A DNA stretch of 60,465 nt, from the NCBI GenBank assembly GCA_017387685.1, contig JAFOEU010000029.1:1-60465 (forward strand). The letters are read 5' to 3'. Positions within the stretch are counted from its first letter, which is position 1; each line of letters starts with the position of its first letter. The DNA comes from Clostridia bacterium (GTDB lineage Bacteria > Bacillota > Clostridia > Oscillospirales > CAG-272). The position numbers and the translations under genes were made by a program. A model generated the notes under the pieces. That model worked only from the letters and a program-made list of their open reading frames with translations, did no database searches and was not told the DNA's origin. Of the stretch, positions 1 through 60,465 are shown in pieces.

Positions 1-30
1 AAAAAATCAAAAAAATATTTCGAAAAACTA

Positions 31-59
31 TTGACAAAACGCAAAAGGTGTGGTATAAT
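31..59 (+). promoter_or_regulatory. promoter of infC-rpmI-rplT
   Basis: TTGACA at 31-36 and TATAAT at 54-59 are separated by 17 bp, a consensus housekeeping-sigma promoter. The -10 is preceded by TGTGG, the extended context seen at many promoters in this window. Transcription would begin near 66 and run through the leader into infC. Confidence 0.9.
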
Positions 60-65
60 TTATCG

Positions 66-213
66 GCAATAAAGAAGAACACTCCGTTCTCACCCTGCCG
101 CAAGGGCGCGCAGGTGTTAATAATTTCTTTCTGTGCCCATAGTGGGCGCGGTATGATTTTGTGCGACACGGAGATTCTTCCGTGTTATTTTTATTTTTCG
201 GAGGTGAGCTGTT
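66..213 (+). promoter_or_regulatory. L20-type leader with attenuator terminator
   Basis: The ~150 nt untranslated leader of infC is rich in short complementary segments. It ends in a terminator-like hairpin, ACACGGA 166-172 paired with TCCGTGT 179-185 around loop GATTCT, followed by the U-rich run at 186-198, just before the GGAGGTGA site at 200-207. In Bacillota this operon is known to be autoregulated by ribosomal protein L20 through premature termination in such a leader. The position and hairpin fit that. Assignment to the Rfam L20 leader family was not tested. Confidence 0.7.
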
Positions 214-729
214 ATAGCTGCAAAAGAATTGCTCGTAAACGAGTCCATCAAGGCTAAAGAAGTACGAGTTATCGGACCTGACGGTGAGCAGATCGGTATT
301 ATGTCTTCCGACAACGCCCTTCGCACCGCATATGATAAGGGTCTTGACCTTATCCTCATTTCCCCCAATGCACAGCCTCCCGTATGTCGCATCGCCGATT
401 ACGGACGCTACCGCTACGAGCAGGAAAAGAGAGAGAAGGAAGCAAAGAAAAAGCAGAACATTATCGAGGTCAAGGAGGTACAGCTTTCCTGCCGTATTGA
501 GACACACGACTTCGAGACCAAGGTCAAGCACGCAATGCGTTTCCTCGGTGAAGGCAATAAGGTTAAGGTCGTATTGCGCTTCCGCGGACGCGAGATGAGC
601 CATCAGGAGATCGGTAAAGAGATCCTCGAGCGCTTCCGTGAGGCTGTCAGTGAGGCGGGAACTGTCGATAAGACTCCCAATCTCGAGGGCAGACTTATGA
701 CCATGATAGTCAACCCCATCAAGAAATAA
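214..729 (+). CDS. infC: translation initiation factor IF-3, probable AUA start
   Basis: IF-3 binds the 30S subunit, keeps 50S away and checks start-codon/initiator-tRNA pairing. The protein shows the N-domain (KELLVNESI, then REVRVIGPDGEQ-like text), a basic linker rich in K/E, and the C-domain ending in MIVNPIKK. The first ATG/GTG/TTG in frame is TTG at 229, but that lies 21 nt from the GGAGGTGA site and would cut off the conserved KEL. The codon ATA at 214 sits 6 nt after the site and yields (M)AAKELLVNE. I therefore call a non-canonical ATA start, in line with the AUU-type starts by which infC is autoregulated in other bacteria. The product is 171 aa. First gene of infC-rpmI-rplT. Confidence 0.9.
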   Translation: MAAKELLVNESIKAKEVRVIGPDGEQIGIMSSDNALRTAYDKGLDLILISPNAQPPVCRIADYGRYRYEQEKREKEAKKKQNIIEVKEVQLSCRIETHDFETKVKHAMRFLGEGNKVKVVLRFRGREMSHQEIGKEILERFREAVSEAGTVDKTPNLEGRLMTMIVNPIKK

Positions 730-801
730 GCAATCCAGCCGCACTTGCGGCTCTCGGCAAAGCCGAATAAACGAAAATTTTATTTAACAGGAGATACAAA
801 A

Positions 802-996
802 ATGGGAAAAGTTAAGACACACAAGGCCTCTGCTAAGCGTTTCTCGGTTACCGGAAACGGCAAGGTTAAGATGAACCACTCGAATCACCGCCACAAGCTC
901 GGTCTCAAGGACCAGAAGAGAAAGAGACATCTTCGTACCGGCGATTACGTAAACGGCAAGATGGCTGCAAACATCCGTGCACTCATCCAGAAGTAA
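802..996 (+). CDS. rpmI: 50S ribosomal protein L35
   Basis: A 64-residue, very basic protein of the 50S subunit, beginning MGKVKTHKASAKRF and carrying the typical HRHKLGLK and KRKRHLR stretches of bacterial L35. The length is normal for the family. Start at the ATG at 802, preceded by AGGAGA at 789-794; a longer reading from TTG 745 has no homology to L35. It lies between infC and rplT and is presumably controlled by the same L20 leader. Confidence 0.97.
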   Translation: MGKVKTHKASAKRFSVTGNGKVKMNHSNHRHKLGLKDQKRKRHLRTGDYVNGKMAANIRALIQK

Positions 997-1030
997 TCGG
1001 AACGCGAAAGAATTTTAGGAGGAAAGAACA

Positions 1031-1384
1031 ATGGCAAGAATTAAGGGCGCGATGATGACGCGCAAGAGAAGAAATAAAGTCCTCAAGGCTGCTAAGGGCT
1101 ACTGGGGCGCAAAGAGCAAGCACTTTAAGATGGCTAAGCAGGCCGTTATGAAGAGCGGTAACTACGCTTTCATCGGTCGTAAGCTCAAGAAGAGAGACTT
1201 CCGTCGTCTTTGGATCACCCGTATCTCTGCTGAGGCAAAGGTAAACGGTATGAACTACTCCACCTTCATGCACGGTCTTAAGAAGGCTGGTAGCGATCTC
1301 AACCGCAAGATGCTCGCTGAGCTCGCAGTAAGCGACAAGGCTGGCTTCGCTGCTCTCGTTGAGAAGGCAAAGGCTGCTCTCTAA
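1031..1384 (+). CDS. rplT: 50S ribosomal protein L20
   Basis: A 117-residue basic protein with the conserved N-terminal helix rich in Arg/Lys ([16 protein letters not shown]), then [22 protein letters not shown] and [18 protein letters not shown]-type text diagnostic of L20. It is an early assembly protein of 23S rRNA and, in Bacillota, the autorepressor of this operon. AGGAGG precedes the ATG. A terminator follows at 1400-1438. Confidence 0.98.
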
Positions 1385-1399
1385 GCACTTAAATTAATA

Positions 1400-1438
1400 G
1401 GGGCTGTATGCAGATTTTCTCTGTAACAGCCCCTGTTT
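1400..1438 (+). terminator. terminator after rplT
   Basis: GGGGCTGT 1400-1407 pairs with ACAGCCCC 1426-1433, followed by TGTTT. It lies 16 bp after the rplT stop and ends the ribosomal operon. Confidence 0.75.
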
Positions 1439-1504
1439 CGGTATTTTCACATTATAATTTTTGATATATTTCGATAAAAATCGACCGAAAAGGAGGCGTA
1501 TAGG

Positions 1505-2341
1505 ATGCTATTCGGTAAAGAAATAATCACCTCAAGACAGAATCCCACCGTCCGCGAGCTCGCCGCACTTCTTGATAAAAAGGAGCGCAGAAAGAGCCGT
1601 CTTTTCCGCATTGACGGACATAAGCTCTTCCGCGAAGCCGTAAATTGCGGCGCGAAGATTGATCTCGTCGCAATATGCTCCGATAAAGCAGAACGCTATC
1701 TTCCCGAGGTTCAGTCGGCGGGCATCAAAGCGGTACTGCTTTCTCCCGATGTTTTCTCAAAGATCACAGATGAAAAAGCTCCCGATGGAATAATTGCGGT
1801 CGTAAAATATCTTGATAAGATTCATAAAACTCTCGAGCTCTCCGAGATATCCGCGCTTGCCTCCTCGGATAAAAGAATAATGGCGTTTGAATCCCTGCGT
1901 GACCCCGGTAACCTTGGAACCGTTATCCGTTCCGCATCGGCATTCGGCGTGGATACGCTCCTTCTGTCGTCGGATTGCGCCGATATTTACAACCCCAAAA
2001 CGCTTCGCGGAGCAATGGGGGCGATCTTCTCGCGCGAAATAATCTTCTGTGAAGACCTTCCCGAGGCGTTATCGCGCTTTTCTTGCGAGGGACGCCGTGT
2101 TCTTGCGGCGATTCTCGATACCGAGGCAGTTGCAGTAGATAAAGCGGCGATTACGGGGCGCGATATCATACTGATCGGAAACGAGGGGCACGGCCTCAGC
2201 CGCTCGGCTGTCGAGGCTTCAGACGTTTCCGTCATTCTTCCGATAAACACGGGACGCGGCGTTGAGTCGCTCAATGCGGCAACTGCGGCATCTGTGTTTA
2301 TGTGGGAACAGAAAAGAGTTTTTGACTCGTCTAAAAAATAA
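1505..2341 (+). CDS. TrmH/SpoU-family RNA 2'-O-methyltransferase
   Basis: A 278-aa SPOUT methyltransferase. The N-terminal RNA-substrate-binding segment (about residues 8-100, with ITSRQNPTVREL) resembles RlmB-like enzymes. The C-terminal SpoU domain shows the three motifs: NLGTVIRSASAFG (about 136-148), ILIGNEGHGLS (about 222-232) and LPINTGRGVESLNAATA (about 244-260), which form the knotted SAM site. It probably 2'-O-methylates rRNA or tRNA with SAM; the exact nucleotide cannot be told. Strong AAGGAGG before ATG 1505. It lies 21 bp upstream of dprA and is likely cotranscribed with it. Confidence 0.9.
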   Translation: MLFGKEIITSRQNPTVRELAALLDKKERRKSRLFRIDGHKLFREAVNCGAKIDLVAICSDKAERYLPEVQSAGIKAVLLSPDVFSKITDEKAPDGIIAVVKYLDKIHKTLELSEISALASSDKRIMAFESLRDPGNLGTVIRSASAFGVDTLLLSSDCADIYNPKTLRGAMGAIFSREIIFCEDLPEALSRFSCEGRRVLAAILDTEAVAVDKAAITGRDIILIGNEGHGLSRSAVEASDVSVILPINTGRGVESLNAATAASVFMWEQKRVFDSSKK

Positions 2342-2362
2342 AAATCAGAGAGAGGCGCGGTT

Positions 2363-3664
2363 ATGAGCGATTTCACAAAAGAAAGTATACTCTACGAGAT
2401 ATGGCTTACTACCTGTATTTATGCCGGTTCTATGGCATATGAAAAGCTTTTGGAGCATTATCCTTCAGCATATGAGATCTACCGTGCGGATGCCGAGGAG
2501 CTCGAGCGGATCGGAATAAGCGAAAGGCTCATTGCTTCACTCTCTAAAAAAGATCTCCGCAGAGCGAACGAAGCGGCTGAATTTTGCGTTAAAAAGAACA
2601 TCCGTCTTCTCGTAAACGGAGAAAAAGACTATCCCGAGCGACTGGCAACGATCCCGAATCCACCCTACGCGCTTTATGTCAGAGGCTCGCTGAAAAATGC
2701 GGAAAGTGAATACTCAACCGCCGTCGTCGGTACGCGCAATATGAGCGAATACGGTATGCGAATGGCGTATAAGATAGCTTATGAGCTTGCCGCCGCGGGT
2801 GCAGCTGTCATCAGCGGAATGGCACTCGGAGTTGACGGTATGGCTCACGTCGGCGCACTTGAAGCGGGTGGAGATACCGTAGCTGTTCTCGGCTGCGGAC
2901 TTGATAAGATCTATCCCAAAACCCACAGAACTCTTATGGGATACATTGCGGAGCGCGGTGCGCTCGTCAGCGAATATGCCCCGGGAACTCCCCCGATGAG
3001 CGGAAACTTTCCGCTCCGTAACAGAATAATCAGCGGACTTTCGCGTTCAACTCTCGTTATAGAGGGCAATCCCAACAGCGGATCGATGCTGACGGCACGC
3101 GAGGCTATCAGGCAGGGGCGAGATATCTTTGCAATCCCCGGCAACGTGGGTGCGGGCAACGCGCTTGGAACGAACGAGCTTATCCGCGACGGTGCAAGAG
3201 TTGCGCTTTGTGCGCGTGACATAATCGGAGTCAGAGGCATCGACGGCATTGATCTCAACAGACTTGCTGAAGCAGAGCTTAATTCCGACCTTGATATCGC
3301 GATCCTTAACCGTTACGGTGTTGCTCCCGCTGCATATGTTTCAGCACCCACTCCTCGCGAGGATATCGGCGGATTCGATCAACCCGAGCCTCCGAAAAAG
3401 GAAATAAAGAAGCCGTCAGCACCTCGTAAGCAGAGTGTGAAGTCGGAATCGGTATCCGAGGTCTCTGCCGAGATCCCCTCCTCACGTCCTTCCGGCATCC
3501 TTGGTGAGATATACGAGTCAATGCCCGTGGGCACTCCGGTCAGTGCGGATTTCTTTGAGAGATTTGGTCTTGACTCGGGAAAGCTGATGGCTTATATCGC
3601 TATGCTTGAGGTCCGCGGATACGTGCTCTCGACGCCCGGAGGAACTTATTTGAGAAAATTTTGA
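2363..3664 (+). CDS. dprA: DNA-processing protein DprA/Smf
   Basis: DprA loads RecA onto incoming single-stranded DNA during transformation and is often kept in species not known to be competent. The 433-aa protein has an N-terminal helical SAM/HhH-like region (about 10-75) and the Rossmann-fold core with AVVGTRNMSEYG, VISGMALGVDGMAH, NFPLRNRIISGLS and the SGSMLTAREA and IFAIPGNV motifs (about 115-290). A variable Pro/Ser/Lys-rich linker (about 330-375) leads to a winged-helix end (PVSADFFERFGLDSG). It sits directly before topA, a conserved arrangement in Firmicutes. Confidence 0.95.
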   Translation: MSDFTKESILYEIWLTTCIYAGSMAYEKLLEHYPSAYEIYRADAEELERIGISERLIASLSKKDLRRANEAAEFCVKKNIRLLVNGEKDYPERLATIPNPPYALYVRGSLKNAESEYSTAVVGTRNMSEYGMRMAYKIAYELAAAGAAVISGMALGVDGMAHVGALEAGGDTVAVLGCGLDKIYPKTHRTLMGYIAERGALVSEYAPGTPPMSGNFPLRNRIISGLSRSTLVIEGNPNSGSMLTAREAIRQGRDIFAIPGNVGAGNALGTNELIRDGARVALCARDIIGVRGIDGIDLNRLAEAELNSDLDIAILNRYGVAPAAYVSAPTPREDIGGFDQPEPPKKEIKKPSAPRKQSVKSESVSEVSAEIPSSRPSGILGEIYESMPVGTPVSADFFERFGLDSGKLMAYIAMLEVRGYVLSTPGGTYLRKF

Positions 3665-3673
3665 AATTTCCTC

Positions 3674-3702
3674 TTGACAAGCGAAAAAAAACAGTATACA
3701 AT
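3674..3702 (+). promoter_or_regulatory. promoter of topA
   Basis: TTGACA 3674-3679 and TACAAT 3697-3702 are spaced by 17 bp, in the 91 bp gap between dprA and topA. The topA start is about 54 bp downstream. Confidence 0.7.
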
Positions 3703-3755
3703 ATAAAATAGGCATTTTTGCACGAAACCTATTTTGAAAGGAACATTTTGGTCGT

Positions 3756-6131
3756 ATGGCTAAGAATCTGGTAATAATCGAGTCCCCCTCAAAGGCGCAT
3801 ACCATTCAGGCGTGTCTCGGTTCGAATTATAAAATAGTAGCATCGAAGGGACATGTGCGCGATCTGCCCAAGTCCACCTTCGCAATTGACATTGAAAATG
3901 ATTTCAAACCCAAATATATAAACATCCGCGGTAAGGGCGACCTTATCAAGGAGCTCAAAAAGGAAGCTAAGGCGGCAAAGACCGTCTTTCTCGCGACTGA
4001 CCCTGACCGCGAGGGAGAGGCTATCTCCTGGCATCTCGCGGCAGCACTTGAAATTCCCGATGATAAGCTCAAGAGAGTAACCTTCAACGAGATCACCAAG
4101 ACCGCAATCAAGGCTTCCATCAAGCAGCCCCGCGCGATCGATATCAATCTCGTTAACGCGCAGCAGTCGCGCCGTATCCTCGACCGTATCGTGGGCTACA
4201 AGCTCTCACCCCTGCTTTGGAAGCGAGTAAAGCACGGTCTTTCTGCAGGACGCGTACAGTCGGTCGCAACCCGACTTGTTGTTGAACGCGAGGAAGAGAT
4301 CCGCGCATTCATCCCCGAGGAATACTGGACCGTTGCCGCAAAGCTCAATGCGGACGGAAGCATCGTAGAGGTAAGATATTACGGCGATGCCGCAACAGGA
4401 AACAAGGTCAAGCTTCAGAGCGAAGCAGAGGCAAAGGCTGTCGTTGATGCCGTTCTCGGCAAGAATATGAACGTTAAGTCGGTCAAGAGAGGCGTTAAGT
4501 ATAAGACTCCCGCACCTCCCTTTACCACCTCCACAATGCTTCAGGAAGCCGCAAGAAAGCTCGGCTTCCAGTCTGCGAGAACCATGCGTACCGCGCAGGA
4601 GCTCTATGAAGGTATCAACCTCGGCACTGCCAACGGCGGCGCACAGGGTATTATCACATATATGCGTACCGACTCGCTCCGTATCGCCGCAGAGGCTCAG
4701 GAGGCTGCACGTGAATTTATCACCGAAAAGTACGGTGAGAGCTTCTGTCCCACAACTCCCCGAGTGTATAAGACAAAGGCAAATGCTCAGGATGCGCACG
4801 AAGCGATCAGACCCGCAAGAGTTGCGCTTCTCCCCGCACAGATCAAGCCCTACCTTACCCCCGATCAGTTCAAGCTCTATAAGCTTATCTGGGAACGCTT
4901 CGTAGCGAGCCAGATGGAGTCCGCAAAGCTTGACACACTTAATATTGATTTTGAGTCCGCAGGTCATCTTTTCCGTACAGGCGGATATACCGTTGCCTTC
5001 CAGGGCTATATGGCGGTATACGAGGAGAGCGCAGACGAATCCGCAAAGAAGGCGGACGATCCCGACGATATCAAGAATTTCAAAATTCCGAATATCACCG
5101 AAGGTCAGTCGCTTCCTTGCGTTGACGTCAGCCGTGCAAAGCACTTTACCGAGCCCCCTGCAAGATATAACGAAGCAAGCCTTATCAAGGCTCTTGAGGA
5201 AAAGGGTATCGGACGTCCCAGTACCATCCCTCCCACCATCACCACCATTATCTCCCGCGATTACGTAAAGCGCGAGGGTAAGGCTCTTATTCCTACTGAA
5301 CTCGGCGAGGTGACTACCGCAATGATGAAGGAGGACTTTGCCGACATCGTTGACTATAAATTCACCGCAAGAATGGAAAGCCAGCTCGACGAGATCGAAG
5401 CGGGCGAGACCGATATGATCGACGTCCTCCGCGAATTCTGGGAGGGCTTTGAGCGCGAGCTTTCGGCGGCAGAGAAGAAGAGCGTATACGAAACCGCTCC
5501 CGCTATTGTTGAGGAAACAGACATTATCTGCGATAAGTGCGGCGCGAAGATGATAGTCAAATCGGGCAGATTCGGTAAGTTTGCCGCTTGCCCGAACTAT
5601 CCCGAGTGCAAGAACACCAAGCCGCTCGATGCCAATAAGCAGACCGAGAAAAAGGCTCCCGTTGTCGCTGATTTCAAGTGTGAGGTCTGCGGCGGCGATA
5701 TGGTAGAGCGTCACGGCAGATACGGCAGCTTCTTCGCTTGCGCAAACTACCCCAAGTGTAAGTTTATCAAGCAGCAGCAGAATAAGCTCGAGGGCGTTGC
5801 TTGTCCCAAGTGCGGCTCGGCGATCCTTGTCCGTCAGGGCAGAAACCGCAGTCAGTTCTACAGCTGTGAAAAATACCCCGAGTGCGATTGGTCGAGCTGG
5901 GATCTTCCCACCCCCGAAAAATGCCCCGATTGCGGAGAGATTCTTTACAAGAAGAAGTCCCGCCCCGGTGCGCTCCTTTGCAAGAATAAGGATTGCGGAT
6001 ACGTTAAGGAAGAGCCCGTGACCGAGGAAAAGTACGATTATATCCCCGCGGATAACGACACCTTGCCCGAATCTCCTATCTCTCCGCTCGATATGCCTCC
6101 CCCTCCCGATGACGGCGACGTACCGTTTTGA
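3756..6131 (+). CDS. topA: DNA topoisomerase I (type IA)
   Basis: TopA relaxes negative supercoils through a transient 5'-phosphotyrosine break. The 791-aa protein starts with the TOPRIM domain (LVIIESPSKAHTI; metal-binding DPDREGE at about 90). The catalytic Tyr is about residue 302 in ITYMRTDS. The gate and clamp domains follow to about 580. Four C-terminal Cys4 zinc-ribbon motifs (about 592-770, of the form CDKCG...CPNYPEC) bind ssDNA and RNA polymerase. It ends in an acidic/Pro tail. ATG at 3756 has AAAGGAA upstream. Length and order are standard for Firmicute TopA. Confidence 0.98.
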   Translation: MAKNLVIIESPSKAHTIQACLGSNYKIVASKGHVRDLPKSTFAIDIENDFKPKYINIRGKGDLIKELKKEAKAAKTVFLATDPDREGEAISWHLAAALEIPDDKLKRVTFNEITKTAIKASIKQPRAIDINLVNAQQSRRILDRIVGYKLSPLLWKRVKHGLSAGRVQSVATRLVVEREEEIRAFIPEEYWTVAAKLNADGSIVEVRYYGDAATGNKVKLQSEAEAKAVVDAVLGKNMNVKSVKRGVKYKTPAPPFTTSTMLQEAARKLGFQSARTMRTAQELYEGINLGTANGGAQGIITYMRTDSLRIAAEAQEAAREFITEKYGESFCPTTPRVYKTKANAQDAHEAIRPARVALLPAQIKPYLTPDQFKLYKLIWERFVASQMESAKLDTLNIDFESAGHLFRTGGYTVAFQGYMAVYEESADESAKKADDPDDIKNFKIPNITEGQSLPCVDVSRAKHFTEPPARYNEASLIKALEEKGIGRPSTIPPTITTIISRDYVKREGKALIPTELGEVTTAMMKEDFADIVDYKFTARMESQLDEIEAGETDMIDVLREFWEGFERELSAAEKKSVYETAPAIVEETDIICDKCGAKMIVKSGRFGKFAACPNYPECKNTKPLDANKQTEKKAPVVADFKCEVCGGDMVERHGRYGSFFACANYPKCKFIKQQQNKLEGVACPKCGSAILVRQGRNRSQFYSCEKYPECDWSSWDLPTPEKCPDCGEILYKKKSRPGALLCKNKDCGYVKEEPVTEEKYDYIPADNDTLPESPISPLDMPPPPDDGDVPF

Positions 6132-6152
6132 TCAGAAAAGGAATTGATTGAT

Positions 6153-7511
6153 ATGACAGGCGAAATGCCCAAGACCATAAACGTCCTCGGTGCGGGACTT
6201 GCCGGCTGTGAAGCCGCTTGGCAAGCCGCGCGCCTCGGCGTCAAGGTAAAGCTTTACGAGATGAAGCCGAAAAAAATGTCCCCCGCTCACAAGAGCGAGG
6301 GCTTTGCCGAGCTTGTTTGCTCGAATTCGCTTCGCTCGGACAGCGTTACCAACGCAGTAGGACTTCTTAAAGAGGAAATGAGACACCTTTCCTCGCTTAT
6401 ACTCGAGGCGGCTGATGCCACCCGCGTTCCCGCGGGCTCGGCTCTTGCTGTTGACAGAGTAAAATTTTCCGAATATATCACCGAAAAAATTCGTACCAAC
6501 CCCAATATCGAGGTTATCGAAGAGGAAGTGACCTCCATCCCCGAGGGTGAGATCACAGTTATCGCAACCGGTCCTCTCACAAGCGATGATATGGCTGAAT
6601 ATATCAGAACCGAGCTCGGTTGCCCCGGTCTGCATTTCTTTGATGCCGCCGCGCCGATCGTTGACGCGGAAAGCATCAATACCGATATCGCTTTCTTCGC
6701 TTCAAGATATGATAAGGGTGATGCGGATTACCTCAACTGTCCTATGACCAAGGAGCAGTACGATGCCTTTTACGATGCCCTTGTGACTGCACGCGAGGCG
6801 GAGCTTCATGATTTCGATAAGGAAGCGCAGAAGGAGCTCAAGGTCTTCGAGGGCTGTATGCCCGTCGAGGTAATGGCGAAGAGGGGAAGAGATACTCTTC
6901 TTTTCGGTCCTCTCAAGCCGGTGGGACTTAACGATCCCCGACATCCCGAGGTGAAGTGCTATCATGCTGTGGTTCAGCTCCGCCGCGAGGATGAGCACGG
7001 AAGTATGTATAACCTCGTCGGATTTCAGACTCACCTTGCATTCCCCGAGCAGAAGCGCGTATTTTCAATGATCCCCGGACTTGAAAACGCCGAATTCCTG
7101 CGCTACGGTATAATGCACAGAAACACCTATCTCAACTCCCCCGGTCTGCTCGGAGCGGATTATTCGCTCATCTCCCACCCCGGAGTCTTCTTTGCGGGCC
7201 AGATGACGGGCGTTGAGGGATATATCGAATCTGCGGGTTCGGGACTCGTTGCCGGTCTCAACGCCGCGCATCTCGCTCTCGGTGAGGAGCCTGTGCTGTT
7301 CCCCAAAGAGACGATGATCGGCGCAATGGCGGGGTACGTTTCAAATGGCACTACGGGAAGCTTTACACCTATGAATGCAAACTTCGGTATCATCGCGCCT
7401 CTCGGCTACAAGGTCAAGGGCGGTAAGGTCGCGAGATATACCGTTTACGCGGAGAGAGCTCTCGCCGCGATAAAGAACTTCGGGCAGAAGCCTGACGGAG
7501 AAGAGAAATGA
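6153..7511 (+). CDS. trmFO: methylenetetrahydrofolate-tRNA-(uracil-5)-methyltransferase TrmFO
   Basis: This FAD/folate enzyme makes m5U54 in the T-loop of tRNA using methylene-THF. The 452-aa protein begins with the FAD-binding fold [18 protein letters not shown]. It continues with [12 protein letters not shown], which carries a conserved Cys, and with [24 protein letters not shown] and the C-terminal FAD contacts [16 protein letters not shown] 6153 is chosen over TTG 6144 because AAGGA at 6138-6142 is properly spaced only for the former. topA followed by trmFO is a classic Firmicute pair. Its stop overlaps the plsX start by 4 bp. Confidence 0.96.
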
Positions 7512-8548
7512 TAGTAATTGTTGACTGTATGGGCGGAGACCGTGCACCTCTTGAGGTAGTCAAGGGCGCATATGCCGCTTCACTCGAATATAATGCTAAT
7601 TTCATACTCGTCGGCGATAAGGCAGAGATCCACCGTATTGCCGCGGCAGAAGGAATGGACCTGCGCCGTTTTGACATAGTTGATGCCCCCGTTACCGTCG
7701 AAATGACCGATCCTCCTCTTGCCGTTATGAAGGCGAAGAAGGACTCGAGTATGAACGTCGCGCTTACGATGCTCGCTGAAGGAAAGGGAGATGCTCTCGT
7801 CAGCACGGGTAATACGGGCGCACTTTTCACGGGCGCGACTCTGATCGTCCGTAAGATCAAGGGCATCAAGCGCCCCGCTATCGCAAGCATTCTGCCTATG
7901 ACGCCACCTGTACTTCTGCTTGATTCGGGCGCAAATATCTCAGTAACTCCTGCCGATCTTGAGCAGTTTGCCATTATGGGCAATATTTATATGCATAAGA
8001 TATACTCTCTTCCTGCTCCCCGTATAGGACTCTTGAACAACGGTACGGAGGAAACGAAGGGCACCGAGCTTCAGCTTGAAGCGTATAAGCTCCTCTCGGA
8101 ATCGCCCTCGCTCAATTTCGTTGGAAATATCGAGGCGAATATGGTTCCGAAGGATGCCTGCGACGTCCTCGTCACCGACGGATTTACCGGAAACGTGCTG
8201 CTTAAATGTATCGAGGGCATGGGAAAGATGATGCTCCGCACGATGAAGGATATCTTCTACGCCGACGTGGTAGCAAAGATATCGGGCTTACTTATCAAGA
8301 AAAAGATAGGCGACGTCAAGGCTCGCTTTGATCCCAATGAATACGGCGGTGCGCCCATTCTCGGCATTGCAAAGCCCGTTATAAAGGCGCACGGATCCTC
8401 CAATGCCAAGGCGGTCAAAAGCGCGATCAGACAGGCGATCGCTTACGCCGATTCGGGCGTAATTTACGATATTGCCCGCGAAACGAAGCTCTTTACTATG
8501 ACATCCGCACCCAAAACTGAAGCGGCTGCGGAAAAAGTTGAAAAATAA
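7508..8548 (+). CDS. plsX: phosphate acyltransferase PlsX
   Basis: PlsX converts acyl-ACP to acyl-phosphate, the donor used by PlsY in phosphatidic-acid synthesis. The 346-aa protein starts [11 protein letters not shown], has the [13 protein letters not shown] and [10 protein letters not shown] motifs and the C-terminal [10 protein letters not shown] and [11 protein letters not shown] text typical of the family. ATG overlaps the trmFO stop (ATGA), suggesting coupled translation. In many Firmicutes an acyl carrier protein gene follows; here rnc follows directly. Confidence 0.97.
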
Positions 8549-8569
8549 CGAAAGTGAGAAGTTGGTATC

Positions 8570-9289
8570 GTGTTCGATACGTTAAATACAGCCGAGCTTG
8601 AGGCGAAGATCGGATATAGCTTCAAGGATCGATCTCTGCTTGAGGAAGCGCTTACTCATTCCTCATATGCAAACGAGCACGGCGGAATCAAGAAGCATAA
8701 GTGCAACGAGCGCCTTGAATTTCTCGGCGATGCTGTGCTGTCATCAATAACGGCGGAATATCTTTTCCGCAAATATTTCGATCACCCCGAGGGAGATCTG
8801 ACCCGTATGAGAGCCGAGCTCGTTTGCGAGAAGGCGCTTGCCGAGTACGCGGGCAAGATCGGTCTCGGTAAGGTTCTTTTGCTCGGCAAGGGCGAGGAAA
8901 GAGGCGGAGGACGCGAGAGAAAGTCGATCCTTGCCGATGCCTTTGAGGCTTTGCTTGCCGCAGTTTATCTTGATGCGGGAGCCAATAACGAGGCAAAGGA
9001 TGCGATCAGACGGTACCTTATGCCCCTCGTTGAGTCGCGCCTCGATGCCCTTCTTGCAGAGTGGCACGGTGCGGATTACAAGACCCTGCTCCAGCAGTTC
9101 ATTCAGCGTTCCGAGGGCGAGATCCTTGAGTACGTTACTGTAGGTGAGAGAGGCCCCGATCACGCAAAGGTCTTTACAGTCGAGGCTCGTCTTAACTCCA
9201 ATATCATCGGAACCGGAGAGGGCGCAACCAAGCGCGCCGCGGAGCAGGCTGCAGCAAAGCAGGCGCTCATTCTCTTCGGAGAGCTATAA
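8570..9289 (+). CDS. rnc: ribonuclease III
   Basis: RNase III cleaves double-stranded RNA in rRNA and mRNA processing. The 239-aa protein has the endonuclease signature ERLEFLGDAVL (about 45-55), the second acidic cluster LADAFEALLAAVYLD (about 122-136) and a C-terminal dsRNA-binding domain (about 160-238) ending TKRAAEQAAAKQAL. The start is GTG at 8570; the upstream ribosome site is weak (AAAGTGAGAAG). It lies 21 bp after plsX and just before a terminator-like hairpin. Confidence 0.96.
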   Translation: MFDTLNTAELEAKIGYSFKDRSLLEEALTHSSYANEHGGIKKHKCNERLEFLGDAVLSSITAEYLFRKYFDHPEGDLTRMRAELVCEKALAEYAGKIGLGKVLLLGKGEERGGGRERKSILADAFEALLAAVYLDAGANNEAKDAIRRYLMPLVESRLDALLAEWHGADYKTLLQQFIQRSEGEILEYVTVGERGPDHAKVFTVEARLNSNIIGTGEGATKRAAEQAAAKQALILFGEL

Positions 9290-9299
9290 TTCTATATTC

Positions 9300-9340
9300 G
9301 CAGGGTGGATTTTCGGGTTCACCCTGCAAAAGTGTTTTTT
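9300..9340 (+). terminator. terminator-like hairpin after rnc
   Basis: GCAGGGTG 9300-9307 pairs with CACCCTGC 9320-9327; a TTTTTT run lies a little further on at 9335-9340. The gap between stem and U-tract is longer than ideal, so termination may be partial. Confidence 0.55.
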
Positions 9341-9430
9341 AACTCAAACGCAAAACTGTATTTTGCGATTGAAAACCGCGCTTATCGCAGCCGAAAAAAC
9401 GGATTTTTAAGTGGAAATTCGGAAAGGAGA

Positions 9431-10471
9431 ATGACTGTGCGACACGTTAATATTCCCGTATTTATACCGCATCTCGGATGCCCGAATAATTGCGTTTTCT
9501 GCGATCAGCGCAAGATATCCGGGTGCATTTCATTCGATGAATCGAGTGTTGAAAGAGAGATCAAAACAGCACTTTCCACTCTTTCTCCCGATGATGAGGT
9601 CGAGATCGCATTTTTCGGCGGCTCGTTTACCGGTATCGACCGCGATCTTATGCTGCGGCTGCTTGCGATATCGGATAAATTCGTCGAAGACGGCAGAGTG
9701 CAGTCGGTCAGATGCTCAACACGCCCCGATTACATAGACGGCGAGATACTTGATATCCTTGCCGCACATCACGTCAAAACCGTCGAGCTCGGCATACAAA
9801 GCGTGTCGGATACGGTTCTGACAGCTTCAAAAAGAGGGCACACGTCCGAGATAACCCGCAACGCGTGCAGGCTTATCAAAGCTTATGGCTTTAAGCTGAT
9901 CGGACAAATGATGATCGGACTTCCCGCATCAACAGCCGGAGATGAAGCTGAAACCGCAACGGAGATATGTCGTCTCGGTGCGGACGGTGCAAGAGTCTAC
10001 CCGACTGTGGTCTTTGCCGATACTGAGCTTGCCGAAATGATGGCGGACGGACGGTATGCGCCTCTTTCGATAGATGATGCGATTGAAAGGACTGCATCCG
10101 TGCTTGATATTTTTGACCGTGCGGGCGTTCCCGTGATACGTGTAGGGCTTCACTCAGGAGAAAATCTTTCGTCACCCGAAAGTGCTGTAGGCGGCGCAAA
10201 TCATCCCGCGCTCGGCGAGCTTGCCATGGGCGAGCTTACTTACAGACGCATTTGCGAGAAGGCGGACGAAGCGATATCCAATACCGACGTTGAAGGCAAG
10301 ACTATGACAGTTTGCGTTCCTCGCGGAGCTACTTCACGCGCCATTGGACAGAAAAAACGTAATATTTTGCGCCTGAATGAAAAATATTGCAAAAATCTTT
10401 CAATAAATCGCATAAAAATTCTTGAAAATTCTTCTATTATAGGTTATAATATAATAATAGTTTTAAAATAA
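9431..10471 (+). CDS. Elp3/MiaB-like radical SAM protein
   Basis: A 346-aa radical SAM enzyme. The [4Fe-4S] motif CPNNCVFC lies at about residues 17-24, followed by FFGGSFTG (the GGE-like SAM contact), STRPDYI, VELGIQSV and GLPAST, a pattern of Elp3-type proteins. It lacks the C-terminal acetyltransferase domain of full Elp3. In Clostridia a protein of this type commonly sits between rnc and smc. The substrate is unknown; Elp3 relatives modify wobble uridine in tRNA, but that is inference here. ATG 9431 follows GGAAAGGAGA. The last ~30 residues are AT-rich coding and contain the smc promoter. Confidence 0.85.
   Translation: MTVRHVNIPVFIPHLGCPNNCVFCDQRKISGCISFDESSVEREIKTALSTLSPDDEVEIAFFGGSFTGIDRDLMLRLLAISDKFVEDGRVQSVRCSTRPDYIDGEILDILAAHHVKTVELGIQSVSDTVLTASKRGHTSEITRNACRLIKAYGFKLIGQMMIGLPASTAGDEAETATEICRLGADGARVYPTVVFADTELAEMMADGRYAPLSIDDAIERTASVLDIFDRAGVPVIRVGLHSGENLSSPESAVGGANHPALGELAMGELTYRRICEKADEAISNTDVEGKTMTVCVPRGATSRAIGQKKRNILRLNEKYCKNLSINRIKILENSSIIGYNIIIVLK
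10422..10450 (+). promoter_or_regulatory. promoter of smc
   Basis: TTGAAA 10422-10427 and TATAAT 10445-10450 are 17 bp apart, inside the 3' end of the upstream radical SAM gene. A short hairpin GCGATC/GATCGC (10473-10489) follows, right before the GGAGG of smc. Confidence 0.7.
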
Positions 10472-10500
10472 TGCGATCGCCTTGATCGCGGAGGTATAAA

Positions 10501-13500
10501 TTGTATCTTAAACAAATCGAACTACACGGCTTTAAGTCCTTCCCTGATAGGACGAGGCTGATATTTGAGCCCGGTGCAACCGTTATCATCGGTCCCAACG
10601 GAAGCGGAAAATCGAATATTTCGGACGCGATGCGTTGGGTACTCGGAGAGATCTCGTCAAAGAGCCTCCGAGGAACGAAGATGGAGGACATCATCTTCGG
10701 CGGATCGGACAGCCGTAAGCCCATGAGCTACGCCGAGGTTTCCGTCACCTTTGACAACACCGAGGTTGGCTCTGATGCGCGCCTCGATTGCCCCTACGAC
10801 GAGGTCACCGTAACCCGCCGCTATTACCGTAACGGTGACAGCGAATATTTTATAAACAAAGGCAAGGTTCGTCTTCGCGATATCTATGAGCTCTTTCTCA
10901 ACACGGGTATCGGACGTGACGGTTATTCCATAATCGGTCAGGGACGAATAGCAGACATCATCTCCCGCAAGGGTGACGAGCGTCGCGGAATCTTCGAGGA
11001 TGCCGCAGGAATCGCGAAATTCCGCCACCGTAAGAATGAGGCAGAGCGCAAGCTTGCCGCAACCGAGCAGAATATGGAGCGCGTGCAGGATATCGTAAGC
11101 GTTCTCGGCTCGCGCCTTGCAACGCTTGAACGTGAAAGCGTAAAGGCAAAGCGATTCATCGAATACAGCGAGGTAAAGCGTCAGGCTGACGTTCAGCTCT
11201 GGCTTTACGATACCGAAGGGCTCCGCGTTCAGGAAAACGAATCGAACGTTGAGCTTCGCCGCACCGACCGCGAGATCGGTGAGGTCGACGAAGGTCTTGC
11301 AACTCTCAACGAACAGCAGGCGCGTATTGAATCGCTCGCTTTTCAGAATAAATCCGAGGCAGTAAAGATCGCGCAGGAGATCTCTGCGAGAACTAGAGAT
11401 AACTACGAGCTTGATGCGAAGATCAAGGTCATCGATACCAATATCGCACATACCGAGGGAAGCGTTTCGGTAGAGCGCGCAACCGCCGAGGGACTTCGCA
11501 CCTCTGCAGCCGACGAGGATGCGAGAGCTACGGCGAAGGACTCTGAGGCAAAGACGATCGCTGCAAACATTGCGGAGCTTACCGCCGAAGAGGCACGCCT
11601 CACAGCCGATGCCGAGAGCGCGGAAACGCTTGCCGACGGTCACGATTCTGCAATCGGCAGAGCCTTTGAGGAGCTTTCCTCCGCGAAGGAAGAGATATCC
11701 GATATCCACGCCCGTCTCGAGCTTCTCGGTCGATCCGACGAAGAGGACGAGGGACGTGACGAGGCTGCGAGAAAGAACGTCAAGGAGCGAGAAAGACTTG
11801 CAGCTGCTCACGAGGCTGAATGTCGTGAAAGCGAGCTTACGATTGCGGAATACGATGCCAAGCTCGCCGAAAACGCAGAGCTTCTTGCCGAAAAGAAGGC
11901 AGAGGCTGAAACTCTGCGTGTAAAGCGTGACTCGGATCGCTCCGACCTTAATTCTGCAGAAATCAGAATCGACACCCTCAGCGGTAAGATCGAGGCTCTG
12001 CGCCGTATGGAGGAGCATTTCGAGGGCTATAACAACAGCGTTAAGTTCGTTATGCGCTCATATACCGACGGCAGAATCAACTGCGGAAAAATCTATGGGC
12101 CTCTTTCCTCGCTTATAACCGTTGAAAGTAAATACGTAACCGCAATCGAGACCGCGCTCGGTGCGGCATTGCAGAATATAATCGTTGAGGACGAGAGAAC
12201 CGCGCACGCGGCGATCGGATACCTCAAGAGAAACAACGCGGGTCGCGCAACCTTCTTTCCGCTTACGTCGGTCAGACGTGCAGGTGAGCCTACACGCGAG
12301 ATGAAGCAATCTGCAAGCTTCAAGGGATACGTCGGAATTGCATCCGATCTTATCTCCGCTGAAGCGAAATTCTCTGCGGTCATCTCCTCGATGCTCGGAA
12401 GGATCATCGTTTTCGATAATCTTGAAAACGCGACAGAAATGTCGAAGGCACTCGGCTACAGCGTTCGCGTCGTAACACTCGACGGTCAGCAGATCAACCG
12501 CGACGGATCGTTCACCGGAGGTTCGCTCCGCACCTCAAGCGGCGTTCTGACACGCGCGGACGAGATCAAGCGAATGTCTGCAGAGCTTGAGGCTCTTACA
12601 AAGAACGCGGAAAAGCTTCGCGCCGCACTCGAGGTCACAGAGGCAACGCTTGCCGACCTTGAAAGCGATATCGAGGCTGACGAAAGCACTAACAATATGA
12701 TCTCAACTCTGCGTGCCGTTGAGGCGACCAGACTTGAAAAGAATAAAGAAACCCTCGCCGCCGACCGCGAGCTTCTCGGCAAGTTCATTGCCGACCTCGA
12801 GAATGTGGCGGGCGAAAAGGAACGCCGTGCGGCAGAGATCGAAAGCCTTGAAGTCCGCGAGCGCGAGTTGACCGAGAAGGTTACCGAGCTTGAAGAATTC
12901 AGAGCCGAAACCGAGGAAAAACGCCACACCGCGCTCAAAGCACGCGATAAGATCAGAGCGGATATTATGAACGTAACCGTTCGCATTTCCGAGCTTCGCC
13001 GCGATATCGAGAGCTGTAACGCTCTTGCCGAAATGTCGCGCGATAAGGCACGCGCACTTCGCGCAGATGCAGTCGCGAGAGAGGGCGCCGCAAGCGAAGC
13101 AAAATCGAGGGTCGCCGAGCTTAAGCGAGAGCTTGACGAAGCAATCAAGACTCTCGGCGCGGGAGAAGAGAAGCTCACGGAGCTCAACGCCCGCAGAAGC
13201 GAGATAGAGGCAGGCTCTCTTGAATTCGAGAGCAAGCTTGTTATGATCCGCAATTCCGCCGAGGAACGCCGTTCCCGCCGCGATAAGCTGATAGCGGACA
13301 AGCTCCGTCTTGAAACAAGCCTTGCACAGATCCGCGCAAAGCTCGATGCAGAAACCAAGACCTTCTGGGATGAATACGGTCTGACAAGAGCCGAGGCTCT
13401 TGCGTTCGGTTATCCTACCATTACGGCAGCAGAGCGCCCCGCTGTATTCGCACTCCAGACCGAATACAGAAACAAGATCAGAAATATCGGTCACGTTAAC

Positions 13501-14121
13501 TTGTCCGTCATCGACGAATATCAGACCGAGAAGGCGCAGTACGATGAAAAGACCGCGCAGATGGCTGATCTTGAAAAGGCAAAGAACGAGCTTGAAAAGA
13601 TCATAAAGGGACTTGAATCCGAGATGGAAAAGACCTTCGTTGACTCCTTCAATCAGATCAACGAGAACTTCAAGCGTACCTTCTCCGAGCTCTTCGGAGG
13701 CGGTTCGGCAGAGCTTATACTGACCGATCCCGATAACGTCCTTGAAAGCGGAATTGAGATCAAGGCGGCACCTCCCGGCAAGATAATCAAGTCGCTTATG
13801 CAGCTTTCGGGCGGTGAGCAAGCGTTCGTTGCGATCGCACTCTTCTTTGCGATCCTTCAGGTCAACCCCACACCCTTCTGCATCCTCGACGAGATCGAGG
13901 CGGCACTTGACGAGGTCAACGTTGAACGCTTCTCGCAGTATATCCACCGTTATTCTGCGGGAACACAGTTTATACTTATCACACACCGCCGAGGCACGAT
14001 GAACGCCGCCGACAGACTTTACGGCGTAACGATGCCCGAGTCGGGTATCTCAAAGATACTCACGCTCGACGTGGCGGAAATAGCAAACAAAAAAGGAGAA
14101 CTCTTCGATGGGATTTCTTGA
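10501..14121 (+). CDS. smc: chromosome partition protein SMC
   Basis: SMC is the ATPase of the condensin-like SMC-ScpAB complex that organises and segregates the chromosome. The 1206-aa protein has an N-terminal Walker A GPNGSGKSN (about 33-41). Two long coiled coils rich in A/E/K/R (about 170-500 and 670-1010) flank a hinge (about 510-640, with KIYGPLSSLITV). The C-terminal head carries the signature LSGGEQAFVAIALFFAIL and Walker B FCILDEIEAALD. The start is TTG at 10501, 6 nt after GGAGG. It overlaps ftsY by 14 bp, so the two are translated together. Confidence 0.98.
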   Translation: MYLKQIELHGFKSFPDRTRLIFEPGATVIIGPNGSGKSNISDAMRWVLGEISSKSLRGTKMEDIIFGGSDSRKPMSYAEVSVTFDNTEVGSDARLDCPYDEVTVTRRYYRNGDSEYFINKGKVRLRDIYELFLNTGIGRDGYSIIGQGRIADIISRKGDERRGIFEDAAGIAKFRHRKNEAERKLAATEQNMERVQDIVSVLGSRLATLERESVKAKRFIEYSEVKRQADVQLWLYDTEGLRVQENESNVELRRTDREIGEVDEGLATLNEQQARIESLAFQNKSEAVKIAQEISARTRDNYELDAKIKVIDTNIAHTEGSVSVERATAEGLRTSAADEDARATAKDSEAKTIAANIAELTAEEARLTADAESAETLADGHDSAIGRAFEELSSAKEEISDIHARLELLGRSDEEDEGRDEAARKNVKERERLAAAHEAECRESELTIAEYDAKLAENAELLAEKKAEAETLRVKRDSDRSDLNSAEIRIDTLSGKIEALRRMEEHFEGYNNSVKFVMRSYTDGRINCGKIYGPLSSLITVESKYVTAIETALGAALQNIIVEDERTAHAAIGYLKRNNAGRATFFPLTSVRRAGEPTREMKQSASFKGYVGIASDLISAEAKFSAVISSMLGRIIVFDNLENATEMSKALGYSVRVVTLDGQQINRDGSFTGGSLRTSSGVLTRADEIKRMSAELEALTKNAEKLRAALEVTEATLADLESDIEADESTNNMISTLRAVEATRLEKNKETLAADRELLGKFIADLENVAGEKERRAAEIESLEVRERELTEKVTELEEFRAETEEKRHTALKARDKIRADIMNVTVRISELRRDIESCNALAEMSRDKARALRADAVAREGAASEAKSRVAELKRELDEAIKTLGAGEEKLTELNARRSEIEAGSLEFESKLVMIRNSAEERRSRRDKLIADKLRLETSLAQIRAKLDAETKTFWDEYGLTRAEALAFGYPTITAAERPAVFALQTEYRNKIRNIGHVNLSVIDEYQTEKAQYDEKTAQMADLEKAKNELEKIIKGLESEMEKTFVDSFNQINENFKRTFSELFGGGSAELILTDPDNVLESGIEIKAAPPGKIIKSLMQLSGGEQAFVAIALFFAILQVNPTPFCILDEIEAALDEVNVERFSQYIHRYSAGTQFILITHRRGTMNAADRLYGVTMPESGISKILTLDVAEIANKKGELFDGIS

Positions 14122-15013
14122 TAAATTAAAAGCAGGTCTCGGAAAGACCAAAAACGCCCTTATGGGGCAGATAGACACCGTCCTCAAGGCATTCGTCAAG
14201 ATCGACGAGGATGCGCTTGAAGAGCTTGAAGAAGCACTCATTTGCGCTGATGTAGGAGTTGCGGCATCTGAAGAGATCATTGAAATGCTCCGCGAGCGCA
14301 TCAAGGATGACAGACTCAAATCGCGCGATGATACCGAGATCGCGATCCGCGAGATAATTTCGGATATGATCGGCGAGGGCGAGCCTCTCAACCTTTCGAC
14401 CACTCCCTCCGTTATCCTTGTTATCGGAGTAAACGGCGCGGGCAAGACCACCTCGATAGGTAAGATCTCAAACAGACTCCGTCAGGAGGGCAAAAAGGTT
14501 GTCGTTGCGGCTGCCGATACCTTCCGTGCGGCAGCTATCGATCAGCTTGCCGAGTGGTGCAGAAGAGCCGACGTCGAGCTTGTAAAGCAGACCGAGGGAA
14601 GTGATCCCGCGGCTGTAGTTTACGATGCGGCAAACTTCGCGAGAAACCGCGGCGCGGACGTTCTTATCGTCGATACCGCAGGCAGACTTCACAATAAAAA
14701 GAACCTTATGAACGAGCTTGCGAAGATCAACCGCGTTATCGACCGCGAGCTTCCCGGCGCGGCACGCGAGAATCTTCTCGTTCTTGACGCTACCACGGGA
14801 CAGAACGCGATCCTGCAGGCAAAGGAATTCAAGAATGCCGCAGAGATCACGGGTCTTGTTCTCAATAAGCTTGACGGAACCGCAAAGGGCGGTATCGTCC
14901 TCTCCATCCGCAAGGAGCTTGGCATTCCCGTAAAATTTATCGGTGTCGGCGAGAAGATCGACGATATGCAGGAATTTGACGCCAAGGAATTTGCCGATGC
15001 GCTCTTCAATTAA
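14108..15013 (+). CDS. ftsY: signal recognition particle receptor FtsY
   Basis: FtsY is the membrane-associated GTPase that receives SRP-ribosome complexes at the Sec translocon. The 301-aa protein is the compact NG form: an N-domain (1-~95) without the long acidic A-domain, then the GTPase with GVNGAGKTTS (G1), AAADTFRAAAIDQL, DTAGRLHNK (G3), LNKLDGTAKGG (G4) and the closing GVGEKIDDMQEFDAKEF. The start lies inside the smc 3' end. smc-ftsY is a common Firmicute pair. Confidence 0.98.
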   Translation: MGFLDKLKAGLGKTKNALMGQIDTVLKAFVKIDEDALEELEEALICADVGVAASEEIIEMLRERIKDDRLKSRDDTEIAIREIISDMIGEGEPLNLSTTPSVILVIGVNGAGKTTSIGKISNRLRQEGKKVVVAAADTFRAAAIDQLAEWCRRADVELVKQTEGSDPAAVVYDAANFARNRGADVLIVDTAGRLHNKKNLMNELAKINRVIDRELPGAARENLLVLDATTGQNAILQAKEFKNAAEITGLVLNKLDGTAKGGIVLSIRKELGIPVKFIGVGEKIDDMQEFDAKEFADALFN

Positions 15014-15022
15014 GGTGACAAA

Positions 15023-15673
15023 ATGAAGATTTGTATTGCATCCGGAAACCGCGGTAAGATCGCGGAGCTTCAAAAGCTGCTTTCCGAATATATCACCGAC
15101 GTTGAGATCGAGCTTGTCTCCCTCAAGGACGTAGGATTTACGGGTGATATCGTAGAGGACGGCGAGACATTTGAAGAAAACGCACTTATCAAGGCGCGCG
15201 CGGCTTCTGAATTTTCGGGACTTTGCGCGATCGCGGACGACTCGGGACTTATCGTAAACGCGCTCGACGGCGCACCCGGTGTTTACTCCGCAAGATACGC
15301 GGGCGAGCCTTGCGACGATCAAAAGAATAACGAAAAGCTTCTCAAAAACCTTGAGGGTATAGGCGACAGAAGCGCGGCATTCGTTTGCACGATCGCTTGT
15401 GTGATTCCCGATGGACAGCCTCTCGCGGGCGAGCCCATCATCGGTACGGGCTACTGTCCCGGTGAGATCCTCTTCAATCCCAGAGGAAACGGCGGATTTG
15501 GTTATGATCCCCTATTCTGGTTCGATCCCTTCGGCAAGACCTTTGCCGAAATGAGCGCAGAGGAGAAGAACGCGATCAGCCACCGCGGCGCGGCAGTCAA
15601 ATCGTTTGCCGCCGCATTCAATGCCCGAATTGCGGAAGAAAAAGAAAAACTTTGGAAAAGGTACGGATTATGA
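15023..15673 (+). CDS. rdgB: XTP/dITP diphosphatase (RdgB/HAM1 family)
   Basis: This house-cleaning pyrophosphatase removes xanthosine and inosine triphosphates. The 216-aa protein has ICIASGNRGKIAEL at the N-terminus, ETFEENALIKARAA, the catalytic IADDSGL segment, APGVYSARYAG, NGGFGYDPLFW and the closing SHRGAAVKSF, all diagnostic of the family. It contains an insertion-like stretch (about 128-150), which is common. Its stop overlaps the yhbY start by 4 bp. Confidence 0.95.
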   Translation: MKICIASGNRGKIAELQKLLSEYITDVEIELVSLKDVGFTGDIVEDGETFEENALIKARAASEFSGLCAIADDSGLIVNALDGAPGVYSARYAGEPCDDQKNNEKLLKNLEGIGDRSAAFVCTIACVIPDGQPLAGEPIIGTGYCPGEILFNPRGNGGFGYDPLFWFDPFGKTFAEMSAEEKNAISHRGAAVKSFAAAFNARIAEEKEKLWKRYGL

Positions 15674-15963
15674 TTTTAAATTCTAAACAGAGAGCGTATC
15701 TTCGCTCACTCGCAACCGCCGAGCCGACCATTATGCAGATCGGTAAGGACGGACTTGGCGAAAACCTCGTTAAAACCGTCTCCGACGCTCTTGAAGCTCG
15801 TGAGCTTATCAAGCTTGCAGTTCTCGACAACTGCGCTTGGACTCCCCGTGAGGCTGCTGAAGCGCTCGCTGAGGCAACCGACTCCGCAGTCGTTTGCACG
15901 ATAGGCAAAAAGCTGGTTCTTTACCGCCCGTCGAAAAAGAACCCCAAGATCGTACTTGAATGA
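15670..15963 (+). CDS. yhbY: YhbY-type CRM-domain RNA-binding protein
   Basis: A 97-aa single CRM domain: LNSKQRAYLRSLA, the IGKDGLGENLVKTVSDALEARELIK core with the GxxG-like loop, and IGKKLVLYRP at the end. The E. coli relative binds pre-50S particles. ATG 15670 overlaps the rdgB stop as ATGA, and the gene's own stop overlaps nadD the same way, so translation is tightly coupled. Confidence 0.92.
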   Translation: MILNSKQRAYLRSLATAEPTIMQIGKDGLGENLVKTVSDALEARELIKLAVLDNCAWTPREAAEALAEATDSAVVCTIGKKLVLYRPSKKNPKIVLE

Positions 15964-16586
15964 GTACCCCGTATAACGAGAATATCCGCCGCGTAGGAAT
16001 CTACGGCGGAACCTTCGCGCCTCCTCACGTCGGGCACGTCGAGGCGGCAAAAGCCTTTATGAAGCAGATGCGGCTTGATTACCTTTACGTTATCCCCGCC
16101 GCGATCCCCCCTCATAAGCAGTGCGATTTTATAGTCGATCCTATGCACAGGCTTGCAATGTGCGATCTCGCGTTTTCGGGAATCGACGGAGTGATCGTCA
16201 GCGACCTTGAATTGCGCCGCGGCGGCGTCAGCTACACGGTCGATACCCTCCGCGAGCTTACCGCACCCGACACGCGACTCTTCCTCTTCTGCGGTACCGA
16301 TATGTTCCTGACTCTCGATCAGTGGTATCAGGCAGACGAGATATTCAAGCTTTGTTACCCGATCTACATCCGCCGCGAGAACGATCAGTTTATCACCAAC
16401 AAGATACTTAAAAAGATCGGCGAATATACCGAAAAGTACAACGCGGTCGTCCGCCGAGTTGTGACCGAGCCGATCGAGCTTTCCTCAAGCCGCGTTCGCA
16501 AGACGATAGCCGAGGGCGGTGACATTTCGGGAATGGTCGATCCCAAGGTCAAGATGTATATCGAAGACCACGGATTGTTCAGATGA
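15960..16586 (+). CDS. nadD: nicotinate-mononucleotide adenylyltransferase
   Basis: NadD joins ATP and nicotinate mononucleotide to make deamido-NAD. The 208-aa protein has the nucleotidyltransferase signature GIYGGTFAPPHVGHVE (about 13-28, HxGH), IPPHKQ, the FLFCGTDMFLTLDQW region and SSSRVRKTIAEG near the end (ISSTxIR-like). ATG overlaps the yhbY stop and its TGA overlaps yqeK. The order yhbY-nadD-yqeK is conserved in Firmicutes. Confidence 0.96.
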   Translation: MSTPYNENIRRVGIYGGTFAPPHVGHVEAAKAFMKQMRLDYLYVIPAAIPPHKQCDFIVDPMHRLAMCDLAFSGIDGVIVSDLELRRGGVSYTVDTLRELTAPDTRLFLFCGTDMFLTLDQWYQADEIFKLCYPIYIRRENDQFITNKILKKIGEYTEKYNAVVRRVVTEPIELSSSRVRKTIAEGGDISGMVDPKVKMYIEDHGLFR

Positions 16587-17242
16587 GTTACCCATACACG
16601 TTTTTCAGACCCGATCAGATAGAAAGGCTGCGCTTGCGAGTTGCAAAGATCCTTTCGGAAAAACGGATGAAGCACGTCCTTGGCGTAGAGCAGATGGCAT
16701 TCAGACTCGGATTGCTGTTCTTTTGGGGCGATGATGAATCGATGAATATCCTCTCCGCCGCCGCGCTTCTTCACGACGTAACCAAGGAATGTACCGATGA
16801 GGAGCAACTGGATATCTTAAGGGAATATAAATATAACGCTCTGCCCGAGGAGCTTGCCTCAATGCCGACGATCCACGCTTTGACCGGTGCTCTGGTGATT
16901 CCGAAGGATTTTCCGGAGTTTGCCGATGAGCGCCTGATCAATGCAGTGAAGTGGCACACGACGGGTAAGGCGGGAATGAATCTGTACGAAAAGATCATAT
17001 TCCTTGCCGATTATATTGAAGAAACGAGAAAGTATCCTGCTTGTATTGAACTGCGAGAGACGTTTTTCTCGGCAAACCCGGTGAATATGACCGAAGACGA
17101 AAGACACCGCCACCTCGATCGCGCCGTGCTGAAGGCAATGGAAAACACCCTAACTCATCTGCGCGAAAAGGGAAACGTCATTCATCCCGCAACACTCGAG
17201 GCTTACGCTGATATCAAACGGAGGCTTTCCGATGAAGCTTGA
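16583..17242 (+). CDS. yqeK: HD-domain bis(5'-nucleosyl)-tetraphosphatase YqeK
   Basis: A 219-aa HD-family metal phosphohydrolase. The metal ligands are visible as H in MKHVLGVEQMA, HD in AALLHDVTKE, H in HALTGALV, H in VKWHTTGK and D in IIFLADYIE. Members of this family hydrolyse Ap4A symmetrically to ADP. The Cys seen in some relatives was not checked. It overlaps nadD by 4 bp and the LCP gene by 11 bp. Confidence 0.93.
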   Translation: MSYPYTFFRPDQIERLRLRVAKILSEKRMKHVLGVEQMAFRLGLLFFWGDDESMNILSAAALLHDVTKECTDEEQLDILREYKYNALPEELASMPTIHALTGALVIPKDFPEFADERLINAVKWHTTGKAGMNLYEKIIFLADYIEETRKYPACIELRETFFSANPVNMTEDERHRHLDRAVLKAMENTLTHLREKGNVIHPATLEAYADIKRRLSDEA

Positions 17243-18296
17243 CAAGATATACGTCATCGGACTCATCATCCTGCTTGCTTTGTTGCTTGTACTCGTTTCG
17301 CTTCTTACAATAAAATCGCTCATATATAAACCTACAGTCGATACGGGCGTTCCTTTCACGGATGCCGATCCGCTGTCACCGTCGCCCGAAATTACAGAAG
17401 GCATCGTAACAGCACCCGCAGAAACGACCGCTCCGCCTGAATTCGTGCGCGAGAGGGATAAATACCTTTTCCTCGCAGTCGGAGTCGATAAGGCATCGGG
17501 GCGCGGCGACGCAATAATGCTCGTTTCCTTCGACGTTGCAAAGGGCGATATTGCGGTAATGCAGATCCCGCGCGATACCTACATCGAGTTCGAAGGTGCC
17601 GAAATTAAGATAAACGAGATACTCTTTCTGCGTGACGTTTACGCAATCCGCGATATCATTGAGATCACGCTCTGTGTCAATATCGACTACACCGCGCTCA
17701 TCGACCTTGAAGCACTTGAGGTTATGGTCGATTCCGTAGGTGGAGTCGAGATCGACGTGCCGTTTGATATGAAGTACAGCGACCCATATCAAGACCTTTA
17801 TATCGACCTCAAGGCGGGCAGGCAGATACTCGACGGTAAAAGGGCAACCGATTTCATCCGCTTCCGCTCTAACTACGCAGACGGTGACCTCGGCAGAATC
17901 GATGCGCAAAAGCAGTTTATGTCATCGCTTTTCCATAAAGTGATGAATGAAATGAACGTCCTCGGCGCGGTTACTCTCGCAAAAGGAATCCTACCGATGC
18001 TTGAAACGGATTTAACCCTCGATGACGCCGCATACTTTGCGGGAAAGTTCTTCTCGGCAAAGGAGAGAAAGCTGACGATGCTGACGGCACCCGGATTCCC
18101 CATCCCGGGCGGCGCGTATTACATTCTCTCCAAAGAAGGCGCACTCGAGGCGGTGAACACTTACTTTAACGTATACGACAACAAAATCACGGAAAATCTT
18201 TTCGATCCCTCTTTGATACTTTGCAAAGAGGAAGACGACGATTTTCTGCGAATATATAAATATTCAATGCTCCCTCCGCGACCCGTTGAGGGATAA
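17232..18296 (+). CDS. LytR-CpsA-Psr (LCP) family protein
   Basis: LCP enzymes move undecaprenyl-linked polymers such as teichoic acids or capsule onto peptidoglycan outside the membrane. The 354-aa protein has one N-terminal membrane helix (about 8-27), a Thr/Pro-rich linker (to ~75) and the LCP domain with LAVGVDKASGRGDAIMLVSFD, MQIPRDTYIEF, INEILF, VDSVGGVEIDVP and DFIRFRSNYADGDLGRI, which supply the Asp and Arg residues that bind the pyrophosphate. The position after yqeK and before rsfS is typical for Clostridia. Confidence 0.92.
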   Translation: MKLDKIYVIGLIILLALLLVLVSLLTIKSLIYKPTVDTGVPFTDADPLSPSPEITEGIVTAPAETTAPPEFVRERDKYLFLAVGVDKASGRGDAIMLVSFDVAKGDIAVMQIPRDTYIEFEGAEIKINEILFLRDVYAIRDIIEITLCVNIDYTALIDLEALEVMVDSVGGVEIDVPFDMKYSDPYQDLYIDLKAGRQILDGKRATDFIRFRSNYADGDLGRIDAQKQFMSSLFHKVMNEMNVLGAVTLAKGILPMLETDLTLDDAAYFAGKFFSAKERKLTMLTAPGFPIPGGAYYILSKEGALEAVNTYFNVYDNKITENLFDPSLILCKEEDDDFLRIYKYSMLPPRPVEG

Positions 18297-18335
18297 AAGG
18301 TAAATTAATTTCTCAATATAGAAAGGAAAACAAAG

Positions 18336-18734
18336 ATGGAAAACACCCAGTTCTCCGTAACAGTTGAAAAAGACGAGCAGGGCTTTGAAAATTCTCTCTC
18401 GCTCGCAAAGGCTATCTACAAGGTTCTTGATCACAAGAACGGCGAGGATCTCGCAGTAATGCGCGTAGGCGATAAGATCGACCTCACCGACTACTTCGTG
18501 CTCTGCACCGCACAGTCGAACACCCACGTCAAGGCTCTTACCGATGAGGTTGAGTATCAGCTTGAAAAGATCGATATCAAGGCAGACCTCGTTGAGGGCA
18601 GAGGCTCTGATAACTCTTGGATGGTTATGGACTACGGCAGAGTTATCGTTCACATTTTCAGCCGCGAAATGCGCGAGTTCTACAATCTCGACAAGCTCTA
18701 TTCGGATACCGAAAGAATTACCGTTGAAGACTAA
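18336..18734 (+). CDS. rsfS: ribosomal silencing factor RsfS
   Basis: RsfS binds L14 on the 50S subunit and blocks subunit joining when nutrients are short. The 132-aa protein has the family core KIDLTDYFVLCTAQSN, GRGSDNSWMVMDYGRVIVHIF and the closing MREFYNLDKLYSD. GAAAGGA precedes the ATG. It lies 21 bp before leuS. Confidence 0.95.
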   Translation: MENTQFSVTVEKDEQGFENSLSLAKAIYKVLDHKNGEDLAVMRVGDKIDLTDYFVLCTAQSNTHVKALTDEVEYQLEKIDIKADLVEGRGSDNSWMVMDYGRVIVHIFSREMREFYNLDKLYSDTERITVED

Positions 18735-18755
18735 TCCTATCAAGGAGAAAATATT

Positions 18756-21170
18756 ATGAGAAACAATTTCAGAGATTTTGAAAAGAAATGGCAGAGCCGT
18801 TGGGATGAAGAAAAAGCATTCCACGCAGCCGACCCCGGCGAGTGTGGAAGCGAAAAGCCTAAGTTCTACGCGCTCGTAGAGTTCCCCTATCCGAGCGGAT
18901 CTGGTATGCACGTCGGACACATCAAGGCGTATTCGGGTCTTGAAGTAGTATCGCGTAAGAGACGTATGGACGGCTACAACGTCCTTTTCCCGATGGGATT
19001 CGACGCTTTCGGTCTTCCCACCGAGAATACCGCCGTTAAGACCGGTGTTCACCCCAGAATCGTTACCGATAACAATATTGCAAAGTTCACCAATCAGCTC
19101 CGCCGCGTAGGCTTTGCGCTTGATTGGGATCGCGTTGTTGATACCACCGATGAGGATTACTACCGCTGGACACAGTGGATCTTCCTCAAGATGTTCGAAA
19201 ACGGACTCGCATTCCGCGATACCGCGCTCGTAAACTATTGCCCCAACTGTAAGGTCGTTCTCTCGAACGAGGACTCTCAGGGCGGTAAGTGCGATATCTG
19301 TCATTCCGATATCATTCAGAAGTCGAAGGACGTTTGGTATCTCCGCATCACTGAGTACGCAGATAAGCTTCTTAACGGTCTTGACGGCGTTGACTACCTG
19401 CCCAATATCAAGCAGCAGCAGGTCAACTGGATCGGACGCTCCGAGGGCGCGTTCATCAATTTCTCGATCGCAGAGGTTGACGAAAAGCTCCGCGTTTATA
19501 CCACCCGTCCCGACACCATCTTCGGCGTTACCTTTATGGTAATCGCACCCGAGCATCCCCTTATCGACAAGTATGCCGATAAGATCAAGAATATGGATGC
19601 CGTTCTCGCATACCGCGAGGAGTGCGCAAAGAAGACCGAGTTCGAGCGTACACAGCTCGTTAAGGACAAGACCGGCGTTTGCCTCGACGGTATCTCCGGA
19701 ATCAATCCTATCACCGGCAAGAATATTCCTATTTATATAGCAGACTACGTAATGATGGGCTACGGAACGGGCGCAATTATGGCAGTTCCCGCACACGACA
19801 GCCGCGACTGGGAGTTCGCTCGCAAGTTCGGTATCGACATCATCGAAGTCATCAAGGGCGGTGACATCGAGAAGGAAGCGTACGCAGGCGACGGCGAAAT
19901 GATCAACTCCGACTTCCTCAACGGCATTTCCGTTAAGTCTGAGGCTATCAAGCGCGCGACCGAAGAGCTCAAAAAGCTCGGCGTCGGCGAGGGCGGCGTA
20001 CAGTATAAGATGAAGGACTGGGCGTTCAACCGTCAGAGATATTGGGGCGAGCCTATCCCGATCATCCACTGTCCTCATTGCGGAATGGTTCCCGTACCCT
20101 ACGAGGAGCTTCCTCTCCGCCTGCCTCCCATGGAGGAGTTCGCACCCGGTGTCGGCGGCGAATCGCCTCTCGCGAGAATCGATGAGTTCGTAAACTGCAC
20201 CTGTCCCAAGTGTGGCGCAGCTGCAAAGCGCGAGACTGATACCATGCCTCAGTGGGCAGGTTCTTCCTGGTACTACCTCCGCTACATCGATCCGCACAAC
20301 GCAGAGATCCTTGCTGATCCCGCAAAGCTTGATTATTGGCTCCCCGTTGACTGGTACAACGGTGGTATGGAGCACGTAACTCGCCACATGATCTATTCGA
20401 GATTCTGGCATCACTTCCTCTATGATATCGCTGCAGTTCCCACCGAAGAGCCTTACGCAAAGAGAACCGCACAGGGACTCATCCTCGGCGCAGACGGCGA
20501 AAAGATGAGTAAGTCTCGCGGCAACGGCGTTGACCCCAACGACGTTATCGACACCTACGGCGCAGACGTTCTCCGTACCTACGTCCTCTTTATGGGTGAC
20601 TACGGAGCAGCAGCTCCCTGGAACGAGAGCAGCGTTCGCGGATGCAAGAGATTCCTTGACAGAGTCGCAGACCTTTGCGACCTCGCAAAGGGTAACGGCG
20701 TAACTGCAGCACTTGAGGTTCCTTTCCATAAGACCATCAAGAAGGTTACCGAAGATATCGAGGCTATGAAGTTCAATACCGCAATCGCGGCTATGATGGA
20801 GCTTCTCAACAAGATCTATGATTGCGGCACTCTCACCCGCGACGAGCTCCTCACCTTCGCTACCATCCTTTGCCCCTTCGCTCCTCACCTCTGCGAGGAG
20901 ATCAACGAGATCCTCGGCGGCAAGAGCCTGCTTTCTCTCGCAAAGTGGCCTGCATACGACGAGGCAAAGACGGTTGATGCATCGGTCGAGGTAGCAGTTC
21001 AGATCAACGGTAAGGTTCGCGCAACCGTGGTTCTTCCTCTCAACTGCCCCAAGGACGAGGCTATCGCTCTTGCAAAGGCTGACGAGAGAATTGCTGCCGC
21101 TATCGAAGGCAAAACCATCGTAAAAGAGATCGCGGTTCCCAATAAGATCGTCAATATCGTTGTAAAATAA
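18756..21170 (+). CDS. leuS: leucine-tRNA ligase
   Basis: Class I aminoacyl-tRNA synthetase of 804 aa. The HIGH motif appears as PYPSGSGMHVGH (about 42-53) and the KMSKS motif as GEKMSKSRGN (about 582-591). A zinc-binding Cys cluster (CPNCKVVLS...CDICH) follows the HIGH domain. The editing domain (about 220-400) has TTRPDTIFG and the GTGAIMAVPAHDSRD hydrolytic site. A second Cys set (CPHCG, CPKCG) lies around 440-490. No T-box leader is seen; the gene follows rsfS by 21 bp. Confidence 0.98.
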   Translation: MRNNFRDFEKKWQSRWDEEKAFHAADPGECGSEKPKFYALVEFPYPSGSGMHVGHIKAYSGLEVVSRKRRMDGYNVLFPMGFDAFGLPTENTAVKTGVHPRIVTDNNIAKFTNQLRRVGFALDWDRVVDTTDEDYYRWTQWIFLKMFENGLAFRDTALVNYCPNCKVVLSNEDSQGGKCDICHSDIIQKSKDVWYLRITEYADKLLNGLDGVDYLPNIKQQQVNWIGRSEGAFINFSIAEVDEKLRVYTTRPDTIFGVTFMVIAPEHPLIDKYADKIKNMDAVLAYREECAKKTEFERTQLVKDKTGVCLDGISGINPITGKNIPIYIADYVMMGYGTGAIMAVPAHDSRDWEFARKFGIDIIEVIKGGDIEKEAYAGDGEMINSDFLNGISVKSEAIKRATEELKKLGVGEGGVQYKMKDWAFNRQRYWGEPIPIIHCPHCGMVPVPYEELPLRLPPMEEFAPGVGGESPLARIDEFVNCTCPKCGAAAKRETDTMPQWAGSSWYYLRYIDPHNAEILADPAKLDYWLPVDWYNGGMEHVTRHMIYSRFWHHFLYDIAAVPTEEPYAKRTAQGLILGADGEKMSKSRGNGVDPNDVIDTYGADVLRTYVLFMGDYGAAAPWNESSVRGCKRFLDRVADLCDLAKGNGVTAALEVPFHKTIKKVTEDIEAMKFNTAIAAMMELLNKIYDCGTLTRDELLTFATILCPFAPHLCEEINEILGGKSLLSLAKWPAYDEAKTVDASVEVAVQINGKVRATVVLPLNCPKDEAIALAKADERIAAAIEGKTIVKEIAVPNKIVNIVVK

Positions 21171-21183
21171 GATTATTTCGCTC

Positions 21184-21251
21184 AATTTGGGGCAAAAATA
21201 GAAAAAGAATGCAAGAAAATTGCAAAAAGCTATTGACATTTGCCCCAAATT
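21184..21251. repeat. 13-bp inverted repeat around the rpsU -35 region
   Basis: AATTTGGGGCAAA 21184-21196 and TTTGCCCCAAATT 21239-21251 are perfect inverted copies 42 bp apart. The second arm fills most of the -35/-10 spacer of the rpsU promoter. It may be the distant-arm terminator of leuS or an operator. Confidence 0.75.
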
Positions 21252-21261
21252 AGTGTATAAT
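21233..21261 (+). promoter_or_regulatory. promoter of rpsU
   Basis: TTGACA 21233-21238 and TATAAT 21256-21261 with a 17 bp spacer, a consensus promoter 43 bp upstream of the rpsU start. Confidence 0.9.
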
Positions 21262-21303
21262 AGTTCCGTTAATTTCTTTGTTAGCGAGGGGAGGGAAAAT
21301 AAA

Positions 21304-21480
21304 ATGGCAGAAGTTAAGCTCAGAGAAGGCGAATCTCTTGATAACGCTCTTCGTCGCTTCAAGAAGCAGTGTGCACGCTCCGGTGTACTCGCAGAGCTCC
21401 GTAAGAGAGAGCACTATGAAAAGCCCAGCGTAAAGCGCAAGAAGAAGTCTGAAGCAGCAAGAAAGAGAAAGTACAAATAA
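21304..21480 (+). CDS. rpsU: 30S ribosomal protein S21
   Basis: A 58-residue basic protein: [19 protein letters not shown], then the [19 protein letters not shown] tail typical of S21. ATG 21304 follows GGGGAGGGA. It has its own promoter and a strong terminator, so it forms a single-gene unit; in other genomes rpsU often leads the dnaG-rpoD operon, which here lies 20 kb away. Confidence 0.97.
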
Positions 21481-21500
21481 GCCTCTCTTTTCATGAAGAT

Positions 21501-21536
21501 ACAGGCAGACCGATACGTCGGTTTGCCTGTTTTTTC
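21501..21536 (+). terminator. terminator after rpsU
   Basis: ACAGGCAGACCGA 21501-21513 pairs with TCGGTTTGCCTGT 21518-21530 (one G-U) around loop TACG, followed by TTTTTTC. Confidence 0.92.
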
Positions 21537-21581
21537 TTGTACAATTTTTTAACTGAAATTGCGTTTTGTCTGTACAAAGTA

Positions 21582-21610
21582 TTGACATTTTGTTCGCGAT
21601 GTGGTATACT
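21582..21610 (+). promoter_or_regulatory. promoter of small membrane protein-HIT operon
   Basis: TTGACA 21582-21587 and TATACT 21605-21610, 17 bp apart, with TGTGG before the -10. Confidence 0.88.
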
Positions 21611-21642
21611 TAAGCTACCTGATTTTTTACGGAGGTATAATT

Positions 21643-21888
21643 ATGTCTGAACAGGTAAATTACACTGAGCAATTTGAAAATCTTCCTCTGGTGGTAAAGA
21701 TTCTTTTGTTGATCTTCCTCGGCGGTCTTGTAAGCGGCATTTACCGCATTCTTCGCTATCTTGAGACAAAGAACACAACCACACTTATTGTTGCTATCCT
21801 CTGCTTCGTTTGCATCGGCGGTATCATTGCTATTATCGACATCGTTACCGAGCTTACAAACGGCAGAGTAACCGTTCTTGCTGAATGA
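21643..21888 (+). CDS. small two-helix membrane protein, unknown function
   Basis: An 81-aa protein not recognised as a named family. It shows two hydrophobic segments, about residues 16-30 (VKILLLIFLGGLVSG) and 43-63 (TLIVAILCFVCIGGIIAII), separated by the basic turn RILRYLETKN. ATG 21643 follows GGAGGT. It overlaps the HIT-family gene by 4 bp, so the two share a transcript; nothing in the sequence says what it does. Confidence 0.8.
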   Translation: MSEQVNYTEQFENLPLVVKILLLIFLGGLVSGIYRILRYLETKNTTTLIVAILCFVCIGGIIAIIDIVTELTNGRVTVLAE

Positions 21889-22226
21889 TGGACTGCATTT
21901 TTTGTAAGATCATCAAGGGAGATATCCCTTCTTCGAAGGTCTATGAGAACGAATACGTCTATGCTTTCCGCGATATCAATCCCCAGGCACCCGTACATAT
22001 CCTTGTCGTGCCGAAGGAGCATATTTCGTCCGTTGACGAAATTACTGCGGAAAACAGCGCGATCGTCGCAAAGATCTTTGAAGCCATCCCCGAGATCGCT
22101 AAGAGCGAAAAGCTCTCCGGCGGATACCGCGTTATCTCTAACTGCGGCGCTGATGCTTGCCAGTCGGTAAAGCATTTGCATTTTCATATCCTCGGCGGAG
22201 CACAGCTCGGCGAACAGATGGGTTAA
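21885..22226 (+). CDS. HIT family nucleotide-binding hydrolase
   Basis: A 113-aa histidine-triad protein of the HINT/Hit branch: DCIFCKIIKGDIPSSKVYE, the VPKEHISS stretch, and the triad SVKHLHFHILGG (HxHxH) near the C-terminus. These enzymes hydrolyse adenosine phosphoramidates and similar nucleotide conjugates. The start may be ATG 21885 or 21888; neither has its own ribosome site, so translation is probably coupled to the preceding gene. Confidence 0.93.
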   Translation: MMDCIFCKIIKGDIPSSKVYENEYVYAFRDINPQAPVHILVVPKEHISSVDEITAENSAIVAKIFEAIPEIAKSEKLSGGYRVISNCGADACQSVKHLHFHILGGAQLGEQMG

Positions 22227-22230
22227 AACG

Positions 22231-22272
22231 ATAAAAATGATCGGACTTCGGTTCGATCATTTTTATTGTTTA
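22231..22272 (+). terminator. terminator after HIT gene, UUCG loop
   Basis: ATAAAAATGATCG 22231-22243 pairs with CGATCATTTTTAT 22254-22266; the stem continues by three pairs to a C(TTCG)G tetraloop at 22246-22251. A T-rich tract follows. Confidence 0.9.
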
Positions 22273-22294
22273 TTTTTTATTTATCATTTGGTAA

Positions 22295-22323
22295 TTGAAT
22301 GGCATAGGTTTAGGTGATATAAT
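22295..22323 (+). promoter_or_regulatory. promoter of transglutaminase-like gene
   Basis: TTGAAT 22295-22300 and TATAAT 22318-22323, spacer 17 bp. Confidence 0.65.
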
Positions 22324-22355
22324 ATAATAGAATAAATTTATGGATAGGCAAAGAT

Positions 22356-24146
22356 ATGGATTACAGAGAATACAGAAATAAATATAATAATGAAAGCGTC
22401 CAGCGGCATTCAAAAAAACGTGCAAGGAGCGGCAAACCGATAATTGCGGCTATAATACTTCTTGCACTCATTTTGGCAGTGATCGTTGTAATTTTGATAG
22501 CGGGAGCATCGTCTCGCCCCGAATTTCTTGCGAGAAGCGTGACGGTAGAGGCGGGCAGAAGTGCTATAAAAGCAAGTGACTTCCTTATGGACAAAAACCA
22601 CACGGCAGAATTTGCCGAGGGCGCGTATTATGACCTTTCCAAGGTTGGCGAGTACAAGCTTGAAATTATCGTTGACGGTGAGAGCTGCACGACAAAGCTG
22701 ATCGTTGTGGATACAGTAGCCCCCACCGCGTTTGCGCCTGACTTCTCTGTGCGAAAGGGAAGCAGTGTAAGTGCCGAGGATTGCGTTTCGAATATCAACG
22801 ATGCAACTGAGGTAACGGTAAAATTCAAGAAAAAGCCCGATACCGATAAGATCGGCAAGCATAACGTGACCGTTGTCCTCGAGGATGGCGGCGGAAATAA
22901 GACCGAATACAGCTTTATCCTTGAGGTGGTTCCCGCGACGGGATTGCTCTACACTCACTACGTCTCCGAGCTTGGCGAGCCCATGCCTTCGGCAGATGTG
23001 TTTACCGGCGTCTCGGGTAATGGCGAATACGTTACTGCAGTATCGAATATCAACACCTCTACGGCGGGTATGTATATGATTCAGGTTTCGATGGATGGCA
23101 CTATCTATGACGTTGTTCTCGAAATTGCGGACAGAACCGCCCCCACTGCGACAGTGACTCCGCAGTCGGCATACAATTCTATCCCAAAGCCTGATGATTT
23201 TATCAGCAATATTGTTGACAAGAGCCAAGTGACCGTCAAATATGAAACCGAACCTCAATCAGACGTGTCGGGAAGGGTAGATGTGACTCTGGTACTGACG
23301 GATTCATACGGAAATTCGACGAGATACGAAAGCTATTTTACCGTGCTCAACGATAATACAGCTCCCGTTATTACCAAGTGTCCTGAAGCGCTTGAGGTCG
23401 ATACCGGTGCAAATATTCTGTGGCGAGCATCTGTTGAGGCGACGGATGACAGCGGCGAAGTAGAGCTGTCGCTTGATACCTTATCGGCAAATCTCAGCGT
23501 TCCCGGCATTTACACCGTCGAGATCGTCGCGCGCGATGCCGCAGGAAATGAAAGCCGCCGTAAGGTTAAGCTCACCGTCAATGATGGAAGCATTACTGAC
23601 GAAATGCTCCGCGACGTGATCGCAGGTCTTGAAAAGAATCTCAATATCAAGAGCACCATGACTAACGAGGAGAAGGTCTACGCTGTTTTCAGATTTGTCT
23701 ACGACAGTATGAAATACAGTAATACCTCGAAGCATATCGACTGGAAGAGCGAGGCTTATCACGCCCTCAGCGGTGCTTTTACGGGCGATTGCTTCACTTA
23801 CTGCGCGGCTTCTTACGCGATCTTTGGATACCTCGGATTTGACGTTCGCATAGTTGAACGTGCGGAATCTGCGATGATAGAGGGCACGGGAACGCATTTC
23901 TGGGTGCTTATCAATATCGGTACAGAGAGTAATCCTCAATGGTATCATTTTGATGCCACCCCACAGCGTTCTCCTTACAATCTTCCCACCTACCTTATGA
24001 CCGACGCTCAGATTGAGGCTCACACAAGATGGCGTAACGATGAGATACTCGAAAATTATTACACATACGATAAAGAAAAATTCCCCGCGGTGTCAACATG
24101 GCAGCGCGTCAGCCTTGAGATACCCGCGCAATATTTCGGACAATGA
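22356..24146 (+). CDS. membrane-anchored transglutaminase-like protein with Ig-like repeats
   Basis: A 596-aa protein with a short basic cytoplasmic tail (KKRARSGKP), one membrane helix (about 29-49) and an extracellular part. Residues ~60-410 look like repeated Ig-like/cadherin-type modules; each ends with a D(R)TAPT/V-like phrase, e.g. VDTVAPTA, ADRTAPTA, NDNTAPVI. Residues ~430-560 resemble a transglutaminase-like cysteine-protease fold: Cys in GDCFTYCAAS (about 478), His in GTHFWVLI (about 514) and Asp in YHFDATP (about 533). This suggests cell-wall protein cross-linking or peptide hydrolysis; the substrate is unknown. A lipoprotein gene follows at once. Confidence 0.85.
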   Translation: MDYREYRNKYNNESVQRHSKKRARSGKPIIAAIILLALILAVIVVILIAGASSRPEFLARSVTVEAGRSAIKASDFLMDKNHTAEFAEGAYYDLSKVGEYKLEIIVDGESCTTKLIVVDTVAPTAFAPDFSVRKGSSVSAEDCVSNINDATEVTVKFKKKPDTDKIGKHNVTVVLEDGGGNKTEYSFILEVVPATGLLYTHYVSELGEPMPSADVFTGVSGNGEYVTAVSNINTSTAGMYMIQVSMDGTIYDVVLEIADRTAPTATVTPQSAYNSIPKPDDFISNIVDKSQVTVKYETEPQSDVSGRVDVTLVLTDSYGNSTRYESYFTVLNDNTAPVITKCPEALEVDTGANILWRASVEATDDSGEVELSLDTLSANLSVPGIYTVEIVARDAAGNESRRKVKLTVNDGSITDEMLRDVIAGLEKNLNIKSTMTNEEKVYAVFRFVYDSMKYSNTSKHIDWKSEAYHALSGAFTGDCFTYCAASYAIFGYLGFDVRIVERAESAMIEGTGTHFWVLINIGTESNPQWYHFDATPQRSPYNLPTYLMTDAQIEAHTRWRNDEILENYYTYDKEKFPAVSTWQRVSLEIPAQYFGQ

Positions 24147-24157
24147 AAGGATTAAAA

Positions 24158-24685
24158 ATGAAACTCAACAGAATAATTTCAATCTTCTTTATTATCGTAT
24201 TCGCAGTAAGCCTTGCGTCTTGCAATAACGGCGGTGCGGATATTACTCTCCCTCCCGAGGAATCAACATCTCCCGCGGCGCAGAATAATACCTTCGTTTT
24301 TGTTTACCGCGGAACTTCGGTAGCTCCTCACGCAAAGATGTCGGAGCTTGCAGCAGGACTCGGCGAGACTCTTTCCTATGAGGAAAGTCCCTCCTGTCTC
24401 TATCAGGGACTTGATAAGGATTACACCTACGCGGGCTTCAAGCTTCGCACCTATCCCGAAAACGGCGTTGACTACGTTCTTAATATCTGCTTCACCGATG
24501 ATTCGGTAGCGACCCCCGAGGGAATTATGCTTGGTTCTCTGCGCTCCGAGGTCGAAGCAGCTTACGGAACTTCCTTCACCGAGCAGAACGGCAATATGGT
24601 ATACACCAAGGATAAAACCGAGCTTCGCTTCCGTTTCAACGGCGACAGCGTTTCTGCGATCGAATATTGGGCAATTACAGAGTAA
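24158..24685 (+). CDS. lipoprotein of unknown function
   Basis: A 175-aa protein with a lipoprotein signal: a short basic start (MKLNR), a hydrophobic stretch and the lipobox LASC with Cys22. The mature part has no motif I recognise; it ends in alternating polar/aromatic text (LRFRFNGDSVSAIEYW) that looks like beta structure. ATG 24158 is chosen over ATG 24143 because AAAGGA 24147-24152 fits it. It lies 11 bp after the transglutaminase-like gene and is probably cotranscribed. Confidence 0.8.
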   Translation: MKLNRIISIFFIIVFAVSLASCNNGGADITLPPEESTSPAAQNNTFVFVYRGTSVAPHAKMSELAAGLGETLSYEESPSCLYQGLDKDYTYAGFKLRTYPENGVDYVLNICFTDDSVATPEGIMLGSLRSEVEAAYGTSFTEQNGNMVYTKDKTELRFRFNGDSVSAIEYWAITE

Positions 24686-24786
24686 AAAATACGCGGAATT
24701 TGCAGTTTAGCACTCTATTTGCCAAGGTTCAAAAATAATTCACAAAATATTAATATAAAAGAGTAAAAAAACGGCATCATTTGTGG

Positions 24787-24792
24787 TATATT
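24787..24792 (+). promoter_or_regulatory. probable -10 element of the heat-shock operon
   Basis: TATATT 24787-24792 is preceded by TTGTGG, the same extended -10 context as other promoters here. No convincing -35 hexamer is found at the expected place (24764-24769 reads TAAAAA). CIRCE begins 12 bp downstream. Confidence 0.5.
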
Positions 24793-24803
24793 ATTAGCGT
24801 GAG

Positions 24804-24830
24804 TTAGCACTCATAAATATTGAGTGCTAA
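24804..24830. promoter_or_regulatory. CIRCE operator (HrcA binding site)
   Basis: The perfect CIRCE inverted repeat TTAGCACTC 24804-24812, a 9 bp spacer, and GAGTGCTAA 24822-24830, located 49 bp before hrcA. It is the known HrcA repressor site, so the operon is HrcA-regulated. Confidence 0.98.
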
Positions 24831-24879
24831 AGCGTGTACCGCAAACGGTGCCGTTTCTTATTGCCGAAAGGAGAAGATC

Positions 24880-25986
24880 ATGTACGGAAGTGAACTCAGT
24901 AACAGAAAAAAGCAGATACTGAAGGCTATCGTTGAATCGCATATTGAGCTTGGCGAGCCCATCGGCTCGAAGTCGCTTATGCAGCTTCCCGGTATATCCT
25001 GCTCCTCGGCTACCATCAGAAATGAAATGGCGGAGCTCGAAGAGCTCGGTTATCTCGAACAGCCGCATACCTCAGCGGGCAGAGTACCCTCCCAGCTTGG
25101 GTACCGCTTCTACGTCGATCAGCTCCTCGAGCATTACGCGATGACGAAGAACGAGATCGCGCAGATCGACCGAATCCTCAAGAGCAAGACAGCGGAGCTC
25201 GATCAGATCCTTCTGACAGCCTCAAAACTCGCCTCTGCGATGACCAACTACACGGGACTCGCGGTTAAGCCCGGAAGATCCTCCGCGGTCGTAACGCGCT
25301 TTGAAACGGCTTATATCGACGAACACAATTTCGTCCTTATTATGATAAACACTACCGGCAACGTTATTTCAAAGCATATCAGAATGACGGTGCCGAAATC
25401 GCAGGAAACTGTTTTAAAGCTTTCTGCAGCTCTCAATGCAAACGTGGTCGGACTTCCCGCCGATGCTCTCAATATGTCCGTCATACTTCGTCTCGAGGAG
25501 GAGATGGGCGCAGATGCCGAAATTGTCAGCCCTATCATCAAAACAGTCTACACGGCGCTTACCGAAAACGACGGCGGTGACCTGCAGCTTACCGGTATCG
25601 GAAATCTTCTTCATTACCGCGACTATGAAAATCCCGAGCAGCTCGGCGACCTCCTCGGAACTCTCGAGCAGAAGGATGAGATTCTCAAGCTCGTTTCGGA
25701 TTCTCCGAGCGAGGATATCTCTGTGCTCATCGGCTCGGAATCCTCGGTAAAGGTAATGAACAACTCTGCAATCGTCTTTAAGCCGATCGTCAGGGAGGGC
25801 AAAACACTCGGCGTTATCGGAGTCCTTGGACCTCTCCGAATGGACTACGCTAAGGTGCTTGAAACGATCGAGCAGCTTTGCGGCTCTATAACGGGAATTA
25901 TGGACGAACACTCCGCCCTTGCACCTCCCGGAAAGAACAATGATAAAATTAAACCAGATATAAAGGATGAAAACGATGACAACTGA
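24880..25986 (+). CDS. hrcA: heat-inducible transcription repressor HrcA
   Basis: HrcA binds CIRCE and represses chaperone operons until chaperones are titrated by misfolded protein. The 368-aa protein has the N-terminal winged helix (LSNRKKQILKAIVESHIELGEPIGSK, SSATIRNEMAELEELGYLEQPHTSAGRVPS) and a GAF-like middle and C-terminal region ending GVLGPLRMDYAKVLETIE. ATG 24880 follows AAAGGAGAAG. First gene of hrcA-grpE-dnaK-dnaJ-prmA. Confidence 0.98.
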   Translation: MYGSELSNRKKQILKAIVESHIELGEPIGSKSLMQLPGISCSSATIRNEMAELEELGYLEQPHTSAGRVPSQLGYRFYVDQLLEHYAMTKNEIAQIDRILKSKTAELDQILLTASKLASAMTNYTGLAVKPGRSSAVVTRFETAYIDEHNFVLIMINTTGNVISKHIRMTVPKSQETVLKLSAALNANVVGLPADALNMSVILRLEEEMGADAEIVSPIIKTVYTALTENDGGDLQLTGIGNLLHYRDYENPEQLGDLLGTLEQKDEILKLVSDSPSEDISVLIGSESSVKVMNNSAIVFKPIVREGKTLGVIGVLGPLRMDYAKVLETIEQLCGSITGIMDEHSALAPPGKNNDKIKPDIKDENDDN

Positions 25987-26563
25987 TGAAAAGAACGTTT
26001 CCACTCCCGAAGCGGAAGAGGTAAAGGCTCCCGAAACTGAGGAGATCGTCACCGAAGCTCCCGCTGAGGAAGAGGTCAAGGAAGAGAATAAGAAGGAAAA
26101 GAAAAATAAAAAAGTCCGCGAGCTTGAGGCAAAGATCGAAAAGCTCGAGGCTGAAGGAGCAGAGAAGGACGATAAATACCTCCGCCTCTGCGCAGAATAC
26201 GATAATTTCCGCCGCCGTTCACAGAAGGAACGCGAGGGCGTTTACTCTGATGCTTACGCGGATGCGATCAACGCGCTTCTGCCCGTTCTCGATAACCTCG
26301 GCAGAGCGGTAGGCTGTGAAGATCCCAAGGCGCTTGCCGACGGTCTGGCACTCATTCTCAAGAGCTTTGACGAAGGTCTTGCGAAGCTCGGTGTCGAGGA
26401 GATCAAGGCACTCGGCGAGACCTTTGATCCCGAGCGTCACTACGCTGTTCTTCACGTCGAGGATGAGAATTACGGCGAAAACGAAGTCGTTGAGGTGCTC
26501 CAGAAGGGCTACACCAGAGGCGACAAAGTTATCAGATACGCGGTCGTTAAGGTCGCAAACTAA
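25976..26563 (+). CDS. grpE: nucleotide exchange factor GrpE
   Basis: GrpE releases ADP from DnaK. The 195-aa protein begins with an acidic low-complexity tail (to ~40). A long helix with a coiled-coil dimer (KVRELEAKIEKLEAEGAEKDDKYLRLCAEYDNFRRRS) follows, then the beta-domain ending EVVEVLQKGYTRGDKVIRYAVVKV. ATG 25976 fits the AAAGGA at 25962-25967 better than ATG 25967 does. It overlaps hrcA by 11 bp. Confidence 0.96.
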   Translation: MTTDEKNVSTPEAEEVKAPETEEIVTEAPAEEEVKEENKKEKKNKKVRELEAKIEKLEAEGAEKDDKYLRLCAEYDNFRRRSQKEREGVYSDAYADAINALLPVLDNLGRAVGCEDPKALADGLALILKSFDEGLAKLGVEEIKALGETFDPERHYAVLHVEDENYGENEVVEVLQKGYTRGDKVIRYAVVKVAN

Positions 26564-26569
26564 TTTTGA

Positions 26570-28438
<1,869 letters not shown>

Positions 28439-28445
28439 TAAATAA

Positions 28446-28493
28446 AATACGGTGGGAAGGCCGATTCGTTCGACCTTCCCACAAAGCCGTATT
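28446..28493 (+). other. intercistronic hairpin between dnaK and dnaJ
   Basis: GTGGGAAGG 28452-28460 pairs with CCTTCCCAC 28474-28482, with an outer AATAC/GTATT pairing and a short CGA/TCG inner part. There is no U-tract, so it is more likely a stabilising or processing hairpin, or a weak attenuator, than a full terminator. Confidence 0.7.
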
Positions 28494-28517
28494 AAAATAC
28501 ATTAAAAAGGCAGACTT

Positions 28518-29663
28518 ATGGCTAAAAGAGATTATTACGAGGTGCTCGGCGTAGACCGCGGTGCCGATGAAGATACTATAAAAAAAGCTTATAGAAAGCT
28601 TGCGAAGAAATACCATCCCGATATGAATCCCGGCGACAGCGAGGCGGAGGCAAAATTCAAGGAGGTCAACGAGGCTTACGCGATCCTCTCCGACTCCGAA
28701 AAGCGTTCGGCATACGATAATTACGGTCACGCCGCGTTTGAAAACGGCGGTGCGGGCGCGGGCGGATTCGATATGGGAGATATTGACCTCGGCGACATTT
28801 TCAGCAATATTTTCGGTGGCGGATTCGGAGGCTTTGGAGGCTTCGGAGGATCGTCGCAGAGACAGCGCAACGCGCCCCGCAGAGGCGATGATATCGGTTA
28901 CGCGATCAATGTTACCTTCGAGGAAGCCGCGTTCGGCGTAAAGAAGGAAATGGAGTTTACCCGCGTTGCAAAATGTACAGAATGTAACGGAAGCGGTTCA
29001 AAGGACGGCAAGGTAGAGACTTGCTCTGCTTGCGGCGGAAGCGGTCAGCGCAGAGTTTATCAGCGTTTCGGCGGTATGCAGATCCAGAATACCGTCACTT
29101 GCGACGCCTGCCGCGGTACGGGTAAGATCATAAAGGAGCCTTGCTCCAAGTGCAACGGCAACGGTATGACCCGTCAGAAAAAGAAGATCACCGTCACCGT
29201 TCCCGCAGGTATAGATAACGGCGGACGTATAGCGATCCGCGGTATGGGTAACGACGGCGCAAACGGCGGCCCCGCGGGCGATCTTATCGTTGAGATCAGA
29301 GTAAAGAACCATCAGCTCTTCGACCGCAGAGGCTACGATATCTACTGCGACGTTCCGATCACGGTTGCGGAGGCAACTCTCGGCGCGGAGATCGACGTTC
29401 CCACTCTTGAGGGTACGAAGAAGTTTACCATTCCCGAGGGCACGCAGACCGGCACGTCCTTCACGCTTCGCGGATGCGGTACTTGCCGTCTTGAAAACCC
29501 TGACCGCAGAGGTGACCTCATATTCACCGTCGTGGTAGAAACTCCCAAGGGACTTAATTCCAAGCAGCGCGAGCTGATGCGTCAGTTTGCCGAGGCTTGC
29601 GGTGAATCCAACTATTCCAAAAAGCAGAGATTTTTCAGAAGAAATAAGAAAAACGAGGACTAA
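28518..29663 (+). CDS. dnaJ: chaperone protein DnaJ (Hsp40)
   Basis: A type I J-protein of 381 aa that stimulates DnaK ATPase and delivers substrates. The J-domain (1-70) contains the HPD tripeptide in [11 protein letters not shown] Gly/Phe-rich region follows (about 75-115). Four zinc-binding CxxCxGxG-type repeats ([32 protein letters not shown]; about 154-218) come next, then two beta-barrel client domains. The dnaJ-prmA gap is 3 bp. Confidence 0.99.
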
Positions 29664-29666
29664 ATA

Positions 29667-30593
29667 ATGGCTTACGAATATTCGGATTGGACACAGATCA
29701 GAGTAACCGTCAAGGTAACCATGCTCGACCGTGTCGTTGCAATTATGTCAATGATCGACCCCAACCTTATGATCGAGGATATGAGCGATTTTCAGATCAA
29801 CAACCGTTACGGCGAGCTTGTTGACGAGGCACTTCTTAATGCAGATAAGACCGTATCAAGTGTTTCACTCTTCCTCGCCGCTGATGCAAATGCCGATGAA
29901 ACTATTGCCTTCATCCGTGAAAAGCTCGCGGCTGATGCGATCGAAGCAACCGTTGACGTCCGCGACGTAAACGAGGAGAGCTGGGTCAATACTTGGAAGC
30001 AGTATTATAAGCCCCTTCACATTGGCAACCGTACCGTGATCGTCCCCAAGTGGGAGGAATACGAGCCCGAGGAGGGCGAGATTGTTGTCCGTATGGATCC
30101 CGGAATGGCTTTCGGTACGGGATCTCACGAGACGACCAGAGGCATCATTCAGATGCTTGAAAACTGCATTACCGACGGTTGCACCGTGCTTGACGTCGGA
30201 TGCGGAAGCGGAATTCTTGCTATCTGCGCCGCAAAATACGGTGCGGGACTTTGCCGTGCTTATGATATCGATCCCATCGCAGTTGAGGTAGCCGCAGAAA
30301 ACGCTATCGAAAACGGATGCGATATCGAGTGTGCCGAGTCCGACCTTCTTGCAGGCGTCAAGGCAGAGCAGTATGACGTTATTTGCGCGAATATCGTTGC
30401 AGACATCATCATTCGTATGGCGCCCGACGTCGGAAGATTTATGAAGGATACATCCACCCTCCTCGCTTCCGGAATTATCACCGAGAGAGCAGAAGAGGTC
30501 ACAGACGCCCTTGAAGCCGCAGGACTTTATATAGTCGAATCCATCGAGGATAACGGCTGGTGCGCGCTGGCGGTTAAGAAGCTGATAAAATAA
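29667..30593 (+). CDS. prmA: ribosomal protein L11 methyltransferase
   Basis: PrmA trimethylates ribosomal protein L11 with SAM. The 308-aa protein has an N-terminal recognition domain (1-~115) with WVNTWKQYYKPLHIG, then the class I methyltransferase core: RMDPGMAFGTGSHETTR, VLDVGCGSGILAICAAKYG (motif I) and CANIVADIIIRMAPD (motif IV). Last gene of the heat-shock operon, a common arrangement in Clostridia. The stop codon is followed directly by repeat copy 1. Confidence 0.96.
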   Translation: MAYEYSDWTQIRVTVKVTMLDRVVAIMSMIDPNLMIEDMSDFQINNRYGELVDEALLNADKTVSSVSLFLAADANADETIAFIREKLAADAIEATVDVRDVNEESWVNTWKQYYKPLHIGNRTVIVPKWEEYEPEEGEIVVRMDPGMAFGTGSHETTRGIIQMLENCITDGCTVLDVGCGSGILAICAAKYGAGLCRAYDIDPIAVEVAAENAIENGCDIECAESDLLAGVKAEQYDVICANIVADIIIRMAPDVGRFMKDTSTLLASGIITERAEEVTDALEAAGLYIVESIEDNGWCALAVKKLIK

Positions 30594-30914
30594 GTTATTA
30601 GTTATTAGTTATTAGTTGTTAGTTATTAGCTAAAGGAAGATTTCCTCGCTTTGCTCGGAAATCGGATTGCTATAGTTTAACTCGGTGTTGATGAACCATT
30701 ATTGAGAGATATAATTCAATGCCTTGAATTAAAGATCTCGGATACTATGAAGTAAAGCTTCAGAATATCCGAGATCTTTTTAATTTATGCATTAAATTTT
30801 CGCGCAGCACAAAATCTTATCAACGCTTTACAGAATTATTGAGGTTAAATTTTCGCCTCGGCGAAAATTCACCTTCAACTAACAACTAATAACTAACAAC
30901 TAACAACTAATAAA
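30594..30914. repeat. structured dispersed repeat, copy 1 (321 bp)
   Basis: The left end is five GTTRTTA heptamers (30594-30628); the right end is the inverted form, five TAAYAAC-like heptamers (30880-30914). Inside are three hairpins: GATTTCC/GGAAATC (about 30639-30663), AAAGATCTCGGATA 30731-30744 with TATCCGAGATCTTT 30766-30779, and AATTTTCGCC 30848-30857 with GGCGAAAATT 30860-30869. No protein-coding frame of note. A second copy lies at 37001-37309. It looks like a non-autonomous, MITE-like element, or an RNA-forming intergenic repeat. Confidence 0.88.
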
Positions 30915-30946
30915 GGCTGCCTCTTTCGAAGCAGCCTTGATTTTAT
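30913..30946 (-). terminator. terminator of aspartokinase gene
   Basis: AAGGCTGC 30913-30920 pairs with GCAGCCTT 30931-30938, just past the aspartokinase stop on the minus strand. On that strand it is followed by TTTATTAG. On the plus strand ATTTTATTT follows, so it may act in both directions. Confidence 0.75.
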
Positions 30947-32275
30947 TTAGTCATTAACAAACTCGCTATAGATAGCCTTCAAGGTATCTTCAAAGTCGCG
31001 TTCTTCAACGCCGAGAATGATGTTGAGCTCGGAGGAGCCCTGGTCGATCATTCTGATGTTGACGCCCGCGTTCGAAACCGCAGAGAAGACTCTTGCTGCA
31101 GTGCCCTTTGCCTTGACCATACCGCGACCAACGACTGCGACGAGTGCGAGTCCGTCGTCAACGGTTACGCTGTCGGGCTTGAGAGTGCGGTTAAGAGAAG
31201 AGATGATCTTATCCTTGATGGGCTCGATGTCTGCAGTGGCAACGATAACGCTCATCGTGTCGATGCCGGTGGGCATATGCTCGAATGCGATGCCGTTTTC
31301 CTCAAAGACCTCAAGCATACGTCTGCCGTAGCCGATCTGCGAGTTCATAAGATCGTCCTCTACGGTAACAACTGAGAAGCCTCGTCTGCCCGCAACACCC
31401 GTGATAATATGCTTGGTGTCGTAGTCGGGCGCAGAAGCAACGATCATGGTTCCGTCATCACCGGGACGCATAGTGTTTCTGATATTGATCGGAATACCCG
31501 CGATTCTGACAGGGAAAATAGCATCCTCGTGAAGAACGGTCGCACCCATATAGGAGAGCTCACGAAGCTCGCGGTATGTAACTGTTTCGATAGCACGGGG
31601 ATTCTTGATGATTCTCGGGTCTGCCATCATAAAGCCGGATACGTCTGTCCAGTTTTCGTAAAGGTCGGCGCCCGCTGCACGAGCGACGATGGAACCGGTT
31701 ATATCAGAACCGCCGCGGGAGAATGTCTTGACTGTGCCGTTGGGCATAAGTCCGTAGAAGCCGGGAATGATCGCGTTTTCGTGGCGCGCAAGCTCGGCAG
31801 AAAGAATCTCGTGGGTCTTTTCAGCATCGAATGTTCCGTTTTCCTTGAAGAGGATAACGTTTTCGGCATCGATGAAATCGTAACCGATGAACTTTGCAAG
31901 GATAAGTCCGGAGAGATATTCGCCGCGGCTTGCCGCAAAGTCACGACCCGCACGGCCGAGAATGGCGTTCTTGATATAGGAGAGCTCGCCGCTGATATCA
32001 AAGTCGAGACCGAGGTCTGCTATGATGCCGAGGAAGCGGGCGCAGATACTGTTATAACAAGTTTCAAATTCTTCTTTGGTTGAAGGGTCTTTGGCGAGAT
32101 TATAGCACTGATAAAGCATATCGGTGATCTTAATATCGTCGGAAAAGCGCTTTCCGGGCGCGGAGGGAACCGCATAGCGTCTTTCGGGATCTGCCTTGAT
32201 GATCTCAGCCACTCTTCTGAATCTATCGGCATCCGCAAGGGATGAACCGCCGAATTTTACAACCTTAATACTCAT
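30947..32275 (-). CDS. lysC: aspartate kinase
   Basis: Aspartokinase phosphorylates aspartate, the first step to lysine, diaminopimelate, threonine and methionine. The 442-aa protein starts VVKFGGSSLADADRF (KFGGTS motif) and has FSRGGSDITGSIVARA and the AGADLYENWTDVSGF substrate segment. Two ACT domains follow (about 300-442), the usual site of lysine or threonine feedback inhibition. It stands alone with its own promoter and terminator. Which amino acid inhibits it cannot be seen. Confidence 0.95.
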   Translation of the reverse strand: MSIKVVKFGGSSLADADRFRRVAEIIKADPERRYAVPSAPGKRFSDDIKITDMLYQCYNLAKDPSTKEEFETCYNSICARFLGIIADLGLDFDISGELSYIKNAILGRAGRDFAASRGEYLSGLILAKFIGYDFIDAENVILFKENGTFDAEKTHEILSAELARHENAIIPGFYGLMPNGTVKTFSRGGSDITGSIVARAAGADLYENWTDVSGFMMADPRIIKNPRAIETVTYRELRELSYMGATVLHEDAIFPVRIAGIPINIRNTMRPGDDGTMIVASAPDYDTKHIITGVAGRRGFSVVTVEDDLMNSQIGYGRRMLEVFEENGIAFEHMPTGIDTMSVIVATADIEPIKDKIISSLNRTLKPDSVTVDDGLALVAVVGRGMVKAKGTAARVFSAVSNAGVNIRMIDQGSSELNIILGVEERDFEDTLKAIYSEFVND

Positions 32276-32317
32276 TTTGAATACTCCGATTTCGTTTATT
32301 TTACATTATACTATAAT

Positions 32318-32346
32318 ATTATACGGATTTTTTTGGATTCTGTCAA
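32318..32346 (-). promoter_or_regulatory. promoter of aspartokinase gene
   Basis: On the minus strand TTGACA (32346-32341) and TATAAT (32323-32318) are 17 bp apart, 43 bp upstream of the start. No lysine riboswitch-like structure fits in the short leader. Confidence 0.88.
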
Positions 32347-32447
32347 CATAGAAACGCAAAAAACTTTCAACTTTTACAAAAAACTGTATAATTGCAGTAA
32401 ATGAAAACCGCAAATGGAGTCTGATTATTGCAATCTAACTATAATAT

Positions 32448-33419
32448 TCAGCCTGAGTAAGTGAAGAATTTATAGAATCTCGGATAGTCCGCGTAAAGAT
32501 CAGCGAGAGTTTTTCTCGTCCTATCGGCGGGATCATTGATGGTGAACCCCGAGGCGCTGAGTGACGCTCCGCCTCTATATCCTGTGATAACCACCCAATG
32601 CTGACCGCCCGCAGCGGTCTTGGCGCCGAAAAGGACTGGTTTCCCTGCCTTTAGCTCTGCGTAGATCTTTTCGAGATACTTGGTTGTGCTCGTTACAGCC
32701 GTGTAGTCGGAGGGCCAATAGACGTTGCCCGAGGACGTGTAGCTCAACTTTCTTGACATAGCGTCCGGATAAATTGCCTTTCCCGTGCGATACGATTCGA
32801 TCATTGCGATCGAGGTCGTAGTGCAGCCTATACGGTAGATCGTCTTTCCCGATCTGCCGAGAGTGACGCTTGCCCATCTCTTGTCGGTCTGCATATAATG
32901 CGGGACCGAGATAGAAACGGCGGAATAAGTATCCGAGCTTGTCAGATAACTTGAATTAACGTAACCGAGCTTTGTGCCGTTATAAAGCACGCGGCTCCAA
33001 TCGCCGCTCGTCCAAAGAACGAGAACGACCTCACCCGAGGGCAGGCTTCCTATTCTCGAATAAGAAGTTCCCGCACCGCTGCGGACGTTGAGATTTCCGC
33101 TTGCGGTCTTGACGAGCTTTGCACTCGCGCTGACGGTATCTATGTAGTCGGAATGGCAATAGCCGTATTTTCCGTCATCAAACTCCACGTACCACCAGTC
33201 GCCCGAGCGCCACATCAGAGTAACGTAGCTTCCTTTATAAAGGGAAGAGATGACCTCTGACGAGGTGTTTGCCGAACGTCTGACGTTCAGCCCTCCGCTC
33301 TCGGTGGCAATCCGTCCCGCACTTGAATCCATCGTAGCTGCGCCGGCTGCGATGGAAACGGCAAGTAGCATAAGGACGGTTGCCGCCGATACGATTAATA
33401 CTTTTATAAATTTCTTCAT
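32448..33419 (-). CDS. secreted protein, two SH3b domains plus C39-like cysteine peptidase domain
   Basis: A 323-aa protein with a signal peptide (hydrophobic 8-28, cleavage near AGAA). Two bacterial SH3 domains (about 36-94 and 100-159, each with LNVRxxxx and GDWW/GDWSRV) probably bind cell wall. A C39-like peptidase domain (about 168-320) shows Cys199 in IGCTTTSIAM, His274 in GGQHWVVITGY and Asp296 in INDPAD, the expected triad. It is probably exported to digest or bind peptidoglycan or proteins; the substrate is unknown. No strong terminator is seen between it and lysC. Confidence 0.88.
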   Translation of the reverse strand: MKKFIKVLIVSAATVLMLLAVSIAAGAATMDSSAGRIATESGGLNVRRSANTSSEVISSLYKGSYVTLMWRSGDWWYVEFDDGKYGYCHSDYIDTVSASAKLVKTASGNLNVRSGAGTSYSRIGSLPSGEVVLVLWTSGDWSRVLYNGTKLGYVNSSYLTSSDTYSAVSISVPHYMQTDKRWASVTLGRSGKTIYRIGCTTTSIAMIESYRTGKAIYPDAMSRKLSYTSSGNVYWPSDYTAVTSTTKYLEKIYAELKAGKPVLFGAKTAAGGQHWVVITGYRGGASLSASGFTINDPADRTRKTLADLYADYPRFYKFFTYSG

Positions 33420-33510
33420 ACTGTCTTTCCTCTTTTCCTTCGGCAGAGGTCTCTGCCGAACTTATTTTCACATTCCCCCTTTTTGCGATGTGTTGCATAT
33501 ATGCATCTAT

Positions 33511-33539
33511 ATTATAACATATCCGAGCGGAGTTGTGAA
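33511..33539 (-). promoter_or_regulatory. probable promoter of the SH3b/C39 gene
   Basis: Minus-strand TATAAT (33516-33511) with a weak TTCACA (33539-33534) 17 bp upstream. Confidence 0.55.
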
Positions 33540-33550
33540 GAGGCAAAATA

Positions 33551-33591
33551 TTGGAAAAAGAAAGGTCAGCGAACCGATGCCGCTGACCTTT
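33551..33591 (-). terminator. terminator of ABC transporter gene
   Basis: AAAGGTCAGCG 33561-33571 and CGCTGACCTTT 33581-33591 form an 11-bp stem. On the minus strand the stem is followed by CTTTTTCC. Confidence 0.9.
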
Positions 33592-33596
33592 GTGTG

Positions 33597-35597
33597 TTAT
33601 TCTAAATCATCGCTTCGCCGTCTGCGAGGACGTCTCTGCTGAGGAACGTCATCATCGTCAACGTCACGTCCGCCCTCGAGATAACGCTTTGCCTGAGTGG
33701 TGAAGAGATCGTAATATCTGCCTTTCTTCGCCATCAGCTCGTGGTGGTTGCCCTCCTCGATAAGCTCGCCGTATTCAAGAACGAGTATCTTGGTCGCGAT
33801 GACTGCGGAAGAAAGACGGTGAGAAACGAAAATCGTGGTTTTACCCTCGCGGAGATTGTCAAACTGATTGAATATCTCCTGCTCAGCCATCGGGTCGAGA
33901 GAAGCCGTCGGCTCATCGAGGATCATAATTTCGGAGTCACGGTAGAATGCTCTCGCGATCGCAAGCTTCTGCCACTGACCGCCCGAAAGCTCAATGCCTT
34001 CCTTTTCAAATATACGCATAAGAGGCGTATCGTAGCCGTCAGGGAGCTTCGCGATATAGTCCTCGGCGTTTGCCGTGCGGGCGCAATCCTCGATCTTCTC
34101 TCGGTTTTCTTCAAGGTGGATATCACCGAATGAAATATTTTCAGCAACCGTTACGGCATATTTGCCGAAGTCTTGGAAGATGATTCCGAAGAGATCGTAA
34201 AGCTCTCGTACATCGTATTCACGCAGATCCTTGCCGTCAAGCAGTATTCTTCCTTCGGTAGGATCGTAAAGACGGGTAAGAAGCTTGATAAGTGTTGTCT
34301 TACCTGCACCGTTGAGTCCAACAAGAACGACGGTTTCGCCCGGTCGGAAGGTTGTGGAGAGATTCTTGATAACCTTTCTGTCCGTGCCGGGGTAACAGAA
34401 GGATACGTTTTCAAATACGATGGTATGCGGTGCGTTCTTATTGACCTTTTCGGGAATTTCAGCCGTACAAACGATGGTGGGCTTTTCCTTCATAAAGGAA
34501 ATAAGATTGTCGATAAAGAGCGTTCCCTCGTATACCGATGCCGATGTATTGATGAAGCTCGTTACACAGTTTGCAATAGAGTTCAAAGCACCCGTGTAAA
34601 GGCTGTAATTACCGATAGTAAATCTTCCGACGAATACTCCAAATGCGATAACAGCGTAGAATATACAGTTGATCACCGAGGAAATTACCGCGATCACGAT
34701 AAGCCACGCGCTTTCTTGAATGATCAGCTTGCGAAGACCTGCGTAATATTTTTTAAATACTGTGTTGTATCTGTCGATAAAGGTATCTGCAAGGTCGAAG
34801 ATGCGTATCTCCTTTACGAGATCCTTGTTGACGAGCAGACCCGAGAAATATGAAAGCTGTCTGCGGTCCTTCGAACGCCAACGGACGTATTGGAAGTGCT
34901 TTCTTCTGTAAACGAAGGAAACGACCGCGGACGGTACCGAGATGAGAACGACACCGAGCGGCATCCACCACATATTCGGTATGCGCGAGAGAATAAGTAC
35001 GTAGCTTATCAGCTGAATGATCGTGGAAATAATCGAGAAGGTTGACTGAAGTGTCTGAATAGGTCTGTGTCCCGCTTCACGGTTCGCGTTCTCAAGCTTT
35101 TCATAGAAGGCGGGCATATCGAAGGAGGCAAGGTCTATCGTCTTTGCCTTCTGCATTATCTGAACCTTGACCTGATCTGTTACCTTTTCGCCCGCGATGC
35201 GGATGATCGAGCTGCTGATGCGTGTGACGACTCTGTTGCAGATGCGGTAAACGAAAAGCACGATGAGCATAGATAGAACCGCAGAGCCCCAGAATGACGA
35301 CAGTAGCTCCGCCTCCGTTCCCTTTGTGCCGTTTATAATAACAAGCTGCAATTCGTCAAGCACGTTTGCCGATATCATCGAGCCTATAACGGGCATAACG
35401 CCGTCGAAGATCGAGATAAAGATCATCGTGAAGAGAATAAGCGGGCTCGCCTTCCATACGATAACGAAAATATAGCCGAGTCGGTAGAAGAATCCGCCGA
35501 ACAGCTCCTTCAGAAACCTCGGAACGTCCTTTAATCCTTGCGGCTTCTGAACCTTTTCGTATTCATATCTTGGTCCGCCCCAACCTCCTGGTCCCAT
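33597..35597 (-). CDS. ABC transporter, fused permease and ATP-binding protein (exporter type)
   Basis: A 666-aa half-transporter. Hydrophobic segments at roughly 40-400 form the six-helix exporter membrane domain. The ATPase (about 430-640) has Walker A VGLNGAGKTT, the signature ELSGGQWQKLAIARAFYR, Walker B MILDEPTASLD and the H-loop FVSHRLSSA. It begins MGPGGWGGP and ends in a basic, Asp-rich tail with QQRRPRRRRS. The start at 35597 fits the AGAGGTGAT site; an upstream reading frame extension is unlikely to be translated. It would function as a homodimer since no partner gene is adjacent. The substrate is unknown (drug, lipid or peptide). Confidence 0.93.
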   Translation of the reverse strand: MGPGGWGGPRYEYEKVQKPQGLKDVPRFLKELFGGFFYRLGYIFVIVWKASPLILFTMIFISIFDGVMPVIGSMISANVLDELQLVIINGTKGTEAELLSSFWGSAVLSMLIVLFVYRICNRVVTRISSSIIRIAGEKVTDQVKVQIMQKAKTIDLASFDMPAFYEKLENANREAGHRPIQTLQSTFSIISTIIQLISYVLILSRIPNMWWMPLGVVLISVPSAVVSFVYRRKHFQYVRWRSKDRRQLSYFSGLLVNKDLVKEIRIFDLADTFIDRYNTVFKKYYAGLRKLIIQESAWLIVIAVISSVINCIFYAVIAFGVFVGRFTIGNYSLYTGALNSIANCVTSFINTSASVYEGTLFIDNLISFMKEKPTIVCTAEIPEKVNKNAPHTIVFENVSFCYPGTDRKVIKNLSTTFRPGETVVLVGLNGAGKTTLIKLLTRLYDPTEGRILLDGKDLREYDVRELYDLFGIIFQDFGKYAVTVAENISFGDIHLEENREKIEDCARTANAEDYIAKLPDGYDTPLMRIFEKEGIELSGGQWQKLAIARAFYRDSEIMILDEPTASLDPMAEQEIFNQFDNLREGKTTIFVSHRLSSAVIATKILVLEYGELIEEGNHHELMAKKGRYYDLFTTQAKRYLEGGRDVDDDDVPQQRRPRRRRSDDLE

Positions 35598-35627
35598 AAA
35601 ATCACCTCTTTCATTTTCATTGGCTAT

Positions 35628-35656
35628 ATTATACCACAAAATCGTTGCGCGCGCAA
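35628..35656 (-). promoter_or_regulatory. promoter of ABC transporter gene
   Basis: Minus-strand TATAAT (35633-35628), preceded by TGTGG, with TTGCGC (35656-35651) 17 bp upstream. The -35 lies inside a 14-bp palindrome. Confidence 0.65.
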
Positions 35657-35657
35657 C
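35644..35657. promoter_or_regulatory. 14-bp palindrome overlapping ABC promoter
   Basis: GTTGCGCGCGCAAC is a perfect palindrome in an otherwise A/T-rich intergenic region between the divergent ABC transporter and DUF1015 genes. It covers the -35 of the transporter promoter, a plausible operator; no regulator gene is adjacent. Confidence 0.55.
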
Positions 35658-35694
35658 TGTTTTTTGAAAAAATATAGCAAATATTAAAAAAATA

Positions 35695-35723
35695 TTGCAA
35701 AAATGAGAAAAATGTAGTATAAT
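35695..35723 (+). promoter_or_regulatory. promoter of DUF1015 gene
   Basis: TTGCAA 35695-35700 and TATAAT 35718-35723, spacer 17 bp. Confidence 0.75.
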
Positions 35724-35753
35724 GAGGGTACGAATACAAATAGGAGAATGATT

Positions 35754-37001
35754 ATGATGAAAATTTTCCCTGCCGATATACTGCTCCCCGATTTTTCCGT
35801 AGTTGACGGAACTAAATGGGCGTGCGTTGCCTGTGACCAATACACATCCGAGCCCGAATACTGGGAGCGCGTTGCGGCGACGGTTAAAGACGTACCTTCA
35901 ACGCTTTCGCTTATGCTCCCCGAGGTATGGCTTGAAGATTCCGAAAAAAGAGTGCCGCCCATTCACGCTGCAATGAGAAAATATATTTCGGACGGAGTGC
36001 TCAAAGAGCATCCCGCCTGCGGCATTTATCTCGAACGTATCCAATCCGACGGAAAGCTCCGTCGCGGACTCGTTTGTGCCATTGATCTTGAGGACTACGA
36101 TTTTTCCGCAGGCTCGTCCTCGCCCATCCGTCCGACCGAAAAGACCGTTGTTGAGCGCATCCCGCCCCGACTTGCGGTAAGACGCGGCGCACCGATCGAG
36201 ATGCCCCACGTTATGCTTCTTGTTGACGATCCCGATGATACGATTCTTTCGCGCTTTGCGGGCAGAGAACCGGATGCTTATTCCTTTGACCTTGCGGAGG
36301 GTGGCGGAAGCGTAAAGTCCGCATTTGTTAATGCTGATGAATTTGAATCTCTCAACGCCTCGCTTGCAATTCTTGCGGAAAACGCAAAGATCAGAGCAGA
36401 GAAGAACGGCGGTGCGCCGATCACCGTAGCCGTAGGTGACGGAAACCACTCTCTTGCCACAGCAAAAGCATCGTGGCAGGAGATCAAAGCTACGCTCACC
36501 GAAGAAGAAGCAAAGACTCACCCCGCACGCTACGCTCTCGCTGAGATCTGCAATCTCCACGAGGAAAGTCTTGTTTTTGAGCCTATATACAGATTGCTCG
36601 AAAATATAGATGTTATGGAGCTCGCAAAGGATTTTGAAGCCTTCGCCGCCGCTCAGAACGGCAGATTCCCTGCGCAGACCTTCGATATGATCCTCGAGGG
36701 CAACAACGTGGAGGTAGTGATAGAACACCCCGAATACACCCTCCCCGTCGCAAGCCTTCAGCACTTCCTTGACGATTGGATGAAGTCGCATCCCCGTGCC
36801 GTGATCGACTATATCCACGGTGAGGATACTCTCTGCCGTCTTGCCGCGCGTGATGCGTGTGCGGGCTTTGTATTCGAGGGAATGTCCAAGGCAGATCTTT
36901 TCCCCGCTGTTGAAGCCGACGGAGTACTCCCGAGAAAGACCTTTTCAATGGGGCACGCGGCTGATAAGAGATTCTATATCGAGTGCAGAAGGATTTTTTA
37001 G
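35754..37001 (+). CDS. DUF1015 family protein
   Basis: A 415-aa protein matching the DUF1015 pattern: the N-terminal CVACDQYTSEPEYWERV, the GDGNHSLATAKASW segment (about 229-242) with its conserved His, HPARYALAEICNL, and the C-terminal FSMGHAADKRFYIECR. The biochemical role of this family is not established to my knowledge. ATG 35754 fits the TAGGAGA site; ATG 35748 and 35757 are alternatives. Its TAG stop (36999-37001) coincides with the first heptamer of repeat copy 2. Confidence 0.85.
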   Translation: MMKIFPADILLPDFSVVDGTKWACVACDQYTSEPEYWERVAATVKDVPSTLSLMLPEVWLEDSEKRVPPIHAAMRKYISDGVLKEHPACGIYLERIQSDGKLRRGLVCAIDLEDYDFSAGSSSPIRPTEKTVVERIPPRLAVRRGAPIEMPHVMLLVDDPDDTILSRFAGREPDAYSFDLAEGGGSVKSAFVNADEFESLNASLAILAENAKIRAEKNGGAPITVAVGDGNHSLATAKASWQEIKATLTEEEAKTHPARYALAEICNLHEESLVFEPIYRLLENIDVMELAKDFEAFAAAQNGRFPAQTFDMILEGNNVEVVIEHPEYTLPVASLQHFLDDWMKSHPRAVIDYIHGEDTLCRLAARDACAGFVFEGMSKADLFPAVEADGVLPRKTFSMGHAADKRFYIECRRIF

Positions 37002-37309
37002 TTTTTAGTTGTTAGTTATTAGTTGTTAGTTGAAGGAAGATTTCCTCGCTTTGCTCGGAAATCGGCTTGAGCGACGATATAATTTGGTGTTGATGTTCCG
37101 TTGTTGAGTGGGATAATTCAATGCCCAAAATAAAAGATCTCGGATATGATGAAGCAAGACTTCGGAATATCCGAGATTTTTTTAATTTATTCATCATATT
37201 TTCGTACAGCACAAAGCCGTATCAGTACCGCACAAAATTATTGCAGTATAATTTTCGCTTCAGCGAAAATTTACCATCAGCTAACAACTAATAACTAATA
37301 ACTAACAAC
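37001..37309. repeat. structured dispersed repeat, copy 2 (309 bp)
   Basis: Related to the repeat at 30594-30914 along its whole length. The left end is four GTTNTTA heptamers (37001-37028), the right end TAAYAAC heptamers (37282-37309). It shares the exact block AAGGAAGATTTCCTCGC and the AAAGATCTCGGATA (37133-37146)/TATCCGAGAT hairpin. The third hairpin is AATTTTCGCT 37250-37259 with AGCGAAAATT 37262-37271; compared with copy 1 a C-G pair has become T-A on both arms. It lies between the DUF1015 gene and spoIIGA. Confidence 0.88.
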
Positions 37310-37360
37310 TGAAAAATGACATATTTCCCATCCGCTATCGAATATAATAAAGGTGAGGTG

Positions 37361-38245
37361 ATGAATATGGGACAAACGGTATATGCCGACGTTCTGTTTT
37401 TGATAAATTTCAGTATGGATTTTCTCGTCTTATATCTCTGTGCCAAGCTTTCGCGAAGGCGGATAAACTGCTTTCGTTACGTTCTTGCGGCGACACTCGG
37501 AGGGACTTACGGTGTGGCAGCTTTGTTTCTTCCGCAAAGCGGACTCACACCGCTGATCTGCGATGCTCTGTCACTTGCGATAATATGTACGGTTGCGTTT
37601 TATTCAAAGGAGATCAGACTTCGGGATTTCGTCGGACGGTGTGCGCTTTTCGCGGTAGTTTCCGCGATACTCGGAGGAATGATGAGTGCGTTTTATGCTG
37701 TGCTCAACCGTTCGGGACTTGCTGTGCTTGAGCCCGACGGCGGTGATGATATCAGTGTTTGGATCTTTGCTCTGATCGCCGCGCTCGGCGGTGCGGCAGC
37801 GGTTGTTGGCGGTAAGAGGATGAAAAGTATCGCTGCGACGAAGCAATCGAGTATCGAGATCGGATTCGGAAGCAGAAGCGTCCGTCTGCGCGCTATGACA
37901 GATACGGGTAATCTGCTTACCGATCCCCTCAGCGGCAGAGGAGTGGCGATATGCGAGCTTGACGCGGTCAAGGAGCTGTTCCCGCACGAGCTCGTTGAAT
38001 ATTGGGAGAGGGGAGATATAGGATCAATCTCCGCAATTCCCAAAAAGTATGCGCTGAAGCTGAGGTACGTACCCGCAAAAGGCGCGGTTGGGGCAAAAAG
38101 TTCTATATTGACTGCGATCGTGCCCGACATATTCAGAGTAACCGCAGACGGCAAAAAGCTTGATGCCGACGTACTTATTGCTCCTGTGCCCACAAAACTC
38201 AGCGCGGGAGAAACCCGAGCGCTTCTGCCGCCCGGAATAATTTGA
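37361..38245 (+). CDS. spoIIGA: sigma-E processing peptidase SpoIIGA
   Basis: SpoIIGA is the membrane aspartic protease that cleaves pro-sigma-E in the mother cell during sporulation. The protein has about five N-terminal membrane helices (VYADVLFLINFSMDFLVLYL and on to ~155). The cytoplasmic protease domain has the active-site AMTDTGNLLTDPLSG, where the Asp of DTGN is the catalytic residue. The next gene encodes its substrate, sigma-E, 15 bp downstream. Start may be ATG 37361 or 37367; AAGGTGAGG just upstream fits either. Confidence 0.93.
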   Translation: MNMGQTVYADVLFLINFSMDFLVLYLCAKLSRRRINCFRYVLAATLGGTYGVAALFLPQSGLTPLICDALSLAIICTVAFYSKEIRLRDFVGRCALFAVVSAILGGMMSAFYAVLNRSGLAVLEPDGGDDISVWIFALIAALGGAAAVVGGKRMKSIAATKQSSIEIGFGSRSVRLRAMTDTGNLLTDPLSGRGVAICELDAVKELFPHELVEYWERGDIGSISAIPKKYALKLRYVPAKGAVGAKSSILTAIVPDIFRVTADGKKLDADVLIAPVPTKLSAGETRALLPPGII

Positions 38246-38260
38246 AATGGAGAAGAGAAG

Positions 38261-38986
38261 ATGAATATTATGATATTAGCGCGCATCCGTATGGCGATCG
38301 CGCGTATCCATTCAAAGCTTGGCTTGACAAACGATGGGATATATTACGTCAACGGCCCCGACACGCTCCCGCCGCCTCTTGAGGCTGATGAGGAAAACAA
38401 AGCGATCGCGGAGCTTGAATCATCCCCCAATAACACTGAAATACGCGGACTTTTGATCGAACGAAATCTTCGTCTTGTGGTTTATATAGCACGAAGATTT
38501 GAAAGCACGGGAATAGGAATCGAGGACCTCGTTTCGATAGGCACGATCGGTCTGATAAAGGCGATAGGAAGCTTTCGCTCCGACAAGGGAATAAAGCTCG
38601 CGACCTACGCCTCGCGCTGTATCGAAAACGAGATACTTATGTATATCCGCAAGCACAGCCAGACACGCTGCGAGGTCTCGCTCGACGAGCCTCTGAACGT
38701 CGATTGGGACGGCAACGAGCTTCTGCTTTCCGATGTGCTCGATTCGGGCGAGAGTGTTTGCGACGATTTTGCGGCACGCGAGGAAAGGATGCTCGTGCGC
38801 CGTGCAGTTGCGGCTCTTGAGCCTCGCGAAAGGCAGATCATCGAGCTTCGCTACGGGCTTACGGGTAAACCCGAAATGACTCAAAAGGAGGTCGCAGACC
38901 TGCTCCGGATCTCCCAATCATACATATCAAGACTTGAAAAACGCATTATAGAGGGTCTTCGGCGAGAAATGTCGGGAAAAATCTAA
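38261..38986 (+). CDS. sigE: RNA polymerase sporulation sigma factor SigE
   Basis: Mother-cell sigma factor, 241 aa. The N-terminal pro-peptide ([17 protein letters not shown]..., about 1-30) should be removed by SpoIIGA. Then come region 2 ([35 protein letters not shown]), the -10 helix ([19 protein letters not shown]) and region 4 with the helix-turn-helix [24 protein letters not shown]. sigG, often the next gene, is absent here; rpmE follows. Confidence 0.96.
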
Positions 38987-39015
38987 AAATATTTTGAGAA
39001 ATTTTCAAAAAGGTA

Positions 39016-39044
39016 TTGCAAATTTGATTAAAATGTGATATAAT
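39016..39044 (+). promoter_or_regulatory. promoter of rpmE
   Basis: TTGCAA 39016-39021 and TATAAT 39039-39044, spacer 17 bp, with TGTGA before the -10. A small leader hairpin GACGG 39065-39069/CCGTC 39076-39080 follows. Confidence 0.8.
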
Positions 39045-39109
39045 TTTACGGTAATTGCAATACCGACGGCAAAATCCGTCAGAATAATGCTAAAAGTGAG
39101 GTGTTTATT

Positions 39110-39322
39110 GTGAAGCAGGGACTCCATCCCAAGTATGAAGAGGTAACCATCAAGTGCGCTTGCGGCGAGACCGTAACCACTCGTTCCACCAACCCTAAGG
39201 GCGGCAACGAGATCAGAGTTGAAATTTGCTCGAAGTGCCATCCCTTCTTTACCGGCAAGCAGAAGTTTGTTGATGCCGGCGGACGTGTTGACAAGTTCAA
39301 CAAGAGACTCCAGGGCAAATAA
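39110..39322 (+). CDS. rpmE: 50S ribosomal protein L31 (zinc-binding form)
   Basis: A 70-aa L31 of the Cys-containing type: [20 protein letters not shown] and CSKCHPF supply the zinc ligands, and the end is [14 protein letters not shown]. The start is GTG 39110, 6 nt after AGTGAGGTG; a GTG at 39101 would overlap the ribosome site. Cys-type L31 is used when zinc is sufficient. Confidence 0.95.
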
Positions 39323-39408
39323 TTTGTCAAGAACAGTGGGCGAGATTTGCGCGAATGCGTATACTTGCCCATTTTTCTTTTATACTATCCTCACAGAGGT
39401 GAATTTTT

Positions 39409-40704
39409 ATGGAACTTAAAATAACTGATAAAATAATCGCAGGCAGAGCGGTGCTCGTCGGCGTTGATTCCTTCGGAATGGCAGACGGTGAATGCGAGAT
39501 TTCGCTTGCCGAACTTCGCAGACTCCTTGATACCGCCGGTGGCGAGACGGTCGCGACGCTCGTTCAGACCCGCTCAAATCCCGACGTCCGCACCTATATC
39601 GGTTCGGGCAAGCTTCTCGAGCTTGCCGAGCTTTGCAAGAATAACGAGGTCGATATAGCGGTATTCGACTGCGAGCTCACTCCCTCGCAGATCAGAAACA
39701 TCGAGGACGAGCTCGACGGCGTGCGCGTCATCGACCGCTCGATGCTGATCCTTGATATCTTCGCCCTCCACGCGGCAACCGCCGAGGGTAAGCTTCAGGT
39801 CGAGCTTGCACAGCTCAAATATACCGCCCCCCGACTCATCGGTAAGGGCACACAGCTCTCGCGTCTAGGAGGCGGTATCGGTACTCGCGGTCCCGGTGAG
39901 ACCAAGCTTGAATCCGACCGCCGTCATATCAAACGCCGCGCCGCGGCTCTTGAAGCCGAGCTGCGCGAGCTTGAAACGCAGAGAAAAACTCTCCGTTCTG
40001 CGCGCGATAGGAGCGGAGTTCCGAAGGTAGCGATCGTCGGTTATACCAATGCAGGCAAATCGACTCTGCTTAATGCTCTCACGGGCGCGGGCATCCTCGC
40101 GGAGGACAAGCTTTTTGCAACCCTCGACCCGACTACGAGAAAATTCTCGCTTCCTTCGGGTGAATCGGTGCTTCTTACCGACACCGTAGGCTTCATTCGC
40201 CGTCTCCCTCACCATCTCATCAAGGCTTTCCGTTCAACCCTCGACGAAGCGGCTTGTGCTGATATCCTAATGATAATCGTCGATGCATCCGACCCCGAGC
40301 ATCCCGCACAGCTCGAGGTGACCGAAAACCTTCTCGCAGAGCTTGGTGCGGGCGGCAAACCCTGTCTTATAGTTTATAATAAATGCGATCTTCCCGCGCG
40401 CGACGAAATCCCGCTCCCCGCGATGGAGTCCTCGGACGGGCAGAGAAGAACAGTATTCATTTCCGCTCTCACGGGTAAAGGACTCGACCGACTCGGCGAA
40501 CAGCTTGAATCTCTCGTTAACGCGGGAAAAAAGCGCGTGAAGTTTATTATTCCCAATGCCGAAGCCGGAGCACTCAATACTCTTTATAAAAATGCTTCCG
40601 TCGAGGACGTGGATTATGGTGCCGAGAATATCACCGTTATTGCTACTGTCGATTCTAAGATCCGCGGTATGCTCTCCGCTTACGACGGGGGTGAGGTGCG
40701 TTGA
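39409..40704 (+). CDS. hflX: ribosome-associated GTPase HflX
   Basis: HflX splits stalled 70S ribosomes after stress. The 431-aa protein has the N-terminal HflX domain (about 25-190) with TRSNPDVRTYIGSGKL, LAQLKYTAPRL and the Gly-rich LGGGIGTRGPGETKLE loop. A coiled segment follows, then the G domain: VGYTNAGKSTLLN (G1), FATLDPTTRKF (G2), LTDTVGFIRRLPH (G3) and YNKCDL (G4). Its stop overlaps the start of yigZ as TTGA. Confidence 0.97.
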   Translation: MELKITDKIIAGRAVLVGVDSFGMADGECEISLAELRRLLDTAGGETVATLVQTRSNPDVRTYIGSGKLLELAELCKNNEVDIAVFDCELTPSQIRNIEDELDGVRVIDRSMLILDIFALHAATAEGKLQVELAQLKYTAPRLIGKGTQLSRLGGGIGTRGPGETKLESDRRHIKRRAAALEAELRELETQRKTLRSARDRSGVPKVAIVGYTNAGKSTLLNALTGAGILAEDKLFATLDPTTRKFSLPSGESVLLTDTVGFIRRLPHHLIKAFRSTLDEAACADILMIIVDASDPEHPAQLEVTENLLAELGAGGKPCLIVYNKCDLPARDEIPLPAMESSDGQRRTVFISALTGKGLDRLGEQLESLVNAGKKRVKFIIPNAEAGALNTLYKNASVEDVDYGAENITVIATVDSKIRGMLSAYDGGEVR

Positions 40705-41333
40705 ATACCTACACCACACTCGCCAAGGAAGGGACTGCAACGCTCGTTGAAAAGCGTTCCGAATTCATAGGCTATGCAAAGCCCGTTGACAATGAGGAAG
40801 AAGCGGCGGCATTCGTAGCGAGCATCAAGAAAAAACACGCCGATGCCCGCCACAACGTCTTTGCATACGTTCTCCGCGGCGGTGCGATGAAACGCTATTC
40901 CGATGACGGAGAGCCGCAGGGAAGTGCAGGAATGCCCGTTCTTGACGTGCTCTGCAAAAACGGACTCGACGGCGCGGCGGTCGTCGTAACAAGATATTTT
41001 GGCGGTATTCTCCTCGGAACGGGAGGACTTGTCAGAGCTTATTCATCTGCTGCAAGTGCAGCAGTAGCAGATGCGGGGATCATTACTTATGTGGAAGTTA
41101 TTGTCCTTCAGATGAAATGCAGCTATAACGATCACGCCCGTGTTCAGAATGAATTCGCCCGCTACGGTATCGAGATCGAGGATACCGAATTTGCCGCTGA
41201 CGTTAAGCTGACGATGACTGCTCCGACCGAAACTGTTGAAGATTTCAAGATAAGAATGAGAGATCTTACCGCCGGACGCTCGATTCCGGTCGAAACAGGA
41301 CGCAAGCTTGCGCCTCCGAGGAAACTTTTTTGA
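40701..41333 (+). CDS. YigZ/IMPACT family protein
   Basis: A 210-aa protein: EKRSEFIGYAKPV, HADARHNVFAYVL, RYSDDGEPQGSAGMPVLDVL and VTRYFGGILLGTGGLVRAYS are the family signatures (about 17-115). A C-terminal ferredoxin-like DUF1949-type domain follows (about 135-205). Eukaryotic IMPACT regulates translation; the bacterial role is not settled. The start is TTG 40701, with GAGGTG just upstream, overlapping the hflX stop. Confidence 0.92.
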   Translation: MNTYTTLAKEGTATLVEKRSEFIGYAKPVDNEEEAAAFVASIKKKHADARHNVFAYVLRGGAMKRYSDDGEPQGSAGMPVLDVLCKNGLDGAAVVVTRYFGGILLGTGGLVRAYSSAASAAVADAGIITYVEVIVLQMKCSYNDHARVQNEFARYGIEIEDTEFAADVKLTMTAPTETVEDFKIRMRDLTAGRSIPVETGRKLAPPRKLF

Positions 41334-41354
41334 ATATTTCCATTAAAAAAATCG

Positions 41355-41403
41355 AAAAATCGCAAAAAAGTCTTTGTAAAAAAGAGTTTTTTGCGGTTTT
41401 TCT
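41355..41403 (+). terminator. terminator after yigZ, overlapping dnaG promoter
   Basis: AAAAATCGCAAAAAA 41355-41369 pairs with TTTTTTGCGGTTTTT 41387-41401 (one G-U pair). The downstream arm supplies both the U-tract and the -35 region of the following promoter. Confidence 0.7.
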
Positions 41404-41419
41404 GCGTATATTGTATTAT
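41391..41419 (+). promoter_or_regulatory. promoter of dnaG-rpoD
   Basis: TTGCGG 41391-41396 and TATTAT 41414-41419 with a 17 bp spacer, 30 bp before the dnaG start. Confidence 0.6.
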
Positions 41420-41448
41420 AGAGATTAATTCGCGAAAGGAGTGGTGAC

Positions 41449-43245
41449 TTGAAAATACCGAGAGAAGTCGTCGAGGAAATAATCCGACGCAACGATATAG
41501 AGCAGGTCATAGGCTCTTACGTGACCTTGAAGCCGGCGGGATCGAATATGGTCGGGCTTTGTCCCTTCCATAGTGAAAATTCTCCTTCGTTTACGGTATT
41601 CGGCTCGGACGATCATTTTTACTGCTTCGGTTGCGGAGCGGGCGGTGATGTTATCACCTTCACTATGAAGATGGAAAACGTCGACTATCCCACCGCTCTC
41701 GAAATGCTTGCCCGACGTGCGGGTATAGAGATTCCGCAGACAGCCGAGAGTGCATACGGCGATCGCGGTGTCAAGCGCGAACGCGTGCTTAAAATGAACG
41801 AAGCGGCGGCAAGATTTTTTCGTCACTGTTTGACAAAAGAGCCCTGCGGTGAGGAAGCAAGACAGTATTTTAAAAAAAGAGGCATTACTGATGGCACCTC
41901 CAAGCAGTTTTATCTCGGATATGCTCCCAACGATTTCGGAAAGCTGACGAATTATCTCAAGAGCCTCGGGTTCACCGAGGAAGAGATGATCGTGGGATTT
42001 CTCTGCGGCAAAAGCCAAAAAACGGGACGAGCCTATGACTATTTCCGAAACCGCGTTATCTTTCCCATAGTCGACACCTCGCGTAACATCGTAGCCTTCG
42101 GCGGCAGAGTTATGGACGACAGCAAGCCGAAGTACCTCAACTCCTCGGATACCCCCGCGTTCAAAAAGAGCAAGAATCTTTTTGCACTCAACTACGCCAA
42201 GGGCTTTTGCGCCGATCAGATCATCCTTTGCGAGGGCTATATGGACGTAATCGCACTCCATCAGGCGGGATTCCCGAATGCCGTTGCAACCCTCGGAACG
42301 GCAATAACCGAAGAACACGCGCGTATCATTTCAAGATACACCAAAAAGGTAATAATTTCATACGATTCGGACGAAGCGGGACAGAAAGCCGCAAACAAAG
42401 CGATGCTCTTGCTCGGCCGCGTCGGCGTTGAGGTCAGAGTGCTGAAAATGGAAGGTGCAAAGGACCCCGACGAGTTTATAAAAAAGAAGGGCGCAAATGC
42501 CTTCAAGGCTCTGCTCAGCGAGAGCCGCACGGGCTTTGAATATAAGCTTGAAGCCGTGCTCTCGAAGCACGATATCTCGCAAGTCGAGGAAAAGAGAAGG
42601 GCGGCTGAAGAGATTTCCGCGGTCATAGCAAATTATCATTCAACGGTCGAGCGCGAGCTTTACTCAAAGCGAGCAGGCGAGGCGCTCGGTATTTCCGCCG
42701 ATGCGATCGGCGCAGATGCCGAAAGGCTCAGAAAAAAGAAAATACGTGAAATATCTATAGAGCAGACACGCGAGGCGCACGCCACTCTTCATCAATATTC
42801 CAACAAGGTCAATCCCGATGCCGCAAAAAATCTTCGTGCGGCGTACGCGGAGGAAGCCCTGCTTGGTCTTATGATGATCTACCCCGAATACCGCGAGGAT
42901 ATCGAGCGTGGGCGAGTCGAGCTTTCGGAGTCAGACTTCTTTACAGCTTTCGGAAAGCGTGCGTTTACTGCGATAATGGAGCTGCATTCCTCCGGCGGAT
43001 TTGTTTACGCAATGCTCGGTGAATCCTTCAATCCCGACGAAATGTCGGCACTGCAGGATATGCAGGTTCGCCGCAGAAGCCTCACCGAAAACGGTCCCGA
43101 AATATTCAGATCGACGGCTGATATACTGAAAGCCGAGGCTCAGAAGCAAAGCGCCGAAGAAAGCGGCGGACTTTCGCTCGAGGAAAAGCTTGCATTAAAG
43201 CGTAAAAAACTCGAGGAAGCGCGCAAAAAGCGCGGTGAAAATTAA
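41449..43245 (+). CDS. dnaG: DNA primase
   Basis: DnaG makes RNA primers for replication. The 598-aa protein starts with the CHC2 zinc finger (CPFHSENSPSF...YCFGCGAGGDV, about 38-66). The RNA-polymerase core follows, with FGGRVMDDSKPKYLNSSDT and the TOPRIM acidic motifs LCEGYMDVIAL (about 262) and IISYDSDEAGQKAA. The C-terminal helicase-binding region runs from ~445 to the end. The start is TTG 41449 after AAAGGAG. rpoD follows after 48 bp. Confidence 0.97.
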   Translation: MKIPREVVEEIIRRNDIEQVIGSYVTLKPAGSNMVGLCPFHSENSPSFTVFGSDDHFYCFGCGAGGDVITFTMKMENVDYPTALEMLARRAGIEIPQTAESAYGDRGVKRERVLKMNEAAARFFRHCLTKEPCGEEARQYFKKRGITDGTSKQFYLGYAPNDFGKLTNYLKSLGFTEEEMIVGFLCGKSQKTGRAYDYFRNRVIFPIVDTSRNIVAFGGRVMDDSKPKYLNSSDTPAFKKSKNLFALNYAKGFCADQIILCEGYMDVIALHQAGFPNAVATLGTAITEEHARIISRYTKKVIISYDSDEAGQKAANKAMLLLGRVGVEVRVLKMEGAKDPDEFIKKKGANAFKALLSESRTGFEYKLEAVLSKHDISQVEEKRRAAEEISAVIANYHSTVERELYSKRAGEALGISADAIGADAERLRKKKIREISIEQTREAHATLHQYSNKVNPDAAKNLRAAYAEEALLGLMMIYPEYREDIERGRVELSESDFFTAFGKRAFTAIMELHSSGGFVYAMLGESFNPDEMSALQDMQVRRRSLTENGPEIFRSTADILKAEAQKQSAEESGGLSLEEKLALKRKKLEEARKKRGEN

Positions 43246-43293
43246 TCAGGAAATTCAAATTGTGTATTTTAAATACATAGGAAAGGATAAAAA

Positions 43294-44394
43294 ATGATTC
43301 AAAGTGATAAGAAATCCGGCGTAAGTGATTTTATGGAACCCACCGATACCGGTACTATCGACTACAAGGACGTACTTGACGGTATGAACGACGTTGACAA
43401 TATCGACGAGATATTTGATGACGATGCCGATACCGAGCTTCTCCTTGCCGACGAAATGCCCGACGGCGAAATGGACAAGATCGAGAGCGAGGTCGAAAAA
43501 TTCGCTGACAGCGAGGCGATGGAGCGCTTGCTTGAGCAGGAGGGACTTGCTATCGATGACCCCGTCCGTATGTACCTCAAGGAGATCGGACGCGTCGAGC
43601 TTCTTTCTCAGCAGGAGGAGCTTGAGCTCGCAAAGGTAATGTATGACGAATCTCTCCCCGATGACGTCAGAAAGAGAGCGAAGGACAGACTCGTTGAGGC
43701 TAACCTCCGACTCGTTGTAAGCATCGCAAAGAGATACGTAGGCAAGGGAATGTTCTTCCTCGACCTCATTCAGGAGGGCAACCTCGGTCTTATTAAGGCT
43801 GTTGATAAGTTTGATTACGAGAAGGGCTTCAAGTTCTCGACCTACGCTACCTGGTGGATCCGTCAGGCGATCAACCGCGCTATCGCAGATCAGGCAAGAA
43901 CTATCAGAATTCCCGTTCACATGGTTGAGACCATTCATAAGGTCTCCCGCTATCAGCGTCAGCTCCTTCAGGAATACGGACGCGAGCCTACCGTGGACGA
44001 GCTCGGCGAAAAGATGGGCATGAGCTCGGATAAGGTCCGCGAGATCCTCAAGATCGCGCAGGAGCCCGTTTCCCTTGAAACTCCTATCGGTGAAGAGGAA
44101 GATAGCCATCTCGGCGACTTCATTCCCGATGACGAAACTCCCACTCCCGCAGATGCAGCATCCGCAACTATGCGCCGCGAGGTCATCGAGCGTCAGCTTC
44201 GAACCCTCACTCCCAGAGAGGAGCACGTTATCAAGCTTCGCTTCGGTCTTTACGACGGAAGATGCCGTACACTTGAGGAAGTAGGTCAGGAATTCAAGAT
44301 CACCCGTGAGAGAATCAGACAGATCGAGGCAAAAGCGCTCAGAAAGCTCCGTCACCCGAGCCGTGCACGTCACCTCAAGGGCTTTATGGAATAA
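43294..44394 (+). CDS. rpoD: primary sigma factor RpoD/SigA
   Basis: The housekeeping sigma factor, 366 aa. An acidic region 1.1 comes first (to ~85), then region 1.2 ([18 protein letters not shown]). Region 2 ([27 protein letters not shown]) includes the -10 recognition helix [14 protein letters not shown]. Region 3 ([24 protein letters not shown]) is followed by region 4 (LREEHVI-like text, [31 protein letters not shown]), which reads the -35. It fits the TTGACA/TATAAT promoters in this window. dnaG-rpoD is the core of the macromolecular synthesis operon. Confidence 0.98.
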
Positions 44395-44690
44395 TTCCTT
44401 GTGATTTCGACGGTATTCAAAATATGTTACTATGCAATAGTAACAAATTATTTTGCTCAATATCGTTAAAACGCACAAAAACTTCGACATATTTGTCAAA
44501 CCGCTATGCTCGGTTTTGTTGATATTGCTTCATAAACTCCGTCCATAGCGAAAATTGCAAGGAAGTGTTAGTCATTCGTTCAAAATTTTGACTTGACTTT
44601 TTGGCGATTTTGTAGTAGAATATATAATAACATTATCTGCGTACTGACCGCAGTGCGCAATTTCCACATTTCCTAAGGAGGAAAACCTAA
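44395..44690. other. intergenic region rpoD to solute-binding protein
   Basis: No coding frame supported. It holds one hairpin, TGTTACTAT 44425-44433 with ATAGTAACA 44437-44445 (loop GCA), without a proper U-tract. A promoter with TTGACT 44593-44598 and TAGAAT 44616-44621 (17 bp) precedes the solute-binding lipoprotein gene; TATAAT at 44623-44628 is an alternative -10. Confidence 0.6.
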
Positions 44691-46565
44691 ATGAACAAGA
44701 GAATTATTAGCTTGATTCTTGCATTCCTGATGCTCTCGACCTTCCTTTTCACCGGTTGTGATGCTCTTATGGGCGGTGAGGAGACAAATATCGGCGACGA
44801 TATGATTGACGAAGCATCCAACTCCGCGATGACCCTTTCTATGTTCGTCGTTTGCGAAAAAGAGGTGTCCGAGGAGACCGCAAGACTTGTTGAAAACGCA
44901 TTCAACAATATTACCAAGGCTAACTTTAAGACCCAGGTAAAGCTTCACTTCGCTACATACGATAACTATTATCAGATGATCGAAGAGCGCATCAAGAGCA
45001 ACGAAGAGTATGCGCTTCTTGAAAAAGAGGCTGCAAGCGCACTCAAGGCTGCAAGAAAGGCAGCTAAGGCAGAGGGCGTTGTAACTGACGACGCTTGGTT
45101 TGATGCTTTCTATGAGGAGCATCCCGACTACGCTCAGTTCCGCGAGACCGAGGAGCTTACCGGTGAAGATACCACCGCAGAGCAGACCGAGCTCGTAACC
45201 ATCGCAGGTATCGACAACAGCTACACTCTCAGCCAGGTTAAGTACCCCGATGAGAAGCCTGCTCAGATCGATATCCTTTGGATCGACAGCTATGAAAGAT
45301 ATCTTGAGTACATCGAGAGAGAAATGATCGAGCGTCTCGATCCCGAACTCAGCGGCGCATCCAAGAAGCTTAACGAGTACATCAACAACGAGCTTCTTCT
45401 TTGGGCAAAGTGGTCCACCAGCGGTACCTACGGTATCCCGAACAACGTAATTATCGGCGAATACACTTACCTCCTTGTTAATAAGGAGCTTGCAAAGAAG
45501 TACAGCTACAACCCCGAAGAGCTCGACACTCTCGCAAAGTGCTCTGACTTCCTTGCTGACGTTGCAGCTTACGAGCCCGGCGTAGCGCCCATCCTTGGCG
45601 ATATCTACACCACCGGTACATACTATTGGAACATCGATACTGCGACCGGTAAGATCAATTCCAATAAGTTCAACCTTCTCGCAAGTACTATGACCAACCG
45701 TACTCACGATCCGTCGATCGACACCAATGTTACTCTTGCTTGTAATAATGTATTCAAGAATGTAGAGTTCACCGATCAGCTCAAGTGCATTCAGGCATAT
45801 AAGGACGCAGGTTACGTAGTTGCTGAGTCTCAGAATCCTGCAAACTACGCAATTCGTATGATCAAGGGCGGCGCAGATCTCGCTGCTGTTTACGGTGAGG
45901 ATTATTCCCTCAACGTTCTTGAGTATCCCAGAGCAGGCTACGACGAAGTATTCAACAACATGCTTGCTGTTTCCACCTATACTCGCAGCCTTGCAAGAAG
46001 TATGCAGATCATCACTTATCTTAACACCAATAGCGACCTCCGTAACATTCTTCAGTACGGTGTAGAGGGTGTTCATTACAAGATCGATGATGATTCAGGC
46101 AAGCTCGTTCGTCTCAACCAGGATTATATGATGAAGCTTGAGACTACCGGTAACGTATTCATGGCTTATCCCGAAGAGGATATGCCTCTTGATGCGTGGG
46201 ATTGGGGTAAGAAGCAGAACCTTGACGTTAAGCCCTACCTCTCGATGGGATTTGATTTTGCTAATCGCGTAGTTGTTCCCGAGGGCGAGGATCCTGCAAG
46301 CTATTGGACTCTCAACATTGATAACATCACCAAGGTCAACGATCTTTCTGCAGACGTTGAGAAGCAGATCACTGCAGTAAAGAACCTTGCTGAGCTTGAG
46401 GAGCTCATTACCAAGTGGGCAGCTCTTGAGGATACCAACTCCTTCCTTAAGGTAGAAAAGTCTCCCGCAGAGCCTAAAGAGGGAAGCACAGATGTTCCCG
46501 GATTCTTCTACTACTATTCTCAGTGGGTACAGGATACCGGACTCTACGTTCCCAAGGAAGAGTAA
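44691..46565 (+). CDS. extracellular solute-binding lipoprotein (ABC type)
   Basis: A 624-aa protein with a lipoprotein signal: basic MNKR, a hydrophobic stretch and lipobox LFTGC with Cys23. The mature part has the look of a sugar-type family 1 binding protein: DILWIDSYERYLEYIE, GTYGIPNNVIIGEYTYLLVNKELAKKY and IKGGADLAAVYGEDYSLNVLEYPRA. It is longer than usual (about 400-550 aa), with an insertion rich in A/K/E around 95-130. No permease or ATPase genes lie beside it, so the partner transporter must be elsewhere. The ligand is unknown. Confidence 0.82.
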   Translation: MNKRIISLILAFLMLSTFLFTGCDALMGGEETNIGDDMIDEASNSAMTLSMFVVCEKEVSEETARLVENAFNNITKANFKTQVKLHFATYDNYYQMIEERIKSNEEYALLEKEAASALKAARKAAKAEGVVTDDAWFDAFYEEHPDYAQFRETEELTGEDTTAEQTELVTIAGIDNSYTLSQVKYPDEKPAQIDILWIDSYERYLEYIEREMIERLDPELSGASKKLNEYINNELLLWAKWSTSGTYGIPNNVIIGEYTYLLVNKELAKKYSYNPEELDTLAKCSDFLADVAAYEPGVAPILGDIYTTGTYYWNIDTATGKINSNKFNLLASTMTNRTHDPSIDTNVTLACNNVFKNVEFTDQLKCIQAYKDAGYVVAESQNPANYAIRMIKGGADLAAVYGEDYSLNVLEYPRAGYDEVFNNMLAVSTYTRSLARSMQIITYLNTNSDLRNILQYGVEGVHYKIDDDSGKLVRLNQDYMMKLETTGNVFMAYPEEDMPLDAWDWGKKQNLDVKPYLSMGFDFANRVVVPEGEDPASYWTLNIDNITKVNDLSADVEKQITAVKNLAELEELITKWAALEDTNSFLKVEKSPAEPKEGSTDVPGFFYYYSQWVQDTGLYVPKEE

Positions 46566-46583
46566 TTCCAAATTTAATATAAT

Positions 46584-46614
46584 AAGAAAAAGGCTGATTT
46601 TCAGCCTTTTTCTT
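46584..46614 (+). terminator. terminator after solute-binding protein
   Basis: AAGAAAAAGGCTGA 46584-46597 and TCAGCCTTTTTCTT 46601-46614 form a perfect 14-bp stem with loop TTT. Confidence 0.92.
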
Positions 46615-46623
46615 CGCTTTTGG

Positions 46624-46652
46624 TTGACTTTTCCTTCATTTTGTGGTATCAT
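46624..46652 (+). promoter_or_regulatory. promoter of SGNH hydrolase 1
   Basis: TTGACT 46624-46629 and TATCAT 46647-46652, spacer 17 bp, with TGTGG before the -10. The same arrangement precedes the paralogue at 54466. Confidence 0.8.
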
Positions 46653-46682
46653 TATGACATCACAAATCGGAGGACTTCTTTT

Positions 46683-47357
46683 ATGAATATTAAAGGCTTC
46701 AAAGTAAATTTTCTCGGTGACAGCATCACCGAGGGCGTTGGTGTTGTTGACAGAGCCAACTGCAGATACGATAAGCGTCTTGAGAAGATGTGCGAACTTT
46801 CAAAGACCAATAACTACGGCATCGGCGGTACCCGTCTTGCTCATCAGCAGAACGCAAGCGAAAAGCCCCGCCACGACCTCTGCTTCTGCGGACGCGTTTA
46901 CAATATGGATAAGACCGCTGATATGGTCGTTGTTTACGGCGGTGTAAACGATTATATCCACGGCGACGCTCCCTTCGGAGAGATCGGCGACAAGACCCCC
47001 GCGACCTTCTGCGGCGGCGTTTACTTCCTTATGAACTTCCTGCGCGAGAATTACGCGGGCAAGCCCGTTGTCTTTATGACACCCGCGCGTTGCTGCTACG
47101 GTAACGTAGACGACCTCGCTCCCTCGCCCAGATCTAACAAGCGTCCCGACGCTAAGGCTCTCATCGCTTACGTTGAGGTCATCGAGGAGACGGCAAAGCA
47201 GTTTGGCATCCCCGTTCTTAACCTCTATCACAAGCTCGGACTCGACCCCCACGATCCCGAAATCGCGGCAAAGTACACTTCCGACGGACTTCACTTCAAC
47301 GACGCAGGTCACGAATTCATCGCGACCAGACTTAAGGACTTCATCGAAAGTCTGTAA
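46683..47357 (+). CDS. SGNH/GDSL-type hydrolase, copy 1
   Basis: A 224-aa cytoplasmic-looking esterase (no signal peptide). The nucleophile is Ser14 in NFLGDSITEG (block I). NNYGIGG gives block II, VYGGVNDY block III (Asn), and SDGLHFNDAGH the Asp-His pair (block V). This fold includes carbohydrate acetylesterases and lipases; the substrate is unknown. It is ~79% identical to the protein at 54466-55140 by eye (46 differences in 224). The two copies bracket the XRE/GNAT gene array. Confidence 0.9.
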   Translation: MNIKGFKVNFLGDSITEGVGVVDRANCRYDKRLEKMCELSKTNNYGIGGTRLAHQQNASEKPRHDLCFCGRVYNMDKTADMVVVYGGVNDYIHGDAPFGEIGDKTPATFCGGVYFLMNFLRENYAGKPVVFMTPARCCYGNVDDLAPSPRSNKRPDAKALIAYVEVIEETAKQFGIPVLNLYHKLGLDPHDPEIAAKYTSDGLHFNDAGHEFIATRLKDFIESL

Positions 47358-47363
47358 TCAAAG

Positions 47364-47394
47364 AAGCACTCAACGCTCCGTTGAGTGCTTTTTT
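47364..47394 (+). terminator. terminator after SGNH hydrolase 1
   Basis: AAGCACTCAACG 47364-47375 and CGTTGAGTGCTT 47379-47390 form a 12-bp perfect stem with loop CTC, then TTTT. Confidence 0.93.
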
Positions 47395-47406
47395 CAATTT
47401 ATTTTA

Positions 47407-47435
47407 TTTACATTCTGCTCTCTTTGTGATATAAT
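47407..47435 (+). promoter_or_regulatory. promoter of XRE-TPR gene A
   Basis: TTTACA 47407-47412 and TATAAT 47430-47435, spacer 17 bp, TGTGA before the -10. Confidence 0.75.
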
Positions 47436-47462
47436 GTAATCAAGACGATTTGGAGGTGTGAA

Positions 47463-48476
47463 ATGGCAATATCCGATAAAATAAAGGAACACAGAATAAA
47501 ATGCGGAATGACGCAGGCACAGCTTGCCGAAGCACTCGGCGTGACCCCGCAAGCGGTTTCAAAATGGGAAAAGGGAACGGGCTATCCCGACCTTTCCGTG
47601 ATCTGCCCGCTTGCGGATGCTTTGGGCATCACGACCGACGAGCTACTCGAGCATAAGAATGTCTTGCGAGAACTGAATATGAAATGGTTGCGGCTAAAAT
47701 TTAAATGTGAAAAGTGGTAAAAACCTCTCCAAGATCTTGTTGCGCTTGATAACGAAATAATTTCTCAATTCCCGAACGACTATACATCTCTTTGGCGCCG
47801 CGTGTGCGATGAATTCGAGCTTGCGTGCCGTCAGAGTGATGCGGAAGAAAAAGAGAGGTGGCTTTCACTTGCCGAGGAACATTGCGCCGAGCTTATCAAT
47901 AACGATCACGATTGGGAAAATCCAAAGTATAAGATGGTTGAGATAATGATGGAGAGGGGGCGCAGCGACGAGGCGATCGCTTGGGCAAACAAGTGCAAAT
48001 CGCCCGATGATGCTATGAAAAAAGTTCTACGCGGAGATGAACTCCGCCGACACAGACAGATGTTGGTCTGCGAAAAGCTTCAGAGCCTTCTGCGTGAAAT
48101 GAGATGCGATGATCTCGATTTTCTGAAGGCATCGGAGGATATTATCCGCGCTCTCATTCCCGACGGCAACTATCAATGGTTTTATGATCACCTGATGATG
48201 ATCGAGTACACTCGCGCTAAATATTATTCCGCACTCGGTGACTCCGCCTCGACGATGAAGTATCTTTACCGTGCGCTTGACATCGCAAAGGAAAAGTTTA
48301 TCAAGGGAAAAGGAAAATTCACCGCCCCGCTCTTCGATGAGCTATCTCCCGAAAGCGGACCGATGAGCCTTTTGGAGCAATACCGTGACATTTTGCAACA
48401 TCGCGAAGGTCTTGAAGCTGTCTTTTTTACCGATGATTATCAAGAGCTGTTGGAGAAGATCAAGAGCTTGATATGA
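47463..48476 (+). pseudogene. XRE-TPR regulator with in-frame stop
   Basis: One reading frame of 337 codons interrupted by TAA at 47718-47720 (codon 86). Before it lies a complete XRE helix-turn-helix domain (IKEHRIKCGMTQAQLAEALG, VTPQAVSKWEKGTGYP). After it, in the same frame, comes a TPR-like helical region (KPLQDLVALDNEIISQFPND to the end). The continuation aligns with the neighbouring paralogue at 48575 (FPND, RR.CDE). A GAA to TAA change would explain it. The second part lacks a good ribosome site of its own (first GTG at 47802). It is therefore probably a nonsense-mutated gene, or it yields only an 85-aa DNA-binding fragment. Unlike the paralogues it has no GNAT-like domain. Confidence 0.85.
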
Positions 48477-48515
48477 TATCAACCGACGGTTGGGGGAAAC
48501 TGTTAATGCGGTTGC

Positions 48516-48544
48516 TTGAATATTACCTTGAGCTGTGGTATAAT
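48516..48544 (+). promoter_or_regulatory. promoter of XRE-TPR-GNAT gene B
   Basis: TTGAAT 48516-48521 and TATAAT 48539-48544, spacer 17 bp, TGTGG before the -10. Confidence 0.8.
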
Positions 48545-48574
48545 AGAATCATCAAATACATTTGGAGATAGAAA

Positions 48575-50188
48575 ATGGCAAATCACAATAAATCCTTGGG
48601 CGAAAAGATAAGAGAATACCGACAGAAAAAGGGAATGACACAAGATGCGCTCGCCGCAGAGCTTCATATTTCTTCGCAGGCCGTCTCAAAATGGGAAAAC
48701 GGTCTTACCTCTCCCGATATCAGCTTGCTCATACCGCTTTCGGGCACGCTTGGTGTTGAAGTCAACGATCTTCTCGGCGGCGGCAGACGTGACGAGCTTG
48801 AACGCGCTTGGCATAAGACCTGGCCGCTCGGCGATGAATTAAGCCTTGTCTTCGCAGAGGAAGCGTTGAAGGAATTCCCAAATGACGAAACATTTCTATA
48901 CCGCCGCGCGTGTGATGAATATTTTCTCGGTGTCAATAAAAATGTATCAGAAGAGCAAAGAGAACTATATCTCCTCCGTGCGGATTACCATTTCACCACT
49001 CTTCACAATAAATATCCCGAGCAGGATACCTATACCTCTTTTCTGGCGCAGGTTTGCCACGTGCGCGGCAAGCGAGATCGCGCACTTGAGCTGATATATA
49101 CTTGCAAAAAGAGCGAGAGCCGAGAGCGCCTGATCGCGGAGATTCTTGGCGGCGAAGATGAAATCAAATATAAAAAGAGCAAGATAGATAATCTCGTTTG
49201 GGAGCTATTTCGCAAGCTTGAAAATCAAAACACACGCGAATCCATCGCGTCCGCGCGCTCTCTGATCGAATTGTTTTCAATAAAGGACAAAGAAGAGTTG
49301 ACTCGTTCTCTGAATTATAAAGAAGCGGAGCTCAGACTTGCGGATGGTGACGTTGACGGTTATCTGAAACTGCTCAATGAAGTCTACGATTCGCTCGACG
49401 GCGGAGCCCGATCCGAGAAATTGGACCTTCAGCCGCTTTACGACGATTGCGGAGCGATGCGCAAGCCTCTTGTTAAAGAACTCGACGGTATGATAGGTAC
49501 ATTTCTCGCTAAGTCCGAGCGCGTCCATCCATCGTCACGCGAATTGCGTCGCAAGTTGGTCGATGCCACGGTCAGAATCGAGAACATCAGCAAAACGAAT
49601 TGGAAAAACTATTTTACCTTCTGCTACCGACACGTAAGACACGGTGACCTTTTCCGATATAGCACCGAATGGGATATGACTTCCGAGGAGAATGCCGCGC
49701 TTGATGCGGTTTTTACCAACTATTATAAGGAAATGCGCCCGCTTGCCGTTGCGTACACTCTTGAAGCCTATCGCCGTGAGGTCGAGCGACTTTTCGGAGT
49801 CGGTGCGATGACTGGCTTTGTCGCAAAGCTTGATTCTTGCCCCGTCCTTGGCTATTGCAATTGCGGCGCGAAGAAAAAATACAAGACTCTTCCCTCGTTG
49901 CAGTGTCACGACGATCTTCCCGACGGCACGAAGGTTTTTTCGATAGTTGACGTTCTTGTCGCCAACAGCTTCACTCTATGCGGACTTGAAGAAAAGCTGA
50001 TCGACCGTGCCATGCACGAGGCTCAAACGGCGGGATACACCCATGTCGAAGCCTATCCGTCCGAAAGTCTCTGTGGCGAAGCGTTCGACGTTCTTGTCGC
50101 TTACTATGAAAGCATCGGCTTCGTAACCGTCCGTGACCTCACGAATGAGGACGACGGCAGAAGCTTTATGATGCGAAAAGCTCTGTAA
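48575..50188 (+). CDS. XRE helix-turn-helix / TPR / GNAT-like fusion protein
   Basis: A 537-aa multidomain protein. The XRE domain is at about 8-68 (IREYRQKKGMTQDALAAEL, SSQAVSKWENG). A helical repeat region of TPR type runs from ~75 to 375. A C-terminal domain (about 383-537) resembles GNAT acetyltransferases: GFVAKLDSCPVLGYCNCGAK, FSIVDVLVANSF, GLEEKLIDRAMHEAQTAGYTHVEAYP and YYESIGFVTVRDL. The acetyl-CoA loop, normally R/QxxGxG/A, reads TLCGLE here, so catalysis is doubtful. It is probably a DNA-binding regulator with a sensor domain. It has its own promoter and terminator and is paralogous to its neighbours on both sides. Confidence 0.8.
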   Translation: MANHNKSLGEKIREYRQKKGMTQDALAAELHISSQAVSKWENGLTSPDISLLIPLSGTLGVEVNDLLGGGRRDELERAWHKTWPLGDELSLVFAEEALKEFPNDETFLYRRACDEYFLGVNKNVSEEQRELYLLRADYHFTTLHNKYPEQDTYTSFLAQVCHVRGKRDRALELIYTCKKSESRERLIAEILGGEDEIKYKKSKIDNLVWELFRKLENQNTRESIASARSLIELFSIKDKEELTRSLNYKEAELRLADGDVDGYLKLLNEVYDSLDGGARSEKLDLQPLYDDCGAMRKPLVKELDGMIGTFLAKSERVHPSSRELRRKLVDATVRIENISKTNWKNYFTFCYRHVRHGDLFRYSTEWDMTSEENAALDAVFTNYYKEMRPLAVAYTLEAYRREVERLFGVGAMTGFVAKLDSCPVLGYCNCGAKKKYKTLPSLQCHDDLPDGTKVFSIVDVLVANSFTLCGLEEKLIDRAMHEAQTAGYTHVEAYPSESLCGEAFDVLVAYYESIGFVTVRDLTNEDDGRSFMMRKAL

Positions 50189-50194
50189 ATTCAA

Positions 50195-50232
50195 AAAGCT
50201 GCGACCTATCATAAGTTCGCAGCTTTTTTTCC
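50195..50232 (+). terminator. terminator after XRE-TPR-GNAT gene B
   Basis: AAAAAGCTGCGA 50195-50206 pairs with TCGCAGCTTTTT 50219-50230, with the T-tract running to 50232. Confidence 0.9.
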
Positions 50233-50302
50233 AAGACAAAGCGCGGAAACCGTGCTAAAATATACTCAACCCGCGGTTGTATCCCTCTCTCCGAGAAGTT
50301 AC

Positions 50303-50331
50303 TTGCAATTTTCACGCGGTTGTGCTATAAT
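50303..50331 (+). promoter_or_regulatory. promoter of XRE-TPR-GNAT-SUKH gene C
   Basis: TTGCAA 50303-50308 and TATAAT 50326-50331, spacer 17 bp, TGTGC before the -10. Confidence 0.75.
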
Positions 50332-50359
50332 TAAGACAAGAAAACTAAGGAGCGGAAAA

Positions 50360-52594
50360 ATGCAGGAAAACAACATCGGTTCAAAGATTCGCAATTATCG
50401 ACAGAAAAAAGGAATGACTCAGGATGCGCTCGCGGCAGAGCTTCACGTTTCCGCGCAAGCCGTGTCGAAGTGGGAAAACGGGCAGACGATGCCCGATATA
50501 TCCTTCCTTGTTCCTCTCTCAAAGATATTGGGACTCGGGCTCTACGAACTTCTCGGCGGTGACCTGCGCGACGTGTACGAAAAAAAGTGGCGCGAGGCAG
50601 ACGAGCTCTGCGACGATCTTGCACTCCTTGCCGCAGAGGAGGCACTTTCCGAGTTTCCCGAGGATGAGGAATTCCTCTATCGCCGAGCGGTTGCGGAATA
50701 CAAGCTCGGTAAGCTCGAAGCCGCCGAGCAGTACAAAGGCTCGGCCCGGCTCTTCTTCAATGCGCTGGAGCATTTTGAGGATCTCGTCCGCCGTTTTCCC
50801 GAAAATCAAGAATATAAGTCAATGCTCGCCCGCACTCACTTTGCGCTCGGCAAAAAGCAAGAGGCTTTCAAGATCGCGTATTCCTTGCGTAACTCCAAGG
50901 ACCTCGTCTTTGAATTCAGCTCCGACGAGGAGAGGGAAGTGCTTCGCCAAAGAAAGCTCAAGCCTATGCTCACGGGCTTTATCTGTCAGCTCAGAAAGAT
51001 CAACACCCGCGATTCGATCCGCGCGGCTTACGGCGTGGTCGACGCGATGTGCGGCGATGACGTTTATCTTCGCAATTGTTATTATTGCAACATTTGCACA
51101 GCCGATGCGCTTCTTTGCCTTGACGAGGGAGATATTGACGGTTATACCGCGAAGCTCGGCGAGGCTTACGAATGTGCGAAAAGAATTGATCATTTGGCTC
51201 TTGAAGAACATTTTCGGGAAACCAATTATACCGCACCGATCTTTAATAAGCTTACCTACGATGCCGCAAATTTGTGGCATAGCGAAATATACGAGCTTCT
51301 TTATGCCTTCTTAAACGAGAAAAAGCTCGCGCATCCCGCGTCTGCAGATATCCGCCGCAGAATGGCGGAGGAATGCTTCACTTATGCTCCGCTTCATAAA
51401 AACGTGTGGAAAAACTATTTCCGCTTCTGCAATAAGTACATTTGCGATTCCCGCTATTCGAATTACAGCACGGGCTTCCACGTAACCGAAGAGGAAGGAA
51501 TGGTAAAGTTCAACGGCATTAAGTTTAAGCCTAACGGACACGCAAGGCTCGTCGAGATATATAAAGACGAGATAGAGCAGTTGGTCACCTCGGGCGAGAT
51601 GCGCGGACACGTTGCGTTTTGCGGCGAGGATGTAGTCGCCTTTTGTCATTGCGGAGCAAAGGAGAGCTTCAAGCGATATTACAATGAGTCAGCCGTAGCA
51701 CCCGAGGGAACAAGGATCTTTTCGATAGTCGATCTCCTTGTTGCTAAAAGCTTAAAATTCGTCGGCGTTGAGGAAAAGCTTCTTTCGAACGCTATTTCCG
51801 AGGCAAAACATTCGGGCTACACCCACGCGGAGGTCTATATGATCGAGCGTATGCAGCGACCGAGCGAGATTGAGCATTATGACTATATGCTCGAAGTTTA
51901 TGCAAAGCTCGGCTTTGAGGTCGTCCGTGATCTCTCGTCCGATAATTGCGGCAGATTCTATATAATGCGAAAAACACTCCGCACAGACAAGCGCGAGGAA
52001 TACGATTATTCAATTGAAACCGAGAAATATCAAGAGATTCTCAATAAGCTGAAAAAGAAGAATTATACCGTTCTTCCCGGAATGACGGATGAGGAGAGAA
52101 GTGCGATCGAGCGCACCTACGGATTCACATTCCCGCGCGCACTCGCCGATTTCTATGCTATTGGCATTCCGCAGACCCAAAGTCCGCGAGGCTCTTTCCC
52201 GAGATGGAGGGATTTGAGCGAGGACAACGTGTCCGATATCAAAAAGCTCATTGCGGCACCGATCGAAAATCTCCGCTCTGATGTCAGAGGAGGCTTCTGG
52301 ATCAGCACTTGGGGCAGTCGTCCCGAGAGTACCGAGGATGCCGTGGCGCTATTTGATTTAATTGCTAAAAAAGCACCCAAGCTGATTCCGATCTACGGTC
52401 ACAGATACGTTCCCGTGATCGAGGGCGTTGACGACCCGCCCGTAATTTCGGTTTCGGGAAGAGATATTATATATTACGGAAACAACCTTTCAAGCTATCT
52501 GAAAAACGAAGTCGTCGGTTTCAAAGACCCGATCGACTGCGACAAATTCGATCCCATCCCGTTCTGGAGCGATATAATAATAGAAAATTTCTAA
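50360..52594 (+). CDS. XRE / TPR / GNAT-like / SUKH (SMI1/KNR4) four-domain fusion
   Basis: A 744-aa protein. XRE domain about 8-68, nearly the same as in gene B (NYRQKKGMTQDALAAELH). TPR-like helices about 70-390. GNAT-like domain about 400-540 (GHVAFCGEDVVAFCHCGAK, GVEEKLLSNAISEAKHSGYTH, YAKLGFEVVRDL), again with a degenerate CoA loop (KFVGVE). The C-terminal ~195 residues look like a SUKH domain: MTDEERSAIERTYGFTFPRALADF, FWISTWGSRPES, LIPIYGHRYVPVIEG and DIIYYGNNLSSYL. SUKH proteins are best known as immunity proteins to polymorphic toxins. ATG 50360 follows AAGGAGCGG. Function not established; perhaps a sensor-regulator tied to immunity. Confidence 0.78.
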   Translation: MQENNIGSKIRNYRQKKGMTQDALAAELHVSAQAVSKWENGQTMPDISFLVPLSKILGLGLYELLGGDLRDVYEKKWREADELCDDLALLAAEEALSEFPEDEEFLYRRAVAEYKLGKLEAAEQYKGSARLFFNALEHFEDLVRRFPENQEYKSMLARTHFALGKKQEAFKIAYSLRNSKDLVFEFSSDEEREVLRQRKLKPMLTGFICQLRKINTRDSIRAAYGVVDAMCGDDVYLRNCYYCNICTADALLCLDEGDIDGYTAKLGEAYECAKRIDHLALEEHFRETNYTAPIFNKLTYDAANLWHSEIYELLYAFLNEKKLAHPASADIRRRMAEECFTYAPLHKNVWKNYFRFCNKYICDSRYSNYSTGFHVTEEEGMVKFNGIKFKPNGHARLVEIYKDEIEQLVTSGEMRGHVAFCGEDVVAFCHCGAKESFKRYYNESAVAPEGTRIFSIVDLLVAKSLKFVGVEEKLLSNAISEAKHSGYTHAEVYMIERMQRPSEIEHYDYMLEVYAKLGFEVVRDLSSDNCGRFYIMRKTLRTDKREEYDYSIETEKYQEILNKLKKKNYTVLPGMTDEERSAIERTYGFTFPRALADFYAIGIPQTQSPRGSFPRWRDLSEDNVSDIKKLIAAPIENLRSDVRGGFWISTWGSRPESTEDAVALFDLIAKKAPKLIPIYGHRYVPVIEGVDDPPVISVSGRDIIYYGNNLSSYLKNEVVGFKDPIDCDKFDPIPFWSDIIIENF

Positions 52595-52646
52595 AAATGC
52601 GTAACCTTTTGCCGTATTTTGCTACTAATATATAAGAGGTGATATT

Positions 52647-53129
52647 ATGAAATACGTTTCAATCAACCAACTTCACGATTTCGAGTTTCACGATAGCGTG
52701 TGGAGCTTTGTTTCGTGGGAGAATGACAATCTTACCGTGAAGATTCGTATGCTTAATATCCATAAGGATGCCGTGCAGAATGGTTCCGCCGAGGATATGG
52801 AGATCAAAGAAGTCACCGTTACCTTCACGGGTATTAAGCATGCCACGTACACTCTTCCGCGCACATGGTACAAGGATGAAAAAGGCAATTCCGTTACCAA
52901 TGACCCGCTTGTAGTTTACGAAAACGGCGAGGCGGTTGAGAGATTTATTGATGCTCTCAAGCAAGAGGATCTCGCTGAATGTATGTTTTTCGATAAAAAA
53001 GATGAAAAATACGAGTTCGGCGGAATCGGAAGAGAATGGATCAGCTTCGAATTCGATTTTGCCGGCGTAACGGTCGAGTGGGATGAATTCGACGGAAAAG
53101 CGTGGTATGTCCGCGAGAGAAAACAGTAA
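52647..53129 (+). CDS. uncharacterised 160-aa protein, possibly immunity-like
   Basis: Not assigned to a named family. It begins YVSINQLHDFEFHDSVWS and is made of short alternating hydrophobic/polar strands with many Trp, Phe, Asp and Glu residues (e.g. WISFEFDFAGVTVEWDEF), suggesting an acidic all-beta protein with no signal peptide or membrane helix. Small acidic proteins beginning LHDFEFHD-like are often found near toxin-immunity loci, but that is a weak analogy. AAGAGGTGAT precedes the ATG. It lies directly after the SUKH-containing gene C, possibly with its own weak promoter (TTGCCG 52609, TATAAG 52631). Confidence 0.65.
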   Translation: MKYVSINQLHDFEFHDSVWSFVSWENDNLTVKIRMLNIHKDAVQNGSAEDMEIKEVTVTFTGIKHATYTLPRTWYKDEKGNSVTNDPLVVYENGEAVERFIDALKQEDLAECMFFDKKDEKYEFGGIGREWISFEFDFAGVTVEWDEFDGKAWYVRERKQ

Positions 53130-53200
53130 TCAATTGCATTGAAAAATACTCTTTTGATGCAAAATATATTTTTACGTGCTGACCGTTAGTCAGAAAAAGA

Positions 53201-53518
53201 ATGAAAGAAAAAACTTTCACCAAAGAAGAATTAACCCGCCGCGCGCAGATCGCGGCAACCGCACTCGGTCTCATTGAAGCCATCGAAAATGGCGTCATCG
53301 ACACCGACACCGCAGAATCCCTCCTTTTCCGTCCCGGGATCTTTGAAAAATACAAGGATGACCCCGAGCTCTACCGCCTCTTAAACCTCGGCGAGGAGCT
53401 TTGTTGGACGGTGTGGCACTCCCTACCCGAAGCACGCGAGGAGTCTCTGCGGGATATCAAAGAAATTGCGTACCGCTTATTGCGGGATGCTCCGAAAGCA
53501 AAGGTAAAACATTTATGA
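53201..53518 (+). CDS. small helical protein, unknown (partner of ATPase)
   Basis: A 105-aa protein with mostly helical, charged sequence: FTKEELTRRAQIAATALGLI, AIENGVIDTDTAESLLFRPG, LGEELCWTV. It faintly recalls DUF3969-type proteins (a short helix pair around TAESLLF), but I cannot confirm this. No membrane segment. The upstream ribosome site is poor (AGAAAAAGA). Its TGA stop overlaps the ATG of the ATPase gene by 4 bp, so the two products are likely made in a fixed ratio and may interact. Confidence 0.7.
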   Translation: MKEKTFTKEELTRRAQIAATALGLIEAIENGVIDTDTAESLLFRPGIFEKYKDDPELYRLLNLGEELCWTVWHSLPEAREESLRDIKEIAYRLLRDAPKAKVKHL

Positions 53519-54396
53519 TCTACATCAAAAAACTCACCCTACCGAGCGAGCTTGCCGAGGCAAAAGTGATAGAGCTTGAAAAGCGCACCTGCTTTAATAC
53601 CTTTTACCCATTCAAGATATTCCCCGAAATGGGACTTGGAAGTCTTGATTTTGACGGCATAACTATGCTCTACGGCGGCAACGGGTCGGGAAAAAGCACA
53701 CTCATCAACGTCCTCGCACACAAAATGCGCGCGGCTCGCTATTCCGAATTCAACGATGCACCGCTTTTCGACAGATTTACCGAGATGTGCTCGCTTGACT
53801 ATATGCGCACACCGAGAAGAAGCTCTGTGCTGACAAGCGATGACGTTTTCGATTACGTCCTCAAGGCGCGTACAGTTAACGAGAATATAAGCGAACAGAG
53901 AAACGAGCTTTTCGACAAATACGTTGCTATCCACGGAGGGGCAGAGCGGAATCCCGACATCCTACGTCTTAAAGGTCTTGACGATTACGAGCGCTGGAGC
54001 GAAACGATGGAGATCCTTTCGCCGAGAAAATCGCAGTCGAGCTATGTCAAAAAGCGCACGGCAAGGGATATCGATCTCTATTCAAACGGACAGACCGCGA
54101 TGCGCTACTTCCTTGAGCGCATAGAGGACGATGCTGTCTATCTCCTCGACGAGCCCGAAAACAGCCTCTCGATCGAGTTTCAGATCGAGCTTGCCGAGTA
54201 TATTTCGGCAACCGCACGCGTAGGACGCACGCAGTTTATAATTGCGACGCATTCTCCCGTTTTCCTTGCGATGAAGGAAGCAAAGATCTATAACCTCGAC
54301 AGCTACCCCGCGTCCGTCTGCCGTTGGACCGAGCTCCCTAACGTGCGTAAATATTTTGATTTCTTTATGGAGCACAAGCACGAATTTGAAAGGTAA
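53515..54396 (+). CDS. AAA/ABC-type ATPase, single domain
   Basis: A 293-aa ATPase: Walker A YGGNGSGKSTLIN (about 52-64), a helical middle (about 75-180), a signature-like LYSNGQTAMRYFLE, Walker B AVYLLDEPENSLS and the switch region FIIATHSPVFLAM. This is the AAA_21/OLD-like group that resembles ABC and Rad50 heads. There is no attached nuclease (TOPRIM) or membrane domain. It overlaps the small upstream gene by 4 bp. ATPases of this kind occur in defence systems with a partner effector, but also as orphan genes. Function here unknown. Confidence 0.85.
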   Translation: MIYIKKLTLPSELAEAKVIELEKRTCFNTFYPFKIFPEMGLGSLDFDGITMLYGGNGSGKSTLINVLAHKMRAARYSEFNDAPLFDRFTEMCSLDYMRTPRRSSVLTSDDVFDYVLKARTVNENISEQRNELFDKYVAIHGGAERNPDILRLKGLDDYERWSETMEILSPRKSQSSYVKKRTARDIDLYSNGQTAMRYFLERIEDDAVYLLDEPENSLSIEFQIELAEYISATARVGRTQFIIATHSPVFLAMKEAKIYNLDSYPASVCRWTELPNVRKYFDFFMEHKHEFER

Positions 54397-54408
54397 ATCA
54401 TAAAAATC

Positions 54409-54437
54409 TTGACAAATCCTCCGTTTTGTGGTATGAT
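54409..54437 (+). promoter_or_regulatory. promoter of SGNH hydrolase 2
   Basis: TTGACA 54409-54414 and TATGAT 54432-54437, spacer 17 bp, TGTGG before the -10; nearly the same layout as at 46624-46652. Confidence 0.85.
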
Positions 54438-54465
54438 AAACGTATCACATTACGGAGGTTTCTCT

Positions 54466-55140
54466 ATGAATATAAAGGGTTATAAAATAAATTTCCTCGG
54501 CGACAGCATCACCGAGGGCGTTGGCGTTGTTGATAAGGCTAACTGCAGATATGACAAGCGACTCGAGAAGATGTGCGAGCTTTCAAAGGTGAACAACTAC
54601 GGCATCGGCGGCTCGCGACTTGCTCATCAGACAAAGCCGAGCGAAAAGCCGCGCCACGATCTTTGCTTCTGCGGCAGAGCTTACGATATGGACAAGAGTG
54701 CGGATATGGTTGTGGTTTACGGCGGCGTTAACGATTACGTTCACGGTGACGCGCCCTTCGGTGAGATCGGCGACAAGACACCCGCGACCTTCTGCGGCGC
54801 AGTTTACTTCCTTATGAAATTCCTCACCGAAACCTATGCGGGCAAGCCCGTCATCTTTATGACTCCCGCTCATTGTTGTTACAGCGACGTCGATGACCTT
54901 TATCCCTCGCCCCGTCCGATCAAGCTCCCCGACGCAAAGCCTCTGCTTGCGTACGTTGAGGCGATCGAGGAAAATGCAAAGCTGTTCGGTGTTCCCGTGC
55001 TCAATCTCTATCGCGATCTCGGCATTGATACCCACGACCGCGAGCTTCAGGCGAAATATACCTCGGACGGAATTCATTTCAACGACGACGGCCACGCGGT
55101 TCTTGCTCAAAAGCTCAAGGAATTTATTGAAGCTCTTTAA
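54466..55140 (+). CDS. SGNH/GDSL-type hydrolase, copy 2
   Basis: A 224-aa protein with exactly the length of its paralogue at 46683-47357 and the same catalytic blocks: Ser14 in GDSITEG, VYGGVNDY, and SDGIHFNDDGH. Four of the conserved Cys residues are kept (CFCG, CC). It is followed by a very strong terminator and then by the polysaccharide-degradation operon, so it might act as a carbohydrate esterase on the same material. That link is inference from position only. Confidence 0.9.
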   Translation: MNIKGYKINFLGDSITEGVGVVDKANCRYDKRLEKMCELSKVNNYGIGGSRLAHQTKPSEKPRHDLCFCGRAYDMDKSADMVVVYGGVNDYVHGDAPFGEIGDKTPATFCGAVYFLMKFLTETYAGKPVIFMTPAHCCYSDVDDLYPSPRPIKLPDAKPLLAYVEAIEENAKLFGVPVLNLYRDLGIDTHDRELQAKYTSDGIHFNDDGHAVLAQKLKEFIEAL

Positions 55141-55181
55141 TAGGAAAAGCGGCAAAATCTCGGATTTTGCCGCTTTTCCTA
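55141..55181. terminator. terminator with 19-bp perfect stem
   Basis: The arms 55141-55159 and 55163-55181 are perfect complements around a TCG loop; they start TAGGAAAAGCGG and end CCGCTTTTCCTA. The end of the stem provides the U-rich side. It starts right after the SGNH stop codon and ends one base before the -35 of the next promoter. Confidence 0.9.
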
Positions 55182-55209
55182 TTGAAAATTAAATATTTTA
55201 TGGTATAAT
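55182..55209 (+). promoter_or_regulatory. promoter of the polysaccharide-degradation operon
   Basis: TTGAAA 55182-55187 and TATAAT 55204-55209 with a 16 bp spacer; GGAGGTGA and the dehydrogenase start follow at 55226 and 55238. Confidence 0.7.
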
Positions 55210-55237
55210 TATAGTAATAAAAAGCGGAGGTGAAATG

Positions 55238-56245
55238 ATGAAGACCTTTGTGACTCTGCCGAAAAACTCGGTTTTTCCGACCTTTTTTACCAACGAAAAT
55301 ATCGCCCTTGCCGAGTCGCTCGGCGAGGTGATCTGGAATGATAAGGAAATACAACTGACACACGATGAGATTGCTCAAAGCATCGGGAACAGCGACGTTT
55401 ACGTGACCGGCTGGGGCTCTCCGCGCCTTGACGCGAGAATTCTCGATGTAGCTCCGAGCCTTAAATTACTCGTCCATCTCTGCGGTACGGTCGTTCCCGT
55501 TGTCAGCGACGAGCTGTGGGAGCGCGGTATCCGCGTCGTTTCCGGCAACGATTTCTTTGCTGAATCGGTCGCCGAGGGAACGATCGGATACATCCTTTCC
55601 GCTCTGCGCGATATCCCGAAATACAGCTCGCGCCTCAAAAATGAAAGGAAGTGGAAGACTTCATCCGACACCAACCGCGGTCTGCTCGGTAAGACCGTCG
55701 GAATCGTCAGCTACGGCGCGATCGCGCACCATCTTGTGCGGATGCTTCAGCCTTTCCGCGTGAAGATCAAGCTTTACGACATCAAGCCGATCCCCGAGGC
55801 TGACAAGGCTATGTATAATATCACCGAAGCGAGCCTTGAGGATCTCTTTTCCATCTGTGATATAGTCACGGTTCACACGCCGCTCAACGAGCATACGCAC
55901 CACTTGATCGGCGCACCGCTGCTTTCGCTTCTGAAAGATGACGCGCTGTTTGTCAACACCTCGCGCGGTGCCGTTATAGATCAAGCGGCACTTGAGAGCG
56001 AGCTTGAAAAGGGGCGTTTTCGCGCGTTCCTCGACGTTTACGAAAAAGAGCCGCCTTCCGTCGAAAGCCGACTTTACGGGCTCCCGAATGTGATAATGAT
56101 GCCTCACATGGGTGGTCCGACCGTCGATCTGCGACGTGATATAACCCAAGCGTTACTTATCGAAGCATCCGATTTCCTTAAAAACGGCGCGCCGTTGCCA
56201 CACGAAATAACCCGTGCCGCCGCGTCTATGATGTCAAGGAGTTAA
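55238..56245 (+). CDS. D-2-hydroxyacid dehydrogenase family protein
   Basis: A 335-aa NAD(P)-dependent oxidoreductase of the phosphoglycerate-dehydrogenase type. The catalytic Arg is in NTSRGAVIDQAAL, Glu in YEKEPP and His in MPHMGGPT. The cofactor loop, usually GxGxxG, reads SYGAIA (about 157-162), so the first Gly is Ser and the last Ala. ATG 55238 follows GGAGGTGA (ATG 55235 is possible). It heads a tight operon (2 bp, 4-bp overlap, 9 bp) with the heparinase-like, isomerase and GH43 genes, so it may oxidise or reduce a sugar acid released from a polysaccharide. Confidence 0.88.
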   Translation: MKTFVTLPKNSVFPTFFTNENIALAESLGEVIWNDKEIQLTHDEIAQSIGNSDVYVTGWGSPRLDARILDVAPSLKLLVHLCGTVVPVVSDELWERGIRVVSGNDFFAESVAEGTIGYILSALRDIPKYSSRLKNERKWKTSSDTNRGLLGKTVGIVSYGAIAHHLVRMLQPFRVKIKLYDIKPIPEADKAMYNITEASLEDLFSICDIVTVHTPLNEHTHHLIGAPLLSLLKDDALFVNTSRGAVIDQAALESELEKGRFRAFLDVYEKEPPSVESRLYGLPNVIMMPHMGGPTVDLRRDITQALLIEASDFLKNGAPLPHEITRAAASMMSRS

Positions 56246-56247
56246 AA

Positions 56248-58089
56248 ATGATTATTTCACCATATAAAAAACCACCCGTCACGCCTCCGCCCGAGCATCC
56301 GAGGCTGATGCTCCGCCGTAAGAATCTTGAAAGAATTTCAAATGCCGACCGCAATTCAACAGCTTGGAGGCAATACCGCGAGCTTTGCGAATTCCCCGTT
56401 TGCGGTGAGGGCGCGATGCGGGATAAAGGAACTTATCATTTGAAGGAATACCTCGCACTTGAGGCGAAGGCACTTGAAGCTTTGCTTGAAAACGATGGGG
56501 AAAAGGGAAGAGACACTATCGAAACCTTGCTTTTTCTGCTTCGCGGTGTCGTGGTACACGATGATTATATGAAAGCGCGATTCGCGGGGCATCTTATCTT
56601 CCTTGCCTCCGAGGTCTACGATTGGTGCTATGATCTGCTGACCTCCTCCGAGCGTGACGAAATAATCTCGCGTTGTGAAGCTCTTGCTGAAAAATACCTC
56701 GAAATGGGTTACCCGCCAGCAAAGCAAGCGGCAATCAGCGGTCACGGCAACGAGGCACAGCTCTTGCGTGATCTGCTCGCGTTTTCTATCGCGGTCTATG
56801 ACGAGCGTCCCGATATTTATAATTTCTGTGCGGGCAGACTTTTTGAGGAGTATATCCCCGCATATGAAAAGGTTTTCGAGGGCGAATTTCATCCGCAAGG
56901 TCCTTGCTACGGCTCGTACCGCTACGCTTGGGCGATGTGGTTCGGGCTTCTCATCTATTCAATGAGCGGTGAGAGAGTTCTTCCTCCAAAGACGGTTTCA
57001 ACCGCAGAAAGTTTTATATATCTCCGCCGTCCCGACGGTGAGGCGTTGAGGCTGGGCGACGATTACAACGAAACGAAAGCGTTGTACACACATAAAAATC
57101 CCTTTTTCGTGCCGCTTTTCCTCGCGGCGGCGTATAGCGGAGATTGCCTTTGGTACTCCGAAGCGCAAAAGCAATTTCGCGAGGAATATCTCATTCCGCT
57201 CGCGTGGAGCTACGATTACTATGACGAAGGCTCGTGCGGAGAGGGCGTGATCTCGCCCGCCGTCTATCTGATATGGGATCGGCTTTCGCCCCTTGGTGAA
57301 GAAAGAACGCTCCCGAGCGGCAGATATTTTGATTTTCCCGTCGGCGCGACCGTATATAACGACGGCGAGCGCGTAGTTCTGATGAAGATCGGCTGTCTTT
57401 GGGGCGCAAATCACGACCACCTCGATACGGGTTGCTTCCAAATATACGACGGCGAGATTCTTGCTTCAGATTCGGGAGTTTACGACAGCTACGGAACCCT
57501 CCATCGCAGAAAATACACTATACACACAGTCGCGCACAACTGCATTCTCGTCGACGGCAAGGGGACTCGCTTTCCGTGCGGAAAAAAGGAACCGAGCACG
57601 CTTGACGGTTGGCTTTCGGAATACGGCATGGCAAAGGTCCTCTCGCATAGGGAAGATAACGGCGTTTATGAGATCGAGGGGGATCTGAGTGAGGCTTACG
57701 CCGAAACCTGCGTTTCGGTGACACGCAAAATGCGATTTGAACCCGATTCGGGTGAGCGCGGAATCCTTACGGTTTACGACAGCGTTGAGCCGAAGGATGA
57801 AAAATCAACCGTCGCGGTTCTTTTGCATTGTCAAAGTGAGCCCGAAATTGACGGCGATATGGTTATTATTAAAGGTAAAAATCGTGAGCTTCATTGCCGC
57901 GTTAAGAGCCCCGCAAACGTAAAAGTCGAGGTCATCGGCGGCGAGGGACACCGTTTTGAAAATGACGGAATCGACTATCTCCCGCAAGTTGACACGACGG
58001 AAGCGGGATGGGGCAGAGTTATGATTACCTCGGTCGGTAAAACCGACTTTGAGGTCGAAGCAGAGATTCGCAGAAAGGATCAAAAATGA
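56248..58089 (+). CDS. heparinase II/III-like polysaccharide lyase family protein
   Basis: A 613-aa protein without signal peptide. It has an N-terminal alpha/alpha-toroid-like region (about 20-320, with SGHGNEAQLLRDLLAFSI and GEFHPQGPCYGSYRYAW). The heparinase II/III C-terminal beta domain follows (about 340-610), with WGANHDHLDTGCFQIYDGE, a DSGVYDSYGT stretch and HTVAHNCILVDGKG, the family's hallmark. Family members cleave acidic polysaccharides such as glycosaminoglycans or alginate by beta-elimination. The lack of a signal suggests it acts on imported oligosaccharides. It overlaps the next gene by 4 bp. Confidence 0.85.
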   Translation: MIISPYKKPPVTPPPEHPRLMLRRKNLERISNADRNSTAWRQYRELCEFPVCGEGAMRDKGTYHLKEYLALEAKALEALLENDGEKGRDTIETLLFLLRGVVVHDDYMKARFAGHLIFLASEVYDWCYDLLTSSERDEIISRCEALAEKYLEMGYPPAKQAAISGHGNEAQLLRDLLAFSIAVYDERPDIYNFCAGRLFEEYIPAYEKVFEGEFHPQGPCYGSYRYAWAMWFGLLIYSMSGERVLPPKTVSTAESFIYLRRPDGEALRLGDDYNETKALYTHKNPFFVPLFLAAAYSGDCLWYSEAQKQFREEYLIPLAWSYDYYDEGSCGEGVISPAVYLIWDRLSPLGEERTLPSGRYFDFPVGATVYNDGERVVLMKIGCLWGANHDHLDTGCFQIYDGEILASDSGVYDSYGTLHRRKYTIHTVAHNCILVDGKGTRFPCGKKEPSTLDGWLSEYGMAKVLSHREDNGVYEIEGDLSEAYAETCVSVTRKMRFEPDSGERGILTVYDSVEPKDEKSTVAVLLHCQSEPEIDGDMVIIKGKNRELHCRVKSPANVKVEVIGGEGHRFENDGIDYLPQVDTTEAGWGRVMITSVGKTDFEVEAEIRRKDQK

Positions 58090-58868
58090 AAATATGCTTT
58101 TCCACTCTCGGATGCACCGAGAGAAGTCTCGGGGAAATCCTCGAATTGGCTGAGAAATATTCGATAGACGCTCTTGAGCTTCGCGGTATGGGCGGAGTGA
58201 TGGACAATCGGACAATCACCGCGCTTGCGCCCGAAAACAGAGCGGAAACCTTGAAAAAATTCACGGAATACGGCGTAAAACCGCTTATTCTCGGAACGTC
58301 GTGCAGCTTTCACAGCGCGGAAAAGCTCGAGGGCGCAATGCAGGAAGGCTACGCATCGATCGACATCGCGGCGGCAATGGGCTTTCGCGGCATCCGCGTT
58401 TTCGGCAACAATATAAAAGGCGACGAGACCGAGTGCCTCGACCGAATCATCGGCGGTATTTCGCGCCTTTGCGAATACGCTGCAGACAAGGGAGTTGCGG
58501 TTTTGCTTGAAACCCACGGAGATATCAACACCGCCTCACGCCTCGGAGCGGCCCGGGCGGCTTGCGGAAAATATGAAAACTTCGGCTTTATCTGGGACGT
58601 TTGCCACACACGCCTGACCTACGGCGAAAATTGGCGCACCTTCGTTGACGATTTCTTTCCGCTCATTCGCCATCTGCACCTCAAGGACGTCACACCCGAC
58701 GGCCTCACTCTTCCCGGAGAGGGTACGCTTCCATTGCGCGATATGACCGAATATCTCCTCGCAAAGGGCTACGACGGCTATTTTTCGCTTGAATGGGAAA
58801 AGAAATGGCACCCCGAGCTCCCGCCGATCGAGGATGCCCTGACCGCGCTTTTCGATGTTTTGAAATGA
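58086..58868 (+). CDS. sugar phosphate isomerase/epimerase (TIM barrel)
   Basis: A 260-aa protein of the AP-endonuclease-2-like TIM-barrel group. CFSTLGCTERSLGEIL opens the barrel. Metal ligands are likely Glu in VLLETHGDIN, Asp/His in IWDVCHTRL, His in IRHLHLKDV and Glu in FSLEWEKKW. Such enzymes interconvert sugars, inositols or keto-sugars. ATG overlaps the lyase stop. It probably processes the sugar freed by the lyase and GH43. Confidence 0.86.
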   Translation: MKICFSTLGCTERSLGEILELAEKYSIDALELRGMGGVMDNRTITALAPENRAETLKKFTEYGVKPLILGTSCSFHSAEKLEGAMQEGYASIDIAAAMGFRGIRVFGNNIKGDETECLDRIIGGISRLCEYAADKGVAVLLETHGDINTASRLGAARAACGKYENFGFIWDVCHTRLTYGENWRTFVDDFFPLIRHLHLKDVTPDGLTLPGEGTLPLRDMTEYLLAKGYDGYFSLEWEKKWHPELPPIEDALTALFDVLK

Positions 58869-58877
58869 GGTGACGAA

Positions 58878-59771
58878 ATGCTGAAAAGAGAAGATATACG
58901 TGTGCGCGATCCCTTTATCGTCTTTGAGGACGGCATTTATTATATGTACGCCACAACCGGCAAAACGACTTATTCCTATTACCACAGCCGCGATCTCGAA
59001 AATTGGGAAGAAGGCGGTGTAGCATTCGAAATTCCCGAAGATTTCTGGGCATACAAGGACGTCTGGGCGGGCGAGGTGCATAAATATAAAGGTAAGTTCT
59101 ACCTTTTCGTCTCCCTCCTGGGCAAAAACGGTCTCCGAGGCACGCAAATATGCGTCAGCGACACTCCTCGCGGTCCATTCCTTCCACTCGTACAGCGCGC
59201 TGTAACGCCTCTCGATCAAAGCTGTATAGACGGCACGCTTTACGTTCACGAGGGCAAACCCTACATATTCTATTCGCACGATTGGCCGGATAACTACGTC
59301 GAGGAAAAGGGCGCATTTATAGGTGAAATTTGGGGCGCGGAGCTAACGGATGATCTGACCGCGATCAAGGGCGAGCCCTGGCTTGTTTTCGGATCGGATG
59401 AATCGCCTATCTCAAAGGCAACGCCACACCGTATCAAATGGGAGGGCAAGGATTGTCTGCGCTACGGCTCGGACGCTCCGTGGATTCAGAAGCTTTCAGG
59501 CGGCTCACTCCTGATGACGTGGTCTCCCTATCTGCATAATAATTATGTCGTATTGCCCGTTATCTCGCGAAGCGGATGCATCGAGGGCCCATGGGAACAC
59601 CTCCCCGAGCCGCTTTTTGATCAAAACGGCGGCCACGCGATGTTTTTCCTCGATGCAGAGGACAGAAATATAATGTGTCTGCACGCGCCGGAGGCAAATA
59701 TGCTCGAAAGAGCTCACCTTTTTGTTGTAACCGAAGACGAAGGGAAATTGAAGATCGTAACCGAAATTTAA
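58878..59771 (+). CDS. glycoside hydrolase family 43-like protein
   Basis: A 297-aa five-bladed beta-propeller of the GH43 type without a signal peptide. The catalytic base is probably the Asp of VRDPFIVFEDG (about residue 11). SCIDGTLYVHEGKPYIFYSHDW gives the pKa-modulating Asp. The general acid, often Glu in EGP/EAP, is at the position reading SDAPWIQKLSGGSLLMTWS, so Asp stands in its place. GH43 enzymes are mostly arabinofuranosidases and xylosidases. GAGGTGACGAA precedes the ATG. Last gene of the operon, followed by a terminator. Confidence 0.85.
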   Translation: MLKREDIRVRDPFIVFEDGIYYMYATTGKTTYSYYHSRDLENWEEGGVAFEIPEDFWAYKDVWAGEVHKYKGKFYLFVSLLGKNGLRGTQICVSDTPRGPFLPLVQRAVTPLDQSCIDGTLYVHEGKPYIFYSHDWPDNYVEEKGAFIGEIWGAELTDDLTAIKGEPWLVFGSDESPISKATPHRIKWEGKDCLRYGSDAPWIQKLSGGSLLMTWSPYLHNNYVVLPVISRSGCIEGPWEHLPEPLFDQNGGHAMFFLDAEDRNIMCLHAPEANMLERAHLFVVTEDEGKLKIVTEI

Positions 59772-59778
59772 AAAAATT

Positions 59779-59810
59779 AAGCACCGAGAACTTCTCTCGG
59801 TGCTTTTATT
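59779..59810 (+). terminator. terminator after GH43 gene
   Basis: AAGCACCGAGA 59779-59789 pairs with TCTCGGTGCTT 59795-59805, then TTATT. Confidence 0.9.
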
Positions 59811-59970
59811 AATTTAATGCAAATTATATATTACTAAACATTGAATATATTCTGCGAAAATCCTCATATTTTTGCTCTCGCAGTTGCTCAGATTAATGAT
59901 TTAATGGTTGAAGACGGCAAATAATATATCAGTTACATCTACAATTTTTATTGATAAACATCAACATCTA

Positions 59971-59999
59971 TTGACAATTGCCGCGGAAGGTAGTATAAT
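59971..59999 (+). promoter_or_regulatory. promoter of prepilin-like gene
   Basis: TTGACA 59971-59976 and TATAAT 59994-59999, spacer 17 bp. The rest of 59811-60078 is A/T-rich and shows no gene. Confidence 0.9.
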
Positions 60000-60078
60000 T
60001 TAGTCACAACAAAGAACAAAAACACTCGAAGAAAACATAAAATATAACCGCCGGATTTAAGAAAGAAGGTACATAAAA

Positions 60079-60465
60079 ATGAAGAAGCTTAATAAGAACG
60101 GATTCACCGTATACAGCCTCGTGATCGCAATCGCGGCACTCGCAATCATCTCCGCAGTAATCATCCCCACCTTCGCAGGCGTTGTAAACAAGGCAAACGA
60201 AAATAACTACGTTCAGGCAAAGACCGCTCAGCAGATGGTCGATATGGTCGCAGAGCTTGACAACGAAGATCTCCTCACCTGGGAGAAGTTCGAAGCAGAA
60301 GTTGCAAAGAGCATCGGCGCGATCAACGTCCTCACCGATGAAGCAGTTCAGAACGCTCTCGTTGTTAATCTCAACGACTACTTCCGTGCAGTTAATAACG
60401 ACAACACCCTCCTCACCGAAGAGCAGGTTAAGCTCATCATCGTTCACACTCTTTCCACTTCCATC
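60079..60465 (+). CDS. prepilin-like protein, 3' end outside window
   Basis: 129 codons are visible with no stop. The N-terminus is a type IV prepilin signal: basic KKLNKNG, then FTVYSLVIAIAALAIISAVI and IPTFAGVVNKANENN, i.e. cleavage after Gly8 followed by the long hydrophobic helix of pilins and pseudopilins. The usual FTLIE is changed: position +5 of the mature protein is Ser rather than Glu. The remainder is acidic and helical (MVDMVAELDNEDLLTWEKF). It may be a surface protein exported or assembled by a type IV pilus-like machine. GAAAGAAGGT lies before the ATG. Confidence 0.8.
   Translation, partial: MKKLNKNGFTVYSLVIAIAALAIISAVIIPTFAGVVNKANENNYVQAKTAQQMVDMVAELDNEDLLTWEKFEAEVAKSIGAINVLTDEAVQNALVVNLNDYFRAVNNDNTLLTEEQVKLIIVHTLSTSI

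What the first reader, a model, noticed from the sequence alone, without database searches (positions are those of the whole stretch)
47463..54396. Array of XRE-TPR regulators progressively fused to GNAT-like and SUKH domains, with an ATPase pair
Three neighbouring paralogues share an N-terminal XRE domain and TPR-like helices. Gene A stops there (and carries a nonsense codon), gene B adds a GNAT-like domain, gene C adds GNAT-like plus SUKH. Behind them lie a possible immunity-like protein and a small-protein/AAA ATPase pair overlapping by 4 bp. SUKH proteins are known immunity proteins of polymorphic toxins, and ATPase plus small partner is a frequent defence layout. The combination of DNA-binding, helical repeat, acetyltransferase-fold sensor and SUKH in one chain is unusual. 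I infer a possible sensing/immunity or stress-regulation island; no function is shown.
Basis: partly seen in the sequence, partly recalled or inferred. Interest (0 to 1): 0.72.

Follow-up and report, generated by a model that had tools for sequence, protein, structure and literature searches.

The report
Toxin-immunity modules fused to gene regulators
In uncultured gut Clostridia, protein modules that probably protect bacteria from their neighbours' toxins are attached to DNA-binding regulators and shuffled between them, which suggests, but does not prove, that such bacteria switch protection on when attacked.

Summary
Genes A (broken by one TAA), B and C share XRE and TPR-like parts; B and C add a GNAT-like domain without the acetyl-CoA motif (0 of 10 fused copies keep it, 22 of 22 stand-alone relatives do); C adds a divergent SUKH domain. 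Relatives show combinatorial swapping, not progressive fusion: 6 of 11 XRE-TPR-GNAT genes at 8 loci carry extra modules of five kinds. In the goat-gut relative L066, gene D's domain is fused to the regulator and C's SUKH to DUF3969, beside the same AAA gene. A relative of C's SUKH starts 11 nt behind an ORF ending in a ribonuclease domain, the layout of a toxin-immunity pair. New here: a palindrome, CAACC-N3-GGTTG or close to it, lies 75-117 nt upstream of A and of 10 of 11 core genes, mostly 23 nt before a -35 box; in L070 one copy lies between the core gene and a divergent multi-module gene. Best reading: an autoregulated polyimmunity-type locus whose immunity-type modules are built into its own transcription factors.

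The parts
47371..47383 (.). palindrome CAACGCTCCGTTG upstream of A (also inside a terminator-like hairpin, 47360-47394)
47407..47435 (+). promoter-like TTTACA-17-TATAAT of A, 23 nt behind the palindrome
47463..48476 (+). gene A: XRE head and TPR-like helices, in-frame TAA at 47718-47720
48480..48492 (.). palindrome CAACCGACGGTTG upstream of B
48516..48544 (+). promoter-like TTGAAT-17-TATAAT of B, 23 nt behind the palindrome
48575..50188 (+). gene B: XRE-TPR-GNAT-like regulator, 537 aa
50194..50229 (+). hairpin with T run between B and C, terminator-like (not listed by the scanner)
50267..50279 (.). palindrome CAACCCGCGGTTG upstream of C
50303..50331 (+). promoter-like TTGCAA-17-TATAAT of C, 23 nt behind the palindrome
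50360..52594 (+). gene C: XRE-TPR-GNAT-like-SUKH, 744 aa
52028..52591 (+). SUKH-like tail of C
52647..53129 (+). gene D: module without Pfam family, fused to regulators in L066, L070, L104, L105
53201..53518 (+). gene E: DUF3969, fused to SUKH in L066
53515..54396 (+). gene F: AAA_21 ATPase of an array-linked group
46680..47357 (+). flanking GDSL/SGNH hydrolase, copy 1 (not part of the system)
54466..55140 (+). flanking GDSL/SGNH hydrolase, copy 2 (not part of the system)

Best explanation
An orphan polyimmunity-type locus with built-in regulators. Each regulator (B, C; A is a broken relative) has an XRE DNA-binding head, TPR-like helices and a degenerate, probably non-catalytic GNAT-like domain; some carry a swappable immunity-type module (SUKH in C). 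The XRE head would bind the palindrome CAACC-N3-GGTTG, centred about 65 nt before the expected start of transcription, and control its own promoter; from C's promoter the message would run on through D, E and the ATPase F. Binding of an incoming toxin, or of another ligand, to the tail, GNAT or TPR part would change the regulator and raise the dose of immunity-type proteins. Seen in sequence: gene order, domain relations, swapping, operator-promoter geometry, a ribonuclease-domain gene directly before a SUKH relative. Inferred: that these XRE heads bind the palindrome, that its position means activation, that the modules neutralise toxins, that toxins are the signal, and the C-D-E-F transcript. 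The ATPase's role is unknown.
For: Swapping: 6 of 11 core genes carry extra modules of five kinds; window D is fused to a regulator and window SUKH to DUF3969 in L066 (59% and 54% identity). Toxin link: a SUKH relative (39%, E 2.3e-35) starts 11 nt behind an ORF with a C-terminal PF00545 ribonuclease domain (40.1 bits, cut-off 24). One tail, DUF4279 (66.1 bits, cut-off 25), is called an immunity domain in PMC13304343 (two passages). D and the Cys-rich module, both found as tails, are also near neighbours as separate genes in G252 and G576. Operator: score 8/10 or more in 11 of 12 (A plus 11 core genes), ten of them at 75-82 nt; random stretches reach 8 at 70-95 nt in 120 of 20000. GNAT motif 0 of 10 against 22 of 22. 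Array-linked ATPases are one side of a branch, 0 of 500 shuffles.
Against: No immunity or DNA binding was tested. Gene C has a single immunity-type domain; D, DUF3969, DUF6304-like and the Cys-rich module have no shown link to a toxin here. No toxin of the LXG or RHS kinds in the own genome, which is 85% complete. The palindrome is not more frequent genome-wide than its reversed control (17 against 15) and also precedes three other XRE genes, so it is not private to this system. Only 6 of 15 further genes tried have a site. 9 of 15 ATPase loci have no tail module nearby. D stands without a recognised module near it in L124-L126. Related loci are not independent; the joint branch of the array ATPases has weak support (74/34).
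Confidence: 0.5

Rival explanations
1. A signalling regulator family, RRNPP-like XRE-TPR proteins, whose GNAT-like and tail domains bind peptides or small ligands; the SUKH, D and DUF domains are generic binding modules, and the genes control metabolism or stress, not immunity.
For: XRE-TPR regulators without tails are common in the order (partial matches); B and 4 other core genes have no tail; the palindrome also precedes other XRE genes; its position upstream of -35 fits activators (inference).
Against: The tails include SUKH and DUF4279, which elsewhere pair with toxins; tails also occur as separate neighbouring genes; no evident peptide gene: only ORFs of 15-32 aa that overlap promoter or coding sequence in the gaps (judged by eye).
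Confidence: 0.25
2. An anti-phage or abortive defence unit in which the ATPase F, with E, is the effector and the XRE proteins are its regulators.
For: F matches AAA_21 (63.5 bits) and PADLOC ATPase models, best AriA 62.2 bits; F is the best conserved gene (90% identity with L066, dN/dS 0.07).
Against: PADLOC hits are to general ATPase parts and no nuclease or TOPRIM partner was found in A-F; E has no PADLOC match; 9 of 15 F relatives sit without the modules; no match of C in phage records.
Confidence: 0.13
3. A genomic hotspot: unrelated genes gathered by recombination, with no common function.
For: Flanking GDSL duplicates (82% over 300 nt); broken gene A; content differs between relatives.
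Against: Same modules fused in one chain in several combinations, common operator-promoter geometry, purifying selection.
Confidence: 0.1

Closest known systems
Polyimmunity loci and polyimmunity proteins (Zhang et al. 2012, PMC3482391; section 39 read, other passages seen)
   Same: Co-directional close genes, no toxin inside, content varies between relatives, SUKH prominent, several immunity-type domains in one chain (L066 417 aa; AraC proteins of about 1230 aa)
   Different: Modules are fused to XRE-TPR-GNAT-like or AraC DNA-binding regulators with a common operator; in the held text I found no regulator fusion ('transcriptional regul' 0, 'HTH' 2)
SUKH immunity proteins such as YobK (2prv)
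   Same: Weak profile relation (E 0.18); a relative sits behind a ribonuclease-domain gene
   Different: Tail of a regulator instead of a separate protein; best solved-structure hits (olivetolic acid cyclase, E 0.12) are no better than chance
XRE antitoxins such as MqsA (abstract start of PMC4894380)
   Same: XRE head plus a partner-binding part; AACC-type half-sites, MqsA AACCT-N3-AGGTT
   Different: Other spacing; palindrome lies upstream of -35; no toxin gene beside it
RRNPP regulators (PlcR, ComR and kin; recalled)
   Same: XRE head followed by TPR helices
   Different: Extra GNAT-like and immunity-type domains; no peptide gene recognised
Orphan immunity and acquired interbacterial defence clusters of gut Bacteroidales (listing of PMC12247911; otherwise recalled)
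   Same: Immunity genes kept without toxins in gut bacteria
   Different: Other phylum; no regulator fusions known to me

Membership tests
Polyimmunity locus | several immunity genes in tandem | tested here: inconclusive
   SUKH tail only is of a known immunity kind in the window; D and DUF3969 are unproven
Polyimmunity locus | no toxin gene within the array | tested here: met
   A-F carry no toxin domain in Pfam or NCBIfam above cut-off
Polyimmunity locus | same orientation, short gaps | tested here: met
   six + strand genes, gaps 98, 171, 52, 71 and -4 nt
Polyimmunity locus | content varies between relatives | tested here: met
   window against L066, L103-L107
Polyimmunity locus | neutralises a toxin | not testable with these tools
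   needs bench work
Polyimmunity protein | two or more immunity domains in one chain | tested here: not met
   gene C has one immunity-type domain, SUKH; L066 417 aa has DUF3969, SUKH and a third module
SUKH superfamily | profile match over the curated cut-off | tested here: not met
   window tail 14.0 bits, L066 24.0 bits, cut-off 25.4; 11 of 11 rows match at E<=0.1
SUKH superfamily | relative next to a toxin gene | tested here: met
   L129, ribonuclease-domain ORF 11 nt before the SUKH relative
GNAT acetyltransferase (active enzyme) | R/Q-x-x-G-x-G/A acetyl-CoA motif | tested here: not met
   0 of 10 fused copies, 22 of 22 stand-alone relatives, K also allowed at the first place; L067 keeps G-x-G only
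RRNPP regulators | XRE head plus TPR repeats | tested here: met
   HTH_3 58.6 bits, TPR_16 33.6 bits on C; TPR weak in A and B
RRNPP regulators | signal peptide gene beside the regulator | tested here: inconclusive
   only ORFs of 15-32 aa in the gaps, judged by eye
Type II antitoxin (MqsA-like) | toxin gene in the same operon | tested here: not met
   none among A-F

The most novel reading that the evidence does not exclude
A toxin-sensing transcription factor family: an immunity domain in the regulator's own chain captures an incoming toxin, and this binding directly switches on a polyimmunity operon through the CAACC-N3-GGTTG operator, so that interbacterial immunity is inducible and its specificity changes by swapping tails.
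Probability: 0.25. Interest if true: 0.87.

Novelty: new variant of a known kind. Interest (0 to 1): 0.62.

Why it matters
Interbacterial immunity proteins are usually seen as passive antidotes. If immunity modules are wired into their own regulators, bacteria may sense an attack and raise immunity on demand. The swappable tails and the fixed operator-promoter unit make this directly testable with reporters, and could help to assign function to orphan families (gene D, DUF3969, DUF6304-like, the Cys-rich module).

Tried and rejected
Progressive fusion A to B to C: rejected, because relatives show many combinations and gene A's TPR part is closest to a different architecture, L038 (37%). Catalytic acetyltransferase: unlikely on the lost motif. 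Phage- or plasmid-borne core: no confirmed relative in viral contigs for D or the TPR-GNAT alignment, none of C in phage records at E 1e-12; in plasmids 11 records match, all within C residues 531-740, the SUKH end. LXG and RHS toxins in the own genome: none, with positive controls. Structured RNA in 43000-60465: none at gathering. Empty site in a same-genus genome: G065 has the 2-hydroxyacid dehydrogenase in a setting where no other window protein tested matched, G112 has no match, so no answer. Solved-structure relatives of D: none better than E 0.39. D beside a toxin: none recognised by eye in L123-L126 and L136-L140; no profile search of those neighbours was made. ATPase always with modules: rejected. 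Print on regulator-immunity fusions: word searches (no paper) gave no listing that I recognised as describing them; the 2011 SUKH paper was not held.
Full report
What is there. The window is G000:C16 of a 2.58 Mb, 116-contig genome, 84.7% complete. Six co-directional genes lie at 47463-54396. A (47463-48476) has an XRE head, TPR-like helices and one in-frame TAA. B (48575-50188) and C (50360-52594) share XRE, TPR-like and GNAT-like parts (37% identity over the core). C runs on into a SUKH-like tail. D (52647-53129) has no Pfam family. E is DUF3969 (28.3 bits, cut-off 25) and overlaps the AAA_21 ATPase F by 4 nt. Apart from A and B, the 13 other matches to C in the own genome lie within its first 106 residues, the XRE end.

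How firm the domain calls are. On the window proteins alone GNAT and SUKH are weak and under the curated cut-offs. Across aligned relatives, 11 of 11 SUKH rows match SMI1_KNR4 at E<=0.1 (best 9.7e-6) and 6 of 11 GNAT rows match Acetyltransf_1 (best 9.2e-8). Among solved structures the SUKH profile has only weak hits, olivetolic acid cyclase (E 0.12) and the SUKH protein YobK (E 0.18). The acetyl-CoA motif is kept by 0 of 10 fused GNAT-like domains (L037 not included) and by 22 of 22 stand-alone relatives; L067 keeps the G-x-G part only. Yet between L017 and L018 this is the most constrained part (dN/dS 0.10, against 0.14-0.19 for the others), so it is probably kept for binding (inference).

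Relatives. In 146 family genomes, 4 including the own one have a match to C from XRE to GNAT (G000, G068, G115, G118). In 394 order genomes, 50 match the TPR-GNAT alignment, 2 of them over its full length (G000, G453); the rest match the TPR or the GNAT part only. The genome-contig scan confirmed 6 loci, all MAGs; five titles name a ruminant gut source, that of L067 none. L067, L068 and L071 are the same contigs as those of G115, G068 and G118, so the set is 11 core genes at 8 loci.

Domain swapping. By profile search over 33 loci, 6 of 11 core genes carry an extra module: C SUKH; L066 gene 1 a two-part tail (FTG, TAIL9); L066 gene 2 window D's domain plus a DUF6304-like one; L069 gene 1 an N-terminal DUF4279; L067 and L068 (one genus) a Cys-rich module. 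Five have none. FTG, TAIL9, HEAT, ZN, M8, SKE and DUF2004L are my working labels. L066 resembles the window: its ATPase is 90% identical, the next gene, a 2-hydroxyacid dehydrogenase, 77%. There D's domain is inside a regulator (59% identity) and C's SUKH (54%) is fused to DUF3969. In L070, L104 and L105 an AraC regulator of about 1230 aa carries HEAT, ZN, FTG, two DUF2004L and one D domain. The L103, L104 and L105 arrays hold a SUKH gene and the ATPase; in L103 the two overlap by one base. L066, L104 and L105 also hold a membrane protease (Rce1-like, 85.1 bits on the L105 protein), a kind recalled as bacteriocin immunity.

Co-occurrence. In 147 order genomes each, F relatives (E<=1e-25) occur in 18, SUKH-tail relatives (E<=1e-12) in 3, D relatives (E<=1e-4) in 7. 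Six genomes have both D and F; in 3 of them (G000, G003, G071) the two share a contig stretch, G003 and G071 being one genus. In the class sample D was found in 4 of 391 genomes. D and the Cys-rich module lie 1.3 kb apart in G252 and 119 nt apart in G576, a different family (Cys-rich profile E 6e-56, the sequence being in the profile, and 2e-12). D stands without a listed module near it in L124-L126. The six array-linked ATPases are one side of a branch in a 23-row tree (0 of 500 shuffles; support 74/34 for that branch, 100/98 and 100/100 for its halves). Against an obligate link, 9 of 15 ATPase loci in the table have no tail module (a short partial match in L124 not counted).

Toxin link. L129 (G146, contig of 3251 nt) has a relative of C's SUKH (39% over 185 residues, E 2.3e-35) that starts 11 nt behind a 342 aa ORF with a C-terminal PF00545 ribonuclease domain (40.1 bits, cut-off 24); its linker looks to me like those of polymorphic toxins (recalled). 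This is the layout of a toxin-immunity pair. DUF4279 is called an immunity domain of polymorphic toxins in PMC13304343 (two passages seen). The own genome shows no LXG and no RHS repeat; the controls rang.

Operator. I noticed the palindrome in the upstream stretches, so its form was fitted to them. CAACN5GTTG occurs 3 times in the window (0.48 expected; 1 of 100 shuffles reaches 3), each time 79-82 nt before A, B or C. The own genome has 17 sites against 15 for the reversed pattern: the number is not enriched, only the placing. Three other sites precede XRE genes (C35, C55, C116). Scored against CAACC-N3-GGTTG, 11 of 12 genes (A plus 11 core genes) reach 8/10 or more, ten at 75-82 nt and L069 gene 1 at 117; L069 gene 2, second in tandem, has none. 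Random stretches of the loci, true sites included, reach 8 at 70-95 nt in 120 of 20000, and anywhere in 260 nt in 1169 of 20000. The best promoter lies 23 nt on with a 17 nt spacer in 8 of 11; L066 gene 2 gives 22/18 with the same -10, L071 and L037 weaker ones at 18 and 19. Of 15 further genes tried, 6 have a site of 8/10 or more, five of these with the 23 nt gap (L108, L103, the 381 aa gene of L104, the AraC genes of L105 and L070) and one with 21 (L010); 9 have none. In L070 one palindrome (5655-5667) lies between the core gene and the divergent AraC multi-module gene, 23 nt from each -35 box. In L105 the AraC gene's site is not the one nearest the core gene. With a start 7 nt behind -10 the centre is about 65 nt upstream, which fits an activator better than a repressor (inference).

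Reading. Swapping and the ribonuclease pair fit the polyimmunity idea of Zhang et al. 2012 (section 39 read): co-directional, close, no toxin inside, variable. Gene C itself is no polyimmunity protein, having one immunity-type domain. What differs is the fusion to DNA-binding regulators with a common operator. MqsA, an XRE antitoxin, binds AACCT-N3-AGGTT (abstract start): half-sites resemble ours, spacing does not. RRNPP regulators (recalled) share the XRE-TPR plan.

Limits. The G genomes and MAGs are drafts; related loci are not independent (about six cases, by my grouping); immunity, DNA binding and signal are untested; most tails have no assigned function; print was searched by words only.

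Noticed in passing
46680-47357 and 54466-55140: Two GDSL/SGNH hydrolase paralogues (79% protein identity; 82% over 300 nt) flank the array as direct repeats; in L066 the second copy is absent between the ATPase and the 2-hydroxyacid dehydrogenase.
   Followed up: partly
47463-48476 and L066:3497-5683: Gene A shares promoter region and XRE head (60% over 62 aa) with L066 gene 1, but its TPR part is closest to L038: possible recombination just behind the XRE head.
   Followed up: partly
L128 (G396) 7991-11419: An XRE-TPR head is fused to the HEAT-like part otherwise seen behind AraC heads; the next gene holds part of the D domain and a zinc-like module.
   Followed up: partly
L114 (G236) 22-369 and 2018-2305: An ATPase relative lies near what look by eye like RHS and HNH toxin remnants.
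   Followed up: no
L110 (G143) 2038-14176: Array with SUKH, Cys-rich, zinc-like and AraC-HEAT genes on one strand and no XRE-TPR-GNAT gene.
   Followed up: partly
G000:C18:25705-26583 (L121): The own genome has a second ATPase of the F kind (44% identity) without tail modules nearby.
   Followed up: partly
G000 C35:7736, C55:9096, C116:10756: The palindrome class also precedes other XRE genes of the same genome, so it may serve a wider XRE subfamily.
   Followed up: partly
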